Origin: Paraglaciecola sp.
GTDB lineage: Bacteria > Pseudomonadota > Gammaproteobacteria > Enterobacterales > Alteromonadaceae
Assembly: GCF_030730205.1 (NCBI RefSeq)
Contig: NZ_JANQVQ010000125.1
Location: 1 to 64,000, forward strand
Length of the DNA stretch: 64,000 bases
Direction: 5' to 3'
Shown here: positions 1 through 64,000 of the stretch, piece by piece
Layout of the letters: each line of letters begins with the position of its first letter
Numbering within the stretch: position 1 is the first letter of the stretch
The notes under the pieces: model-generated
Databases searched by the model: none
Seen by the model: the letters and a program-made list of their open reading frames with translations, nothing else
Told to the model about the DNA's origin: nothing
Made by a program: the position numbers and the translations under genes

Positions 1-138
1 CCCGTAAATTCTCTAGCCTTTTTATCAGCGCTTTTTTATTGGCTGCTAATTTTCATAACACCATCATATTTTTTGTCAAAGCTCATAGCCATAAGTATAA
101 GCAGCAAGCTATTACGTACTAGAAAGGCAAAAAATTAA
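1..138 (+). other. left-edge stretch, possible 3' end of an unidentified gene
   Basis: Two plus-strand frames stay open from the window edge. One stops at 136-138 and would encode a hydrophobic tail ending in basic residues, as in the end of a membrane protein. The other stops at 120-122. Either could be the C-terminus of a gene starting outside the window and converging on the TonB-like gene, but neither is recognisable and AT-rich sequence opens frames by chance. No hairpin with a T-run is visible here. Confidence 0.2.
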
Positions 139-1159
139 ATGAGTAGTCGAGCAGGGTTTGTGTGGCGTTTTGTGCGCCAAAATTTATGAGTTTTATTCTG
201 GCCAGCAAGGCCTCTTCTAATGCTTGAGAGTCTAATTCGCTGCTGACAATTTTAACCGCTGAAACACTGCCATCGGGCTCAATTTGAATATTAACGGTTA
301 GCTTGCCTTGTAAACTCGCATCTGAGCGCAGGGCGCGGCGATAGATGGCATAAATACCACCTTTGTTAGCATCTAAGACTTGGCGGATAGACTCCGTACT
401 GCGATTGCCGATGACCACGTCTTCGTCACTGGCTTGTTGTGCGGCCAGTGATGCAAGGCCTTCATTCGGTGCGACATATTCGGTATTTTTGCGCTCAGCT
501 AATTCGCCTTTAGAACCTGTGTCACTGCTGAGTTTTGCGGTATCCACGCCGCCGCTGGCAGTACTGACTTTTTTGCCAACGAATTTGCGCTGAGTTTGAT
601 CAGTAGTACCGGCGCCCTTAATACTGTCGGTATTGGCTAAATTATTGATGCTGGGATTTTCTCGCATACTGGCCAAGTCATCTTGTAAGGCTAAGAGCCC
701 GCTTTGTTTGGCTGTTTCTTTGGCCTGTTCAGTCATTTCAGCCTGAGTTGGCACCTTCGCCTTAGGCGTTTCTACCTTTTTGACCTCTTTGGGTTTTTCA
801 ATCTTGGGAGGCGGTGGCTTTTTCTCTGGTTCTTTTACTATTGGTTGTTTTTTCTCTGGTTGTTGTTTTTCTGGCACAACGGGAGGTTTGGGCTCGACAA
901 TAGGTTTAGGTGCTTCTACTTTAATCGGCTTAATCAAACGGGTTAATTGCGGCGGTATTTTTTCTTTTTCTTCACGAGGCCTTTCAGGTAGCTCTTGCCA
1001 TTTCACCACGCCAGCCATGATACACGTGCACACTAGTATTGCGCTGCAAATCACTTTGAAGCGTTTGTTTTCGGCGGCACTAGACGACCACGGCAATACC
1101 GACACAAAAACGCTAGCTGAGCTGCCTTTTAACACAGCGGTGGCGTTCACAACATTCAT
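119..1159 (-). CDS. TonB-like protein with AgmX/PglI C-terminal domain
   Basis: This is an inner-membrane protein of 346 residues. It has a cytoplasmic N-terminus, one membrane segment near residues 34-52, a long Pro/Lys/Glu-rich stretch (about 56-135) that could span the periplasm as in TonB, and a C-terminal domain (about 248-346). That domain has the pattern Y..Y.R.L, then L.G.L.V...I.PDG.V, typical of the AgmX/PglI family of Myxococcus gliding proteins and related to TonB C-terminal folds. Its start overlaps the stop of the upstream ExbD gene (ATGA), so the two are probably translationally coupled. It is the last gene of the 15-gene run. By family logic it would carry motor force from the ExbB/ExbD complex to the outer membrane; its real partner is unknown. 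Confidence 0.8.
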   Translation of the reverse strand: MNVVNATAVLKGSSASVFVSVLPWSSSAAENKRFKVICSAILVCTCIMAGVVKWQELPERPREEKEKIPPQLTRLIKPIKVEAPKPIVEPKPPVVPEKQQPEKKQPIVKEPEKKPPPPKIEKPKEVKKVETPKAKVPTQAEMTEQAKETAKQSGLLALQDDLASMRENPSINNLANTDSIKGAGTTDQTQRKFVGKKVSTASGGVDTAKLSSDTGSKGELAERKNTEYVAPNEGLASLAAQQASDEDVVIGNRSTESIRQVLDANKGGIYAIYRRALRSDASLQGKLTVNIQIEPDGSVSAVKIVSSELDSQALEEALLARIKLINFGAQNATQTLLDYSFNFLPF

Positions 1160-1704
1160 GATGCGTCACTCTGAGCTGGCTCAGCAGCGCTATCCGATAA
1201 AGTTTGCTCAATGCCCTCGACGGCCAAGGAAATATTGGTAAAACCCGCTTGCGCACAGGTTTGCATTATGCGTTTTAACAAGGCGTAGGGTATGCTTTTA
1301 TCACCCATGATGGTAATGGCTTTATCGAGTGGCTGTCCTTCCTCATCAAGTTGTACCCCAGAGGATTTGCTTGATTGGTAGGCTAGCTCATCGCTTAGCT
1401 CGCTGATATTTTCATCGGCTCGGGCCATAATGTCTGATACGTCGGCAAGTTTTCGCCCTTGCAGAATTAAATCATTATTGTTGATTAGCAAAACCAAGGT
1501 TTCTTTCGCCGCTTGTTTGGCGGTGGATTTAGGTAATTCAACACTTTTGCTGTTTTGTAATACTTGTACGTCTGAGGCATTCAGCATCAAGAAAAATACC
1601 AATATGGTGAAAATATCCATCAACGACACCAGACTTAATTTCGAGTCTTTGGCCATTCTTCGATGATGGCGTTCCATGCGCATGGCTCGGGCAGATTTTT
1701 TCAT
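1156..1704 (-). CDS. ExbD/TolR-type biopolymer transport protein (Asp-containing)
   Basis: This 182-residue protein has a basic cytoplasmic N-terminus, one membrane helix (about 22-43) and a periplasmic domain, the ExbD/TolR layout. The helix carries Asp30 in SLMDIFTIL, at the position of the essential proton-carrying Asp of ExbD, TolR and MotB. With the ExbB-type protein encoded two genes upstream it should form a proton-driven stator. It lies 23 bases downstream of a second ExbD-type gene that has Asn at this position. It is not the iron-uptake ExbD: no TonB-dependent receptor is nearby and the neighbours are TPR and barrel proteins. Comparison with AglQ/AglS of Myxococcus is inference. Confidence 0.88.
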   Translation of the reverse strand: MKKSARAMRMERHHRRMAKDSKLSLVSLMDIFTILVFFLMLNASDVQVLQNSKSVELPKSTAKQAAKETLVLLINNNDLILQGRKLADVSDIMARADENISELSDELAYQSSKSSGVQLDEEGQPLDKAITIMGDKSIPYALLKRIMQTCAQAGFTNISLAVEGIEQTLSDSAAEPAQSDAS

Positions 1705-1727
1705 GTTGTTATCCTTCTCTGCACATA

Positions 1728-2294
1728 CTAGTTGGCGCCAATGCTACGATCTGCTTCGTGCGCGGCGTCAAAGACTCGGTCGTCTTGCGGCGCATCACCT
1801 AAGGAGATTTCTGGAAATAATTCAGCATCAACCACACTGGCCACCACCACGTCAGGGTACGAACGAATGCTATCCATTAAACCAATAATGGCCTCGTAAG
1901 GAATATTCTCTTCAAGTAATAAGGTGGCGGCTTTTTTATCAATATCTTGCCCAAGCAAATTCTGTTTGATTTGTTTTAGGGTAAATTGCAAGGCCTCGTA
2001 GTCATAGCCCTCGTTAACTAAGGGAATGTCTTTAATCAAGTAACCTTGCGGGTAATACACTGCAATGTTGTGAGTTCTGACCACAATTTCTAAACGCTGA
2101 TCTTTTACATCAATAGGAAATTCGCTGGCTTCGCCCAGTTCAGGCAAGGTGAGCTCTAGCACGGTGATGCGTGAAAAAACCATCATCATCAGTAACACAG
2201 GCACTAATACGATCATCAGGTTCATAAATGAAGTGATATCGAGCTCAGCGTCCGCTTTTTTACCTTTGCCGCGCCCTTTGCCAAATCTTGCCAT
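1728..2294 (-). CDS. ExbD/TolR-type protein with Asn in place of the helix Asp
   Basis: This 188-residue protein has a Gly/Lys-rich N-terminus, one membrane helix (about 21-41) and a periplasmic domain with ExbD-like spacing. The helix reads SFMNLMIVL, so the usual proton-relay Asp is replaced by Asn25. The next gene's ExbD keeps Asp, so the predicted stator would contain one protonatable and one non-protonatable subunit. The gene sits 22 bases after the ExbB-type gene and 23 before the second ExbD gene, all on the minus strand. The family assignment is confident; the functional meaning of the Asn is inference. Confidence 0.85.
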   Translation of the reverse strand: MARFGKGRGKGKKADAELDITSFMNLMIVLVPVLLMMMVFSRITVLELTLPELGEASEFPIDVKDQRLEIVVRTHNIAVYYPQGYLIKDIPLVNEGYDYEALQFTLKQIKQNLLGQDIDKKAATLLLEENIPYEAIIGLMDSIRSYPDVVVASVVDAELFPEISLGDAPQDDRVFDAAHEADRSIGAN

Positions 2295-2316
2295 GAGACT
2301 CTCCCGCTACGTTGGC

Positions 2317-2982
2317 TTATTCAGCACGGTCAGATTGGCGAGAATGGGTGCTTAACGCTTGGCGAGCGATCAGTAAGTTCAAACATTTCACACCGGCCAT
2401 TTCCATGCTGTCGATTATTTCTGTGGTTTTAGTTTGTAACACTGAATGAAAGGCCAATAGTGGAATTGCCGCAATCAAACCAAAGGCGGTGGTATTCATG
2501 GCCACTGAAATACTTTGTGAAAGTAAACTGGCTTTTTCTGAGGGGTCAGCGGTGGCTACCGCCGAAAACGCCGCGATCAAACCGATAATGGTACCTAGCA
2601 GACCTAATAACGTGGAAATATTCGCTAATGTGGCTAAATAGGCCGTGCGTTTTTCTAGGCGTGGTGTGGTTTCCATTAAGCCTTCTTCCATGGCGTATTC
2701 AATATCTTCACGGCGTTGGCTGTGATTTAATCGCGCCATACCGGCCCCAATAATGCGACTAATCGGCGCAGTGTCGCTGCTAGCAAAGCTCAGCACACCT
2801 GCGTAATCGTTGTTGTTGAGTAGGGGCTCCATTTGCGCGAAGGCTTTTTTGTTCACCCTTTTTGCCATACTCAAGAATAGATAACGTTCAATAGCAATGG
2901 CTAAACCCAAGGCTAAGACGATGGCGATGGGAAACATAAACGCTCCCCCTTCTTGAAAAAACCTTACGATGACGTCGAACAT
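2317..2982 (-). CDS. MotA/TolQ/ExbB-type proton channel protein
   Basis: This is an inner-membrane protein of about 221 residues. One helix lies near the N-terminus after FFQEGGAFMFP, and two more form the C-terminal MotA/TolQ/ExbB domain, with STLLGLLGTIIGLI and SVAMNTTAFGLIAA, the family signature. It should make the pentameric channel of the stator with the two ExbD-type proteins downstream. I chose the ATG at 2982 because AAGGAG lies 12 bases upstream; a GTG in frame at 3018 would add 12 residues but lacks a site. The gap of 69 bases before it is the longest inside the operon, so an internal promoter is possible. Confidence 0.9.
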   Translation of the reverse strand: MFDVIVRFFQEGGAFMFPIAIVLALGLAIAIERYLFLSMAKRVNKKAFAQMEPLLNNNDYAGVLSFASSDTAPISRIIGAGMARLNHSQRREDIEYAMEEGLMETTPRLEKRTAYLATLANISTLLGLLGTIIGLIAAFSAVATADPSEKASLLSQSISVAMNTTAFGLIAAIPLLAFHSVLQTKTTEIIDSMEMAGVKCLNLLIARQALSTHSRQSDRAE

Positions 2983-3051
2983 ATGAATTGCTAACTCCTT
3001 GAGTAAATATCTCTGCACTATACCTAATTTTGAACCTTGTTAGGTATATCC

Positions 3052-3345
3052 TTAGGGATTTAAGCTTTCGCTGGGATAACTAAGGTTTTGTTGTTGGCTT
3101 AAGGCCTTTAACTGGCGACTGAATTCATCACGCTCTAAGGGCACAAACTTGCGATTAATGCGTTCTACGATAGGACTAGGCAAGGCTTGCTTGATTGTAG
3201 GGGCTTGCCAAGGCACGATAGTTAATACCTTGGGCTGCTCTTGATCGCCGCGAATAGTGTCCTCTAGTTGAATAACTTGTTGCTCTTGCCCCATCACACT
3301 GTTGGCCACTACGAGTATGCTCAAACATAACAAATAACACTTCAT
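3052..3345 (-). CDS. small secreted protein of unknown function
   Basis: This 97-residue protein has a typical signal peptide (hydrophobic to about residue 19) and a charged mature part of about 78 residues with no recognisable domain. Its start overlaps the stop of the TPR lipoprotein gene upstream by four bases, which argues that it is real and co-translated. It lies between the TPR proteins and the ExbB/ExbD motor genes, so a periplasmic accessory role in the same complex is the natural guess. No cysteines occur in the mature part. Confidence 0.7.
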   Translation of the reverse strand: MKCYLLCLSILVVANSVMGQEQQVIQLEDTIRGDQEQPKVLTIVPWQAPTIKQALPSPIVERINRKFVPLERDEFSRQLKALSQQQNLSYPSESLNP

Positions 3346-4082
3346 AGGGCGTCTTCCTTAATTGAGCCAGAGCTGGCATTGCTGGCTTGTAATTGGCGCT
3401 CAAGATCAGCAATCCAGCTTTTTACCTTACGATCAGGCTGCGTTAATAAGGCCTGATACACCTGATAATCGGCGAGCGCTTGTTCTTTTTCACCTAAATA
3501 TAAATCGTACAAAATGCCACGATTTAGGCGGGCTTGAGTAAAGGCCGGCCAACTGTCTAACGCTTGATTGTAGTGGTTTAAGGCAACACTGAACTTACCC
3601 TGTTGGCGGTACAATAAACCAAGGTGATTGTGTGCCAAATAGTTGCTGGTTTGTAAATTAATGGCTTGGCGTAAATAGGCTATGGCTTGCTCAACGTGGG
3701 CCTGTTTTTCAGCAATACTGCCCAGCTGAACCCATACACCAGATAGCGCTGGATAGTGTTGCGACATGGTTTCATACAGTGATTTGGCTTCATCTAGCTT
3801 GCCTTGCTTGAGCAATTGAGCCCCCGCAGCAAAGCGGCTTTTTGCCGAGTCAGGCACATTAACCAGGGCACTTTCTTCTTGATATCGATTGGGTTTAGCT
3901 TGCAGAACAAGCGCTTCGCGTTGCCATGGGTCGCTTGGCAATAAGCCCTTTGGCGCAATAGGCTGTTCTACCTTAGGTGGTGTTGTATTACTCCTTGTTA
4001 CAATGCCGTCAAAGGTGGCACAGCCGCCAAGCAACAAGGTAACAGCTATCAGCGAGCCGCTAACACCCTTAGAATATTTCAT
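3342..4082 (-). CDS. TPR-repeat lipoprotein
   Basis: This 246-residue protein has a lipobox LLGGC with Cys21 as the predicted lipidation site. Residue 22 is Ala, not Asp, so outer-membrane sorting is expected. From about residue 80 to 215 it has tandem tetratricopeptide repeats, with the pattern W..LG......A...Y..A..L and AHNHLGLLYRQQGKF. The gene overlaps its neighbours on both sides (14 bases upstream, 4 downstream). By class it resembles the TPR lipoprotein of the Myxococcus Glt core (GltE-like); that is inference from layout, not from a search. Confidence 0.82.
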   Translation of the reverse strand: MKYSKGVSGSLIAVTLLLGGCATFDGIVTRSNTTPPKVEQPIAPKGLLPSDPWQREALVLQAKPNRYQEESALVNVPDSAKSRFAAGAQLLKQGKLDEAKSLYETMSQHYPALSGVWVQLGSIAEKQAHVEQAIAYLRQAINLQTSNYLAHNHLGLLYRQQGKFSVALNHYNQALDSWPAFTQARLNRGILYDLYLGEKEQALADYQVYQALLTQPDRKVKSWIADLERQLQASNASSGSIKEDAL

Positions 4083-7068
4083 TGCTCAGCTCCACGTGTT
4101 GTTCAGCTTTGCGATACCGAGCAGGCATAAGCTGTTCAAGGGCCACAAAACTTTGCTTAATCCACTTATCGTAGTCTCCTTGCCAAGCCCGTTTTGCATT
4201 GGTTTCATGCAAAGTGATCGCTTGTTCTTCAAAGGGAAACGCTTGCTCTTCTAACAGTAAGGTATATTGCTCTAGCTCTAAAGCATTCAAATTTTGAGGC
4301 TGACTTGAGTTCATTAAATCTTTGGCAAGCTGATGATAAATATCCGCTAAATAGAAATTAGCGGCAGTCACAAACTCTGCCACCTGATAATCAAGCACCT
4401 GATTAAAGGCTGCAAGCGTGTCAGTTTGTGCTGATTTTTTCAGGGCTAAACTCTTTTTAAGGGGTAAGCTGAGTTTGATTTGTTTGAAGTGATTAAACTT
4501 ATCTTGCGCAAAGACCAAGGCACTCATGGCCGCTAAATAGCGCGAGCGGTCAGTGCGTTCAATAGCAGGGTCAGCCAAGGCTTGCTGGTCACCGTCAATG
4601 AGCTTTTGCAGCCAAAAGCGGCGCTTGGTGTCATCGTTAGCTTGGCGATACATTTCACTTAATACAAACCGCGCTTCATTCGCCTCAGCTAAAGGGAGCG
4701 TAAAGGCATGAGCATAACTGCGATAAGCTGCCAACGCCGCTTGCTTTTGACCTATTTTATTAAAGTATTGCGCGGCAACATACAAAGCTTGTCGCCCCTC
4801 TTCACTGGCGGGTGATGCTTGCCACAGCACCATCAGTTTATCAGCCGCTTGCTGCCAATTTTCATTTTGCTGATAGGCGTATATCAACTTGTCGTCGATG
4901 CCTTCAGTTAAAGAATTATCACTGAAACGCTGTTTAAAATCTTCAAGCAAGTCAATGGCTTGTTGCCAGTCTTGCATCTCCAGCAAATAGGTGGCGGCGT
5001 CGTATTGTGCATTGACGCGGATGCTGGTTTGCGGAGCAAGGGCGATGACCCGTAAAAAGTCATTCACCGCCAAGGGCAGGTAATGTTGTTTGACATTAAG
5101 CTCGCCTTGTTTATAAACACTGGCCGCCAATCTTTCCTGAATATCGGCTTTACTGGGATCATTCGCAGCTAACTCAAGAGCAATATGTTGATAAGACGTC
5201 TCCGCTGCCACGTAATCTTCAAGAGCAAATTGACTGTGAGCAATCACCAACATACTGGCTTTTATATTGGCTGGTGCTATAGCAGGCTGCCATGCAAGTA
5301 AGCGTTGCGCGTTGTCGATAGCCTGCTGATAACGGGCTAGGCTAAAGCGTTGCTGCATGGCGATATACAGCACTTCTGGCGCACGGCTATCACTGGCAAA
5401 CTGCTCAACAAATTGATCTTGGCTGGCAAGTTGTTGGTCTAGCCACTGCTCTTGACTCAGCGGACGAGTCTCATCACCAACGAGCTGAATTTGTCGGTAC
5501 GCTAATATAGCGGCATACGCCGCTTCTGCAGCCTGAGGATAGGTGTCAGCTGCATAGGCATACGCCTCGAAGGTGTCTATGGCCTCGGCGTAATGGCCAG
5601 CGGCAAATAAAGCTTCACCTAAACTAAAACGTAAGGAGGGAGTGACAGGATCGTTGTAAAAAGTAGCAATAAACTCGCGATACCACGCTGCGGCTTGTAA
5701 ATAACTGCTTGTGGCTTGGGTTTGCAGGTCAGCAGCAACCGCTTCTTCGTTCAGATTACCCAAAGTGGCTTCTGAGCTTGACGATACACCTTGGCGTTTG
5801 GCCCCTAACATTTGTGCGCGGCTATGTTCAAACACAGCCAGCTCTTGTAAGTATTGACTCAAAAAAGGCGCCACGCGTTCTTGCTGCACTACGCCCCAAC
5901 GAGGCCAATATTCGCCGTGAATACCGTAACGCTGCACAAACAGGTCTTTAGCGGGTAAGACTTGAGTCGGAAACTTGCCAAGTATGTACGCATCGATTTC
6001 TTTCACCGCAAAAATGGGCGCTTGAAAGTGCTTGGCATGCACTAAGGTGAAGCGTTGATACACATCGGCACTGTCTTTAAAACGGCTTTGATTGAGATAA
6101 AGCTGGGCTAGTTGGTCGTACAATACATATTCGTAATGACGAGCGCCCACCCGCGTAAAATGCTCAACTATGCTATCCGCGCGGTTTTCGTATTGATTTT
6201 CTTGATAAGAAAATAACAAACTCATGATCCGAATGGTGTCGTTGACTAAGCGCTTTTCACCAAGGCCCAATGCATCAATTTGTGCTTGGCTATCAAATTG
6301 CGCCATCATCGTTTGCGCAATGATGTCGCTGGGTAAACTGTTATCCAATAACAGAGTAAACGCTTCTAAGGCTTGGATATTTTGATTGCGTTTAAAAAAA
6401 CTCCAGCCCAGCATATAAGCCGAAGTAGCGTAATACGCGCTTTGTGTGCCTTGACTCAAGACATTTTGATACGCTTCGACCGCCGCAGCATAGTTATTAC
6501 GATTAAACGCTATTTCACCAAGGCGAAAATACACCTCAGCCAAATACGGATTAACAGGAAAGGCTACTAGCAATTGCTGCAAGGTAAGGTAACTCTGCTC
6601 AACCTGCCCTAACTGTTCATGGGCTTTGGCAAGCTGGTACAGCACTTCCATATTACTTTCTTGCTGAGGCTGACTGACCAACAAGTCTTGGTATTGCTTC
6701 ACCGCCGATTGTAAAATATTTTCACCTTGCTGATTAACCAATAAACCAGATTCAAGCTGTCGTTCAGCCAATACCGCAGTTAAATCAGCTAAGCGATACT
6801 GCACAATTTTTTTGGTTTCAGGCTCTGTTACGCGGGGCAACAAGGCGGCGTAGTCAGCGCGTAATTGCTCCAAACTCGGTTCTGGCAGCAGCTTATTATC
6901 AATGGGAATAGGCGCAAAGTAAGACTCCCCCAATGTTTTCGAGGAGATGTTAAATTTCTTAGGCGCAGTGGGTTTCGGGTCAAATAGGCCAGTGCTGCAA
7001 GCAGATAACAATAAACACACTAAGGTACTGAATAATAAAGGACGAGAGCCGAAGTGATGATACATCAT
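4069..7068 (-). CDS. large TPR-repeat lipoprotein (999 aa)
   Basis: The protein starts with a lipoprotein signal, LLLSACS, with Cys24 as the lipidation site. The rest is almost entirely helical TPR-like repeats: examples are residues with A..Y...L......P..A.E..YRLGEIAFNR and repeated WQQA.D..L..L segments. It is far larger than BamD/YbgF-type TPR lipoproteins. It overlaps the gene before it by four bases and the next by 14. Such a scaffold would fit a periplasmic bridge between barrel proteins and the motor (GltD-like by class). It has no catalytic motif that I can see. Confidence 0.82.
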   Translation of the reverse strand: MMYHHFGSRPLLFSTLVCLLLSACSTGLFDPKPTAPKKFNISSKTLGESYFAPIPIDNKLLPEPSLEQLRADYAALLPRVTEPETKKIVQYRLADLTAVLAERQLESGLLVNQQGENILQSAVKQYQDLLVSQPQQESNMEVLYQLAKAHEQLGQVEQSYLTLQQLLVAFPVNPYLAEVYFRLGEIAFNRNNYAAAVEAYQNVLSQGTQSAYYATSAYMLGWSFFKRNQNIQALEAFTLLLDNSLPSDIIAQTMMAQFDSQAQIDALGLGEKRLVNDTIRIMSLLFSYQENQYENRADSIVEHFTRVGARHYEYVLYDQLAQLYLNQSRFKDSADVYQRFTLVHAKHFQAPIFAVKEIDAYILGKFPTQVLPAKDLFVQRYGIHGEYWPRWGVVQQERVAPFLSQYLQELAVFEHSRAQMLGAKRQGVSSSSEATLGNLNEEAVAADLQTQATSSYLQAAAWYREFIATFYNDPVTPSLRFSLGEALFAAGHYAEAIDTFEAYAYAADTYPQAAEAAYAAILAYRQIQLVGDETRPLSQEQWLDQQLASQDQFVEQFASDSRAPEVLYIAMQQRFSLARYQQAIDNAQRLLAWQPAIAPANIKASMLVIAHSQFALEDYVAAETSYQHIALELAANDPSKADIQERLAASVYKQGELNVKQHYLPLAVNDFLRVIALAPQTSIRVNAQYDAATYLLEMQDWQQAIDLLEDFKQRFSDNSLTEGIDDKLIYAYQQNENWQQAADKLMVLWQASPASEEGRQALYVAAQYFNKIGQKQAALAAYRSYAHAFTLPLAEANEARFVLSEMYRQANDDTKRRFWLQKLIDGDQQALADPAIERTDRSRYLAAMSALVFAQDKFNHFKQIKLSLPLKKSLALKKSAQTDTLAAFNQVLDYQVAEFVTAANFYLADIYHQLAKDLMNSSQPQNLNALELEQYTLLLEEQAFPFEEQAITLHETNAKRAWQGDYDKWIKQSFVALEQLMPARYRKAEQHVELSNEIF

Positions 7069-9245
7069 TTTGGTTGTACCTCTGCTGCCTTGGGCGACAA
7101 CTGCATAGGACGACCAATTTCAGGCTTGGGTATTTGCGAACCGTGCGCCTGATTTTGCTGCAAAGCTTGATCCTTAAGTCTCACCATGGCCAATTGTGCC
7201 TGCATTATGTAGTCATTTACGTTGAGCACTTGCTGGTCTATTAGGGCCGAAAGTTGTTGACTCAACCTGCCGAGCAGTTGGCCTTGCAAAGCGTCATTAT
7301 TTTGCTGTTGTTGAGTAATTCGGATGGTTAAATTGCCGACTCGCTTACGCTGTTCAGCATAGTTGGGGCGCCCTTGTAGGGCAGTCAATAATTGATTTTG
7401 CTGCTCGGTAACCCGTGATAACTCACTATCAAGTTCAACTAAGGCCTTTTGTGCTTGCCAGCGTTTATCCGCGTAGGCCTCGCTCGCCTGCCAAATTAAT
7501 ATGCCTTCAGCACGCCTTAAACGCTGGGCATATTCAGCTTTAAGTGTATTTTGCTGCAAACGACTTTGCGCCTGTTCTATATCGGCCCAACGCTGCTTTG
7601 CTCCCTGTAGGCGCGTATATTGCTGCTGGTATTCGAGTGGCATAAGCACTATGCCATCAGCTTGTTGTTCGGCAACTCTGAGCTGCTTTGCTAAGGCATC
7701 GCGCTTCGCTTGTAGTTGAGCAAGCTGTTCAAATATTTGGCTTTGCAACATGGCCTTAGCTCTTTCAGTGCGCTCAATTTCTCGCTCGTCTAACATTAAT
7801 TGGTAATGCGCCATGCGCGTCTGCCACTCTTGGTATTGCGCATCTAACCTTTGCGTTTGTTGCAGGGCTGATAATTCGTGACGAAACCCGTTACTGACAC
7901 CTATGCTGTTGAGCAGTTCAAGTAACATACTCGTATCGGGTGAATTTGCGATCTTAGGGGCGATGAGTAAGGCCTGTTCGGCGTCGTAATTGTGTGCAAG
8001 TGATAACAAAAACGGAGCTTGATTGACTTGCTCCCGCGCCACACTTAATTCAGCCAAGGCTTGATGAAAGCGGCTCACGCCAGCGCTTAATACCGCAACC
8101 GATTGACGGGGAGCGTACGCTTTTTCATAGGCATAAGATGAGGCAAGATACGCTTCTAATGTGTATTCTGAATGCTGAGGTAAATTAATTAAACTCTGCC
8201 AAATGCCCAATGCAGTTTGCAGTTCTTCACTTTTTACTGCCGCCCAACCATAACCCAATACTGCAGCGTCACCATCAAGGCCTTGACGACGAATTTTGGC
8301 AAAAACTCGATAAGCCTGCTGGGGTTTGTTTTGCTGCAATAATACATACGCTAAGGTCAAGTTGGCCCGGTCTATAATTCCCAGCACTTCTTGTTGCTGC
8401 TCCTGTGCTTCGTCTTCAGAATCGGGGCGTGATTCTTGTAATAAAGGAGAAAACCAGCCAGTGATGAGTTGAGTAAAGCCTCGATTTGGCCGATTAACCA
8501 ATGATGCTAACTGTTCAATGGCACGCTCTGTTTCTCCGTTTTTCAAGCTGGCTAAGGCTTGATTGTAAAGCAGGTAATAATGATAAATTGAATTGTCAGA
8601 GAGGGCGTGCGGCCAATTTTCTGGCAAAGTGGGCGTAGCATCAGTTAGATACTGATTGCGTAATTGCGCCTGTAAATACACCCACTGATCGTGACTCTGC
8701 ACATCTAAATAATCGTTGGCTTCTGCCTCAACAATCTGACTAAAGGCCTCTGAGGCTTGTTGCCATTGCCCTTGGCGATAGTAAGTCAATCCTAACAAAT
8801 ACCACGCTTGGGTGCGTTTTTCAGCCGATTCATAAGCCCCTAAATAACGCTCAAACAGGCTGGCGGCTTGGTCTTCTAATCCATAAGCCAGACTCAAGAC
8901 TCCTTTGAGTAAGGTCGGTTCAATATCTTGAGCCCGCAAATAAGCAGGTAGCTGCAACAACCCCTGCGGATAACGCTCTTCAATCCAAGCGAGCTGACTG
9001 AGTGCATCTTGCACATCACCTTGAAAGTAAGCATACAAGGCGTTTTGATAGCGTTTTTCTAGTAAGACCTGCGCGTTGTTGTTGGCAATTTGATTATTGG
9101 GCTCTTGGGCACTCGCGGCCAGTGGCAAACAAAAACACAGCACTGCCCAAAGACTCACCTGCCCTGCACTGACCGCCCAACGCTTTCGTCGGACCTGATA
9201 CACGTGACTAAGTAAGGATAGCAATGGCAATTTAGGCTGAGACAT
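7065..9245 (-). CDS. periplasmic TPR and coiled-coil protein (726 aa)
   Basis: An extended basic N-terminus is followed by a hydrophobic signal segment (about residues 24-46, ending ASAQ), so export to the periplasm is likely. Residues about 60-420 form TPR-like repeats (YYRQGQWQQASEAF). From about 450 to 700 the sequence is rich in Gln, Ala, Leu, Arg and Glu with heptad character, predicting long coiled coils. There is no lipobox. The gene abuts the small periplasmic protein gene upstream (zero spacing) and overlaps the large TPR lipoprotein gene downstream. A structural role in the envelope machine is inferred from context. Confidence 0.8.
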   Translation of the reverse strand: MSQPKLPLLSLLSHVYQVRRKRWAVSAGQVSLWAVLCFCLPLAASAQEPNNQIANNNAQVLLEKRYQNALYAYFQGDVQDALSQLAWIEERYPQGLLQLPAYLRAQDIEPTLLKGVLSLAYGLEDQAASLFERYLGAYESAEKRTQAWYLLGLTYYRQGQWQQASEAFSQIVEAEANDYLDVQSHDQWVYLQAQLRNQYLTDATPTLPENWPHALSDNSIYHYYLLYNQALASLKNGETERAIEQLASLVNRPNRGFTQLITGWFSPLLQESRPDSEDEAQEQQQEVLGIIDRANLTLAYVLLQQNKPQQAYRVFAKIRRQGLDGDAAVLGYGWAAVKSEELQTALGIWQSLINLPQHSEYTLEAYLASSYAYEKAYAPRQSVAVLSAGVSRFHQALAELSVAREQVNQAPFLLSLAHNYDAEQALLIAPKIANSPDTSMLLELLNSIGVSNGFRHELSALQQTQRLDAQYQEWQTRMAHYQLMLDEREIERTERAKAMLQSQIFEQLAQLQAKRDALAKQLRVAEQQADGIVLMPLEYQQQYTRLQGAKQRWADIEQAQSRLQQNTLKAEYAQRLRRAEGILIWQASEAYADKRWQAQKALVELDSELSRVTEQQNQLLTALQGRPNYAEQRKRVGNLTIRITQQQQNNDALQGQLLGRLSQQLSALIDQQVLNVNDYIMQAQLAMVRLKDQALQQNQAHGSQIPKPEIGRPMQLSPKAAEVQPK

Positions 9246-9815
9246 TTAAAGTTCAAGCACCTTAAATTCAGGTTGTTGGCTGGCGCTAGAATCAGTGATG
9301 CGCAGCTCTAACAATTTTGCGTCAGCAGACTTGGTAAATACCAAACTGGTGGCGCGGGTATACTCTCTATCATGGGGGCCGGTGCCAATGAAAAAAGCGC
9401 TGATTTCGTGCTCACCTTGGGCAAGATTAGCCACATGCAGTTTTTGCACGCCGCCTTTGACCAATGCCCCTTGCTGTTTTTCAGTATACAAATAATGCGT
9501 TACAGTTTGTCCATCGAGTTTTACCTCAACTGAATCTAAGTCAAAGTAAGTCCCTACATCCATGGATAAGTAGACTACAAGCTGAGTGCTTGAAGGAAAT
9601 AACAAATCTTCCTCCAATACAAACAAATCACGATTGAGAGCGATCACTTCTTTTTTTAACTGTTGCAGTTGTTCTTGAATGCTTTGGTCATCAGCCGTAT
9701 TGCTGCTTTCTTGTGCCCACACCCCAGCACTTAGAAGTAAAACGCTCATGGCCCAGATACGCAAACCAGCGCCGACACTACGAATACATGCTGCGCGTTG
9801 AAAAAAAAGTTTCAT
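9246..9815 (-). CDS. small periplasmic protein with predicted beta domain
   Basis: The chosen start gives 189 residues. AGGTGG lies seven bases upstream of the ATG at 9815; an in-frame ATG at 9842 would add nine residues. There is a signal peptide ending near VWAQ, then a Glu/Leu coiled-coil-like stretch (SIQEQLQQLKKEVIALN), then a beta-rich region with LVVYLSMDVG, VKLDGQ and EHEISAFFIGTGP. I do not recognise the family. It sits between the DUF3570 barrel gene and the TPR genes. A GltC-like periplasmic adaptor is one possibility but I cannot show it. Confidence 0.7.
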   Translation of the reverse strand: MKLFFQRAACIRSVGAGLRIWAMSVLLLSAGVWAQESSNTADDQSIQEQLQQLKKEVIALNRDLFVLEEDLLFPSSTQLVVYLSMDVGTYFDLDSVEVKLDGQTVTHYLYTEKQQGALVKGGVQKLHVANLAQGEHEISAFFIGTGPHDREYTRATSLVFTKSADAKLLELRITDSSASQQPEFKVLEL

Positions 9816-9841
9816 TACATTGCCACCTAATTGGGTTATCA

Positions 9842-11062
9842 CTAGTAAAAAATCGACACGTACAAACGTGTAATATTGGCTGAAAATTCATATAAGGGTT
9901 CATCGCCCACAGGAGCGTCCACCAGCACATTCCGAAAATCATCGTAAGCAAATCTAACATGATCAAAATCAAGGTTAATGCTGCTTTTTTTCAACCAGTT
10001 GGCGGCTGAAAAACGAAACTCGTAACTCACACTAAACCCTAAGGCGACATTGCTAAAGGTACTCATTTCTTTGTCACGGGCGCGAAAATTAAATTCTTCA
10101 CTGCGCTGGTATAAATCTTGATAAAAATCGGCTTTATCTTGCGAATAAAATCGACTGCGCAATTCGATGATCCAGTCATCAGTGAAGGTATGGATGTAAC
10201 CTACTTTGTACGTATTGGCATCAATGCCCCACGTATCCGAGAAGACTTTTGCCTCAGCGTATAGAGACGCGCGATAGGGTAAGTAATAATTAGCGCTGAG
10301 TGCGGCGGCATTACTGGTTCGAGTAGTGGGATAGGCTTCAGTTTCAAAGCGATAGCCCCGAGCGCTAGACTCATCAATAAAACGCACTGAACGGTAAGGA
10401 TTATTGAGGTAGCCTTCATCGGCAATATTCTCAAAACTCAAGCCGACGATCATGTTTTTAGTCACCACTTGGGTTAGGCCCAAGCGATAATTTTGGCGAT
10501 CAGCTTGTTCTAAAAAGTTGTCATCGCCTCGCTTACCCACTTCATCGTTACCACGAGCATAGCCGATACTCAAAGTTGTTAAGTCACCAAAAAAATCTTG
10601 TGACAATCCAAATGAAATAGATGTAGCTTCAAAGTCGTTTTCAGAACTGGTGGTATAACTCAAATTCATTAGGGTTTTGTTGCGCAAATAATCAAGCCCA
10701 ACACTGTGTTCGGTGCGCTCTTCTTGATATTGACTTGCGGTAGCCAACACATCAATAGACGCACCCGATATGGTATCAACGTAGTAGTTAGCGGTTACTG
10801 ACACACTGTTACCAATGTTTTTACGCAGTAAAATGGACGGGCCATCAATAGACATGCCGCCACCTTGATACGAGTGATACATGGCGTCAGAGCGCTCTTG
10901 CGGTAATACCGCTGCTTGCGTGGTTGCACACCATGTCATGATAACTATCAAGCAAATTAGAGGTAGTACTTTGGCGGTGTATTGCCTCTCACCAAAGTCT
11001 TTGGAATTATAAGGGGGCAGCAAATGAACGAGCCCCCATACGCCTCGTGGGATGACCGGCAT
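9842..11062 (-). CDS. DUF3570 outer-membrane beta-barrel protein
   Basis: The mature part is dominated by alternating beta strands with aromatic girdles (for example YRLGLTQVV, VGLSFENIA, SAAALSANYYLPYR-like segments) and ends in a strand finishing with Phe-Tyr, as in outer-membrane barrels. The order and motifs such as DAMYHSYQGGG match DUF3570. The start is uncertain: the frame extends to 11158, overlapping the DUF4266 gene, but the ATG at 11062 lies four bases after that gene's stop. It gives an unusually long n-region before the hydrophobic signal segment ending TQA. A TTG in frame further in is another option. DUF3570 next to DUF4266 and a thioredoxin is a recurrent arrangement known from genome annotation. 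Confidence 0.8.
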   Translation of the reverse strand: MPVIPRGVWGLVHLLPPYNSKDFGERQYTAKVLPLICLIVIMTWCATTQAAVLPQERSDAMYHSYQGGGMSIDGPSILLRKNIGNSVSVTANYYVDTISGASIDVLATASQYQEERTEHSVGLDYLRNKTLMNLSYTTSSENDFEATSISFGLSQDFFGDLTTLSIGYARGNDEVGKRGDDNFLEQADRQNYRLGLTQVVTKNMIVGLSFENIADEGYLNNPYRSVRFIDESSARGYRFETEAYPTTRTSNAAALSANYYLPYRASLYAEAKVFSDTWGIDANTYKVGYIHTFTDDWIIELRSRFYSQDKADFYQDLYQRSEEFNFRARDKEMSTFSNVALGFSVSYEFRFSAANWLKKSSINLDFDHVRFAYDDFRNVLVDAPVGDEPLYEFSANITRLYVSIFY

Positions 11063-11066
11063 ATTG

Positions 11067-11312
11067 TTAATTGCAACCACAACCGCCCCCTGCCCCACCT
11101 TCAGCGCCTCTTGCTCCTTCGCGCGCTTGAAACGCGTGGTGAGTGTAACTGCTGGCAACGGGGTTACGATTCATGCTCATGATGGGGTCAGCTAAATTTT
11201 CTCGCTCATAGGGCTGCACCCAAGGCTCAATCGAGGCACAACCACTCATCAACAGCCCAAAAACCAAGGTAAGAGCCGGCTTGATATAATGACGTTTAAA
11301 TAGCGACTTCAT
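11067..11312 (-). CDS. DUF4266 lipoprotein with C-terminal GGGCGCN
   Basis: This 81-residue protein has a lipobox LMSGC (Cys25) and then a short conserved segment with WVQPYERENLADP and M....P..S.Y..H, the DUF4266 signature. It ends in a Gly/Ala-rich tail closing with GGGCGCN (Cys78 and Cys80). After processing only about 57 residues remain, so most of the mature protein is a linker plus the Cys tail. The gene starts seven bases after the TlpA gene stops and ends four before the DUF3570 gene. The tail could bind metal, form a disulfide handled by the adjacent thioredoxin, or be a modification site; the sequence does not decide this. Confidence 0.85.
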   Translation of the reverse strand: MKSLFKRHYIKPALTLVFGLLMSGCASIEPWVQPYERENLADPIMSMNRNPVASSYTHHAFQAREGARGAEGGAGGGCGCN

Positions 11313-11319
11313 AAGCAGA

Positions 11320-11877
11320 TTATTCTCTTAATAAGGTTTTAATAATGATTTCGTATTTTGCCACATCACCACTTTTATAGCCTTTGTGCAACAAGCGCTG
11401 GTAGCCATCTCTGTCTACAATGACTGTAGTGGGCATGGCGCTGACATCATATAATTTACTGACCTTGGCATCAGGGTCAAACAATACCGGAAAGGTTACT
11501 GCGATGTCGCTTAATAAGACTTCAGCTTTGGCCGGGGTTTTATCCACATTTATGGCCAAAATGGTAAATCCTAAGTCTGCATAGTCTTGCTGCAGTTTTT
11601 CGAGCAAGGGCAGCTCTTCACGACAAGGTCCGCACCACGATGCCCAAAAGTTAATTAACACCACATTGCCTCGCTGCTCTTGCAAACGCATATTGCCGTC
11701 ATTTTTACTGGCTAGGGTAAAATCAGGGGCGAGCTCTGTTTTACCGGCTGCCATCGCACTTGGTTGAGCAAGCACTAATAGACTCAAGAACATTGTGGCC
11801 ATAAAAGCGCGCACACTACCAAGCGATACCCTCGGCGATAAACTGTGCGCTATAACATAAAAAAATTGACTCATCAT
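11320..11877 (-). CDS. TlpA/ResA-type exported thioredoxin-like protein
   Basis: This 185-residue protein has an N-terminal hydrophobic segment (about 25-43, ending AMA) and a thioredoxin-fold domain with WCGPC (Cys82, Cys85) preceded by LINFWAS, then the cis-Pro region SAMPTTVIVD. It should act as a periplasmic thiol-disulfide reductant. Candidate partners in the same operon are the CxC tail of the DUF4266 lipoprotein and the CxxCH heme-binding cysteines of the neighbouring cytochrome-like proteins; TlpA-family proteins often keep such cysteines reduced for heme attachment. No ccm genes are in the window. Confidence 0.88.
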   Translation of the reverse strand: MMSQFFYVIAHSLSPRVSLGSVRAFMATMFLSLLVLAQPSAMAAGKTELAPDFTLASKNDGNMRLQEQRGNVVLINFWASWCGPCREELPLLEKLQQDYADLGFTILAINVDKTPAKAEVLLSDIAVTFPVLFDPDAKVSKLYDVSAMPTTVIVDRDGYQRLLHKGYKSGDVAKYEIIIKTLLRE

Positions 11878-11901
11878 TCGGTCTCTACTGCTTTGTGGTT
11901 T

Positions 11902-12528
11902 TTAAAAAAAGAACGTCGCACCCAGGCCATACTGAATATTGTGTGTGGTCTTTTCATCGCCGATTAATTCGCTGTTAAACAGATGGTCTTTCAGCTCAAC
12001 TCGTAGCGAAAAGTAATCAGTGAGTAAAACCCGATATCCTGCCCCTAAACTTACGGTAAAACGCTCGTCACCTCCAAATTCGGTACTGCCTGCACCAATA
12101 ATAAAGTAGGCAGCCGAGTTAATGACCAAGCTGTCAGTGACAAACGTTTCGCCGTTTAAGTTGTAGCCCAAACCTAGGTTGTAATAACGATAGTTGCGCT
12201 CGTCTTCGGTTAATAGCGGCGCTCCACCGCTGAGTAATTCAAAGCTGGTTTGCCCTGCGGTCGCTTGCTCATAAGCGGCTTCCACAAAAAAATCTTCGTT
12301 AATATGAAACGCAAAACGGGCACCGACGATGGCACTTGTCGAAAAATCTTCAATGCTGATCACGCCTGCCACTAAGCCAAATTCGAAATTTTCTGTATCA
12401 ATATTGGCTTCATTTATTTCTCGGCGCTCGGGCTGTGGCTCGATAACACTGGATTCTTGGGCTAAGGCGGGGCATGCACACAGCACCACTAGCGAGATTA
12501 AAAAAAGACTGCGAAACCTAATTGCCAT
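11902..12528 (-). CDS. outer-membrane beta-barrel protein (OmpA-like barrel fold)
   Basis: This 208-residue protein has a signal peptide (hydrophobic to about residue 22, ending ALAQ) and about eight predicted amphipathic strands, such as EFGLVAGVISIEDF, FVEAAYEQA, YRYYNLGLGYNL and FSLRVELKDHLF. It ends with ATFFF, a terminal Phe as used for barrel insertion. The length fits a small eight-stranded barrel. Its start overlaps the end of the upstream SH3-barrel gene by 31 bases, and the two barrels have similar C-terminal halves (YYLARNFLVKLEYNSL versus VLLTDYFSLRVELKDHL), so they may be paralogues or work as a pair. Confidence 0.78.
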   Translation of the reverse strand: MAIRFRSLFLISLVVLCACPALAQESSVIEPQPERREINEANIDTENFEFGLVAGVISIEDFSTSAIVGARFAFHINEDFFVEAAYEQATAGQTSFELLSGGAPLLTEDERNYRYYNLGLGYNLNGETFVTDSLVINSAAYFIIGAGSTEFGGDERFTVSLGAGYRVLLTDYFSLRVELKDHLFNSELIGDEKTTHNIQYGLGATFFF

Positions 12529-13280
12529 TGTGCCAATTCCTCGTTTGTGTCTCGGTCGGTTTTGACCAATAAACTGTTATATTCCAACTTAACCAAAAAG
12601 TTACGTGCTAAATAGTAGCGTAAACCCAATCCAGCCGAGAGCACATTGGCGCTGCGTTTTTCATCGCCACTTTGCACTAAACTACCCTTGGGGCTTGTCC
12701 AAATCTTACCGGCGCTTACTACAAAATAAGGCGCTAAACGCCACTCTGGAAAGGCGTTATGCCTGATGTTCACCAGCGCCAATTGATTTTCAGAGTAAGT
12801 GCCCACGGCTTGCGTAATATTAACGCCTAAGGCGATATTTTCGGTGGCCAGCCAATTACCGATAACGCTAATACTAGGTACGCCATCAAAGGAGCCCGCC
12901 ATCGCCCCCACTTCAAATTGGCGTTGGCTAAAGTCCTCAAATGAGCCATCAGACAGTTTTACCGGTGCTAAATTGCTGTCTAGGGTGAGGTGCAAGTCGT
13001 CTTGACTGATCCAGCCTTGTTGGCCTTTTTCATTTTCTACTTTAAACCACGCTGTGCGCTGCTTGAGGACTGTAAGCCACTGCCCTTGCTTGGCTACTGC
13101 AATCACCGGATAACCGCCGGCAGGGCCAGAACGCATATCAACATAAGCGGTTCTTACTTGGACTTGAATCGGCGCTTCTGCTTGGCCACTAAACGACCAA
13201 CATAGCAGCAGCAAGCATATGCCCCACAAGCCCGCGCTTTTACACTTGAACACTGCATATCCTTGTGACTGTTTATTCAT
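12498..13280 (-). CDS. SH3-domain outer-membrane beta-barrel protein
   Basis: From the ATG at 13280 it has 260 residues. The start overlaps the previous stop by one base (TAATG). After the signal peptide comes a bacterial SH3 domain (about 40-98) with VDMRSGPAGGYPVI and GWISQDDL, a fold that often binds peptidoglycan or peptides. A small outer-membrane barrel follows, ending with terminal Phe-Phe. The combination suggests a barrel whose periplasmic SH3 part touches the cell wall. An upstream in-frame start would read into the preceding gene and is less likely. Confidence 0.8.
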   Translation of the reverse strand: MNKQSQGYAVFKCKSAGLWGICLLLLCWSFSGQAEAPIQVQVRTAYVDMRSGPAGGYPVIAVAKQGQWLTVLKQRTAWFKVENEKGQQGWISQDDLHLTLDSNLAPVKLSDGSFEDFSQRQFEVGAMAGSFDGVPSISVIGNWLATENIALGVNITQAVGTYSENQLALVNIRHNAFPEWRLAPYFVVSAGKIWTSPKGSLVQSGDEKRSANVLSAGLGLRYYLARNFLVKLEYNSLLVKTDRDTNEELAQWQLGFAVFF

Positions 13281-16018
13281 TAATTTACCGGTGCCGCAAA
13301 GGGATTGTTGTAATATTGTCCACCTATATCTAACCATTCTGCAATAAGCTTTAATTCTACCGGACTGAGCCAAGTATAATGACTTCCACTGGCATTAAAG
13401 GGCAAGAAAAAATCCGCACTGGCGTGAGCGCCATTGACTGACATCGTGTTACTTACCGCCACAGTAGTTAATAGTGCTATGGGCTGGCCTACTTCATCTA
13501 AAATTAGCTCACCGTCTTCATCACGCTCAAACACGGTATCACCGTTGGCGTCGCTTACCTCAACCAATCGCTCAAGCAATAAGCCTTCAATGATCTCTTG
13601 CTCGTTGTCAGTGAACATCAGTTCACGATAACTGGTAAATTGGTCGGGATTCTCCGTTGAGGTGCTACTGCTCAAATCCAGTTGTGCCGCTGGCACCTGT
13701 GCCAGTTCGGCGGCATCGACCGGAGCATGACAGCTCGTGCAACGATGATTGTTTAATTCGCTTACCCCATCTTCGGCTAACACAGGACGCTCGGCGTCAA
13801 ACAGGGGCTGAATGTGCTCTGGGTAATTAATTTGAATGCGGCACAAGGCTGTCCAATTGGTGGCACAACTCGGGGTAATGGGCAGTGGCGTGGTTAAATC
13901 GCCATAGGCCATAGTGAACCCCGCTGCAGGTGCTTGAGTGGCCGGGTCATTCCAAATATCGCTAAACTCAATATCAGCATTGGGGTAACTAAGACCATTC
14001 ATGCGCCCCGCCGTTTGTGCCATGGTTTCGCCTAGTTCAGCGAACAAGGCTGGATTGGTATTGGGGAATGGCAGCCCGGTGCTGGCTGCCCCCTGATTAA
14101 TGCTGCTGGCCTCTGCGTCAAAACGGCCATGAGCTGCGGTGCTAGCTTGGGTATGACAACCATTACAGCTGCGCACTTCACCTGGGGCAAACTGCAACCA
14201 ATTTTGATGACGCTCACTCACGCGTTTACCATCACCATCAAGAATACTGAAAGCCACAGGCACATTAGCAGGTAAGGTCATCAATACTGAGCCATCAGGC
14301 TCGACCGGGACGTAACCAATAATTTCACGCATCAATTGACCCGTGCTGCGGCCAAAGGCTGAGTTACTGATATCACGAGTACTATCATCGGGCTGCGATA
14401 CCGCTTTCACAACCCGTAAAAACCGCGCGGGGCGCTGAGCCACAGCGGTTTGCGTAGGATCGGCTAAGACAGCCAAACCTTGTGGCGAGTTATCTACCCC
14501 AGCAAAGTCATATACGCTTCGAATATGGACCTGTGCTAAGTCAGCCACGGCCAGCGCTGCGTCAAAATCAGCACTTTGCTGAGCATTGCCTGGAAAAGCG
14601 CGCGCTTGCATGGCAAGTACTTCGCTGTACATTTGTTGCTCTTGCGGCACAGCTACAACCAATTGAGTATTGTCGATGGGGTCGTACATCCACAAGCCAT
14701 ATAACAGAGGCGCGGCTTGAATGTCAGGCGTGGCCAGTAAGGCGGGCGTACAAGGTAAAATAGGTCGAGGCTCGCCTTCATCGACCGAAGCTTCAGGATC
14801 GTAAACTCGGCATTGGCTCCAACTAAACAAGATGCGATCACTGCCATCCCATAAGGGGTAAACCGCTGAAAAACGCCCTCCCGCTGACAGCGCACCATCA
14901 ATTACAATATTGTCAAACAAAACGACTTGTTCAGCCGAACCATTGCCACTTTGCCCGGTAAGCGGTGTTTGACGGTCGATAAATTGCTGAATATTAATTT
15001 CGACAAAATCGCCGCCCCAATGCTCATTTACCACGGGACGAAGTGCACTCAGTATATTGCCACTGGGTAATTCACGTAGTTGACTGTATTGCAAAGCTTG
15101 GGTAGAGCGCTCACTTACGTGGCTGTGCCTGCCGTACATTAACTCTAACTCGCTGCCATCAGCATTCATCTGATAAATATTAACACTGTTGTTGTTACCG
15201 GCATTGTCCCAACGACTAAACAAAATTTTGCCTGAACTTAGTACCGTGGGGTCGAGATCATGACTTTGATTAAAAGAAATTTGTTTTATATCGCTGCCAT
15301 CAGGATTGATAACATGCAATACCGACGCGGTTTGATTACGCCGCTCATCCAAGGCTTGGTATTGGGGTTTGTTTTCATCGAGTAAAATGGCTTGGTTAGC
15401 TTGTTGACGAGTAGAACTAAATACAATTCTTCCATCTGCTAAATAAACTGGCGCGGTATCTTGCCCCTCTTCAGCTAAGGCATCATTACTGATGACGCGT
15501 TCTAAGATGTCGCTCTCTAAGTGATACTGCCATAAATTCCAAGTAGCTTGCTCGTCCTCATCTGCCCCTTCAATTTCTGGGGCACGCATGGCAAATAGTA
15601 AGGTTTGGCCATCATAAGACACTTCTAGATCTTTAACATCGTAGGCGGCTAAGGGATTGTCGGGCGTAGCGTCTGCGATTTCTTGTGCACTAAAAAAAGC
15701 ACGATCAGTGATATTGCGCTCGACCGCGGTGGCCGAAGCACGTGCTTTAATATATAGCGCCGCTCCTGGCACAAAATCATTTAAGCGGCGCAAGTCTTGA
15801 CTGACTATCTCGCCATTTGCATCTAAGGGTAAATTGCGCTTAATAAAGGCTAATGGCACGTCGACCACAACCGGATCAGGCGCTTGATCATTGGGCAACA
15901 CCTTATCACCACCACAACCTAAAATACTGTTTATGAGCAAACAACTAAGCAGTATCTTGATATACGTAGGGTAGGCATGAAACATAGTCACTGGCGTTTT
16001 GCGTCCTATCTGGTGCAT
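13280..16018 (-). CDS. PD40/hydrazine-synthase-alpha-like lipoprotein with two CxxCH motifs
   Basis: This 912-residue protein has a lipobox SILGC. Its first half has beta-propeller-like PD40/TolB repeats (VYLADGRIVFSSTR, LSSGKILFSRWD). The second half has a CNGCH motif near residue 616 and a CTSCH motif near 759, both preceded by conserved segments (PDGSVLMTLPANVPVAF) typical of proteins annotated as hydrazine synthase alpha-like. CxxCH implies covalent c-type heme in the periplasm. The family name reflects fold only; there is no evidence of anammox chemistry. It is the first gene of the minus-strand operon. An in-frame ATG at 15985 is an alternative start; neither start has a clear ribosome-binding site. 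Confidence 0.78.
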   Translation of the reverse strand: MHQIGRKTPVTMFHAYPTYIKILLSCLLINSILGCGGDKVLPNDQAPDPVVVDVPLAFIKRNLPLDANGEIVSQDLRRLNDFVPGAALYIKARASATAVERNITDRAFFSAQEIADATPDNPLAAYDVKDLEVSYDGQTLLFAMRAPEIEGADEDEQATWNLWQYHLESDILERVISNDALAEEGQDTAPVYLADGRIVFSSTRQQANQAILLDENKPQYQALDERRNQTASVLHVINPDGSDIKQISFNQSHDLDPTVLSSGKILFSRWDNAGNNNSVNIYQMNADGSELELMYGRHSHVSERSTQALQYSQLRELPSGNILSALRPVVNEHWGGDFVEINIQQFIDRQTPLTGQSGNGSAEQVVLFDNIVIDGALSAGGRFSAVYPLWDGSDRILFSWSQCRVYDPEASVDEGEPRPILPCTPALLATPDIQAAPLLYGLWMYDPIDNTQLVVAVPQEQQMYSEVLAMQARAFPGNAQQSADFDAALAVADLAQVHIRSVYDFAGVDNSPQGLAVLADPTQTAVAQRPARFLRVVKAVSQPDDSTRDISNSAFGRSTGQLMREIIGYVPVEPDGSVLMTLPANVPVAFSILDGDGKRVSERHQNWLQFAPGEVRSCNGCHTQASTAAHGRFDAEASSINQGAASTGLPFPNTNPALFAELGETMAQTAGRMNGLSYPNADIEFSDIWNDPATQAPAAGFTMAYGDLTTPLPITPSCATNWTALCRIQINYPEHIQPLFDAERPVLAEDGVSELNNHRCTSCHAPVDAAELAQVPAAQLDLSSSTSTENPDQFTSYRELMFTDNEQEIIEGLLLERLVEVSDANGDTVFERDEDGELILDEVGQPIALLTTVAVSNTMSVNGAHASADFFLPFNASGSHYTWLSPVELKLIAEWLDIGGQYYNNPFAAPVN

Positions 16019-16625
16019 TATGAAGTGTGCGTATTGCTGCTAAGACTACCAACCAACAAGCCAATGTAAACTGTCGTTAGCTTGCAACAAGTCTGAGCAA
16101 TAATGCCATTAAGAGAGTCATATCCTGCCACGCTTAAAATATTCACTCAATTATCTACGCTAACATAAGTAATAAAATTTAATACCCAAGCAAACTAAAA
16201 AGTCACAAACGCAGATTACCCCGCTATTTTATTCTTAGCGTGTTAGCCTAAAACAAACAGTGCCTTATTAGTGACACCAAGCACAAAGTAAGCCCTCCCT
16301 TGCACACCAGCAACGCTAGGTGTTTACTAATTAGCTTGGCTGCAACAGCACATTTCTGCCGAGTCAGCGTCTGCTATCGACAACTAAAAACCCTGTTACT
16401 CGCATCGTTTAATGACCATTTTATTGATTAGCAGCTACTTAGTAAGGCTATCACCATATTGGTGCGGTATGTGCTAAAGCCATCGCGGCTTGCAGATGAG
16501 GTGGTAGTAAGCTGGCAATATCTGCGCTGTATAAGGTATTAGTAACTAGACCTATTGCTCATTGTTCATATTTACGCCACTTCAAATTAAGCCTTTAATC
16601 TATTTATTTACGCAGGAGCTTCAGT
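16019..16625. promoter_or_regulatory. 607-base divergent intergenic region between the two operons
   Basis: No convincing gene is present. The gap separates the 15-gene minus-strand operon from the three-gene plus-strand operon and must contain both promoters. It is AT-rich. A hairpin CGCTA/TAGCG lies at 16222-16240. The segment 16197-16214 is almost identical to one at 31907-31924 (see the repeat entries). CAGGAG at 16612-16617 is the ribosome-binding site for the TTG start at 16626. I cannot place -35/-10 boxes with confidence. Confidence 0.5.
16197..16251. repeat. intergenic element copy A
   Basis: It starts with AAAAAGTCACAAACGCAG (16197-16214), continues with CCCCGC (16219-16224) and ends with TAGCCTAA (16244-16251). 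The same three blocks occur in the same order at 31907-31952, the first matching in 17 of 18 bases. The spacing between blocks differs. It may be a regulatory site, a small RNA or a family-specific intergenic repeat. Read on the minus strand, toward the PD40 lipoprotein gene, it ends in a run of T. Confidence 0.4.
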
Positions 16626-17867
16626 TTGAAAAAGCTAATTAGGCAACTCGGCTCGTTAGGCATCATGGGGGTGTTAACCACTGTGATGTTGTTGCTTGCT
16701 GGTCTGACTCTTTCCTCACCGTCATTGGCGGGTGAAAGAGAACAAGCCAAACGCATGCATGACCGCTTAACGGGCGTGCCGCCTTCTGCTGATGTCCTTG
16801 AGCAAATGAGTGTACTGATTGCACAGGGCCAAATTAATCAAGCTGCCTATTTGGCCATGAACAACCCAGCGTTTTATTCCGTGACCCTTAAAAATTGGGT
16901 TAGCCCTTGGACGAATGAAGAAGCGGATATCTTTGTTCCGCTCAATGACTACACCGCCACAGTCATTGGTATGGTCAGAGACGACATTGATTTTAGGCAG
17001 GTATTAGCGGGTGACATTTTATATGTGGCCAAAAACCACTATAACTTGCCTACGTATAGTATGAATAACAATGCTCTGTACCAGGCAATAGACGATCAAG
17101 GCCTCGACCTACAAACAGTATTAGAAGCCTCTAGCCAATCTGCACAAACCGGGCTGCCACCTGATGCCACTGCAGGTGTAATGACAACCCGCGCCGCGGC
17201 CAAAGCCTTTTTTAAAGATGGAACCAATCGTGCCATGTTCCGTTTTACCTTGATGAATCACCTTTGTACCGACTTAGAAGGCTTGAAAGATACGAGCCGA
17301 GCACCTGATAGAATTCGCCAAGACGTCAGCCGAAGTCCTGGCGGCGATAGTCGCATATTTAACAACTCCTGTGTGGGCTGCCATGCAGGCATGGATCCTT
17401 TGGCTCAAGCCTTCGCCTATTACAATTATCAATATGATGTTGATAGCGATCCCGAGGGTGAAAACGGCAATTTGCAATACCTCGCAGCCGGTCAGCAAGA
17501 CCCACAAACGGGCAGTCGAGTGCAAGGTAAATACCATATTAATAGCAATAATTTTCCCTATGGATTTAGCACCGACAATGACAATTGGAGCAACTATTGG
17601 CGAGAGGGCCTTAACTACAACCTAGGTTGGGATCAACGTTTGCCTGCTTCAGGAAGTGGGGCCAAGTCCATGGGTTGGGAGCTGGCGAATAGCCAACAAT
17701 TTGCTCAGTGCCAAGTAAGCAAAGTGTTTGAAAATGTGTGTTTACGTCGCCCGCAAGATGCGCAAGACCGCGCACAAATCAGTACCATGACGGCTCACTT
17801 TCAACAAAATAATTACCAGATAAAAGGCGTGTTTGCCGATTCTGCCACCTATTGTAAGGGAGAATAA
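16626..17867 (+). CDS. secreted DUF1592/DUF1588-like protein with one CxxCH
   Basis: This 413-residue protein starts at TTG, supported by CAGGAG seven bases upstream. A signal peptide covers about residues 1-35 (ending SLAG). Near 249-259 it has CVGCHAGMDPLA, the heme-binding-like motif of DUF1588 proteins, which are abundant in planctomycetes and usually sit beside DUF1592 and DUF1552/DUF1501. The N-terminal part has DRLTGVPPS.... and resembles DUF1592 only loosely. Two bases separate it from the next gene, so co-translation is likely. A single c-type heme in the periplasm is the main prediction; its redox partner is unknown. Confidence 0.7.
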   Translation: MKKLIRQLGSLGIMGVLTTVMLLLAGLTLSSPSLAGEREQAKRMHDRLTGVPPSADVLEQMSVLIAQGQINQAAYLAMNNPAFYSVTLKNWVSPWTNEEADIFVPLNDYTATVIGMVRDDIDFRQVLAGDILYVAKNHYNLPTYSMNNNALYQAIDDQGLDLQTVLEASSQSAQTGLPPDATAGVMTTRAAAKAFFKDGTNRAMFRFTLMNHLCTDLEGLKDTSRAPDRIRQDVSRSPGGDSRIFNNSCVGCHAGMDPLAQAFAYYNYQYDVDSDPEGENGNLQYLAAGQQDPQTGSRVQGKYHINSNNFPYGFSTDNDNWSNYWREGLNYNLGWDQRLPASGSGAKSMGWELANSQQFAQCQVSKVFENVCLRRPQDAQDRAQISTMTAHFQQNNYQIKGVFADSATYCKGE

Positions 17868-17869
17868 TC

Positions 17870-20359
17870 ATGGCTAATAACGGGTTATTCTCACGTTTTT
17901 TTCATCGCCCTTATTTTTTATCGTGCACCGCAGTGGTATTTAGTACTTTGCTTTTAAGTGCCTGTGGCGGGGGCACAACTCAAGTTGTTCAAACGCCTAT
18001 GCCTGCCCCCGTCGACACGTCTCCAATAACGTACTCAGGCCCTGTGGCGGCGACCGCCGATGTGCAACAATTTAAACTCGCCCTGTGGGATAACATTAGC
18101 GGTAAAGAACGTTGCGGTGCGTGTCATGTGCAAGAGCAGCAAAGCCCGTATTTTGCTCGTAACGATGATGTAAACCTAGCTTATAGTGCGGCAAACAATT
18201 TGGTTAATCTGCGATCTGCGCAAGACTCTAGTTTGGTTGCAAAGGTCGCTGGCGGCCATAACTGCTGGCTGGCCAGCGCATCAGCCTGTGCCGATATTAT
18301 GACGACGTGGATCAACAATTGGGCTCAGATAGAAAACACCGCCAATAAAATCCAACTTGAAGCCCCAATGGCAAAAGAGCCAGGAGCGAATAAAAACTTC
18401 CCAGCCGATAGCCGTTTATTTAACGAGACGGTTTATCCCGTACTAGAAACCTACTGTGCAAATTGCCATACCAATTCAGCCTCAATTCCTATTTCTCCCT
18501 ATTTTGCCTCTAGCGACATCGATGAAGCCTATGAAGCGGCTAAAGCGAGAATAGAGTTGGATACACCGGCTAATTCACGTTTTGTTGGTCGCCTTCGAGA
18601 CGAATTTCATAACTGTTGGAGTGATTGCGCCAGTAACGCAGACGCGCTTATCACTGCAATTCAGGCCATGGCAGATGGCATTGATGTCACTCAGCTCGAT
18701 GCGAGTTTGATAAACAGTAAAGCCCTTAGTTTATTTGAAGGCACCCTTGCCACGGGCGGCGGACGTTTTGAAAAAGACCTGATTGCCAAATGGGAATTTA
18801 AAACCGGCTCTGGTAGCACCGCCTTTGATACCAGCGGTGTTGAGCCGGCCATTAACTTGAATCTATCAGGTGGTTTTAGCTGGATCAATGGCTGGGGGAT
18901 ACAGTTGGTAAATGCCAAGGCGCAAGGCTCTACCAGTAGTAGTAAAAAATTACATGATCTGATTACCGCTACTGGTGAGTTTGCTATCGAAACATGGCTT
19001 GTGCCTGCCAATGTGACCCAAGAAGGACCTGCGCGCATCGTCAGCTATTCGGGAGGCACAGATAAGCGCAATTTTACCTTGGGTCAAACCTTGTATAACT
19101 ACAATGCCTTGTTACGTACCGGCAATACCGACAGCAATGGGCAACCTGCACTGTCTACTGCTGATGCCGATGAAGTATTACAAGCGAGTTTGCAACACGT
19201 GGTGCTGAACTATGATCCCATCAACGGACGTCAACTGTTTGTCAATGGCGTATTTACCCAAGATAGCGACTCAATTGAAGCCAGTGATTTAAGTGCCTGG
19301 AATGATAGCTATGCCTTTGCTCTTGGCAGTGAAGTCTCAGGTGACTTTCCATGGGCAGGCTCTATTCGCATGGTCGCGATTCATAATCGCGTATTAAGCG
19401 CTGAGCAAGTCAGCCAAAACTTCGATGTTGGTATCGGACAAAAATTCTTTTTACTGTTTGATATCAGTGAACTAAGCGGTATCAACCAAAGTTACATCGT
19501 GTTAGAAACCAGTCTTTACGACAGCTACAGCTATTTGTTTAGCGAGCCGTTTTTTATCTCTTTGGATGAAAATGCTGATATAAGCACGCTAGCGTTAAAA
19601 GGCATGCGAATTGGTATTAATGGCCGTGAAGCTAATGTGGGCCAGGTATTCAAAAATCTAGATGTGAGGGTCAATAGCAATGAGTATGTTGCCGGTGAAG
19701 GCCAAGCCTTATCGCGCCTAGGCACCATTATTCCGCTGGAAAAAGGGGCTGAGCAGGATGAATTTTTCTTAACCTTTGAAGTAGTAGGTGAACAATCCAA
19801 TGTTCGGATTGAAGCCCTACCCTCAGCGCCTGCGACCAGTGTCGATTTAGTACCTCAGGCACAAATTGGCATGCGCGATTTTGCTGAAATCAACGCCAGC
19901 ATGGCGGCCACCACTGGCGTTTCGACCAACAACAGTTCGGTAAAAGCGGCTTATGAGCAACTCAAACAGCAGTTGCCTTCGGTCACGCAACTCGACAGTT
20001 TCTTAGCCTCCAATCAAATGGCGGTAACCCAACTGGCCATTAAATACTGTGATCAACTGCTTGAGAGCAGCAGCTTACGTGGTACGTTTTTTAGCGGCTT
20101 TGACTTTAACCAAGCGGCAAGCTCAGCGTTTATTAACCAAGACCGAGCCTTAATTTTTACACCTATTATGCAAGGTATTATTGGCCAAAACATTGGCAAT
20201 CAGCCCGACACCAATGCGGTTATTAGTGAGCTTGATGCCTTAACAGACAAATTAAGCGATTGCTCAGGCGGCAAAGTATGCGATGCCAATTACACCAAAA
20301 CCATTGTGAAAGCACTGTGCGCCTCAGCGCTGGGCAGTGCTGCCCTAACCGTGCAATAA
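17870..20359 (+). CDS. lipoprotein with two CxxCH/HNCW repeats and a LamG domain
   Basis: This 829-residue protein has a lipobox LLSAC (Cys32). Two tandem modules follow: CGACH (82-86) with HNCW at 130-133, and CANCH (196-200) with HNCW at 247-250. Both have SPYFA and AY.AA between them, so they are an internal duplication. A LamG/concanavalin-like domain (about 285-450) follows, with IETWLVPANV and LFVNGVF, a fold that binds sugars or proteins. The rest is a beta-rich region of unknown type and a helical C-terminal part. The cysteines of HNCW may pair with a following Cys. A surface-exposed cytochrome-like adhesin or sensor is one reading. Confidence 0.72.
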   Translation: MANNGLFSRFFHRPYFLSCTAVVFSTLLLSACGGGTTQVVQTPMPAPVDTSPITYSGPVAATADVQQFKLALWDNISGKERCGACHVQEQQSPYFARNDDVNLAYSAANNLVNLRSAQDSSLVAKVAGGHNCWLASASACADIMTTWINNWAQIENTANKIQLEAPMAKEPGANKNFPADSRLFNETVYPVLETYCANCHTNSASIPISPYFASSDIDEAYEAAKARIELDTPANSRFVGRLRDEFHNCWSDCASNADALITAIQAMADGIDVTQLDASLINSKALSLFEGTLATGGGRFEKDLIAKWEFKTGSGSTAFDTSGVEPAINLNLSGGFSWINGWGIQLVNAKAQGSTSSSKKLHDLITATGEFAIETWLVPANVTQEGPARIVSYSGGTDKRNFTLGQTLYNYNALLRTGNTDSNGQPALSTADADEVLQASLQHVVLNYDPINGRQLFVNGVFTQDSDSIEASDLSAWNDSYAFALGSEVSGDFPWAGSIRMVAIHNRVLSAEQVSQNFDVGIGQKFFLLFDISELSGINQSYIVLETSLYDSYSYLFSEPFFISLDENADISTLALKGMRIGINGREANVGQVFKNLDVRVNSNEYVAGEGQALSRLGTIIPLEKGAEQDEFFLTFEVVGEQSNVRIEALPSAPATSVDLVPQAQIGMRDFAEINASMAATTGVSTNNSSVKAAYEQLKQQLPSVTQLDSFLASNQMAVTQLAIKYCDQLLESSSLRGTFFSGFDFNQAASSAFINQDRALIFTPIMQGIIGQNIGNQPDTNAVISELDALTDKLSDCSGGKVCDANYTKTIVKALCASALGSAALTVQ

Positions 20360-20375
20360 GGCTGAGGAATAAGTG

Positions 20376-21968
20376 ATGAACAAAACGAAAAAGCATTTTG
20401 GCCTTAACGAACCGCTTCGCCATGCTTGTCATAGTAAACCCATCTCTCGTCGTGATTTTATTGCACAAGGATTTATGGCGGGTTTAGGCACGTTTTGCAG
20501 CGGTTCTGTGTTGAGTCTTTTTGCCAATCCAAGTAAGGCTTATGCGGCCTTGTCTCCGGATTTAGAAGCCTTAAAAAGCAGTTGTGGCATTGCTTCACAA
20601 GGCGCAGGTAAAATTCCTTTTATTGTGTTTGATTTGGCCGGAGGTGCCAATATTGCAGGCTCGAATGTATTAGTAGGTGGCCGCGGCGGGCAACTCGATT
20701 TTTTAAGTACCGCGGGTTATAGCAAATTGGGCATACCGGGCGACATGGTGCCTGCGATTGCTAACCCGACCACCGGACTAAGTGATTTTATCAATACTGA
20801 ATTGGGCTTAGCCTTTCATGCCGACAGTGCTTTTTTACGGGGTATACAAGACAAGTTTTCGGTCACTAATCGGGCCAATGTCAATGGCGCGGTTATTCCC
20901 GCTCGCTCTGAAAACGACACAGGCAACAATCCGCACAATCCCATGTATGGCATAAACAAGGTGGGCGCTGACGGCAGTTTACTAAGCTTGATTGGTTCAC
21001 GTAATAGTGACTCCGGTGGCAACTCCATGGCGCCTGCCATGATGATTGACTCAAGTAAACGCCCCACCAAAATTGATCGTCCTTCAGATGTTACAGGTTT
21101 AGTGGATACTGGCGATTTAGTTGGACTCTTAAGTCAGCAAGACTCCGTGGCGGTCATGGAGTCTATTCAACGCATCAGTGCCATGAAACTGGGCAAGGTC
21201 AATAGCCAAATTACCACTGACGATGTGCTCAAAGATCTGGTCAACTGTGGTTATGTGAAAAGTGCCGATATTACTGATAGATTTGGTGATCCCTCTACCT
21301 TAAATCCAACACTGGATGCCGATTTGGTGGGTGACCAAGGTATTTTTAGCGAGGAAGAATTTGCCAATGAGGGAGAATATCGAAAAACGGCCTCAATGAT
21401 AAAACTGGTGATTAACGGTTATGCCGGCGCAGGCACGATTACCATGGGTGGTTTTGACTACCATACTGGTGATAGAGCAACCGGCGAAACACGCGATTTG
21501 CGTGCAGGTCGTTGTATGGGTGCCTGTTTAGAATACGCCGCACGTAAAGGCGTTCCGCTAATGATGTATGTTTGCAGCGATGGGGCAGTGGCCAGCAATG
21601 GCATGATTGATGATTCCACCAACGGTCGAGGCAAAGGGGTGTGGACAGGAGACAACTCCTCAACGGCTGCGTCTTTTTTCCTTGTTTATAATCCCAGTGG
21701 CACACCTCAGCTCATCGGGAATACCAGCGACCAACAAGCCAAACATCAGCAAATTGGTTATATGCGCAGCGACGCTTCGGTTGAAACAGCCAGTTCTCCT
21801 GCCGCCAATAATGTTAACCTATTAGTCGAAACCGTGATTTTAAATTATATGGCACTACATGGCGAGCAAGGTCAATTTGCCACCCTATTTCCACGCCATG
21901 GTTTAGGTAATAGTGCTTTGCTCGATAGCCTAACGGCTTTTGAACCCATCGTTAATGGTGTGATGTAA
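20376..21968 (+). CDS. DUF1501-family protein with Tat signal
   Basis: This is a protein of 530 residues from the ATG at 20376, which has GAGGAA upstream; GTG at 20373 is in frame just before it. The N-terminus has SRRDFIAQGF, a twin-arginine signal followed by a hydrophobic stretch, so it is probably exported folded. The body has FVLAGGANIAGSN-like and GGFDYHTGD motifs seen in DUF1501 proteins, distant relatives of sulfatase/alkaline-phosphatase folds. DUF1501 proteins usually pair with c-type cytochrome or DUF1588-like partners, which matches the two genes before it. The substrate is unknown. Confidence 0.72.
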   Translation: MNKTKKHFGLNEPLRHACHSKPISRRDFIAQGFMAGLGTFCSGSVLSLFANPSKAYAALSPDLEALKSSCGIASQGAGKIPFIVFDLAGGANIAGSNVLVGGRGGQLDFLSTAGYSKLGIPGDMVPAIANPTTGLSDFINTELGLAFHADSAFLRGIQDKFSVTNRANVNGAVIPARSENDTGNNPHNPMYGINKVGADGSLLSLIGSRNSDSGGNSMAPAMMIDSSKRPTKIDRPSDVTGLVDTGDLVGLLSQQDSVAVMESIQRISAMKLGKVNSQITTDDVLKDLVNCGYVKSADITDRFGDPSTLNPTLDADLVGDQGIFSEEEFANEGEYRKTASMIKLVINGYAGAGTITMGGFDYHTGDRATGETRDLRAGRCMGACLEYAARKGVPLMMYVCSDGAVASNGMIDDSTNGRGKGVWTGDNSSTAASFFLVYNPSGTPQLIGNTSDQQAKHQQIGYMRSDASVETASSPAANNVNLLVETVILNYMALHGEQGQFATLFPRHGLGNSALLDSLTAFEPIVNGVM

Positions 21969-22394
21969 AAACCAGACGAGTATAAAACAACCCGGTTGTG
22001 GAGGCAGCCTAAACGAGGCAAAATATACCCGCTAGGACGAGCAACAACTCGATAATTAAAACTCATGGTCGAATGTAACAAGGAATACGCAGTAATGACG
22101 CAACGAGCCAAGCTAGAATGTCGAACTAAAGCAGCACAGCAGAGCGAAAATCAATGTCCCCATTGGCCCAAGACACTCGTCAGTGCCGGAAACAGAAAAA
22201 TAGTCAGTCAGAAACGCCCAGTTTTAGGCGAGCACTATAACGAGGGCTTAAGTTATACCCTAAGAAAAGTGCGGCTTTTTAGGCTTTAAACGCGCTTAGA
22301 GCTAAAAGCAAATTTTGCCTAATCGGCATAAATATTTCGAGAATGTTCGCCAATGAGCTACAGTCTAACGCTTCATTAATGTTGTCGTTGTTCT
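21969..22394. other. 426-base intergenic region without a convincing gene
   Basis: The stretch follows the DUF1501 gene and precedes the hydrolase gene. A 74-codon plus-strand open frame (22065-22289) lacks a ribosome-binding site, is rich in Lys, Gln and Cys and looks like chance. I see no strong terminator. It contains GCAGCCTAAACGAGGC near 22004-22019, weakly reminiscent of the end of the shared intergenic element. A promoter for the hydrolase gene is expected here but I cannot place it. Confidence 0.4.
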
Positions 22395-23363
22395 ATGATG
22401 AAAAAAATTCTGCGTTTAATTGGCGTGATGTTACTTGTGGTGTTGCTTGCCGCTTTTGGCTACCGGGTTGTGCATAATCAGCCTGACCGCTCTGTCGACG
22501 AGCTTAGCGCCCGTTGGGCACCATCGCCTTCGCAGTTTATTGATATCAATGGCTTGCAAGTTCATCTGAGAGATGAAGGGCCCCGTGATGATCCTGCACC
22601 GATTATATTACTTCATGGCACTAGCGCGTCCTTACATACTTGGGACGGCTGGACACAGGCCTTAGTTGAACAGCAACATCGAGTAATTCGCTTTGACCTG
22701 CCCGGTTTTGGCTTAACCGGACCCGCTGTCGATAACGACTATCGTATTGAATCTTATGCGCAGACGGTGATGAATGTGCTCGATAGCCTCAATATAGAAC
22801 AAGCCACCTTAGCCGGGAACTCCTTAGGTGGATATATTGCGTGGGCCACTGCCGTTCTGTATCCCAATCGCATTAAAAACTTAGTGTTAGTTGATCCTAG
22901 CGGTTATCCCTATGAATCCGAATCGTTGCCTTTGGCTTTTAAAATCGCTAAAACACCAATTCTCAATCAGATCATGCACGGCTTTTTACCCCGTTCGCTG
23001 GTCGCTAGCAGTGTTAGGAATGTATATGGCGATCCAAGTTTAGTCAGTGAAGAACTGATTGATCGTTACTTTGAACTGACCACCCGAGCGGGCAATAGAG
23101 ACGCCTTAGCCGAACGATTTAAACAAACTCGTCCAGGCGCGATGGTAAAACGAATGGCAGAAATTAAGGTGCCTACCCTCATTTTATGGGGCCAAAAAGA
23201 CCGTCTCATTCCTGCGCACCTCGCCGAACATTTTCACCAGGCGATCGACAATAGTCAGGTGCATATTTTTCCACTTCTTGGTCATGTGCCCCAGGAAGAA
23301 GACCCACAACAATCCGTTGGTGTGCTGAGTAAATTTTTAGAAGAGCACCGCACAAGCCAGTAG
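22395..23363 (+). CDS. membrane-anchored alpha/beta hydrolase
   Basis: This 322-residue protein has an N-terminal hydrophobic segment (about 5-24) that may anchor it in the inner membrane. The alpha/beta hydrolase fold shows the oxyanion-hole region LLHGTSAS (about 73-79), the nucleophile elbow GNSLGG with Ser143, Asp269 in GQKDR and His297 in LLGHVPQ. This is a complete catalytic triad. It is close to the MhpC/dienelactone-type esterase group; the substrate cannot be read from sequence. It is convergent with the next gene with no spacing. Confidence 0.85.
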   Translation: MMKKILRLIGVMLLVVLLAAFGYRVVHNQPDRSVDELSARWAPSPSQFIDINGLQVHLRDEGPRDDPAPIILLHGTSASLHTWDGWTQALVEQQHRVIRFDLPGFGLTGPAVDNDYRIESYAQTVMNVLDSLNIEQATLAGNSLGGYIAWATAVLYPNRIKNLVLVDPSGYPYESESLPLAFKIAKTPILNQIMHGFLPRSLVASSVRNVYGDPSLVSEELIDRYFELTTRAGNRDALAERFKQTRPGAMVKRMAEIKVPTLILWGQKDRLIPAHLAEHFHQAIDNSQVHIFPLLGHVPQEEDPQQSVGVLSKFLEEHRTSQ

Positions 23364-24887
23364 TTAATTGGATCGAGCGGGTAAATCTAAAGGCAAGGTA
23401 ATAATAAACTCACTGCCCTTACCTAAGGTACTTTTCACCTGAATATCCCCTTGCAACTTTTTTACCACCAGATTGTGCACGATGCTTAATCCAAGCCCGC
23501 TGCCACCTTGACCTCGTTTAGTGGTAAAAAACGGCGTGAATATTTTTTCAAGTATAGGTTCACTCATGCCAATGCCGTCGTCTGCCACACTAATACGCAC
23601 ACACTTTTGTGCATATAACACACTAGCGTGTAATTTGACGTGCCCCTGTTCTCGACCTTCGAAGCCATGAATAATACTGTTTTGGATTAAGTTACTAATA
23701 ATTTGAAATATTGAGCCTGGATGAGTAACAAACTCACCGTTTTGTTCTACTTGATAACTAATCTCAATGGGGGAACGTTTGTAATTAGGACTAATGGTAT
23801 GCATGATTTCTTTGATGTATTGCTGTAGGTTAATTTGGCGGTTTTCATTACTGCCAAGATCCACGGCAACAGATTTAAAATCTCGCACTATTTCACTCGC
23901 CCTTGTTAACGCGGTCATGCTGATAGATTGCAAGTCTTTGGTAGTGGTGAAATAACGTTGTAAATCGCTGCGCTTTAAACTGCTGTGCTCAAAGGCCTCA
24001 AGTGTTTGTTTTAAACTGTCTTCACAGGTTGAAATAGAGGTAATCGCTATACCAAGTGGGGTATTAATTTCGTGTGCAACGCCCGCGACCAATTCGTTTA
24101 ACGCGGCGAGTTTTTCTGCTTCAATGAGCTGTCTTTGGGTATCTTTTAATTCAGCCAGTGAAATTTCTAATTTAGCGGTTTTTTCGGCCACCAGCTCCGA
24201 TAATCTCTCTTGGTGTTCAGCCAATAATAGTTCTGTTTCTTTATGTTCAAATACGATAGCAGCAATGTGGGCTTGAACCTCAATGTATTCGAGATCGCGT
24301 TTTGAGGGTGTTTTACGTTCTTCGTAATACATCGCAAACGTACCGAACACCTTTCCCTCGGCATTATGAATTGGCTGTGACCAGCAAGCCCGCAAATTGG
24401 CATCTAGGGCATATTGCTTAAACGGTTGCCAATTGGCATGTGTGGCAATATCTTCCACGATAACCTGGGTATTATTAAAGGCCGCAGAGCCACATGAACC
24501 GACACCGTCACCAATCTCTACTCCATTAATGGCATCGATATAAGCTTGCGGTAAGGAAACTGAAGCCACGTGAAAAAGCTGATTGGTTTGCTTATCGAGG
24601 CGTAAAACCGAAGAATGCATATCTGGGTGTAGCAGTTCTGCTTGTTCACATTGTAATTGCAAAATATCTTCAATATTGTTGCGTTTTGATAAGGCTTGCA
24701 GAATTTTATTACTGCTTAAAATGATTTGTTCGCGGTAAGCTTGAGAGTGTAATTGCGCCTCTAATGCTTTTATCTGCTGTTGAAGTTCAGCAACCGTCTC
24801 ATTTTTAGGTGCTCGATTATCGGCTTGAGTATTTAGAGGGGGGATTTGGCTGATATTATCAGTTGGCTCAGCATGCTTAGAACTCAT
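23364..24887 (-). CDS. GAF-domain sensor histidine kinase (no receiver)
   Basis: This 507-residue cytoplasmic protein has no membrane segments. It has an N-terminal coiled coil (about 30-55), a GAF domain (about 60-215, with GDGVGSCGSAAF), a second coiled coil (about 215-262) and a kinase core. The phospho-acceptor is His272 in VAHEINTPLG. The ATPase boxes are N in NLIQNSIIHG, VADDGIGM and GGSGLGLSIV. GAF of this type often senses small molecules or redox state. No response regulator lies next to it, so its partner must be elsewhere. Its stop abuts the hydrolase stop. Confidence 0.88.
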   Translation of the reverse strand: MSSKHAEPTDNISQIPPLNTQADNRAPKNETVAELQQQIKALEAQLHSQAYREQIILSSNKILQALSKRNNIEDILQLQCEQAELLHPDMHSSVLRLDKQTNQLFHVASVSLPQAYIDAINGVEIGDGVGSCGSAAFNNTQVIVEDIATHANWQPFKQYALDANLRACWSQPIHNAEGKVFGTFAMYYEERKTPSKRDLEYIEVQAHIAAIVFEHKETELLLAEHQERLSELVAEKTAKLEISLAELKDTQRQLIEAEKLAALNELVAGVAHEINTPLGIAITSISTCEDSLKQTLEAFEHSSLKRSDLQRYFTTTKDLQSISMTALTRASEIVRDFKSVAVDLGSNENRQINLQQYIKEIMHTISPNYKRSPIEISYQVEQNGEFVTHPGSIFQIISNLIQNSIIHGFEGREQGHVKLHASVLYAQKCVRISVADDGIGMSEPILEKIFTPFFTTKRGQGGSGLGLSIVHNLVVKKLQGDIQVKSTLGKGSEFIITLPLDLPARSN

Positions 24888-25232
24888 ATTAATAGCCTCA
24901 TTTTACAAACAGCAATTTCACCATGTTGCAAATAAGCAGCCACTTAGGTTTGAATTGCTCAATGCGCAAAACGTAAGTCATCATTTGCTCTATCAGACGA
25001 GTTTCGTATCGCGATAATACAGTGTCTCAGTGTGTTCAATCTTAGCCGGTTTGTCAAAGCACTTTATAGATGGGGGTACCATGCTTTTGCGTAGCAAAAT
25101 ATGTCCAGTTTAACCTTAAGTGGCAAATAAGTAGCCCTTGATCCTCAAGAAAGATTTTGCTCATGCCCTGTATCATTTTCTGCGCGTAGACGTTAATGTC
25201 GCTCAATCAGTACGTTAAAAAAAGTCCAAGAA
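24888..25232. promoter_or_regulatory. 345-base divergent region with a short perfect inverted repeat
   Basis: No gene is visible. Between the kinase and the oxidoreductase genes there is TTTTGC-GTA-GCAAAA at 25085-25099, flanked by CAT/ATG, making a compact hairpin or operator. Both genes have their starts in this gap and could share control, but no promoter boxes can be fixed. The oxidoreductase start at 25233 has only a weak ribosome-binding site. Confidence 0.4.
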
Positions 25233-26669
25233 ATGCAATTTTCTTTGTCTGAAAAGTATACAGCCGACTATGTGATTATTGGCGCGGGAGCAAGTGGTTT
25301 GGCATTTGTTGATACGCTAATTAGTGAATCAAACGCCACGGTAATCATTATTGATAATAGACATAAACCAGGTGGGCACTGGGTTGACGCCTATTCATTT
25401 GTGACCTTACACCAACCTTCTGCGTTTTATGGGGTGAATTCTACAGAACTCAGTCAGGGCAGGATTGACCATGTTGGCTTAAATCAAGGCCTGAGTGAAT
25501 TAGCCACAGGTGCCGAGGTTCAGGCTTATTACGATAATGTAATGCGAGATACCTTATTAGCAAGTGGCCGAGTGATATATCTGCCTCTGTGTGAGTACGT
25601 GGGAGAGGGGCGAGTTAAGCACCTTATCACGGGCTTTGAATTTACGGTGCAATACCATAGAAAATTAGTCGATAGTACGTATTATAAAACCAGTATTCCG
25701 GCTACTCATCAGAGGCAGTTTGCGGCTGCACCTGAGCTAACAGTGATACCGCCTAACGCCCTACCTACCGTGTTACATAATGCCCAGCATGGTTTTAGCC
25801 ATTTCACTGTACTTGGTGGCGGGAAAACAGCAATCGATACCTGTCTATGGTTATTGCAAAACCAAGTTGCGCCAAGCAGTATTAGTTGGTTCATGCCCAG
25901 AGATGCGTGGTTTTTAGACCGTAAGAACACCCAACCCAGCGCCGAATTTTTTAGCGACTCCATTGGCGCACAAGCGAGTCAAATGGAGGCGATTGCGGAC
26001 TCGACATCTCTGACCGATCTCTTTTTACGCTTAGAAAAAGCGGGCGTATTTTTGCGTCTTGATACGGGGGTATTGCCACAAATGTTTCACGGAGCGACGA
26101 TTTCCCAAGCCGAATTAGCCCAGATAAGGCGGATTAAGCATATCGTGCGTAAAGGGCGAGTCGAATCCCTCAGTGCGGCCGAGATTATTTGTACTCAGGG
26201 CACAGAATCGCCTATAGCTCACAGCCTATATATAGACTGCACCGCCAGTGCGATAACTAATTTAACTGTCGAACCTGTTTTCCAAGATAATGTCATTAAA
26301 CTGCAGACCGTGCGAGCTTATCAACCAACCTTTAGTGCGGCATTTATTGCGCATCTTGAATTATTGTTTGACGACAACGAGAAAAAAAATCAATTGAGTA
26401 AAGTGGTGCCATTACCGAACAACGTCAACGATTGGATAGAAATGACTTATCGAAATATGATGAATCAATTTTTCTGGTCTAAAGAGCCTGGACTAAAAGA
26501 GTGGATAAACAACCAACGGCTTGATGGTTTTTCACAACTGATTCGAGGCGTTAAATTTTATCATTTTGAAAAGTTAAAAATATTGAATCGTATGCGCAAA
26601 GCTGCAAAACCAGCCATAACAAAATTAAAAATCTACCGAGAACTGCTTAGCTCAACCAAAAATTCATAG
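25233..26669 (+). CDS. FAD/NAD(P)-binding oxidoreductase
   Basis: This 478-residue protein has an N-terminal Rossmann motif VIIGAGASG (Gly17, Gly19, Gly22), followed by an acidic residue after the second strand (IIDN), typical of FAD binding. A second dinucleotide motif, LGGGKTAID, near residues 190-198 would bind NAD(P)H. The overall plan resembles flavin monooxygenases and L-ornithine-type monooxygenase relatives, but GGHWVDAYS (about 47-56) is a variant. No partner genes are adjacent, so the substrate is unknown. It converges with the small ion channel gene. Confidence 0.75.
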   Translation: MQFSLSEKYTADYVIIGAGASGLAFVDTLISESNATVIIIDNRHKPGGHWVDAYSFVTLHQPSAFYGVNSTELSQGRIDHVGLNQGLSELATGAEVQAYYDNVMRDTLLASGRVIYLPLCEYVGEGRVKHLITGFEFTVQYHRKLVDSTYYKTSIPATHQRQFAAAPELTVIPPNALPTVLHNAQHGFSHFTVLGGGKTAIDTCLWLLQNQVAPSSISWFMPRDAWFLDRKNTQPSAEFFSDSIGAQASQMEAIADSTSLTDLFLRLEKAGVFLRLDTGVLPQMFHGATISQAELAQIRRIKHIVRKGRVESLSAAEIICTQGTESPIAHSLYIDCTASAITNLTVEPVFQDNVIKLQTVRAYQPTFSAAFIAHLELLFDDNEKKNQLSKVVPLPNNVNDWIEMTYRNMMNQFFWSKEPGLKEWINNQRLDGFSQLIRGVKFYHFEKLKILNRMRKAAKPAITKLKIYRELLSSTKNS

Positions 26670-26683
26670 CTTGTTGCGTAGTC

Positions 26684-27109
26684 TTATAATGTGCTCCAAT
26701 GCTTCTGCATCTCAAAATATAAAAACGATGCGGTCCACGTTATTAACACTAGCCCTGTTAACGATTCAATGCCGGTTAAATAGCGCAGGTTTCCTATGGG
26801 CTCAATATCACCGAAACCGACGGTACTGAACACGGTAAAAGAGAAATAAGCACAATCCATTAAACTGCCATTAAAATTGCCTGTTAGCTTGCCCCAGCCC
26901 TCAGCGAGATTCATCAAGTAATAAGCTATGGCAAAGATCCAGATTTCTATGACGTGCGCGACCATGGCTCCGAATACGCCAAACACAATAGTGTAACTGT
27001 GTTTGATATTAAGACGAGGCATATACAAAACAATGCGATACAAAAACTCATAATGTACCATCACCACTATCGCCACAATTAAACTGTTAATAATAAACAC
27101 AGAGAGCAT
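26684..27109 (-). CDS. two-helix potassium-type ion channel protein
   Basis: This 141-residue membrane protein has three hydrophobic segments (about 3-22, 40-66 and 108-130) and a pore loop with STVGFGDIEP, which contains the K+ selectivity signature GFGD. The ATG is preceded by AGGAGG, a very strong ribosome-binding site. No cytoplasmic RCK or cyclic-nucleotide domain is present, so gating is not predictable. It stands alone between convergent oxidoreductase and Pmp3 genes. Confidence 0.88.
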   Translation of the reverse strand: MLSVFIINSLIVAIVVMVHYEFLYRIVLYMPRLNIKHSYTIVFGVFGAMVAHVIEIWIFAIAYYLMNLAEGWGKLTGNFNGSLMDCAYFSFTVFSTVGFGDIEPIGNLRYLTGIESLTGLVLITWTASFLYFEMQKHWSTL

Positions 27110-27185
27110 TTATACCTCCTGAATGACCTTAGCACACACTAGATATATTCGGCGGTACTCGCTTGGCAACCTTAAATAATTAGGG

Positions 27186-27209
27186 GCGCCATGCTAACGA
27201 TCATGGCGC
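27186..27209 (-). terminator. hairpin downstream of the Pmp3 gene
   Basis: A perfect 8-base stem GCGCCATG/CATGGCGC encloses an 8-base loop. It lies 29 bases after the stop of the Pmp3 gene on the minus strand. The following bases (CCCTAATTATTT) are only mildly T-rich, so termination is plausible but not strong. Confidence 0.4.
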
Positions 27210-27237
27210 TGAGTTTCAACGCCAGTAAAGCGTCACT

Positions 27238-27396
27238 TTATTTTGTGCATACCCACAAGGCATGAACAATGCCTGGGATGTAAAATAAGATACAAAGCAG
27301 AACGTTGATCAACAAATCTTTACCCACACCACTTTTTAGAAAAACCGCGATGGGTGGCAAAAATATCGCCAATATAATTAACACAAGTTTATTCAT
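27238..27396 (-). CDS. Pmp3/YqaE family small membrane peptide
   Basis: This 52-residue peptide has two hydrophobic segments (about 1-19 and 27-46) and the family motifs PPIAVFLKSG and PGIVHALWV. The ATG at 27396 is chosen because AGAGAG lies just upstream and the known family length is about 52 residues; a longer frame reaches 27453 but lacks support. Pmp3 proteins are linked to membrane potential and salt or cold stress in other bacteria and yeast. Confidence 0.85.
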   Translation of the reverse strand: MNKLVLIILAIFLPPIAVFLKSGVGKDLLINVLLCILFYIPGIVHALWVCTK

Positions 27397-27511
27397 TTTA
27401 TTTCTCTCTTTATGTGCAATAGCCGATATGACTAAACTCAGTATAACGATCACACATTGCTTTGCCTACGAGCAATCTATGGCTGAGCGCATAATACCCC
27501 ATTGCAATACT

Positions 27512-28141
27512 TCATCCGGCAATTAACCAAAGACCCACTCCAATTAATAGCGCCCCAGCGATTCGGTTTAACCATCGAATATTGTCGCCGCGATTGAGAA
27601 ATAAACGTAATGATTTACCGCCGCTGGCGTAGGCAGTCATACACAAAAATTCACTGCACATAATGATGCCAACAAATACGCCTAACTGAATACTAATTGG
27701 CTTATCAAGGCTCAAAAATGGCGGTAGCAAAGAAATCATAAACGCCCAACCTTTGGGATTCGCGATGGCTGTAATAAAGCCTTGGGAGACCAACGCCAGA
27801 TTGCTCGGTGGTTTGTGCATATACTCATTGGTAATAGGCTGAGCTTTTGCGCGCCACATCATCACTCCCACATAGGCTAAATAGCCCCCACCAGCCCATT
27901 TGAATAGCGTAAATATTTGCGGGAAGTTTAGCATTAATGTAGCGACCCCCATTACTGCAGCAATTGCGACTAACGCGACACCAACAACCTCACCGAGCAT
28001 CATCCACAACGTTCGACGCATGCCAACACTCATGCCCAGGGTCATGGCTAAGGTCATGCATAAGCCCGGAGTGATAGAGACAAAAAAGAAGGTAGGAATG
28101 AAGACCGCGAGAATAGACCAATCAGGCATAAAACATAACAC
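27512..28141 (-). CDS. LysE/RhtB-type amino-acid exporter
   Basis: This 209-residue integral membrane protein has about six helices and the family start SITPGLCMTLAM plus GFITAIANPKGWAFM, which are LysE/RhtB signatures. It would export amino acids or related metabolites from the cytoplasm; the substrate cannot be assigned. The ATG at 28141 has no clear ribosome-binding site; an in-frame ATG at 28129 (four residues in) is an alternative. No regulator gene is adjacent. Confidence 0.88.
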   Translation of the reverse strand: MLCFMPDWSILAVFIPTFFFVSITPGLCMTLAMTLGMSVGMRRTLWMMLGEVVGVALVAIAAVMGVATLMLNFPQIFTLFKWAGGGYLAYVGVMMWRAKAQPITNEYMHKPPSNLALVSQGFITAIANPKGWAFMISLLPPFLSLDKPISIQLGVFVGIIMCSEFLCMTAYASGGKSLRLFLNRGDNIRWLNRIAGALLIGVGLWLIAG

Positions 28142-28189
28142 TGCAGAGAAAGTAGCGCTTAAGTTTACTGGATTATTTAGCGGAATCTA

Positions 28190-28225
28190 GAAAAAAGAGC
28201 AAGGAGTTTGCCTTATGCAAACTCC
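28190..28225 (-). terminator. intrinsic terminator after the GH15-like gene
   Basis: On the minus strand a perfect 9-base stem GGAGTTTGC/GCAAACTCC with a 5-base loop (28203-28225) is followed by TTGCTCTTTTTT. It lies about 40 bases after the stop of the gene starting at 31494. Confidence 0.75.
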
Positions 28226-28263
28226 CACAATACATCCACTACAGATAGTGTTTTCCATCTGGC

Positions 28264-31200
28264 TTAAGCTATTGGTTCACACTCATCTGATTGCTCCATC
28301 ATATCAAGCCCACCGGTACGCACAGTAAGCAAATTACTTAAAGCTGAGACAATAAACGCACTGGTTTCTAAGGGGGATAGCGCATAGAAACATTCCCATG
28401 CGTGGCTCTTATATTCAGTATAGTTAGACGCCCTTTCAGGATATTGTTTTAAATAGGCTAAGTTAACAGCATGGCCAATTGCCACATCCACCACGATGGC
28501 TTCATCCACAATTAAGCTTGGATTTTGCGCAAAGAAGCTGGCGACTGCGGTAAGCGCTTCAATGGTCAATTGACGATATTCTGCAGCTTGGATATTGTTC
28601 AGCATGTGCTCAGTCAACAAAGCAAAAGCGGCTTCACCTGGAGTCATATCACTCAAGACTATACTGCTGTGAATACGGTTGCGTTTGTCCATTTTATTGC
28701 CAATCACCAAGCCTGTTGTATGGTGCAGTATCAACCATATTTGCTCGTTAAATGCAGCCGAACGGCGGTCAATAATACCTTGGTGTTGGCGCCATGCTAA
28801 CCATCCGTCAACCGGTGTCACAAGTCGCTCTAGGCCTAAATTTTGTTGCCAATGTAGGGTGTCAGAGCTGCCTTTAGCGTGTAATTGCTCCATTTTTTGC
28901 GGTAGGTCAGCCAATGATTGGTAATTTTCTAACACCGCCTCTAGACGCTCTTGAATCACCGAAGGTGGCATGGCCATTAAACATTCATAGGCTTCATCAG
29001 GTGCCATATCATCAGCGCGAGCAATTTGACTGGTGAGCAGCATAATTAAATGACTGACCCGAATAGTCAGTAATTCACTGAATAGCTCAGGACGAGCTTT
29101 AATTAATAATCCCAAACACAACAATACTTCTTGAGTTAAAATTTGGTCTCGGGCGTCTTCACGGCAATAGGTTTGAATTTTGGTAAGTAATTCATCATCT
29201 TGCAGCGGGCGAGAAATGAGAGAATCGTCACTATAGGAACGTCCTACCTGAATAATTTTTTGTGCTACCAGCAAGGCACTCACGGCTAAACCTAGATCAC
29301 CATCTGATTTCCCTAACAGACCAGAAGCAGCACGCAGTACAGACCAGACTCGTAAACGACCTGCTTGACAATATACTTCTTCAATCAAATCACGTAATGA
29401 ATACACTCCGCCGTCAATATCAACCAAAGCATCTAAATTTTGTAACTTAACCAAGGCTGAGAGCAAAGCAATTTGTTCAAAGATGTTATTGGCTTGGGCT
29501 AAACGCCCGATTAAAACCTGCGACTCACTGCACAAATCGATCTCAAGTGCTTGACTGGGTGACAAGGGACTATGCTTAGCACTAACATTGAGCCTACATG
29601 ACGTGGCCAACATCTGCTCTAGGGGCATATCAGGCAAACTAAAGCCATGTAAATTACCAATTCGCTCTACGCTTGCGGTAGCAGAAAGTTGTGCCATTTT
29701 GCCATGTTTGACCGCTATACCATCAACCTCACCGCCTTCGACTTGTTTCATCAATTCGAAAAACGTCGTTCGGTCGGCATCAAGCAAGTTTTTAGTTAAT
29801 AGCACCGTGACAGTGGGACGGCCCAACTCAGTCCAATTTCGCTGCAAGTAACGTAATTCACTTTTAAACCGGCGCACTAAAAAGTCGATATCGTAACTGA
29901 GGAAAAAAGCTTGCTGCATAAAAGAAGGGGTCAGACACACCACTCGCGACTTTTCTAACATGTAAATACGGCTAGTGGTTAAACTCTTAGGTACGCGATA
30001 GGTCCGTCCCGATAACCCCAGGCTGTCACAACGCCCCACTTGAGAGTGTACGTTGGCAATATCTTCTGGTCGACAGACTTGAACAGGGGCAATATCACTG
30101 AGCGTTTCCGTACTCACTCCAAAGGTGGCTAACTCTTCCTGCAACGCTTGGTCTTCAGCCAAAAATATAAGCTGCACCACTGGTTGTTTTAAAGGTTGAG
30201 CATGACGACGTCCTAAGGGGTCTAAATCGCCAGGTCGTAACAAGCCGTCTTCTAGCATCGCCCCCAATAAAAACAGGCTTTGCGCCCATACCAAGGGGAC
30301 GTTTTCGTTTGGCAATCGGTCTTGTGAGCCAGGATTTTTCTTTTCAAGCTCTATGGATTCTAGTGGGACATAATACAGTTCTGGTAATAGCAGGTAACCA
30401 TCCTGTTCAACTAACACAGCGTCTAAACGCGCTCGGTAGTGATCAATTTGAGTGCGGTCTTCACGGAATATCGCATCAAGATAAAGATAGGCATAAAATA
30501 AGGGCCACTCTGACTCTATGTGTTCAAACTGCTTTAATTCTTGTTCTTCATAATGCAGGCGGGCTTCGTCTTCCAATTCGGTTTGGTGGCCGTCACGTAA
30601 AAAGCGCTTTAAGCCATAACGGCCTTCTAACTTGCTAATAATATCGTTACGCACTTTATTGGCAAGCTCAGAGTCAGGAACGGTAAAGGCCGGAAATCCA
30701 ATAACACTGAGTAATGCAGCGTCAATTTCTTTGGTATTTGACTCTCTGGGTAACATGGCGGTTAGCGTAATGTTTGCCTGAGCAATGTTGTCAGGAATAA
30801 CATGGAGTACTGAGCTTTGTGAGCCTTTAGCGCCAAACAAATTAAAGCCTGATAAAGCCTCAAGTGCTGCTTTTGCCATCCCTAATGAACTGGCATTTAA
30901 TTCGACACTACCGCTATTAGATTTAGCGCCACGCTCCCAAATACCGTAATCTGGGGTGCGGTACGCCCGTTCGATGTAATAGACCAAATTCTGCACAAAG
31001 CAGACTTCTTCATCAGTCCAAATAATATTCAAGCCAGAGGTGATCATTTGGGTCATCATCAACAAAAACACGGATGTCGCATCTATTTGTAAATGGCCCC
31101 ACTCATCGTCTGCCACCACATTTTCACCGGTGGCGGTGTCGTATTTAGCATGCAATGAATCGAGCGGGCTACGACTTTTTTTAAAGGCCTCTACTTTTGC

Positions 31201-31494
31201 TGATTGACTCATCATTGAACGTAACAAGCCGCGCATCAGCTTAACGGTGCGCTGCTCGAGTTCAACGCCTCGTCCGCCATCATTATCAAGCTGGCGGTAG
31301 GCTAAGGCTAAACCCCATACAGCCAATATACTGTATACATTATCTCTGACCCACGCGTCTTGGTAATTACCGTGATTAGTTATGGCGGTACTGGCTGGCA
31401 ACAACCCTGATATAGGGTGCTGTTTGTCGATAATGACCGATTTGATCTGCCTGTAATACGCATCTAGGCTGGTTGTTAATTCTATGTCTCGCAT
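28264..31494 (-). CDS. GH15/phosphorylase-kinase-alpha-like protein (1076 aa)
   Basis: The N-terminal 400 residues have the (alpha/alpha)6 glucoamylase pattern: YQDAWVRDNVYSILAVWGLA (about 44-64) and ENVPLVWAQSLFLLGAML. The long helical C-terminal part resembles the alpha/beta regulatory subunits of phosphorylase kinase. No signal peptide is seen, so it is cytoplasmic. Bacterial members are poorly understood; a role in glycogen or glucan sensing or turnover is inference. No glycogen genes are nearby. AGGA lies eight bases before the ATG. Its own terminator follows, so it is monocistronic. Confidence 0.8.
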   Translation of the reverse strand: MRDIELTTSLDAYYRQIKSVIIDKQHPISGLLPASTAITNHGNYQDAWVRDNVYSILAVWGLALAYRQLDNDGGRGVELEQRTVKLMRGLLRSMMSQSAKVEAFKKSRSPLDSLHAKYDTATGENVVADDEWGHLQIDATSVFLLMMTQMITSGLNIIWTDEEVCFVQNLVYYIERAYRTPDYGIWERGAKSNSGSVELNASSLGMAKAALEALSGFNLFGAKGSQSSVLHVIPDNIAQANITLTAMLPRESNTKEIDAALLSVIGFPAFTVPDSELANKVRNDIISKLEGRYGLKRFLRDGHQTELEDEARLHYEEQELKQFEHIESEWPLFYAYLYLDAIFREDRTQIDHYRARLDAVLVEQDGYLLLPELYYVPLESIELEKKNPGSQDRLPNENVPLVWAQSLFLLGAMLEDGLLRPGDLDPLGRRHAQPLKQPVVQLIFLAEDQALQEELATFGVSTETLSDIAPVQVCRPEDIANVHSQVGRCDSLGLSGRTYRVPKSLTTSRIYMLEKSRVVCLTPSFMQQAFFLSYDIDFLVRRFKSELRYLQRNWTELGRPTVTVLLTKNLLDADRTTFFELMKQVEGGEVDGIAVKHGKMAQLSATASVERIGNLHGFSLPDMPLEQMLATSCRLNVSAKHSPLSPSQALEIDLCSESQVLIGRLAQANNIFEQIALLSALVKLQNLDALVDIDGGVYSLRDLIEEVYCQAGRLRVWSVLRAASGLLGKSDGDLGLAVSALLVAQKIIQVGRSYSDDSLISRPLQDDELLTKIQTYCREDARDQILTQEVLLCLGLLIKARPELFSELLTIRVSHLIMLLTSQIARADDMAPDEAYECLMAMPPSVIQERLEAVLENYQSLADLPQKMEQLHAKGSSDTLHWQQNLGLERLVTPVDGWLAWRQHQGIIDRRSAAFNEQIWLILHHTTGLVIGNKMDKRNRIHSSIVLSDMTPGEAAFALLTEHMLNNIQAAEYRQLTIEALTAVASFFAQNPSLIVDEAIVVDVAIGHAVNLAYLKQYPERASNYTEYKSHAWECFYALSPLETSAFIVSALSNLLTVRTGGLDMMEQSDECEPIA

Positions 31495-31556
31495 AATTTA
31501 TCCTGTTTACTAGCAAATGGGATGCAAGAAAAAAGTGGCATCCGAAGAGTGTGTTA

Positions 31557-31570
31557 TCACAAGTTTGTGA
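31557..31570. promoter_or_regulatory. palindromic operator candidate TCACAA-GT-TTGTGA
   Basis: A perfect 6+6 inverted repeat with a two-base centre, about 65 bases before the GH15-like start. The halves are the inverse order of a CRP site (which is TGTGA-N6-TCACA), so CRP is not suggested. A LacI- or GntR-type repressor site is possible. Confidence 0.3.
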
Positions 31571-31906
31571 CAGAGCTTACTTTGTTGAAAAATCACCTAA
31601 ATCTAAAATGGGTTCAGCAAAGTACGCGCCACTTAGTCCCATTAATTAAAAATAAAAACGGGCTTTGTAAAATTCCATGTAATTGGCCAATTTAATTTCA
31701 ATTTTTGTATATCTGGAGCGGATAATAGCAAAAAGAATAACTTAATCGTATAAGTTAATATAAGTAAAACCTATATTTTTGAGCAACAAGCCTGATATCT
31801 GCACACTTTGAGGGCATAAATAAGCTCCGTTTATTCTAGGTGGATTTCATGAGGTAAGTAAGCAGAGGAACAGGCGTTAAATAGCATTACTGGTGGGCGC
31901 TGAACG

Positions 31907-31998
31907 AAAAAGTGACAAACGCAGGGGTAAAATATCCCCGCAACTAGCCTAAGCATAACAAAGTAATATGCAGGTTTGCCTAGGCGAGCGGGGTAATA
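31907..31998. repeat. intergenic element copy B with hairpin potential
   Basis: It starts with AAAAAGTGACAAACGCAG (31907-31924), as in copy A. It then has GC-A-GGGG ... CCCCGC (31921-31941), able to form a stem, TAGCCTAA (31945-31952), GCATA/TATGC (31953-31971), and ends with GAGCGGGGTAATAAT (31985-31999). On the minus strand it would lie downstream of the outer-membrane protein gene and end in a T-run, so a terminator role is one option; a small structured RNA is another. Confidence 0.4.
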
Positions 31999-32012
31999 AT
32001 ATGTGTTAAAAT

Positions 32013-32804
32013 TTATAACTTTTTGCTGATCCTGAAACGCAGATCCGTATCTGCTGCTTTATCTGTAATACCAAATAAAACCCCAGCAAACACTTGCCAA
32101 CCCTCTTTACCTACTGCTCTTTGAAAGAATGGACCTATAGCGTGATTTTGATCTTTAAAATCTTGGATATCAGAGGTTCTACCGTAACTATTGTAGAGCT
32201 CGACCCCGATATCCCCGTAATTGGATTTCTTCCATACACTGCCCCTTGTAGCAAGGCCCACACCGTCAGCTGCATTTGAGCCAAATTGCACGCTCGTCAT
32301 CGCAACAAGTCGAGCATTCCAATTATCTTGTAATTTAAACTGATGCATCCAGTTCACCCCAAACTGATCCGCCCGTCCAGCATCACGGTAGCGTAAATCA
32401 AAACGCAAACCGGTTTTGTAGGTGTCGGTACCTTGCAACTCCCACGTTAACTCACCTTGAATAAAGTCAAAATCGTTGTCTGATCGAGCAGTTTTGCGCG
32501 CTTGAGCCAAAATGCGCCACTGAAAATCACCGTTGATGGCTTGCTGGTAGTGGATCCTATGGGCAAAACCAACTTCGCCCGCAGCATTGTCAGGGTCGAT
32601 ACCGATACGATATTCAAACGAACGGTGGCCGTCGTTGACTACAGGTCCAAAAACGCCCCCAGTGTTGTCAGCTAAAGCAGAAAAGAAAAACAGACTTAGA
32701 AATAAGCCCAACAGCATTTGAGCCAGTTTGTTGATATTAAGCATAGAAATATTCTTTGCAGTACAACAGGTATTACCCTCTACAGTTAATTTATTTACGC
32801 TCAT
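32013..32804 (-). CDS. outer-membrane protein of unknown type
   Basis: From the ATG at 32804, supported by AGAGG seven bases upstream, it has 263 residues. A signal-like hydrophobic stretch ends near FFSALADN. The mature part has repeated beta-strand segments (FQWRILAQARK, FIQGELTWELQ, YKTGLRFDLRYR, WNARLVAMTSVQFG), as expected for an outer-membrane barrel. The n-region before the signal is long; a start at 32744 would give a normal signal peptide but has a weaker site. The start is therefore uncertain. The family is not recognised. Confidence 0.7.
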   Translation of the reverse strand: MSVNKLTVEGNTCCTAKNISMLNINKLAQMLLGLFLSLFFFSALADNTGGVFGPVVNDGHRSFEYRIGIDPDNAAGEVGFAHRIHYQQAINGDFQWRILAQARKTARSDNDFDFIQGELTWELQGTDTYKTGLRFDLRYRDAGRADQFGVNWMHQFKLQDNWNARLVAMTSVQFGSNAADGVGLATRGSVWKKSNYGDIGVELYNSYGRTSDIQDFKDQNHAIGPFFQRAVGKEGWQVFAGVLFGITDKAADTDLRFRISKKL

Positions 32805-32822
32805 TACACTACCTCTACTCAC

Positions 32823-33150
32823 AGAATTACCAAAAGAATTTGCAGCTTAGTACAATAAATCAAGTGACGCTAGCAACAGAAATAAAGCGCTCAATAAAGT
32901 CTGTTTATTGTGTTTTTAGCTTTTATGTTCGTTGCAATTTTTGAATTATTAACATATACCAAGTGTTGAAAAACACTTCGTTGCCGATACAAAGATATTC
33001 AACTTGATCGTATTTTGCATCATTTAGAATACGCTCAATTCGCAGTAACGAGGACACAACGAAGGGACTTGGACAATGCTACTTTTGCTAAATATCACAC
33101 TGGCAAGATTATAAAATTTACCAATTATACCGATGTAAGGGGCTGTATCC
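32823..33150. promoter_or_regulatory. divergent region with a GAAA-loop hairpin
   Basis: No gene is seen. A perfect 7-base stem AAGTGTT/AACACTT with a GAAA loop lies at 32961-32978, about 170 bases before the chemoreceptor start. It is not followed by a T-run. Both the outer-membrane protein and the chemoreceptor begin in this gap. Confidence 0.35.
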
Positions 33151-34791
33151 GTGAATATCAACGATTTATCCATCCGCTATAAGTTTGCTATACCCTTGTT
33201 AGCCATTACGTTTATGCTAGTGCTTATCAGTGGTTTGAGCCTGTGGTCAAACAGCAATTTAACGCAAAATACGGAGCGACTTTCTGGTACCTTTATTAAT
33301 TCTATTGAAGCAGCGTTAAACGCAGACAGAGATCTTTATCAAGCCTTAACCGCCAGTCAAAACTATTTGATGAAGAAAAATCATGGGCAAATTGACACCG
33401 CTGATGATTTGCAAGATTTTAATGACAATGCGAAACAAGCTTTAGATCGGATGAATAAAACCAGAAGCTTGTTAAAGGACTACCCGCAGATAGAACAATC
33501 AATTACCTCGTTTGAAAGTGATTACAACCGTTGGCTAACATCAGCAAAAAGTGTGTTTACTTTGGCTGATCAGGGGCAGCTTAAAGAAGCGTCAAACAAG
33601 CTTAGTAATGAAGTGATGGCGGATTTTGAGCGACTCAGAGAAAACTACGATGTGATGGGGAGCAAAGCCAAAGAAGTCGCTGATCTAATCACTGAAGAGG
33701 CCAAACAGGCAAGTTCAAATCAGCAAATAATCCTCAATCTTCTTATTTTAATATCATTGATTGTTTGTGTAACCAGTGTGGTTATTGGTCCGAGATTGGT
33801 TACAACACGTGTAAGTGAACTGAATAACGTGATTAAAACCATCAGTGAAGGTGAAGGGGATTTGCGCTCACGTCTAGACGCAAAAGGTAAAGATGAATTG
33901 GCTACGTTAGCGGGCACATTTAACGGAATGATGTCTAAGCTACAAGCCTTAATTGTTGATGTCAAAGATGATGCTGTAACCCTCAATCAAACCGTCAAAG
34001 ACTTAGATAGTTCAGCTAAACAAAACCAATCGATATCGCAAGAGCAATCAATTAACTTGCATCAGATTTCAGACGCCCTTAATCAGATGGGCCAAGCAAT
34101 CCACGAAATAGCCCGAAGTTCACAAACGGCACAAACTGAAACAGAAGCCGTGAAACAAAATACGATTGCATCAACAAAAGTGGTGGATGAATCGGTAGCG
34201 ACTATTACGCAGCTATCTAAGGCAATCTCTCATGCTAAAGAAGTTATTGCTAAACTTGCTACTGAATCGAATCAAATTGTTAAGGTGTTAGATGTTATTC
34301 GCTCTATTGCTGACCAAACTAATTTGCTTGCACTTAATGCTGCAATTGAGGCTGCTAGAGCCGGCGAACAGGGCCGAGGTTTTGCGGTAGTGGCAGATGA
34401 AGTACGTACCTTGGCAAGCCGCACACAAAAATCAACCGAAGACATTCAAAAAATGATTGCTGGTTTAGAAAAAGGCGTAGAAGAAGCGGTGACTGCCATT
34501 ACCAGTGGCGCATCTCAAGTAGAGGGCGTGGTAGACATGTCGCAAAAGCTGCACGACGCCTTAGAAATAGTAACGGTCTCAGTCACTACAACAACCGGCA
34601 TTATTTTCCAGATAGCAACGGCTACCGAGGAACAAAGTGAGGTGGTGGATGACATCAACCGCACGATTGGTTTGTTAAATGGTTTATCAGAAAAAAGTAA
34701 CGATGTGGTTAAACAAACAAATTCTGTTGCGTCCAATATTTCGAAGCTTGCTCATGGTTTAAATAATAATGTAGGGCGGTTCAAGGTTTAG
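33151..34791 (+). CDS. methyl-accepting chemotaxis protein
   Basis: This 546-residue receptor starts at GTG with AAGGGG eight bases upstream. It has a first membrane helix (about 12-32), a periplasmic four-helix sensor (about 33-190), a second helix (about 191-212), a HAMP segment with ISEGEGDLRSRL, then the long cytoplasmic coiled coil with the signalling tip NLLALNAAIEAARAGEQGRG. It should signal through CheW/CheA, encoded elsewhere. The ligand cannot be read from sequence; the neighbouring periplasmic binding protein gene could be a partner but is on the other strand. Confidence 0.93.
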   Translation: MNINDLSIRYKFAIPLLAITFMLVLISGLSLWSNSNLTQNTERLSGTFINSIEAALNADRDLYQALTASQNYLMKKNHGQIDTADDLQDFNDNAKQALDRMNKTRSLLKDYPQIEQSITSFESDYNRWLTSAKSVFTLADQGQLKEASNKLSNEVMADFERLRENYDVMGSKAKEVADLITEEAKQASSNQQIILNLLILISLIVCVTSVVIGPRLVTTRVSELNNVIKTISEGEGDLRSRLDAKGKDELATLAGTFNGMMSKLQALIVDVKDDAVTLNQTVKDLDSSAKQNQSISQEQSINLHQISDALNQMGQAIHEIARSSQTAQTETEAVKQNTIASTKVVDESVATITQLSKAISHAKEVIAKLATESNQIVKVLDVIRSIADQTNLLALNAAIEAARAGEQGRGFAVVADEVRTLASRTQKSTEDIQKMIAGLEKGVEEAVTAITSGASQVEGVVDMSQKLHDALEIVTVSVTTTTGIIFQIATATEEQSEVVDDINRTIGLLNGLSEKSNDVVKQTNSVASNISKLAHGLNNNVGRFKV

Positions 34792-34811
34792 ATTTAACGC
34801 AAAAGGACAAG

Positions 34812-35588
34812 TCAAAAAACAAGGATGTTGTTACGTATTTCACTGGTCATATTGTATTTTTGAGCCAACTTAGTTTGCCACTGCTCTGAAATATTTTGCA
34901 GTTCACCATTTTTAGAAATCGTTTTAAAGGCTTGTTGCCAGTTTTTCACCAAGGTTGGATTAGAATATTTTGACATCACAATATACACCGGAGCCATATT
35001 AACCGTGTAAACAGGTGTGAAATCCCCCAGCCTAAATCCTAACGTATTTGCATGGAATCGTAAGCCTTGCTCATCATAGACAATGGCATTTACTCGCCCT
35101 AGCTTAAGCATTTGAATATTTTGTTTGTGCAAGGTCACGGAGTTTAAATTTTTGAAATGACGATTAATTAACCACTCTTCTCTGACGTCACCTCGCACCA
35201 CACCGATATTTGCCAAGACTTTAAGATCGTCAAGTGTGTCGATATTCATTGCAACACCACTTAAGGCATAGACTTGCCATTTTTTGACCATAACTTGGGC
35301 GAGCCAAAAATAGTGATGCTCACGGGAAGGTGTTCTAGAAATACCGATTAAGATCACGTTGGGTTCACGTGCCATGATAGTGAGCGCCCGCCCTTCAGGA
35401 ATAAAGAGGATTGGGGTGTTGTTACTCAATTCTTTTTGCATGGCTTTTACAATCGCCAGCACGTAACCATCTTGCTGCTCATATTGATTGATGTAAGCGG
35501 CTGGTGGCTCATCTACAGCGTATATTCTTAACTCTTGTGCCGTAGGACTTGAAAAATGAAAGAACAGAACAAAAAGTAAATATCTCAA
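34812..35588 (-). CDS. family-3 type periplasmic substrate-binding protein
   Basis: This 258-residue protein has a short signal peptide and the bacterial extracellular solute-binding family 3 layout, with IYAVDEPPAAYINQ at the start of the mature part, LANIGVVRGDVREE in the middle and NWQQAFKTISKNGELQNISEQW at the end. Family 3 mostly binds amino acids. No permease or ATPase gene is next to it, so it may be an orphan sensor-type protein. It ends 20 bases from the chemoreceptor's convergent stop. Confidence 0.82.
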   Translation of the reverse strand: MRYLLFVLFFHFSSPTAQELRIYAVDEPPAAYINQYEQQDGYVLAIVKAMQKELSNNTPILFIPEGRALTIMAREPNVILIGISRTPSREHHYFWLAQVMVKKWQVYALSGVAMNIDTLDDLKVLANIGVVRGDVREEWLINRHFKNLNSVTLHKQNIQMLKLGRVNAIVYDEQGLRFHANTLGFRLGDFTPVYTVNMAPVYIVMSKYSNPTLVKNWQQAFKTISKNGELQNISEQWQTKLAQKYNMTSEIRNNILVF

Positions 35589-35642
35589 AGGTTCGCTCCA
35601 GAGCTGAGATTTACTTTTAAATGTAGAAGTATTGCGGAAGTA

Positions 35643-35682
35643 TTAAAAGCCAAACAGACATTTTTATGCCTGCTTGGCTTTA
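35643..35682 (-). terminator. terminator of the ydbH-ynbE-ydbL operon
   Basis: On the plus strand the two arms have two A.C mismatches; on the minus strand these become G.U pairs, giving a continuous 15-base stem with an A-rich loop, followed by TTTTAAT. The structure is therefore shaped for minus-strand RNA. It lies 27 bases after the ydbL stop. Confidence 0.7.
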
Positions 35683-35707
35683 TTTAAACGTTACCAATAT
35701 CTCGCTT

Positions 35708-36034
35708 TTATTTTTTCTGCCATGAGCCATTCACCCATAGATAGTGGCCAGACAGCGTTTTTGCGTACGCTTTTTGAGCTGCCAGTTTTTCTACCTGTTC
35801 TAAGGTAATATTATTTTTTGCCGCGAGATCTACATAAATATCTCGGCGTTTCTGATTGACTTCGTTGACTAAGGCTTGCGCGTCAGCTTGCGCTACAACA
35901 ACACCTAAATAGCCATTATCTTTCTCTCCTACCAAGCCTTGCTGCTTAGCATCATCTAGTTCTAAAGCAAAGGTTAAACTGCTAAAACATAAACTGATAA
36001 TAAGTAGAATTTGACGGTAAAAATTTATTTTCAT
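35708..36034 (-). CDS. ydbL: YdbL family periplasmic protein (DUF1318)
   Basis: This 108-residue protein has a signal peptide ending near TFALE and a mature domain with GEKDNGYLGV, VNQKRRDIYVDLAAKNN and ends with VNGSWQKK, all typical of YdbL/DUF1318. It follows ynbE by 23 bases in the order found in E. coli. The family acts with YdbH and YnbE in the envelope, where it is thought to help assemble their bridge; this comes from family knowledge. Confidence 0.9.
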   Translation of the reverse strand: MKINFYRQILLIISLCFSSLTFALELDDAKQQGLVGEKDNGYLGVVVAQADAQALVNEVNQKRRDIYVDLAAKNNITLEQVEKLAAQKAYAKTLSGHYLWVNGSWQKK

Positions 36035-36057
36035 TGAAACGACTCCACGGCTAAGTA

Positions 36058-36237
36058 TTAAAATAAGTTACTGTCTTCGCTAAAGACATTATCAAGTTCT
36101 TTGTCAACTTTGACCCTGATTTCGTGGTCAATTTTAACGTTAATATTTATAGTAATTGGCTCTTTGGTTTCTACTTGAACGGTGTGAGTACAAGCGACTA
36201 TGAGCATACTTAATGGGACTACTATCATCTTTTTCAC
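36058..36237 (-). CDS. ynbE: YnbE family lipoprotein (short gene)
   Basis: This gene encodes only 59 residues. The start GTG at 36237 overlaps the ydbH stop (GTGA) and has AAGGAGG six bases upstream, a near-perfect site; an in-frame ATG at 36228 would be 15 bases from it and is less likely. The lipobox is LIVAC, then a segment EPITININVKIDHEIRVKV typical of YnbE. It should be an outer-membrane lipoprotein that stacks with the YdbH C-terminus. Confidence 0.9.
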   Translation of the reverse strand: MKKMIVVPLSMLIVACTHTVQVETKEPITININVKIDHEIRVKVDKELDNVFSEDSNLF

Positions 36238-39050
36238 TGTTTACCTCCTTGAGTAATATTTTTTTCAATTTTATCTTGAATCCCGTTTGCGACCCGTAAG
36301 GCGCGCAGTAGGTCAAACATATTTTCCTGGTGACTATAATTAAAATTCACTGCTTGTTTTTTTTGTGGGTTTTCGCCAACAAAAGCCAAATCAAGATACA
36401 ACCAACCGTCTGGTTTAAAGGTCACTTTGCTACTCAATTGACTAAATTGATAATTTTCTAAAAAACTTAGGCTGCTTTGCTGCTGCTTGATCGTATCGAA
36501 CGCTGCATTGTTACTGATGGTAAGTTTTCCGCCACGTTGACTAACAAGTCTGCCATTGTCGACTTCCACGCTAGCCCCTTGAGTTGCAATCGGAATTGCG
36601 CCCATCATTTTGCCCGTCACTCGAATGCCAGGCTGATTTTGTAAAGCTACCATTTTTTCAAGATCAAGATCTTGCAATACCACATCGAAGACTTGCTCAC
36701 GTTGATCGAGCCACACCTCATTCATGCTGAATCTGCCTCCAAGAATATCACCCGAAATATTCTCAAATTTAAACGCGCCTTGCTCTGAAACTAAAATGCC
36801 TTCAATTTTTTCTACGGGTATCCCGGGATTTATCGAACTAATTTTCAGTGTAGTTTTATCTAACTGAAGTCCCGCTGAATCAAATTTAACAGGTAAGGTA
36901 AGGTCGACCCCACTGAATAAGGTATTAGCATAATGTCCCCCCACATCATTAATACTCATCAAACCGTGCACACTAAACACACCATTTTCTGGCGCTAGGG
37001 AGCTGTTAACCGTGCCCGAAAAATTACCTTGCACAAGGGTAAGATCTGGCAATATTTGTGAGATGAGAGCCTGAATAGTGCTGACTTTCACTGATTCAAA
37101 TTCAAGCTTTACCTCAGCTTGTTGTTGGCTGATATGGCCAATAGGCAGCCCTGCGTAACTGAGCTCATGCACTGAAAGGGTGGTTTGTAAGTTAAGACCG
37201 CTTGAGCCCTTATGGCGAAGAGACGTAGGCGCTAACTTCAATTTTTTTTCATTTATACTGACATTAAGTGCCGCAATATTCGACACGCCATTGAAAGTAA
37301 GCTGCTGCATATCCTGAATACGCCCCTGAATAGAACCGCTGATATTTAACGTTTTAAGCGCGGCAGATTGCACATCATTTACCTGATGCTCAAGAGAATA
37401 TGTCAGGTCAGAGAGAGACTCACCTTTCACCTTAAATTGAACTCCTACTTTGGCAACACTCTTCGCAGAGTCATGCACCTGATTGACAGCGGCTTTACCT
37501 GTCAAACTCAGCGCACTTATTGCTTGAGTAAGCGCATTGTATTTATCAGGATGGAGTTGACCAGACAATTGAATTTGGCTTTTGGCGCTTGCCACTTCAA
37601 GTTCAGATCTTTTTACCTTATTTACAATCCCGTCTAGCGTCATTGTAAAGTTTAAAGAGGGCATGATATTAAGATGGTATTGACTGCTAATTTCGTTCAG
37701 TGCCATATCCTTAGTCACCAGCTTGGACGCTTGTAAATCCCCGCTCAGCGCTAAACCCATGTCTTGATCGCCCTGCAACTCAAAGCCTAATTGGGCGCTG
37801 GCAATAGACAGGCTGTTGTGATGATAGTTTTCAAGAGTGAGCTGATTTTGCTTTGCACTTAGCCCCCATCCACTGCTTGCTAAATCGATGCTGTCAGCCA
37901 AGGATAAGTTCAGACTTCCACGACTTAGCACAGTCACCTTGCCAGTTTGTTGCGTATATTGAGCTAAATCTTGGATGAGCTGAAGTTGATAATCTGCTGT
38001 CATTTCACCAGATAAAATATAGTTAAACTGCTTAAGCTCCAAGCTCAGCCATGACTCACTTTCTGCCTTATCTGATACTTTGCTTATGATTATTTGCGGC
38101 AGGTTTACTTGCGTAGGCTGAATATCTATTGGCTGCGGTAAAGTAATAACAAACTGCTCAGCCTGCCAATCTTGCATTAACTGTGGGCGACTCGCGCAGT
38201 CAGCCAAATCAACGTGAATATTCAGCTCACTAAAATCGGCAGTCATATTATGCGCTTTAAAAATATCGCCTATGACCAAGGCACTGCTTCCTTTCAATGA
38301 CAAACCAAGGTGGCAGTTGCTCAGTAATACTGCCTCTGTAAACTCTATTAAGTGAGTGCTTTGAATAGCGGCACCGTCAAAATCGATGTCACTGCTTAAC
38401 GTAAACGCTTTGAGCAATTTGTCGTTGAGTAAATCAGGATACTGCTGCACAAACGCTTTCGCCGCAGGCACATAATTAACCACATCAAATGCAGACCAAT
38501 TAACGTGAGCACTGACTCGATTATCTTTTAAACTTAGCTTGGCATTGATATCCCCTGCTAACGTGAGTTCAGTTGCGTTCTCAAGGTTAAGGCTAAAAGC
38601 CAAAGGCTCAGCTAATAACGAGGAAGTCAGTTGCACATGCTTAATACGCACAGAAGGAAGATTAGTGGGTATTAAGGCTAGCTCGAAGGAAGGGTCACTG
38701 GGAGTTATCTGCTCGTTTTGTGCCGTGAGGTGGTGCTTGATTTGCATAGCTTGCACAGAGATATGCCCATCAGCTCTGTTCCAAACCGCGTCATTTATTA
38801 CAAGCGACAAATTGGGCGAAGTTATACATAGCTGTGTAATCAGCACATCTAATTGCCAGCTTAGATCAACCGCAATGCAATCAACGCTGATGTCTTGGTC
38901 AGCCGCCACATACTCGATGGTCGCTTTGACCAGCGCATTACGCATCAAGAATAGTGTGAGGGTAATGCCCAAAATAATGGCCACCAACCATGTCAATACA
39001 CTTAAGGAGGTTTGTCCTTGCTGTTTATTTTTGCAAATCAATTTGCTCAA
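36234..39050 (-). CDS. ydbH: YdbH family AsmA-like inter-membrane bridge protein
   Basis: This 938-residue protein has one N-terminal membrane helix (about 17-37) and a long periplasmic part of repeated beta strands of the AsmA/TamB type. The C-terminal region with FSMNEVWLDQREQVFDVVLQ and GKLTISNN fits YdbH/DUF3971-like proteins. With YnbE it makes a hydrophobic bridge for phospholipid movement from inner to outer membrane in E. coli. The operon order ydbH-ynbE-ydbL is conserved. It diverges from the BlaI-type regulator gene. Confidence 0.88.
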   Translation of the reverse strand: MSKLICKNKQQGQTSLSVLTWLVAIILGITLTLFLMRNALVKATIEYVAADQDISVDCIAVDLSWQLDVLITQLCITSPNLSLVINDAVWNRADGHISVQAMQIKHHLTAQNEQITPSDPSFELALIPTNLPSVRIKHVQLTSSLLAEPLAFSLNLENATELTLAGDINAKLSLKDNRVSAHVNWSAFDVVNYVPAAKAFVQQYPDLLNDKLLKAFTLSSDIDFDGAAIQSTHLIEFTEAVLLSNCHLGLSLKGSSALVIGDIFKAHNMTADFSELNIHVDLADCASRPQLMQDWQAEQFVITLPQPIDIQPTQVNLPQIIISKVSDKAESESWLSLELKQFNYILSGEMTADYQLQLIQDLAQYTQQTGKVTVLSRGSLNLSLADSIDLASSGWGLSAKQNQLTLENYHHNSLSIASAQLGFELQGDQDMGLALSGDLQASKLVTKDMALNEISSQYHLNIMPSLNFTMTLDGIVNKVKRSELEVASAKSQIQLSGQLHPDKYNALTQAISALSLTGKAAVNQVHDSAKSVAKVGVQFKVKGESLSDLTYSLEHQVNDVQSAALKTLNISGSIQGRIQDMQQLTFNGVSNIAALNVSINEKKLKLAPTSLRHKGSSGLNLQTTLSVHELSYAGLPIGHISQQQAEVKLEFESVKVSTIQALISQILPDLTLVQGNFSGTVNSSLAPENGVFSVHGLMSINDVGGHYANTLFSGVDLTLPVKFDSAGLQLDKTTLKISSINPGIPVEKIEGILVSEQGAFKFENISGDILGGRFSMNEVWLDQREQVFDVVLQDLDLEKMVALQNQPGIRVTGKMMGAIPIATQGASVEVDNGRLVSQRGGKLTISNNAAFDTIKQQQSSLSFLENYQFSQLSSKVTFKPDGWLYLDLAFVGENPQKKQAVNFNYSHQENMFDLLRALRVANGIQDKIEKNITQGGKQ

Positions 39051-39237
39051 GCTCTGTCACCACGTGTTACAAGAATCATTCTTAAACCTCGCACTATCAT
39101 ATCGAGTTTATGGCTAAAGTGATGAAAAATTTTACTCCGCAAACCCAATTATTGACTGAGTTCCTCTCAGTTTTGTTACGTATGCCTCTTCAACAGCCGG
39201 TTATTCCGCTAACTGAGGAAAAATTACACAAAAATGC

Positions 39238-39265
39238 TTGCACTTTTTGATTACAAGTGTAATCT
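39238..39265 (+). promoter_or_regulatory. candidate promoter of the BlaI-type operon
   Basis: TTGCAC (39238-39243) and TAATCT (39260-39265) are spaced by 16 bases. The -10 overlaps the first BlaI-type operator, so repressor binding would block it. This supports autoregulation. Confidence 0.5.
39249..39264. promoter_or_regulatory. BlaI/MecI-type operator 1
   Basis: GATTACA-AG-TGTAATC is a perfect 7+7 inverted repeat around a two-base centre, matching the TACA/TGTA core of BlaI and MecI operators. It lies 33 bases before the regulator's ATG. Confidence 0.75.
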
Positions 39266-39274
39266 AAATCAACT

Positions 39275-39290
39275 GACTACAAATGTAATC
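39275..39290. promoter_or_regulatory. BlaI/MecI-type operator 2
   Basis: GACTACA-AA-TGTAATC repeats operator 1 with one base changed in the left arm. The centres are 26 bases apart, and the site ends six bases before the regulator's ATG at 39297. Its position over the leader explains the lack of a clear ribosome-binding site and argues against a start further upstream. Confidence 0.72.
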
Positions 39291-39296
39291 AATAAA

Positions 39297-39671
39297 ATGA
39301 TTGAAATAACAAAAACTGAATTTGAAGTATTAAACGCATTGTGGCAAGGGTATCCGGCATCTGCTAACGATATTATTGCTCGTCTTAACCAGCAAAAAAG
39401 GTGGCACGAAAAGACCGTAAAAACCTTACTGAGCCGTTTGGTTAAAAAACAAGCCGTCGACTTTGATAAGCCTCAGCGCAGCTATTTGTATTTTCCCCTC
39501 ATCAACAAAACCGATTATGTACGCTCTGAAAGTAGCAGCTTTGTTAGTCGCTTATTCGCAGGAAAAGTCGCCCCCTTAGTCGCGGGTTTTGCCAATACAG
39601 AAAAATTATCTCGCCAAGATATTGAAGATTTAAAGAGCGTGATTGAGCAATGGGAAAAAGACAATGATTAA
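39297..39671 (+). CDS. BlaI/MecI/CopY family transcriptional repressor
   Basis: This 124-residue protein has the winged helix of BlaI/MecI (about 1-72): ITKTEFEVLNALWQ and KTVKTLLSRLVKK are hallmarks, with Tyr/Phe wing residues, and a C-terminal dimerisation helix pair ending KSVIEQWEKDN. The frame is open to 39234, but that would put both operators inside the gene, so the ATG at 39297 is chosen. It overlaps the peptidase gene by eight bases. Such repressors are cleaved on a signal from the co-encoded peptidase. Confidence 0.9.
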   Translation: MIEITKTEFEVLNALWQGYPASANDIIARLNQQKRWHEKTVKTLLSRLVKKQAVDFDKPQRSYLYFPLINKTDYVRSESSSFVSRLFAGKVAPLVAGFANTEKLSRQDIEDLKSVIEQWEKDND

Positions 39672-40890
39672 CTGGCTCATTTCACAGCAACTGGTGTTAA
39701 GTCTGGCGCTATTGTTATTATTAGTCGCCGAGAAAAAAGCCTTGAAAAAACTCAGCGCCAACCATGTTTACGCTTTATGGTGGCTCGTTCCACTTATATT
39801 GTTGGCCAATAATTTACCGCAAGACCTATTAAATTTAGACAATCCGGTGCTATATCAGTATGCAGTTAAAGTAAGTACATCCCATTATACAGCAGGCAAT
39901 ATGCTTAGTTTTAAGCTGGTCTGGTGGCTTGGTGTATTCTGTGTTTTGAGTATCGCATGTATTGCCCAAAAGCAAATTCATCAAGGAGCACAACGCCAAC
40001 TTGCAACAGCACAAATGCCGGTGGCTTTGCCTAAATATTTAAAGGTACTCGAATCACAGCACGTCCGCTCCCCTCTTATCTCGGGTATTCGCCCTGCTCG
40101 CTTACTATTGCCTGCCGATTTCACCACTAAATTTAGCCTGCAACAGCAGCAACTGATTTTACAACATGAACTGGTGCATTTTCAGCGTGGCGATAATTTG
40201 TATAACTTAATTGCGCTACTGTTTGTTGCTGTGTTTTGGTTTAACCCGTTGGTTTGGCTGGCCTATGGTGCATTCCGCCGAAGCCAAGAACTTGCCTGTG
40301 ACGAAACAGTATTAATCAACAAATCAACTCAAGAAAAAATGGCTTATAGCAGAGCCTTGTTGCTTTGTGTCCAAGCCCATACCCCAACACTGTCGATTTA
40401 TTCACAATACGGAGCAAAACACCCTATGTTATTACGTATAGAGCGCATTAAAAATAAAACAAAAGTAAAAAAGAGTAGCCTAGTTTTTTCTATTATTACC
40501 AGTCTCGGTCTACTCGCAGGTGTCGCCATGGCGAATCAACAAGGTAATGCGATAGAAACCAGCAAGATCAATGAGGCGAGTCCGATTGTCAGGATAGAGC
40601 CTAAATACCCCTTACAAGCTGCCCAACAAAAAATAGAAGGGTCAGTGGTATTACAGTTTGATATCGAAAAAGACGGCAGTACCAGTAATATTAAGATTAT
40701 CAAAGCTGAGCCCGACAATGTGTTTGGTAAAACCTCAATCGCAGCTTTACAAAAGTGGCAATACAAACCACAAATTGTGGGCGGGCAAGCGCAAGTACAA
40801 CGCAATATTTTAGTCCAGTTAGATTATCGCTTAGATGAAAATCCAGGCCCGATAAAACCATTAATTGAAACCGTAAAGGTCGTGCAATAA
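39664..40890 (+). CDS. BlaR1-like M56 metallopeptidase fused to a TonB-type domain
   Basis: This 408-residue membrane protein has N-terminal helices, then the zinc motif HELVH (168-172) with QELACDE as the third-ligand region, the M56/BlaR1 peptidase plan. A further helix (about 270-288) precedes a C-terminal TonB-like domain with PKYPLQAAQQKIEG and LQKWQYKP. There is no penicillin-binding sensor domain of BlaR1. It should cleave the co-encoded repressor after sensing an envelope signal through the TonB-type part. The start at 39664 overlaps the repressor stop (ATGATTAA); a start at 39643 is less likely. Confidence 0.85.
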   Translation: MINWLISQQLVLSLALLLLLVAEKKALKKLSANHVYALWWLVPLILLANNLPQDLLNLDNPVLYQYAVKVSTSHYTAGNMLSFKLVWWLGVFCVLSIACIAQKQIHQGAQRQLATAQMPVALPKYLKVLESQHVRSPLISGIRPARLLLPADFTTKFSLQQQQLILQHELVHFQRGDNLYNLIALLFVAVFWFNPLVWLAYGAFRRSQELACDETVLINKSTQEKMAYSRALLLCVQAHTPTLSIYSQYGAKHPMLLRIERIKNKTKVKKSSLVFSIITSLGLLAGVAMANQQGNAIETSKINEASPIVRIEPKYPLQAAQQKIEGSVVLQFDIEKDGSTSNIKIIKAEPDNVFGKTSIAALQKWQYKPQIVGGQAQVQRNILVQLDYRLDENPGPIKPLIETVKVVQ

Positions 40891-40894
40891 GCAC

Positions 40895-40919
40895 AAAAAA
40901 GCCGGAGTCATCCGGCTTT
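40895..40919. terminator. bidirectional intrinsic terminator
   Basis: A stem GCCGGA/TCCGGC with loop GTCA lies between converging genes. On the minus strand it is followed by six T, and on the plus strand by TTTC, so it serves maeA well and the peptidase gene less strongly. Confidence 0.8.
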
Positions 40920-40941
40920 CAACTTGAAGTGTGACGTGAGA

Positions 40942-42636
40942 TTAAATACTGACTCGTTTGTAAGGTCGGTATTGAGGTAACCAAAAATGTTTTTCAATAC
41001 GCTCAAGTAAAATTTCATCAGAGACTTCTAAGGCTAAACCTTGTGCCATAGCAACTTTACCTACCGCAAACGCTATTTTCTTACTTAACTGAGCAATATC
41101 TTGTAAAGGCGGCAATAGTGCACCTTTGCCAGTCGTCGCCAGTGGCGAAGCTTCGGCTAGGGTTGCACTCGTTGCCATCAACATTTCGTCGCTAATCAAA
41201 CTTGCCTTAGCCGCAATGGCACCCAAACCGATACCAGGGAAAATATAGCTGTTATTACACTGGGCGATAGTAAATAGTTTACCCTTGTATTCTACTGGCT
41301 TGAAAGGGCTACCTGTCGCGATAATCACTTCGCCATCCGTCCATTCAATCACTTGCTCAGGCGTCGCTTCAACCTGTCTCGATGGATTGCTCAAAGGAAA
41401 AATAATTGGCAAAGGGTTATGTTGCTTCATGCCACGGACAACCTGCTCAGTAAACAAACCTGCTTGGCCCGATACGCCAATAAGAATGTCAGGCTTAGCA
41501 CAATTAACCACATCCATGAGTGAGGGATATTCACCACTGTAAGACCAATCAGTTAATGCGTCATTGCTTTGACATAGGCGCTGCTGGAAATCCCGTAAAC
41601 CTTGCATTCCTTCCACCAACAAGCCAAAGCGATCCACCATGAATACTTGGCTACGAGCTTGAGCATCGGTGATCCCTTCACTGCACATTTGCTTAATTAT
41701 TTGCTCTGCGATACCACAACCAGCTGAACCTGCACCAACAAAGGCAACTTTTTGCTGTGACAAGGTGGTGTTTTTTGTTTTACAGGCTGCCAAAATAGTG
41801 CCAACAGTGACTGAAGCAGTGCCTTGAATATCATCATTAAAACAACAAACTTGATGACGATACCGCTCTAAAATTGGCATAGCATTGGCCTGTGCAAAAT
41901 CTTCAAATTGCAACATAACCTCGGGCCAGCGGCGATATATCGCTTTGATGAACAACTCGATAAACTCATCGTATTCCGCTTGGCCGATTCGTTTATGTCG
42001 TGCCCCCATGTACATAGGATCAGCCAGTAATTTTTCGTTATTTGTGCCTACATCTAACATCACAGGCAAGGTATACGCGGGGCTAATACCGCCACAAGCG
42101 GTATACAGCGACAATTTACCGATGGGAATACCCATACCGCCAATACCCTGGTCTCCTAGGCCGAGTATACGTTCACCATCAGTCACCACGATGACTTTTA
42201 CTTTGCGTTTAGTGGCATTTCGCAGAATGTCATCGATTTGATGGCGCTCTGAATACGAGATAAATAATCCACGTGAACTGCGATAAATATCAGAAAACTG
42301 CTCACAGGCATCACCTACTGTTGGGGTATAGATGATGGGCATCATTTCATCAATATGCTGTTTAATTAAGCGGTAAAAAAGTGTTTCGTTGTTGTCTTGA
42401 ATCGCTCGAAGGTAGATATGCTTATTAATAGGCTCCTCGAAGCTTGAGTATTGCATGTAGGCTCGTTCTACCTGCTCATCAATGGTCTCGTAACGAGGGG
42501 GTAATAAGCCTGTTAAATTAAAAGCAACACGTTCAGTGGCACTAAAAGCACTGCCCTTATTTAACAACGGTGTCTCTAGTAAAGCGGGGCCTGCATGGGG
42601 AATATACAAAGCATTTGATTCTGCTTTATCTGTCAT
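40942..42636 (-). CDS. maeA: NAD-dependent malic enzyme
   Basis: This 564-residue enzyme decarboxylates L-malate to pyruvate with NAD+. The N-terminal half has the signature [13 protein letters not shown] and a [13 protein letters not shown] segment; the Rossmann part has [13 protein letters not shown]. The length matches the E. coli MaeA (SfcA) type (about 565) and not the larger MaeB fused to a phosphotransacetylase. AGGA lies seven bases before the ATG. A bidirectional terminator follows. It is a single-gene unit. Confidence 0.93.
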
Positions 42637-42758
42637 TTATTTGTCCTGTTAGGTCTTTTTAGTTCGACTAATTATGGTATTCATCTGTCGTTTATGAATA
42701 CTTTTGCACAATCTATTTGATGCTGACATCAATTAATCGTCCATTGTAAACTGTGCGA

Positions 42759-42778
42759 GGCCGGATAATGATCCGACC
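42759..42778 (-). terminator. hairpin after mrcA
   Basis: On the minus strand GGTCGGAT/ATCCGGCC forms an 8-base stem with one G.U pair and a CATT loop, starting 20 bases after the mrcA stop. It lacks a clear T-run, so termination would be partial or Rho-assisted. Confidence 0.4.
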
Positions 42779-42798
42779 TTCTTGATTATTAAGTAAAA

Positions 42799-45429
42799 TT
42801 AAAATATTTCTTCTTCAGCTTTGCTGTTTTGCTCACTATCTTTAGATTCAATTATCTCACTTTCAGTCACAAAGATCTGGGGCTGTGACCCTTCTACAAA
42901 ATACTCAAACATAGAGGTTTTATCTGTACGATTAGTTAGCTTGCCGCTATTTTTATCGATTCGAACGGTAACCAGGTCAGTTGGCATGGGTAACTGATGT
43001 TCAGTAACACCATTTAATGCAATCTGCATAAAGCGTATCCACGCAGGTTGGGCAGCCACAGCGCCGGATTCCGTTTCTGCCATCGCATTACCAATATAGT
43101 TAAATTTTTGCGGATTTTTATTCACCAAATTTTGATTACGACTGGCCCGGCCTAAACGTCTATTGCTGTCATCAAAACCAACCCAGGTGGTGGCCACAAG
43201 GTCAGGAGTAAAACCACTAAACCAGGTATCGCGAACATCATTTGTAGTACCGGTTTTTCCTGCTACATCGTCCCGCCTTAGGAGTAAAGCTGTACGCCAA
43301 CCAGTACCACGATTATCCCAACTTCCATTAATCTGCACCGCTGAGCGCATCATCTCTGCCACTAAATAGGCATTTTCTGCACTGATAACCCGCGGCGCTT
43401 GACGCTTCGGTGGAAGATCCTTAGGACTGTTGTTGGTTTTGCCACTTAATTCGGCGGCAAGTAAGGCTTCTATATCGGCATCGCTTAACGATTGTGATAG
43501 GTCTCGCTCTTCTTTAACAGCTGCAATCTCGCAAGGGTCACAGGCATAAGCAGGATTGGCTTCCCATAACTTTTTACCGTAGTCATCTTCAATGCGTTGA
43601 ATAAAATAGGGCTGAATCAAAAATCCGCCATTGGCAATTGTGGCCATCGCCGTCACTATTTCTAAAGGAGTATGTGAGCCTGAGCCCAAAGAGACTGTTT
43701 CATCATTAGGTATATCGCCCAAGCTAAAACCAAAACGTGTTAAATGCCGTCTTACGGTATCTAAACCTAAGGCGCGTACTAGGCGCACCGACACGACGTT
43801 TTTAGACTTAGTTAGCGCAACACGTAAACGAATAGGCCCATCATACTCTGCGGGAGAGTTCTCCGGGCGCCAAGCAGTGCCGGTACCTGCTTCCCATTGG
43901 GTAATTGGCGCATCGTTAATAATACTGGCTAAGGTGTAGCCATGATCCAATGCTGCCGAATAGATGAAGGGTTTGATATTCGAGCCTACTTGACGTTTAG
44001 CTTGCGTAGCGCGGTTAAACTGACTTTGGTAAAAACTGTAGCCACCTACCACTGACTGGACTGCACCGTTGTGTGGATTTAATGCAACAATTGCGCTACT
44101 GGCCTGAGGATATTGCGCGATTTGCCAATGAGCGTCGTCTTCACGCTGACGAATTAAAATTAAGGCGCCAGCTTGCACAATATCACTGGCTAACTTGGGG
44201 TCTGGCCCTTGTTTGTTATCATTAATAAAAGGCCTTGCCCAGTCCAAGCCTTCCCAATCAATGGTGCGGTATTGGCCATTTTTATCAAACACAGTGATGT
44301 CTTGAGCATTCACTTTGGTCACAATTGCAGCATGCAATGTTTCGTAAGTAGGATAATTATTCAGTAACTCCAACATCTGCTGCTCAGACCATGCATTGCT
44401 GTGCTCATTTGCTGCTTTCACCTCACTTTTAAGCGATGTTTCAGTGCCGCTCACCCAAAGTTGTTGTAGCGGACCACGGTAACCATGACGCTCATCATAA
44501 TCATGTAAATTACGACGCAACGCCTTTTGTGCGGCTATCTGTAAATCTGATGGCACAGTAGCATATACCTGGTATCCGCCTGTTTCCGCTTCATCTTTGC
44601 CGTATAATGCTATCATTTCGTTGTAAATTTGGTCGGCTAAGTAAGGGGCATCTAACTCAATTTCAGCACCGTGTTTTTTAGCAGTTATCGGCGCATTGTT
44701 AGCGCTCTCAAACTCAGCTTGGCTGATATAGCCTTCATCAAGCATACGCATTAATACGATACGGCGGCGTACAATAGCTCTGTCGGGACGACTAATTGGA
44801 TTGAGCACCGAAGGTGCTTGAGGTAAACCAGCAATGGTCGCTATCTGCGCTAAGTTCAATTCATTTACCGTTTTCCCATAATACACCTGAGCGGCTGCAC
44901 CAAAGCCAAAAGCTCGATGCCCTAGTTCAACTTTGTTGAGATACAACTCTAGAATCTCGTCTTTACTCAATAACTGTTCCATGTGCCAAGCAATGATTAT
45001 TTCTCTTATTTTACGAATATAAGTTTTATCTCTCGTAAGAAAAAAGTCTCGAGCCAGCTGCATGGTTAAGGTACTGCCACCTTGGCCTTTTTCACCAGTT
45101 AAAACTAAATTAACCAATGCGCGCATCATGCCGATAGGATCTATACCGGGATGTTGATAAAAGCGACTGTCTTCTGTGGCGATCACTGCGTGAATGAGTT
45201 GTGGTGGCACTTCTGACAAAACAAGCGGGATACGCCTTTTGACGCCATACTGAGAAATCAGCTTCCCGTCTTGGGTATAAATACGCATAGGAGTTTGTAG
45301 GCGCACATCCTTTAATACTTCTATACTAGGCAGATCGGCTTTAATGTAGAAATAAGTGCCGGCAACAAGGCCTAGGCCTAGCAGAGACAACACGGTGATA
45401 CTGATAATGATGGGTTTTAAATACTTCAC
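42799..45429 (-). CDS. mrcA: penicillin-binding protein 1A
   Basis: This 876-residue bifunctional enzyme builds peptidoglycan at the inner membrane. An N-terminal helix (about 8-28) is followed by the transglycosylase domain (EDSRFYQHPGID, with catalytic Glu; GGSTLTMQLARD) and the transpeptidase domain with SNIK (Ser nucleophile), SKN and KTGTT. Size and order are those of class A PBP1A. The start is GTG (45427-45429). It is divergent from pilM as in E. coli (mrcA / hofM). Confidence 0.94.
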   Translation of the reverse strand: MKYLKPIIISITVLSLLGLGLVAGTYFYIKADLPSIEVLKDVRLQTPMRIYTQDGKLISQYGVKRRIPLVLSEVPPQLIHAVIATEDSRFYQHPGIDPIGMMRALVNLVLTGEKGQGGSTLTMQLARDFFLTRDKTYIRKIREIIIAWHMEQLLSKDEILELYLNKVELGHRAFGFGAAAQVYYGKTVNELNLAQIATIAGLPQAPSVLNPISRPDRAIVRRRIVLMRMLDEGYISQAEFESANNAPITAKKHGAEIELDAPYLADQIYNEMIALYGKDEAETGGYQVYATVPSDLQIAAQKALRRNLHDYDERHGYRGPLQQLWVSGTETSLKSEVKAANEHSNAWSEQQMLELLNNYPTYETLHAAIVTKVNAQDITVFDKNGQYRTIDWEGLDWARPFINDNKQGPDPKLASDIVQAGALILIRQREDDAHWQIAQYPQASSAIVALNPHNGAVQSVVGGYSFYQSQFNRATQAKRQVGSNIKPFIYSAALDHGYTLASIINDAPITQWEAGTGTAWRPENSPAEYDGPIRLRVALTKSKNVVSVRLVRALGLDTVRRHLTRFGFSLGDIPNDETVSLGSGSHTPLEIVTAMATIANGGFLIQPYFIQRIEDDYGKKLWEANPAYACDPCEIAAVKEERDLSQSLSDADIEALLAAELSGKTNNSPKDLPPKRQAPRVISAENAYLVAEMMRSAVQINGSWDNRGTGWRTALLLRRDDVAGKTGTTNDVRDTWFSGFTPDLVATTWVGFDDSNRRLGRASRNQNLVNKNPQKFNYIGNAMAETESGAVAAQPAWIRFMQIALNGVTEHQLPMPTDLVTVRIDKNSGKLTNRTDKTSMFEYFVEGSQPQIFVTESEIIESKDSEQNSKAEEEIF

Positions 45430-45567
45430 GAACTAAAAATACCAAGGTAACTTCGACAAAATGACTTACATTTTATACCTATGTACTGTTATTAGATCCA
45501 TAAATAACAGTTTTTTAAGTAATAATAATCAAATATTGATTAACTTATTGTTGTGGAAAGGAATGTG

Positions 45568-46632
45568 TTGACAAACCTATTTAGAAAAAAAGCCCAACAA
45601 ATGATTGGATTAGACATCGGCTCTCGTTTTGTTAAGGCCGTATTGCTCGAAAAAACCAACGGTAAATTTAGCCTGCAGGCTTTTGCGTGCGAGCCCATCA
45701 TCGGCAACGCGTTTGCCGAGCGAGAAATCAAAGATTTTGAAGCGGTCAGCCACGCCTTAAAAAAGGTTAAAGCCTCCCTTAAAACCAAAAATAAACATGT
45801 GGCTATTGCTGTTTCAGGCTCCACGGTTCTTAATAAAATTGTCTACATGGATCCAGGCTTATCAGACTATGAGCTAGAGAGCCAGATAGAACTAGAGGCT
45901 GACAGCCTTATTCCTTATCCTCTTGAGGAGGTCTATATCGACTTTGAAGAAGTCGCCGATAGCACCACTACCGCCAATAAGGTCGAAGTTTTACTCAGCG
46001 CGGTACATAAAGATATCGTTGACCGTCGCATCACCTTATTAGGTGAAGTGGGTTATGAGGCCAAAATAGTTGATGTTGAAAGTTATTCGTTAGGCTCGGC
46101 TGTAGCGAACTTTTATGCCAGTGATGATAAAGACGGCATTTGCTGCCTAAATATCGGAGCAACTTATCTACAGTTATGCTGGGTTAAAGATGGCAAAGTC
46201 CACTACACCAAAGATCACAGCTTCGGGATGGATGCCCTAGTGCAAGACTTGGTCTTATTATACAACCAAGAGCGCTCACACATTGAGAAACAATTGCAGA
46301 CTAATAGCCTACCGGATAATTGGAAATTAGATTCTTACCCCGTTTTTTTAGCTAATTTACAACAGAATATCAACCGAGCATTGCAAGTTTTTGTCAGTGC
46401 TACCGGTGCCAAACGTCCAACTAAATTACTGATTTGCGGCGGGGCTTGTCATGTCGCGACTGTCACTGAAGATCTTGCCAATGAATTAGCCATCGACATA
46501 GAAATGTTTAATCCCTTTGCCGATATGACAATATCAGACACCTTGCAAAATTCTGAATTAAGCACCTTTGCACCTCAATTAGCGATAGCGGCGGGTTTAG
46601 CTTGCAGGAGTTTTAGCCCATGGCACATATAA
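45568..46632 (+). CDS. pilM: type IV pilus inner-membrane accessory protein PilM
   Basis: This is an actin-fold cytoplasmic protein with MIGLDIGSRFVKAV at the nucleotide-binding start. It recruits PilN. The start is uncertain: TTG at 45568 has AAGGA five bases upstream, GTG at 45565 is too close to it and GTG at 45553 has no site. PilM begins the pilMNOPQ operon, whose genes overlap or nearly overlap, suggesting coupled translation. Confidence 0.9.
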   Translation: MTNLFRKKAQQMIGLDIGSRFVKAVLLEKTNGKFSLQAFACEPIIGNAFAEREIKDFEAVSHALKKVKASLKTKNKHVAIAVSGSTVLNKIVYMDPGLSDYELESQIELEADSLIPYPLEEVYIDFEEVADSTTTANKVEVLLSAVHKDIVDRRITLLGEVGYEAKIVDVESYSLGSAVANFYASDDKDGICCLNIGATYLQLCWVKDGKVHYTKDHSFGMDALVQDLVLLYNQERSHIEKQLQTNSLPDNWKLDSYPVFLANLQQNINRALQVFVSATGAKRPTKLLICGGACHVATVTEDLANELAIDIEMFNPFADMTISDTLQNSELSTFAPQLAIAAGLACRSFSPWHI

Positions 46633-47204
46633 ACTTATTGCCTTGGCGTGAAGCCAAAAGAGTTGAAGAAAAACGCAATTATCTCACCATGCTGGCAGGT
46701 ATCGCTATTGTTGCCTTCGGATTAATGTTTGGGGTTGGCACGATTGTCGACAACATGATCACCAGCCAAAACCAACGTAATCAGTTTATCGATCAACAAA
46801 TTGTCGCTTTAGACGCACAAATTGAGAAGATTAAAAATATCAAAAAAGACAAACAAGCCATCGAGCAGCGCATGGCATTGATTGAGCAGTTAGAAGCCAG
46901 TCGTAATGCAGTGCCAAAGGTACTCGATGAACTGGTTCGTCTGGTACCGCCAGGGTTGTCCTTTCGTAGTTTTTCTCGTCGTGGCAACCAAGTTGAAGTC
47001 TTAGGGGTGAGTGAATCGAACAACAGACTTGCTGACTTTATGCGTCAACTTGAGCAATCAAACGTCTTTAGCAGTGGCGTACTGTCTTCCATCGTTGCAG
47101 ATACTTCTGCACTCGAAGCCGTCAGTGACTTTAAATTGACCTTTACGATCAATCCGAGTGTTGCACCAGATTTCTCTGCTGAAAACGTGGAGCCCAAAAA
47201 ATGA
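46620..47204 (+). CDS. pilN: type IV pilus assembly protein PilN
   Basis: This 194-residue protein begins INLLPWREAKR, the PilM-binding N-terminal motif, followed by one membrane helix (about 23-45), a coiled coil (about 48-85) and a ferredoxin-like periplasmic domain. It overlaps pilM by 13 bases and pilO by four. With PilO it forms the inner-membrane alignment ring of the pilus machine. Confidence 0.93.
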   Translation: MAHINLLPWREAKRVEEKRNYLTMLAGIAIVAFGLMFGVGTIVDNMITSQNQRNQFIDQQIVALDAQIEKIKNIKKDKQAIEQRMALIEQLEASRNAVPKVLDELVRLVPPGLSFRSFSRRGNQVEVLGVSESNNRLADFMRQLEQSNVFSSGVLSSIVADTSALEAVSDFKLTFTINPSVAPDFSAENVEPKK

Positions 47205-47824
47205 AATTTGATGTTAATAAACTGAAAGAAATCAATGAACTTGATTTTGAACAAATCGCAGTTTGGCCATTTGAAGTTAAAACTGTTGTGGCTGTTTTTG
47301 TGGCTATTATCGCTTTAGTTGGTGGGTACTACGGTTTAGTGAAGTCTAAATTGCCTTTGTTAGAAGCGGCGCAAAATCGTGAGGCTGAACTCAAGCAAAA
47401 CTATCAAGCTAAGTACCGTATTGCCGTTAATTTAAGCGCATATGAAGAGCAACTAGCTAGGTTACAAAATGATTTTTCATCGATGTTAAAATCACTGCCT
47501 ACCAGCAATGAAACCCCTGGTTTATTGGATGACATTACTTTGGTCGGCACCTCTGCTGGCCTGACTTTTAGACTACTGAACTGGCAAAAGGAAGTACCTA
47601 AAGAGTTTTATACTGAGTTACCCATACAAATGGAAGTGACCGGTGGTTACCATAACTTTGGCCAATTTGCCTCTGAAATTGCTGGTTTGCCGCGGATCGT
47701 TACGGTACACGACTTTGAAATTTCGCAAGAAGCCAATACCTTAAAACTCAAGTTACAAGCCAAGACCTATCGGACTGCAAAAGGTGATAACGAGCAAAAT
47801 ATTGGAAAGGAGCAAAACAAATGA
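47201..47824 (+). CDS. pilO: type IV pilus assembly protein PilO
   Basis: This 207-residue protein has a cytoplasmic N-terminus, one helix (about 27-47), a coiled coil and a periplasmic domain with YHNFGQFASEIAGLPRIVTVHDF, typical of PilO. It pairs with PilN. Overlaps by four bases on both sides indicate translational coupling. Confidence 0.93.
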   Translation: MKFDVNKLKEINELDFEQIAVWPFEVKTVVAVFVAIIALVGGYYGLVKSKLPLLEAAQNREAELKQNYQAKYRIAVNLSAYEEQLARLQNDFSSMLKSLPTSNETPGLLDDITLVGTSAGLTFRLLNWQKEVPKEFYTELPIQMEVTGGYHNFGQFASEIAGLPRIVTVHDFEISQEANTLKLKLQAKTYRTAKGDNEQNIGKEQNK

Positions 47825-48354
47825 GATGTCTAAGTGTATTTGCTCTTACACTAGTCCTTTGCGGCTGTAACGCAGGCATTGAAGATCTGCAAGTCTATAT
47901 CGCCGAGGTAAAACAAAATACTCCGGTTAATATTGAGCCTTATCCCGAATTTGAAGCAAAACCCACTTTTATTTATTCAGCCTTAGAATTGAGGAGTCCT
48001 TTTCAGCATCCAAGAAATATGGGAGTAGAAGTTAAACAAATTTCACAGCCAAATTGCGCGCAGCCTGATTTTTCTCGTAACAAACAGGCACTAGAAAAAT
48101 TCGGTATCGATGCATTAAGTGTTACCGGCTTTTTTACTTCAAATGGCAAAAAATGGGCACTGATACAATCTAATACTGGTAGTTTATTCAAAGTGACAAA
48201 AGGTGATTACCTTGGGTTATTTTTTGGAAAAATTGATTCGATCAACAATGGCGTAGTTTCGTTCACTGAAATGCTGCCCGATGGTGCTGGCTGTTGGCAG
48301 AAAAAGCAGGCCACTCTCACCATGCTTTCAAAGGCAGGAGAAAAAAATGTCTAA
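47821..48354 (+). CDS. pilP: type IV pilus lipoprotein PilP
   Basis: This 177-residue lipoprotein has a lipobox VLCGC with Cys16 and a beta-rich C-terminal domain (about 75-170, with ALIQSNTGSLFKVTKGDYLG) that binds the secretin PilQ. It connects the PilNO ring to the outer membrane. Its end overlaps the pilQ start by eight bases. Confidence 0.93.
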   Translation: MRCLSVFALTLVLCGCNAGIEDLQVYIAEVKQNTPVNIEPYPEFEAKPTFIYSALELRSPFQHPRNMGVEVKQISQPNCAQPDFSRNKQALEKFGIDALSVTGFFTSNGKKWALIQSNTGSLFKVTKGDYLGLFFGKIDSINNGVVSFTEMLPDGAGCWQKKQATLTMLSKAGEKNV

Positions 48355-50110
48355 ATATTCTACTTTTAATGTTCAGTCTTTAATCGCAAAACCAGTTTTG
48401 AAATGGTCCATAGGTTTATTGCTTTCGGTTTGGACTTTTAGCGTACTAAGCCAAGAAAGCGGTGTTGTATTAGTCGACACAGACAAACAAGCCAGCAGTG
48501 TTTTTAGCTCTGAATTACAAGATATTCAGTTCAAACGTATGCCCAACGGCGGAGCACAAACTACGTTAGTTTTTAGCAACAGTAATTTCCAGATGCAATT
48601 AAGCAAAGCAAATAACAAACTTACCCTGTTATTACCGACCACGCAATTGGCTAAAGAACAGCTGTATAAACTTGATGTCATTGATTTTGCGACACCTGTT
48701 TCAATGCTTGAAACCTATCAACAAAAAGCCAGCAGCAAAGTGGAATTTGCACTGGTAGATGAAGTGAGTTTTCGCCATCAAAAATCTGGCAACAATTTGA
48801 TTATCAATATTGAAAAGATGAGCGAAAAAGTTAAAAGCACGGAAAACAGCAAATTTGCGGGCGAACCTATCTCTTTAGATTTTCAAGACGTTCCCGTCAG
48901 ACAAGTACTACAAATTATTTCTCAGGTTAACGGGTTCAACTTGGTCACCACGGATACGGTTACTGGCAATGTTACCATCAGCTTATCTGGCGTACCTTGG
49001 GATCAAGCATTAGACATGATCTTGAAAATTAAAGGACTTGATAAACGCTTGGAAGGCAACATTTTACTTATCGCACCAACCGAAGAGTTAACTGCTCGTG
49101 AGACTCAACAGCTGCAGGCAAAACAACAAGTAGCAGAGCTTGCACCACTGGTTTCAACCAATATTCAAATTAACTACGCTAAAGCAATTGATATGGCGAG
49201 TATTTTGAAAAATGCTGAAAACACGGTACTCACTCCCCGTGGTACTGTTTCAGTAGATGATCGCACAAACACATTATTGTTGCGCGACACACAGTTATCT
49301 ATTGATGAAGCCAAAGCACTGATAACAGCCCTTGATATACCGATTAAACAAGTACTGATTGAATCAAGAATGGTGACTGTTCGCGACAATGCGGGTCAAC
49401 AACTTGGCGTGCGCTGGGGGTTTAGTGATAAACAAGATGACAACGGTATTTCAGGCTCGTTAACCGGTGCAGAAACGATTGCAGGCGGCACTATTCCGTC
49501 ATTGAGCGACAGACTCAATGTGAATTTACCAGTGGCTAATCCAGCAGGAAGAATCGGTTTACAAGTCGCAAGATTAGTAGATGGCACGATATTGGACCTA
49601 GAACTGTCTGCCTTAGAATCGGAAAACAAGGGCGAAATTATTGCGAGCCCACGTATTACAGTGGCCAATCAGCACGAAGCTTACATCGAGCAAGGTACAG
49701 AAATCCCTTATGTGCAATCAACCTCAAGCGGTGCGACTTCGGTAGAATTTAAAAAAGCGGTACTGAGTTTAAAGGTCACGCCTCATGTCACCCCAGATAA
49801 CCGTATTATTTTGGATTTGGTGGTAACTCAAGATACTCGTGGCGATACTGTTTCTACTTCTACAGGCCCAGCGGTGGCGATAGATACACAAGAAATCAGC
49901 ACTCAGGTCTTGGTAGAAAATGGAGAAACTATTGTACTAGGTGGAATTTTTCAGCAAACTACGGCAGATGACATTTCTAAAGTGCCCCTTTTAGGTGACT
50001 TACCTGTACTAGGACACTTATTCAAAAACACCTCTGTTAGAAACGAAAAACGGGAGTTATTGATTTTTGTGACACCCAAGATTTTGACGGATAATTTACG
50101 TACACAGTAA
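48347..50110 (+). CDS. pilQ: type IV pilus secretin PilQ
   Basis: From the ATG at 48347, with AGGAG seven bases upstream, it has 587 residues. After the signal peptide (about 1-36) comes one AMIN-like domain, then the secretin/TonB short N-terminal domain (DFQDVPVRQVLQIISQV), the N1 region and the secretin core ending NEKRELLIFVTPKIL. It forms the outer-membrane pore of type IV pili. It is on the short side, with only one AMIN domain. A frame open upstream to 48281 lies inside pilP and is unlikely. Confidence 0.93.
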   Translation: MSKYSTFNVQSLIAKPVLKWSIGLLLSVWTFSVLSQESGVVLVDTDKQASSVFSSELQDIQFKRMPNGGAQTTLVFSNSNFQMQLSKANNKLTLLLPTTQLAKEQLYKLDVIDFATPVSMLETYQQKASSKVEFALVDEVSFRHQKSGNNLIINIEKMSEKVKSTENSKFAGEPISLDFQDVPVRQVLQIISQVNGFNLVTTDTVTGNVTISLSGVPWDQALDMILKIKGLDKRLEGNILLIAPTEELTARETQQLQAKQQVAELAPLVSTNIQINYAKAIDMASILKNAENTVLTPRGTVSVDDRTNTLLLRDTQLSIDEAKALITALDIPIKQVLIESRMVTVRDNAGQQLGVRWGFSDKQDDNGISGSLTGAETIAGGTIPSLSDRLNVNLPVANPAGRIGLQVARLVDGTILDLELSALESENKGEIIASPRITVANQHEAYIEQGTEIPYVQSTSSGATSVEFKKAVLSLKVTPHVTPDNRIILDLVVTQDTRGDTVSTSTGPAVAIDTQEISTQVLVENGETIVLGGIFQQTTADDISKVPLLGDLPVLGHLFKNTSVRNEKRELLIFVTPKILTDNLRTQ

Positions 50111-50156
50111 ACAATTGTTGAAAACGGAACTTTTAACATATATAAAACATTAAATT

Positions 50157-50189
50157 AGCTGTCTAAGCGTATGATTAGACAGCTTTTTT
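50157..50189 (+). terminator. terminator of the pilMNOPQ operon
   Basis: A perfect 10-base stem AGCTGTCTAA/TTAGACAGCT with an 8-base loop is followed by TTTTT. It separates pilQ from aroK, so aroK must have its own promoter in 50190-50340. Confidence 0.85.
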
Positions 50190-50340
50190 AATGCTAAATT
50201 AACAAAGCTTGCAAAATTCGGGGTAAAACTGAGATAATCACGCCCTCGAAATTTCAACGAGGTCTGGTTAATCCATAAAAGGGTAGCCGCACAAACCATT
50301 TCTACCCCTTAAATAAACATAATTGTGAATAAAGCAAAAA

Positions 50341-50856
50341 ATGGCTGAAAAACGTAATATCTTTTTAATAGGCCCCATGGGAGCTGGTAAAAGCACCATC
50401 GGTAGGCATCTCGCAGATGAACTCCATTTAGAGTTCTTCGACTCAGATCAAGAAATTGAAAAACGCACCGGTGCAGATATCGCTTGGATCTTTGATATCG
50501 AGGGTGAAGAAGGATTTCGTGCACGCGAAGAAACCGTGATCAATGACCTGACTGATAAACAAGGCATTGTTCTCGCTACTGGTGGTGGTTCTGTGGTTAG
50601 TAAAGCGGTAAGAAACCGTTTGTCAGCCCGCGGAATAGTTGTTTATTTACAAACAACCATAGACAAACAAGTCGCCAGAACCCAAAGAGACAAACGCCGT
50701 CCACTGCTGCAAAATGATGATCCAGAAGCAGTACTTCGTCGTTTAGCGGAAGAACGCAATCCGATGTATGAAGATGCAGCTGATTATGTCGTTGATACTG
50801 ATGACCAAAGTGCTCGCGCTGTGGCCAACCAGATAATCGAGAAAATCGGTCTGTAA
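50341..50856 (+). CDS. aroK: shikimate kinase
   Basis: This 171-residue cytosolic kinase has the Walker A motif GPMGAGKST (about 11-19), [15 protein letters not shown] and the GGGSV region (LATGGGSVV), and phosphorylates shikimate in the aromatic amino-acid pathway. It is followed 28 bases later by aroB, as in E. coli. The ribosome-binding site before the ATG is weak. Confidence 0.95.
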
Positions 50857-50884
50857 ACCTGTAGAAAAATAGAGAGCTACGCTT

Positions 50885-51952
50885 ATGGCAACAATTTCTG
50901 TTGAGTTGGGTGAGCGTAGCTACCCCATCTTTATCAATGCTGATTTACTTAAACAACCCGATCTGATTCTTCCCTATTTGAAGACTAAAACCGTGGTAGT
51001 TGTGACCAACGATGTTGTTGAGCCGCTGTATTATCCTCTACTTTTGAATGCGTTGCAGGGCTGCCAGGTCAGTAAAATTGTTATCCCTGACGGAGAGGAA
51101 CATAAAACCCTAGCAACTTTCGAATTCGTTAGCTCCAAATTATTAGAAATGTCTGCTGCGCGTGATACCACCATCATTGCACTTGGTGGCGGTGTAGTAG
51201 GTGATTTAACCGGCTTTGTTGCGGCCTGTTTTCAACGCGGTATACCTTTTATTCAGATCCCAACCACTTTACTGTCACAGGTTGATTCGTCGGTAGGAGG
51301 CAAAACAGCGGTAAATCATCCTCTAGGTAAAAATATGATCGGGGCTTTTTATCAGCCTCAAGCCGTTTTTATCGACACTAACTCCTTACACACCTTACCA
51401 GAACGAGAATTTTCAGCCGGTATGGCTGAGGTGATTAAATATGGGGTTATTTATGATGCCGACTTTTTTAGTTGGTTAGAACAAAACCAAGATCGCATAA
51501 AGGCGAAAGATACCGATGCTTTGCAACATTTAATTGCGCGTTGCTGTGAAATCAAAGCGGAAGTTGTTGCTATTGATGAACGGGAATCTGGTTTACGCGC
51601 CCTACTCAACTTAGGTCATACTTTTGGTCACGCGATTGAAGCTGAGCAAGGTTATGGTAACTGGCTGCATGGCGAAGCGGTAGCAACGGGCATCGTTCTT
51701 GCTAGTGAAGTAGCTACTAAGATGAACTGGCTCGATGCGTCAGATTACCGACGAATTGAAACCTTGATAAGCAGTTTTGATCTACCGATAAAAGCACCTC
51801 AAGACATGAACTATGAATGTTTTATGCAGCATATGCGTCATGACAAAAAAGTGCAGGCAGGTAAGCTAAACTTCATTATTCCTACTGGAATAGGCCAAGC
51901 AAAAGTCACTAATCAAGTATCCGAAGAGGTACTTCGCGCCGTTCTTTCTTAG
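50885..51952 (+). CDS. aroB: 3-dehydroquinate synthase
   Basis: This 355-residue NAD- and metal-dependent enzyme makes 3-dehydroquinate from DAHP. Its signatures are PDGEEHKTL, LGGGVVGDLTGFVA, GKNMIGAFYQP and the metal-binding histidines in LGHTFGHAIE. The length is typical. It follows aroK and precedes damX. Confidence 0.96.
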   Translation: MATISVELGERSYPIFINADLLKQPDLILPYLKTKTVVVVTNDVVEPLYYPLLLNALQGCQVSKIVIPDGEEHKTLATFEFVSSKLLEMSAARDTTIIALGGGVVGDLTGFVAACFQRGIPFIQIPTTLLSQVDSSVGGKTAVNHPLGKNMIGAFYQPQAVFIDTNSLHTLPEREFSAGMAEVIKYGVIYDADFFSWLEQNQDRIKAKDTDALQHLIARCCEIKAEVVAIDERESGLRALLNLGHTFGHAIEAEQGYGNWLHGEAVATGIVLASEVATKMNWLDASDYRRIETLISSFDLPIKAPQDMNYECFMQHMRHDKKVQAGKLNFIIPTGIGQAKVTNQVSEEVLRAVLS

Positions 51953-51986
51953 TAAATACTACTCCCGAATCAATAAAGGGAGTTTG

Positions 51987-53438
51987 ATGACTAATGATGA
52001 GAACAGTATGGCGACTTCCGATCTACAAGACCGATTAGAGTATTTAGTAAGCTATTCATCACAGCTAATGTTCATTAGCTCAGACGTAGCAAAACAATCA
52101 AACATACTTGATACCTTCATCGCAAAATCAACGGAACAAATTGAAGTCGCTTTAATTGCGGCTTCTACCACTACCCCCTTAGCTAAATATCGTGAGAAAC
52201 TTTACCAGCAGTTGGTGAGTCAAACTAAATCAGCTGACTTCAATCGGCCACTAAATCAGTTGTTAGCCGAACTTAATCATCATGATGGTCCAATTATTAT
52301 CAGTGTAAGTAAGGCTGAAAACTTGCCTGATAAACTGGTAAAAGAGTTATGGGAGCTGGTACTTCAAAGCCGCTTTACCAACAACAAACAGCACCTTAAT
52401 ATTTTATTATTTGCTCAAGCATCGTGGGCGAGAGATACGCAAAAATTACTAGGTGGTAAATCGGGTGACAAACCCTTACTTATTAACACCAGTACTAGCG
52501 TAGATTCGTTGCAGACTGAATTAAGCTCTGATCTCGATAAACTCATTGCTTTAAAGCGTAAAAAATTTGCTGAACGTTTACAGCAAAGGGCAAACGAACC
52601 CCAAACACAAGCAGTATTCTTAAAACGCAAAGGTGTGATTGGGGCGTTTATTCTCATCTTTATTGCCCTTTTTATGGCGATACTGAGCTGGCAATATCCC
52701 GAGGCATTACAATCCGTCTTAAATCTTAGCCACGATAAACCCGCAAGCCTACCTGAGTCATCTGAAACTGAAGCATCAGTTAATAGACAGCTAGCAGCTA
52801 GTAAAGACTTACCCGCAAGCAGTGACATGCTAGCAGAACAGCCGATTTTGAGTGAAGAGACTGACAAAATTGAAACATCATTGTCCCCACAAAGTGAGTC
52901 TACTGCCGATCCACTCGTGACCGATTGGCAAACGGCGATAGCCCAAGTTGAAGAGAGCTCAACACAATTTTTATACGAAAAATCAAGCCAACTTAATCGA
53001 GAAGAAAGTAGCGAGTCAATTGAGCTTGATGGCCCACTTGCCAGCCTACCTCAGATGAGTGATGTTCAGCCTTCAGTTGTGCAGTCAAATATTGCAACAC
53101 AGCAAATCGCATCGCCTGAGTATGACATGGAGCAAGCCACTCTCTCTGCACCAGAGTCATTACTGAGCGGCACTTACTATATTCAGCTTTTAGCCATGGC
53201 CGACAAAGACTTACTGCAGAAAAATATCAGTGAACAAAATCTTACCGATCAAACATGGGTGTATGAAACGCAACGATTTGGTGGAAATTGGTATGTATTA
53301 GTCATGCAGCAAAGTTATGCAAGTTTTGCTGCAGCTAAAGCAGGACTAGAATCCTTAGCGACAAATTTGCAAGCTCAATCTCCGTTTGTGAAGTCTGCGA
53401 ATGTAATACAACAGGAAATAGCGTCAAACTTGCGATAA
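51987..53438 (+). CDS. damX: DamX-like SPOR-domain cell division protein
   Basis: From the ATG at 51987 (GGGAG upstream; an in-frame TTG lies at 51984) it has 483 residues. The cytoplasmic part (about 1-212) looks like a degenerate ExeA/AAA fold, with PIIISVSKAENLPDKL. A single helix (about 214-236) crosses the membrane, then an acidic Ser/Thr linker leads to a C-terminal SPOR domain (about 388-470) with YYIQLLAM and WYVLVMQQSY, which binds denuded septal glycan. The order aroB-damX-dam matches E. coli. Confidence 0.9.
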   Translation: MTNDENSMATSDLQDRLEYLVSYSSQLMFISSDVAKQSNILDTFIAKSTEQIEVALIAASTTTPLAKYREKLYQQLVSQTKSADFNRPLNQLLAELNHHDGPIIISVSKAENLPDKLVKELWELVLQSRFTNNKQHLNILLFAQASWARDTQKLLGGKSGDKPLLINTSTSVDSLQTELSSDLDKLIALKRKKFAERLQQRANEPQTQAVFLKRKGVIGAFILIFIALFMAILSWQYPEALQSVLNLSHDKPASLPESSETEASVNRQLAASKDLPASSDMLAEQPILSEETDKIETSLSPQSESTADPLVTDWQTAIAQVEESSTQFLYEKSSQLNREESSESIELDGPLASLPQMSDVQPSVVQSNIATQQIASPEYDMEQATLSAPESLLSGTYYIQLLAMADKDLLQKNISEQNLTDQTWVYETQRFGGNWYVLVMQQSYASFAAAKAGLESLATNLQAQSPFVKSANVIQQEIASNLR

Positions 53439-53520
53439 TTTATTGGTGTTTCGCCAGATGGTCGTTACAATTCGCGGGCGTTTTATCATTTTCCTTTGTT
53501 AGGCAGCAGTATTAGTCACT

Positions 53521-54345
53521 ATGGCGTTAAAAAAAAATAGAGCATTCCTAAAATGGGCAGGTGGAAAATACAGTTTAATTGAAGCTATAACCGCAAAGTT
53601 ACCCTACGCGAATAAGTTGATTGAGCCCTTTGTGGGTGCCGGTTCAGTTTTTTTAAATACGCAATATCCTAAATATCTATTAAACGATATCAATCCGGAT
53701 TTAATTAACCTCTATAAAATAATTCAGAAACGTGCTGACCACTACATCGCAGACAGTGCCAGTTTATTTGTAGCAAGTAATAATTGTGAGACGCGGTATT
53801 ATGCCTTGCGTGAGAAATTTAATCTCAGCACTGATCGGTATGAAAGAGCGGTTATTTTTCTTTATCTAAACCGCTTTGGCTACAACGGACTGTGCCGTTA
53901 TAATCAAAAAGGCATATTTAATGTGCCTTTTGGCCGTTACAAAGCCCCTTACTTTCCGCTAAAAGAAATCTTATTTTTTGCAGAAAAATCGCAGCAAGCG
54001 GTCTTTACCTGCTTACCCTTTGAGCATGTTTTTTCGCGTTCTCGTTTAGGCTCTGTGATTTACTGTGATCCACCTTACGCACCGATTAGTCAAACGGCAA
54101 AGTTCAATAGCTATGCTAGCGGCGGGTTTTCCCTAAGCAGTCAAAATGTGTTAGCTAAGCTAGCCGAAAAATCAGGGTATGAGCGTAATATCCCTGTACT
54201 GATTAGTAACCACGATACCCCCTTTACCCGTGAGATATATCAACAGGCTCGATTAACAGAATTACAAGTTAGTCGTTTTATAAGTCAAAGTGGCGGCACA
54301 CGTAATAAAGTAGGAGAACTGCTGGCTCTATATCAGGCTGATTAA
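53521..54345 (+). CDS. dam: DNA adenine methylase (GATC)
   Basis: This 274-residue enzyme has the SAM motif FLKWAGGK, IEPFVGAGSVF and the catalytic DPPY (CDPPYAP), all typical of the alpha-class Dam family. It methylates adenine in GATC for mismatch repair and replication timing. It follows damX as in E. coli. The 82-base gap before it could carry a promoter. Confidence 0.95.
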   Translation: MALKKNRAFLKWAGGKYSLIEAITAKLPYANKLIEPFVGAGSVFLNTQYPKYLLNDINPDLINLYKIIQKRADHYIADSASLFVASNNCETRYYALREKFNLSTDRYERAVIFLYLNRFGYNGLCRYNQKGIFNVPFGRYKAPYFPLKEILFFAEKSQQAVFTCLPFEHVFSRSRLGSVIYCDPPYAPISQTAKFNSYASGGFSLSSQNVLAKLAEKSGYERNIPVLISNHDTPFTREIYQQARLTELQVSRFISQSGGTRNKVGELLALYQAD

Positions 54346-54390
54346 ACCTTATTGAAATAATGATTTATGCAGCGATACCGCCAAAGGACA

Positions 54391-54600
54391 CTAGTTGGGT
54401 ACGATATAAGACACTAAAAAGATAAGCCCAATTATAAACAGCAAGACAAAGATTACCCCTACCACGATATACGGAATAATGGATTGTTGTTGAAAATCTC
54501 GCTCTCTGTTTTTAGCGCTTTGCACGCCAAAAGCACTAGCAGCAACGCTCTTGACTATATCAAATAGGGAGGTTTTTTGCGGCTTGTTCGAACTTGCCAT
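54391..54600 (-). CDS. DUF2970 small membrane protein
   Basis: From the ATG at 54600 it has 69 residues: a cytoplasmic part with SLFDIVKSVAASAFGVQSAKNRERDFQ, the DUF2970 signature, then one membrane helix (about 43-66). Its function is unknown. It starts eight bases after the stop of the next upstream minus-strand gene, and the pair sits between dam and rpe, where E. coli has no gene. Confidence 0.82.
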   Translation of the reverse strand: MASSNKPQKTSLFDIVKSVAASAFGVQSAKNRERDFQQQSIIPYIVVGVIFVLLFIIGLIFLVSYIVPN

Positions 54601-54607
54601 GATGGCC

Positions 54608-54913
54608 CTAAGCCGCTGGTTTGTTTTTAGGTGCTTCAGTTTGACGAGACAGTAGCTCAAGCAAATCTAAAAAATGGAACTGATAAGAATTTGACCGACC
54701 ACTGACCCATGATAACCAACTAACTTGTTCAACATTTGATGTTGCGCACCGATTAATAGGGTGACTCATTGGTAGCTCACTCGCAAAGACAACATCTTCA
54801 GAGCAATCACAAACTGCAACACCATCGTCTGCCGTTGGAAATTGTGCATAACTGAGCATCACCGTTAGGATACCAGCACTCAGGATGAATAACATTTTTG
54901 ACTTCCTGATCAT
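54608..54913 (-). CDS. small exported protein of unknown function
   Basis: From the ATG at 54913, with GGAG eight bases upstream, it has 101 residues. The signal peptide is hydrophobic to about residue 23. The mature part has a CDCSED motif and a further Cys but no family I recognise. An in-frame start at 54961 is less supported. It appears co-transcribed with the DUF2970 gene. Confidence 0.6.
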   Translation of the reverse strand: MIRKSKMLFILSAGILTVMLSYAQFPTADDGVAVCDCSEDVVFASELPMSHPINRCATSNVEQVSWLSWVSGRSNSYQFHFLDLLELLSRQTEAPKNKPAA

Positions 54914-55064
54914 CACGTTAGCTCCGTTTGAAATACTTTGTTGCATTATACTGATGTACAAAACTTCAACAAGGTAACTTTACCGTAATTACATGTCCGT
55001 TCATCTCATGTTCAGTTTAGCAACTAGCATCGCCATCGTTTTGTTACAGCCCGATATTTCAGAC

Positions 55065-55096
55065 AAAAAAATACCAGCATCAAAGCTGGTATTTTT
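55065..55096 (-). terminator. terminator of the TorF-type gene
   Basis: A perfect 10-base stem AAATACCAGC/GCTGGTATTT with a 6-base loop lies 33 bases after the stop of the outer-membrane protein gene. On the minus strand it ends in a run of seven T. Confidence 0.85.
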
Positions 55097-55126
55097 CTGA
55101 TTAAGCCAAATTGGTTAAATCAATAA

Positions 55127-55780
55127 TTAGAAGCTCGTGCCCCAGCTTACAACTAATTTCAAATCGTCGTCACCAGATTCTTCTTCAGCTTGTGAGATTG
55201 AAAAAGTGAAATCGCCTTTGCTGATGTCTGCTTGGATATGTGAATAGTCACCATCGCTGCCAGCATCAAAGTCATAATAACCAGCAGTTAAGCCCAAACT
55301 AAAATCGTTTGGTAAGTCAAAGCCGTAGCTTACGTGGTAATACATATCGCCTGTATCAAATGCAGAACCTTCGTCAACTTGGCTGTTGATAGTATAAGCT
55401 ACGCCGAAACCGAAAGCGCCAACACCGCCATTGAAGTAAATCTCACCGAAGTCAGAATCAGTAAGATCCGAGTAGTTGTAGTAAATGTAACCAACATCAT
55501 AGGTGAAATCATCACCACCGCTAAAACCTAAATAGAAATCAGCTTCGGCGCCAGCACCTTCACTTAAAGAACCAATCCAAGTTCCAGCATAAAAGCCGCT
55601 TTCGTCTGCGTAATCTAAACCACCAGATACAGAAGCTGAATCGCCACTCTGGCTTACACCACGCCATAAGTAATTGCTGGTCGCACCGATGTTGGCACTC
55701 ACTTCAGCAGAAGCAAACTGACTGAATCCTGATGCAGCTAGTAGAGAGGCAGCGATAACGCTTAGTTTTAAAGTTTTCAT
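55127..55780 (-). CDS. TorF family putative porin (TIGR02001-like)
   Basis: This 217-residue protein has a signal peptide ending FASAE and a barrel with SANIGATSNYLWRGVSQS, the family's start motif, then repeated Y.G.W and D.GY.YY strands and a terminal Phe (WGTSF). It is rich in Gly, Asp and Ser. The group is annotated as TorF outer-membrane protein or porin-like; the substrate is not known. It has its own promoter region and terminator, so it is a single-gene insertion in the dam-rpe block. Confidence 0.85.
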   Translation of the reverse strand: MKTLKLSVIAASLLAASGFSQFASAEVSANIGATSNYLWRGVSQSGDSASVSGGLDYADESGFYAGTWIGSLSEGAGAEADFYLGFSGGDDFTYDVGYIYYNYSDLTDSDFGEIYFNGGVGAFGFGVAYTINSQVDEGSAFDTGDMYYHVSYGFDLPNDFSLGLTAGYYDFDAGSDGDYSHIQADISKGDFTFSISQAEEESGDDDLKLVVSWGTSF

Positions 55781-56102
55781 GTGTGTACTCCAGTTTTATT
55801 TATAATACTTTCAGTGTGTTAACTTCTGATTCTGTCGTTATTTTTGTATTTTTATTTCACTTGTAACGCAAATCTAATGCCTAAAAATAGTTGATCTAGG
55901 CTTAATAAAAAAAACAAAGTAAACTACTGATTTATATCGATAATTTATTTTACTTTTTTATTTTGGCCAGATTTTAGCCTAAACAAATGCGCCTTCTTTG
56001 CACCAATTTGCAACATAAGGGCCTTGATGGTGCAAACCTTGAGTCTAGGTAAATAGGCGTTTTTTCTGTAAAGTAGGGGTTTTAGATTTGACGAGACAAA
56101 GC
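55781..56102. promoter_or_regulatory. 322-base divergent region between TorF-type gene and rpe
   Basis: No gene is seen. The region is very AT-rich (55800-55970). It has TTAGCCTAAACAAA (55974-55987), similar to the end of the intergenic element copy A (16243-16257), and a 9-base inverted repeat TTTGCACCA/TGGTGCAAA (55997-56005 and 56028-56036) with a 22-base spacer, close before rpe. This could be a leader hairpin or a repressor site. Confidence 0.4.
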
Positions 56103-56786
56103 ATGCAAGACTATTTGATTGCTCCTTCAATTTTATCTGCTGATTTGGCCAGGTTAGGCCAAGAAGTCGACTCTGTACTTGCAGCAGGTGCAGATGTAAT
56201 CCATTTCGACGTAATGGATAATCACTATGTGCCTAATCTGACGTTCGGACCGATGATGTGTAAGGCCCTCAGAGACTATGGGATCACAGCCCAAATCGAT
56301 GTGCATTTGATGGTGCAGCCCGTTGATGACTTAATAGAAGGTTTTGCTAAAGCAGGGGCTAATTTAATTAGTTTTCATCCCGAGGCATCAAAACATCTTG
56401 ATCGTAGTATCCAGTTAATTATTGATTCAGGCTGCAAGCCCGGTTTAGTAATTAATCCAGCGACCCCTTTAAATTATCTAGATGATGTCATGCATAAGTT
56501 ACATCACATACTGTTGATGTCGGTAAACCCTGGATTTGGAGGCCAGCAATTTATCCCACATAGTTTGGTTAAATTAAGGCAAATCAAACAAATGATTGTA
56601 CAATCGGGTTTTGACATCAGATTAGAAATTGACGGTGGCGTAAAAGTCGATAATATCCGCAGCATTGCTGAGGCAGGAGCCGACATGTTTGTTGCGGGAT
56701 CTGCTATTTTTAACCAACCAAATTATCAGCAGGTCATCGATGCCATGCGCCATGAGTTATCCTTGGCAAAACCACATTTTTGTTAA
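56103..56786 (+). CDS. rpe: ribulose-phosphate 3-epimerase
   Basis: This protein has 227 residues from the ATG at 56103; a TTG at 56088 would add five. It interconverts ribulose-5-phosphate and xylulose-5-phosphate in the pentose phosphate and Calvin-type cycles. The TIM barrel shows [43 protein letters not shown] and EIDGGV. It lies 30 bases before trpS; in E. coli gph sits between them. Confidence 0.95.
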
Positions 56787-56816
56787 TTATCACCAACTAT
56801 TGTAGACACAACTATC

Positions 56817-57824
56817 ATGACAAAACCTATTGTACTTAGCGGCTGCCAGCCATCCGGACAACTATCTATTGGTAATTACATTGGTGCATTGCGCCAATGG
56901 GTTGGCATGCAGGACGATAATGAATGTTTATACATGTTAGTCGATCAGCATGCGATCACGGTTAGACAAGAGCCTAAAGAACTGCACAAAGCCTGTTTAG
57001 ATGGCTTAGCCTTATATATAGCTTGTGGTATCGACCCCGCTAAAAGCAGTATTTTTATCCAGTCACATGTACCAGAGCATTCTCAGCTCGCTTGGATAAT
57101 GAACTGTTATGCGCAAATGGGTGAGCTCAATCGTATGACGCAGTTCAAAGATAAATCAGCAAAAAATATCAGTAATATTAACGTTGGGCTTTATAGTTAC
57201 CCCGCCTTAATGGCAGCAGACATTCTGCTCTATCAAGCCAATGTTGTACCTGTGGGCGAAGACCAAAAACAACACTTAGAGCTGACGCGTGATATCGCGA
57301 CTCGTTTTAACAATGTTCACGGTGACATCTTTACTATCCCTGATCCTTATATTCCTGAATTTGGTGCTCGAGTAATGAGCTTACAAGAGCCAACCAAAAA
57401 AATGTCAAAATCAGATGATAATCCCAACAACTTTGTGGGTTTATTGGAAGCGCCTAAAGTCATCAGTAAAAAAATTAAACGCGCCATGACTGACTCTGAT
57501 GAACAAGCTCGTATTTACTTTGACGTAGCAGAAAAGCCTGGGGTATCCAATCTACTTAGTTTGCTGTCTTGTGCGAGCAACCGCTCTATTGATTCGCTTG
57601 TACCAGAGTATGAAGGGAAAATGTACGGTCATTTAAAAACCGACGTTGCTGATGCAGTCGTCGCTCTATTAGAGCCAATTCAACAACGTTACGCTGCTTT
57701 GCGGGATGACCGCACAGAGCTGGATCGAATCATGCGCATTGGCGCTGAAAAAGCCCGTGAAAAGGCAGCAACAACCTTGGCAAAAGTATATGAAGCAGTG
57801 GGGTTTGTTGCCCGTCCTTACTAA
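56817..57824 (+). CDS. trpS: tryptophanyl-tRNA synthetase
   Basis: This 335-residue class I synthetase charges tRNA-Trp. It has a HIGH-like motif [12 protein letters not shown] and the KMSKS motif (KKMSKSDDN), with [12 protein letters not shown] for substrate binding. The length and order are typical of the bacterial TrpS. It follows rpe. Confidence 0.96.
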
Positions 57825-57924
57825 ATACTCTTAATGTAATGGCTGCCGCCCAAGTAAGAACTCATCTTTTTTGCTTGGGGGGGTATTAAAAGCTTTCATT
57901 GACATGCACTAGGGCCACTTAGCA

Positions 57925-58518
57925 ATGCTACTGTTAATCGATAACTATGATTCGTTTACGCATAACCTAGCCCGTTACTTTGTTGAGTTAGGGCAACATG
58001 TGACGGTTGTACGAAACGACGAAATAAGCTGTTCAGATATCGCGAAATTAAATCCCAACTATTTAGTTATTTCTCCCGGGCCGTGCACCCCTGATGAAGC
58101 CGGAATTAGCCTAACAGCAATTGAGCAATTTGCCGGCAAAATACCTCTGTTGGGGGTGTGTTTAGGGCATCAAGCCATTGGTCAAGTATTTGGCTGCCAT
58201 GTCACTCGCGCGCAAAATATTAAACACGGTAAAACTTCGCTGGTTCAGCATGGTAACAGTCCCATGTTTAAGGGGATTCCTACCACGTTTACGGCCACAC
58301 GCTACCATTCACTGATCCTAGATCAGGCCAGCATTAGCCAAGAATTTGCGGTAAGTGCGTGGTGCGAAGAACAGGCTAATCTGCAAGAAGTGATGGCGAT
58401 TGAACACCGGTCTATGCCCCTAGCGGGTGTGCAATTTCACCCAGAATCCTTGCTGACTGAATTTGGTCATGAAATTTTAGCGAATTTTCTGGCATTCAGT
58501 GCCACTAAAAGCTTTTAG
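57925..58518 (+). CDS. pabA: aminodeoxychorismate/anthranilate synthase glutaminase component
   Basis: This 197-residue class I glutamine amidotransferase has LLLIDNYDSFTHNL at the start, the nucleophile Cys in GVCLGHQA and the His-Glu pair in FHPES. It supplies ammonia to aminodeoxychorismate synthase for folate, or to anthranilate synthase. The next metabolic gene is argD, as in the E. coli pabA-argD neighbourhood, so pabA is preferred over trpG. The 100-base gap before it has a run of seven G. Confidence 0.88.
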   Translation: MLLLIDNYDSFTHNLARYFVELGQHVTVVRNDEISCSDIAKLNPNYLVISPGPCTPDEAGISLTAIEQFAGKIPLLGVCLGHQAIGQVFGCHVTRAQNIKHGKTSLVQHGNSPMFKGIPTTFTATRYHSLILDQASISQEFAVSAWCEEQANLQEVMAIEHRSMPLAGVQFHPESLLTEFGHEILANFLAFSATKSF

Positions 58519-58605
58519 TTGGTGCTTTTTTCTAGCACAATGCCTAGTAACAAAAAATTTACAGACATAAACCCTAACATTTACCAGTAAAAAAATAACA
58601 ATAAA

Positions 58606-59769
58606 ATGACTGACTCCACCAGCATACAAGCGCTAGTAAACCAACGATACCACATGCTTTTTTTAGATGTTAAGGCAGCGCAAGCAAGTTTACTCAATAT
58701 AGACAAACCGACTTTAAGTGTTATCGAAATTGAGCAAAGTAAGACAGCGCGAAGTTTATTAAGAGTTGAAAAGCAAGCTATCCGAGAAAAAGATCTCAAT
58801 CAAAAACAAACACTCAATTTTTTAAAAGAAAATTTAGATCGTCTGAACCTTAAAATTGAACAGCGGCTGGTAGAAGAATTAAAGAACACTGAAAATCTGT
58901 ATCAAAAAATAGTGGGCGTTGATGCGTCAATACCCGAGCTCTTAGACTTTCTCAGTGCAAAAGCCGCTACGATTTCTCGGGTAGAAACCTTGGCCGGTCA
59001 AATTCCCTGGTTTTATCAAGAATTACTGAAAGTAGCTAATCAACCTAAATACCGCCGCACAGATAGCAAAGGTAAAACGATTTTAATCGATAGCTTGCGT
59101 GTGGCATTAAATATGTTCGGTATCGAAAACTTAAATCCTGTGGTGTTGTCCTTAGCCATACGTCGCTGGTTACCACAGATCACGGATCCCTATCCAAAAA
59201 TCAAAAATAGAATTTGGGAGGAGGCCTTAGCAACAGCACTAAGTGCTAAAAGGCTCGCCCCACTGTATGACGTCAATGAAGACAATGCCTTCAGTTTAGG
59301 AATGTTACACGTTATCGGTACTATTGTTGTGGTAAGACTCTACTTTAGACTATTCGATACGGTACAAAGAGAAGCTCTTGTGGATGCACAAAACCAGCAG
59401 CTACATGAGCAACACAATGCCATCTCTCGTCTAGAACCATCTGGCGAATTTTTAAATCAGTTAATTGATAAGTATGCTTTAGCAGTTAGTGCTGATCTAA
59501 TTAAGATGATGGATTTAAAACGGATTTTCATTGCTGACGCCATGCAAGAAGTCGCGAATAACGCGCCTTTAGCGGAAATCACGCCATTGGCACTCATACT
59601 CACACAAGCGATGGGCTACAGTCGTTATCGCTTACTTAAAATGAACAGTTTAATTAACGTTGATGAAGCTAAGACCTACGTAGCCAGCCTCGGCTTACCC
59701 AAAGGCGCGCTGGCATTATTAAAAACAACCGACATCAGAACCTTGAATTTAGTCGTATTAAATAAATAA
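58606..59769 (+). CDS. HDOD-domain protein
   Basis: This 387-residue protein has an N-terminal helical coiled-coil part (about 1-105) and a HDOD-like domain (about 110-320) with RVETLAGQIPWFYQELLKVANQP and ALNMFGIENLNPVVLSLAIRRW. HDOD proteins are usually signalling adaptors in Gammaproteobacteria, without catalysis. It is not near other signalling genes. Its promoter is in the 87-base gap after pabA. Some divergence from the standard HDOD sequence lowers confidence. Confidence 0.78.
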   Translation: MTDSTSIQALVNQRYHMLFLDVKAAQASLLNIDKPTLSVIEIEQSKTARSLLRVEKQAIREKDLNQKQTLNFLKENLDRLNLKIEQRLVEELKNTENLYQKIVGVDASIPELLDFLSAKAATISRVETLAGQIPWFYQELLKVANQPKYRRTDSKGKTILIDSLRVALNMFGIENLNPVVLSLAIRRWLPQITDPYPKIKNRIWEEALATALSAKRLAPLYDVNEDNAFSLGMLHVIGTIVVVRLYFRLFDTVQREALVDAQNQQLHEQHNAISRLEPSGEFLNQLIDKYALAVSADLIKMMDLKRIFIADAMQEVANNAPLAEITPLALILTQAMGYSRYRLLKMNSLINVDEAKTYVASLGLPKGALALLKTTDIRTLNLVVLNK

Positions 59770-59998
59770 TTTTTTTCAGCATAATCATTCATCCCCTTCA
59801 ATTTTATTACCAAAGCGCTGATTCACTTAACGAATCGGGCTTAGCTAATGGCAAATGTCAGACATTCTATGCAGCTTATTAAATAGTTATTCACTATTAG
59901 TGCAAAATTACATGAAAGCCTTTAAATATAAGGATTTGGTCTTTGCTGAGGTGCAGACAAGCGTTGTTTTTCCTGTAATACTACAGCACTTTTTTTAG

Positions 59999-61234
<1,236 letters not shown>

Positions 61235-61259
61235 GTAACAATGAAGTGAGTAAGCGAAC

Positions 61260-63769
<2,510 letters not shown>

Positions 63770-63792
63770 TTTTCAGTTGGGATTTCATTATT

Positions 63793-64000
63793 ATGCATAG
63801 CAAGGTTAAAGATTTATTCGCTAATTTGTGGGAAAACTATGTGGCTATTACGCCCTCGGCTGAAAAAATTCATGCTTTGTTAAACACCTTTGAAAAAAGC
63901 CATAGCAGTAGTGAAGCGCCGATCATTAATGATCACATTGCGCTTCGAACGTTTAACATTGACAAAATTAGTCTAGATAAACTGGCTCAGCACTTTTTAG
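63793..64000 (+). CDS. DUF1338 protein, partial (cut by the right edge)
   Basis: The first 69 residues are present. They contain LWENYVAITPSAEKIHALL and NDHIALRTFN, whose His is a predicted metal ligand in DUF1338 proteins (the 2-oxoadipate dioxygenase/decarboxylase group). It lies 23 bases after astD in the same direction; DUF1338 beside ast genes is common in marine Gammaproteobacteria. The frame is still open at base 64000. Confidence 0.85.
   Translation, partial: MHSKVKDLFANLWENYVAITPSAEKIHALLNTFEKSHSSSEAPIINDHIALRTFNIDKISLDKLAQHFL

Follow-up and report, generated by a model that had tools for sequence, protein, structure and literature searches.

The gene at positions 13280-16018 on the minus strand of the window, by which we mean the whole 64,000-nucleotide stretch of Paraglaciecola sp. 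DNA analysed here, encodes a 912-residue diheme c-type lipoprotein that, as judged from its sequence, is a relative of the alpha subunit of hydrazine synthase (HZS) and not a hydrazine synthase. The gene is one of some 19 that form a conserved unit in many marine bacteria, and the most likely explanation of this unit, to which we give about even credence, is an outer-membrane redox complex coupled to a core Agl/Glt motor.

A sequence-only reading of this DNA had placed the gene at these coordinates, at the head of a motor operon. The gene was confirmed to be real, with the gene and the operon on the minus strand and the plus strand of the same interval rich in stop codons. The lipobox cysteine, Cys35, was kept in all 17 aligned rows, the window's row counted, and a lipobox was seen in 88 of the 89 rows of a wider alignment, the remaining row being a gap. 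Two CxxCH motifs, at residues 618-622 and 760-764, were observed where composition predicts about 0.002, and every one of the 89 rows with 750 residues or more, the window's included, carried both, indicating that the motifs are conserved in the homologues. In these same rows, C618, C621, H622, C760, C763, H764 and H880 were kept throughout; the residue counts leave out homologues shorter than 750 residues, which are fragments and include both halves of the broken gene of genome G230. The two motifs and H880 thus support the predicted binding of heme. The one-base overlap with the next gene was also found (TAATG at 13280-13282), and the gene is the first of its run in the window, being followed by 14 genes with intergenic gaps of at most 33 bases, with a divergent gene beginning 607 bases from it. 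It is not always first, however, as a co-directional ApbE gene lay ahead of it in three of the six type II loci examined. The PD40 repeats that had been read in the protein were weak, a single repeat scoring 19.1 bits, under the Pfam cut-off of 20.9, but the propeller itself was present in the AlphaFold2 model (mean pLDDT 76), in which a TolB propeller aligned to residues 47-473. A scan with Rfam at gathering scores matched no RNA element within the window.

The genes that follow on the minus strand encode predicted envelope and redox proteins. An SH3-domain and outer-membrane beta-barrel protein (12498..13280, starting with ATG at 13280; SH3_3, 40 bits, cut-off 27; OMP_b-brl, 24.8 bits, below 28.7) and a second small outer-membrane beta-barrel protein, OMP2 (11902..12528; OMP_b-brl, 27.5 bits, slightly below 28.7), both occupy conserved positions. 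They are followed by a TlpA-like thiol oxidoreductase of the AhpC-TSA/Redoxin type with WCGPC (11320..11877; WCxPC in 19/19 rows) and a DUF4266 lipoprotein with CxC at its C-terminus (11067..11312; 81.3 bits, cut-off 27; CGCN end in 19/19 rows), so that DUF3570, DUF4266 and thioredoxin-like genes occur together in the operon. The DUF3570 outer-membrane barrel (9842..11158; 141 bits) is a predicted covalent FMN carrier; its TTG start as listed is probably too far upstream, the mature part spanning about 9845-10915, and its barrel model (pLDDT 91.6) matched barrels structurally. The mature residues S53 and S61 were unchanged in 31 of 31 rows, the window's protein having SGAS at site 1 and ATAS at site 2; the strict motif [ST]GA[ST] occurred in 9/31 rows at site 1, where S, or once A, replaced G in the others, and in 1/31 at site 2. 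The flavin loop may face outward, according to the strand order and loop length of the model.

Divergently, on the plus strand, lie cytA, a one-heme exported protein that a profile scan found weakly DUF1585/DUF1588-like, under the cut-offs (16626..17867), and cytB, a two-heme protein with a lectin-like Laminin_G_3 domain (17870..20359; two CxxCH in 19/19 rows), whose lipobox was judged by eye and whose C32 was invariant. A 531-residue Tat-type protein with a twin-arginine signal, SRRDF, judged by eye, comes next (20373..21968); it had no Pfam match, a scan of five members returned no useful Pfam name, and we presume a resemblance to DUF1501.

The motor block, also on the minus strand, opens with a conserved exported protein (9246..9842), whose Ig label rests on a Big_3_5 match of 15.1 bits, far under the cut-off of 35.5. 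It continues with three TPR proteins, of 726 residues (7065..9245; profile match), of 999 residues (4069..7068; GltD-like by position and size only, and used as the motor marker) and of 246 residues (3342..4082; weakly GltE-like), and with a conserved 97-residue protein that matches no family (3052..3345). A TolQ/ExbB/AglR-type proton channel (2317..3018; MotA_ExbB, 103 bits), two ExbD/TolR-type proteins (1728..2294 and 1156..1704; profile matches) and a TonB-like arm with an AgmX/PglI C-terminal domain (119..1159; NF033768, 66.5 bits, cut-off 40) complete it. Position 1 of the window, just beyond the TonB-like gene, is the start of the contig. The block combines the AglRQS-like channel (one TolQ, two ExbD) with the GltG/GltJ-like arm of a core Agl/Glt motor, but the curated GltE, GltG and GltJ equivalogs failed with 35, 39 and 39 bits, far under 225 for GltE and against 650 and 450 for the others.

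The conservation of this arrangement was examined in 80 named loci, the best among at least 544 confirmed relatives, which therefore lean to close relatives, with scripted open reading frames taken from stop to stop. Among these best 80, cytA and cytB were divergent upstream in 69 of the 71 loci with enough flank; the SH3-barrel, OMP2, DUF4266 and DUF3570 genes were downstream in 65 of 67 and TlpA in 60 of 67, being missing in seven; and motor genes lay within 10 kb in 43 of the 53 loci with flanks of at least 9 kb on both sides. Of four misses, two (L162 and L172) contain the genes yet break the position rule of the script. The linkage with ExbB/AgmX-type genes, which had appeared unexpected from the window, is thus conserved, but the constant neighbours are the cytochromes and the SH3-barrel, DUF4266 and DUF3570 genes, not the motor. 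The link between redox genes and motor outlasts rearrangement, the motor being downstream, on the opposite side or unlinked, and for other HZS-like loci the motor genes lie at a separate place in the genome. A single co-directional run in each of six divergent loci held the HZS-like, DUF3570 and motor genes, and cytA, cytB and the Tat-type gene were not found within the retrieved stretch; therefore, these three may not be essential.

The association held at the level of whole genomes. The motor marker was present in 20 of 20 HZS-positive genomes among the 197 surveyed in the host's order and in 50 of 51 among the 369 surveyed in its class (Fisher p 2.6e-21 and 2.3e-36, respectively, in tests that ignore kinship); the motor in the class survey means one marker, the 999-residue TPR protein, and the whole block was inspected only in retrieved stretches, taken from each of the 28 genomes of the order that carry the marker. 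The stretch from one motor-only genome, G056, has TPR genes without TolQ-type genes, and the contigs of G058 and G017 are short. In the lone exception, G230, the HZS-like gene is broken into two pieces without CxxCH and the motor is absent, while cytA, cytB, the Tat-type gene and ApbE are retained; a search without a positive control gave no DUF3570 match in this genome.

One ApbE subtype accompanied the HZS-like gene in most of these genomes. Within the order, 19 of the 20 HZS-positive genomes gave matches of at most 8.5e-77, and none of the eight motor-only ones matched at 1e-40; weak matches (1e-41 to 8e-44) in eight HZS-negative genomes of the order were counted as another ApbE type. Across the class, this dedicated ApbE was found in 36/51 HZS-positive genomes versus 8/318 others, and at E 1e-90 it was missing in 15/51 HZS-positive and found in 6/38 motor-only genomes. 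In seven loci, the gene immediately after the TonB-like one is this ApbE. The window's genome has three ApbE genes, of which the one on contig C276, away from the operon, matched the motor-linked ApbE model at 7e-131 and the other two at 4e-49 and 6e-39; contig C297 of the same genome additionally carries the canonical DUF3570 cluster.

On the basis of the observed gene content, conservation, co-occurrence, predicted fold and cofactor motifs, we infer that hemes and flavin are loaded, that a single physical complex with an electron path is formed, and that it is coupled to the motor. The HZS-alpha-like lipoprotein would be the outer-membrane-side part of an electron-transfer complex in which hemes would be carried by this protein, cytA and cytB, a covalent flavin would be put on the DUF3570 barrel by the dedicated ApbE, and TlpA and DUF4266 would serve as thiol carriers, so that electrons could pass, via thiol, flavin and heme carriers, from periplasm to cell surface or in the reverse direction. 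The redox complex would be the cargo or load of the Agl/Glt-type motor (TolQ, two ExbD, the TonB-like arm and three TPR proteins), in which proton flow may push the arm onto the barrels of the outer membrane or onto the TolB-like propeller, and the action of the motor would move, open or cycle the complex. Of the two roles proposed in the sequence-only reading, outer-membrane electron transfer agrees with the genes present, and nothing was found for or against redox sensing.

A less probable but serious alternative is that the set encodes a mainly mechanical machine for surface motion or polymer handling, with the propeller as a TolB-like adaptor pulled by the arm and the cofactors serving assembly, stability or regulation. 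The propeller alone matched TolB with a Z of 24.7, the TolB matches spanning Z 23 to 25, the motor is of the TolQ/TolR/TonB-like kind, cytB has a lectin-like domain, and Agl/Glt machines are described in the available text of two papers as surface transporters (PMC3858216, PMC5349195). Furthermore, the motor occurs without redox genes in retrieved stretches such as L083, L085, L215 and L216. Against this, the motifs of both hemes and H880 were kept in all 89 rows, and three more redox protein types, mostly also with the dedicated ApbE, accompany the HZS-like gene, which count against a purely structural role because such a role needs none of them. Several observations count against the favoured reading of a redox complex coupled to the motor: the HZS-positive genomes of the class that lack the dedicated ApbE and the motor-only ones that have it, the loci without TlpA, the divergent loci without cytA, cytB or the Tat-type gene, the scarcity of strict flavin motifs, and the redox genes that G230 retains without a motor. 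Also on this side, a motor-gene tree of 80 rows, which excludes rows shorter than 850 residues and loci L100-L112 and takes as linked two loci (L221 and L222) with ApbE in which the HZS-like gene was not found, showed six state changes on a weak backbone. A single clade of redox-linked motors was not recovered, and the redox-motor partnership thus appears to have been gained or lost several times.

We regard as rather unlikely that the set acquires iron or another metal, with flavin and heme acting as surface reductants of the metal, whose uptake the TonB-like motor would power. The motor falls within the ExbB/ExbD/TonB superfamily, and the VIT1 iron transporter occurs in 25 DUF3570-type gene clusters according to the available text of PMC8238504; however, no metal transporter or siderophore receptor was recognised among the conserved genes, and the motor, which has a pair of ExbD genes and three TPR genes, is laid out as in Agl/Glt.

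Kinship with HZS alpha, the basis of the original name, was supported by profile and fold. PF18582 (HZS_alpha) matched at 63.7 bits (cut-off 26.6), the top PDB match of the model was 5c2v (Foldseek E 2.4e-25), to which the protein is 15-19% identical, and HZS alpha aligned along the model range 52-910 with 582 residues matched, an rmsd of 3.7 and a Z of 32.0, compared with the 24.7 of TolB on just the propeller. The AlphaFold2 model matched its propeller, middle heme domain and C-terminal heme domain, the last including stretches with pLDDT <50, such as 761-796. The CxxCH sites of hemes alpha-I and alpha-II are retained, and so is His772, the distal ligand of heme alpha-II, as H880, which aligns with chain position 745 and was equated with His772 through an offset of 27 fixed by His587. 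The comparison of active-site residues, however, failed at Tyr591, an iron ligand of heme alpha-I in the available accounts (PMC12758564, PMC12607021), since this position, four residues past the CxxCH histidine and read sequence by sequence, was Tyr in 0/89 rows. A divergent row, L209, has Tyr 10 residues past that histidine. The zinc ligand Cys303 is described as variable even within anammox bacteria (PMC12758564, available text). Tyr591 is absent, the NCBIfam HZS alpha equivalog scored 45.2 bits (cut-off 800), and a scan of the operon proteins found no beta-gamma subunit; by these criteria, the protein is not a hydrazine synthase, and hydrazine synthesis was rejected. It is accordingly very improbable that hydrazine, hydroxylamine or NO is a product or substrate of the protein, despite the facts that HZS alpha is its sole convincing solved relative and that the alpha-I/alpha-II sites and the His772 equivalent are retained.

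A chance contact of unrelated redox and motor operons, which might be suggested by genomes with the two blocks apart, was rejected as the least probable reading of all, since the co-occurrence and its Fisher tests, which ignore kinship, include genomes in which the blocks are apart.

If the redox complex and motor do work together, they may, more tentatively, define an envelope machine of a new class, widespread in marine Gammaproteobacteria, in which a proton-driven Agl/Glt motor and a heme/flavin/thiol chain form one redox-powered or redox-gated unit at the outer membrane; this would give at least one core Agl/Glt branch the function it has lacked. The available texts report the core Agl/Glt motor in Gammaproteobacteria in 2011 (PMC3169522) and DUF3570 flavinylation in 2021 (PMC8238504), neither with a function assigned, and descriptions of HZS homologues from non-anammox bacteria are just beginning to appear (PMC12758564, PMC10732223, as available). 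The three are now tied by co-occurrence and synteny, and the three questions become testable by gene deletion because the set occurs in genera with named strains, namely Paraglaciecola, Alteromonas, Marinobacter, Microbulbifer and Shewanella. The parts are of known kinds, and their combination was met in no paper searched. A single paper of those searched names DUF3570 or DUF4266, and no title or abstract opening among the papers listed joins the parts, which is weak evidence, as few subscription papers or preprints were covered.

The Tol-Pal system has a TolQ/TolR/TolA motor and the TolB propeller. The window's set likewise has a TolQ/TolR/TolA-like motor and a TolB-like propeller, but here a lipid anchor and a fusion with two heme domains set the propeller apart. 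With the core Agl/Glt system as described in the available text of Luciano et al, 2011 (PMC3169522) and Wartel et al, 2013 (PMC3858216), the set shares a TolQ-type channel, two ExbD, a TonB-like arm with an AgmX/PglI tail and TPR proteins; the gammaproteobacterial core is given neither a function nor a link to redox genes in those portions. The ApbE/DUF3570/thioredoxin/DUF4266 clusters of Meheust et al, 2021 (PMC8238504) share DUF3570, DUF4266, a thioredoxin-like protein and ApbE; they are partly accompanied by DsbD, whereas the DUF3570 of the window's set is a divergent one, accompanied by hemes and a motor, and the available main text mentions neither ExbB nor hydrazine. The HzsABC-like genes of Planctomycetota and KSB1 MAGs (PMC10732223) are likewise divergent HZS relatives; the available text discusses them in terms of the nitrogen cycle and gives those of the Phycisphaerae hzsBC partners, and its authors propose a broad HZS-like family acting on other substrates. 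The non-anammox homologues of Hagglund et al, 2025 (PMC12758564) are also HZS alpha relatives, and those of clades I-III likewise lack Tyr591, which further argues against nitrogen chemistry; as far as the available text goes, they adjoin beta-gamma homologues and come mostly from Planctomycetota and Desulfobacterota, its main text does not contain the word Gammaproteobacteria, and clade I lacks the His772 that the window's protein retains. Finally, the protein resembles anammox HZS alpha (5c2v) in its overall fold, six-bladed propeller, two CxxCH motifs and distal histidine of the second heme, and differs from it in being a lipoprotein without Tyr591 that is linked to a motor and flavin genes and has no beta-gamma partner in its operon.

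The gene under study (minus strand, 16018 to 13280), whose 912-aa product is a predicted diheme lipoprotein that resembles hydrazine synthase alpha (HZS-like protein), was confirmed to have a lipobox (C35), two CxxCH motifs (618-622 and 760-764; about 0.002 expected from composition) and a stop codon within which the next gene starts (TAATG). It leads an operon, with 14 same-strand genes downstream at gaps of at most 33 bases; the window start is the contig start, and nothing is readable past the last operon gene. The proposed HZS-alpha-type domain was supported by PF18582 (HZS_alpha; 63.7 bits vs a cut-off of 26.6), and the PD40 repeats only in part, by a match of 19.1 bits that falls below the cut-off. 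PF18582 was also matched, at 28.9 bits, by a 642-aa frame elsewhere in this genome (L112:4708-6633); that frame lacks CxxCH, runs off contig C340 and adjoins what look like glycosyltransferase genes.

The sole convincing PDB sequence match was hydrazine synthase alpha (5c2v), at 1e-7 with the single protein, strengthening to 1.7e-14 with a 17-row profile. The AlphaFold2 model (mean pLDDT 76, pTM 0.77; parts of the last domain below 50) also matched 5c2v, with a Foldseek E of 2.4e-25 and a Z of 32.0 over 582 residues in the model range 52-910, the next-best structural match being TolB (Z 24.7) by the propeller alone. Loss of the CxxCH motifs among homologues had been named as the refuting outcome, and both were kept in 89/89 rows of an alignment of 83 usual-type proteins, the window's included, and six divergent-type proteins (rows below 750 aa dropped). 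In hydrazine synthase, as described in PMC12758564 and PMC12607021, the heme alpha-I iron has Tyr591 as its ligand, His587 coordinates zinc, and the distal position of heme alpha-II is filled by His772. H880 was kept in 89/89 rows and is the His772 equivalent provided that the chain offset is 27, as set by His587. The suggested comparison with the active site failed at Tyr591, since this position, read per sequence as residue 4 after the first CxxCH His, was never Tyr in the 89 rows. With a score of 45 bits against the equivalog cut-off of 800, and no beta-gamma subunit found among the operon proteins scanned, the protein was judged a relative of hydrazine synthase alpha and not the enzyme itself.

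Membership of the gene in one gene set is strongly supported. In all 17 long loci of the window's order (three short fragments left out of the count), the cytochrome genes cytA and cytB are found upstream in divergent orientation, and the genes for an SH3-barrel, OMP2 (a second small barrel), TlpA, DUF4266 and DUF3570 downstream, with the Agl/Glt-type motor block directly after in 10, a convergent neighbor in 1 and outside the fetched stretch in 6; a 531-aa Tat-type protein follows cytB in 13/13 further stretches from the same genomes. From at least 544 relatives, the best 80 were taken as named loci (from Paraglaciecola, Aliiglaciecola, Alteromonas, Glaciecola, Marinobacter, Microbulbifer, Gilvimarinus, Shewanella, Colwellia, Thiodiazotropha and others); 71 of these had enough flank, and 69 of the 71 had cytA and cytB upstream (in L162 both are present and an over-long ORF broke the position rule; L137 showed neither). 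Downstream, the four core genes (SH3-barrel, OMP2, DUF4266 and DUF3570) were complete in 65/67, L172 failing the position rule only and L203 having the SH3-barrel alone, and TlpA was present in 60/67. Of the 53 loci whose flanks both reached 9 kb or more, 43 had the motor within 10 kb, downstream in 32 and on the opposite side in 11. In L151-L154, L156, L161, L167, L178, L186 and L204, DUF4266 and DUF3570 occur with no TlpA detected between the barrels and DUF4266. The record of L172 is titled a Klebsiella pneumoniae MAG and is probably a mislabelled bin; that of L185/L040, named Endozoicomonas sp. G2_1, shares its TPR sequence with a genome of the window's family (G006), and its name may be wrong. 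The class survey added six further divergent loci in which the set forms one co-directional run. Their fetched stretches showed neither cytA and cytB nor the Tat-type gene, and 5/6 of their HZS-like proteins have a third CxxCH; ApbE leads the run in three, and the HZS-like gene is thus not always first.

The linkage with an ExbB/AgmX-type motor, which the sequence-only reading had called unexpected, was borne out across genomes. In 197 genomes of the order, all 20 with the HZS-like gene (1e-10) were among the 28 with the motor marker, a 999-aa TPR protein; in 369 genomes of the class, the gene occurred in 51 (1e-60) and the marker in 88 (1e-25), with both in 50 of the 51, although these tests ignore kinship. 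The two were within 20 kb on one contig in 36/51. In the sole exception, G230, the HZS-like gene is in two pieces without CxxCH, and the single HZS-positive class genome without the motor therefore has a decayed gene. G230 retains cytA, cytB, the Tat-type gene and ApbE, and a DUF3570 search, run with no positive control, gave no match; by eye, its truncated gene (L213:8438-10327) is broken by a repeated insert present in two copies. The TPR protein tree (80 rows; weak backbone) requires six changes of redox-linked state, which indicates repeated gain or loss of the link. Motor operons L082, L092 and L093 have no adjacent HZS-like gene and a TlpA-like gene just upstream, and that of L087 (G023) precedes divergently oriented relatives of the SH3-barrel, OMP2, TlpA and DUF3570 genes; no HZS-like gene was detected there, and the arrangement may be an intermediate.

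One ApbE subtype also tracks the set, at 8.5e-77 or better in 19/20 HZS-positive order genomes and in an incomplete genome that shares its genus with the twentieth, by a test that ignores kinship. None was found at 1e-40 in the eight motor-only order genomes, and the weak matches (1e-41 to 8e-44) in eight with neither gene nor motor were taken as another ApbE type. In the class (1e-90; kinship again ignored), it occurred in 36/51 HZS-positive vs 8/318 other genomes, and among motor-positive genomes in 35/50 HZS-positive vs 6/38 HZS-negative. Its gene immediately follows the TonB-like gene in seven loci and lies beyond the cytochrome block in 6/13 fetched stretches; in the window's genome, it is on contig C276, away from the operon.

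DUF3570 is a known ApbE substrate (PMC8238504). Both candidate flavin serines are invariant (31/31 rows), the strict motif being present in 9/31 rows at site 1, including the window's, and in 1/31 at site 2. The model (pLDDT 91.6) shows a barrel in which we counted about 16 strands, and it matches outer-membrane barrels such as CymA, FadL, PelB and AlgE; its strand order and loop length would place the flavin loop at the outer end or in the lumen. In 19/19 rows each, cytA carries a single CxxCH, cytB a pair, TlpA the WCxPC motif and DUF4266 its terminal CxC. In total, the operon and its divergent partner thus encode five sites for heme, one or two candidate sites for flavin, and two thiol proteins. 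Contig C297 of the same genome (L111:6809-9852) carries a second TlpA-DUF4266-DUF3570-ApbE cluster, of the canonical type and paralogous to the window's redox genes.

Taken together, the original observation as a whole stands, and its interpretation pointed in the right direction and was too narrow. Our best reading, to which we give an even chance, has a core Agl/Glt motor coupled, by a mechanism that we infer, to a redox complex at the outer membrane. The parts are of known kinds, and their combination was not found in the literature searched. The motor block encodes one TolQ-type, two ExbD-type, one TonB-like and three TPR proteins, with an AgmX/PglI tail on the TonB-like protein (66.5 bits; cut-off 40), and its proteins fall short of the cut-offs of the curated GltE, GltG and GltJ models. 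Luciano et al. (PMC3169522) describe this arrangement, the core Agl/Glt layout, in non-gliding bacteria, including Gammaproteobacteria. In Myxococcus, outer-membrane barrels are the proposed contact of the motor arm (PMC5349195), and for such a contact the window's set offers three barrels and a TolB-like propeller as candidates.
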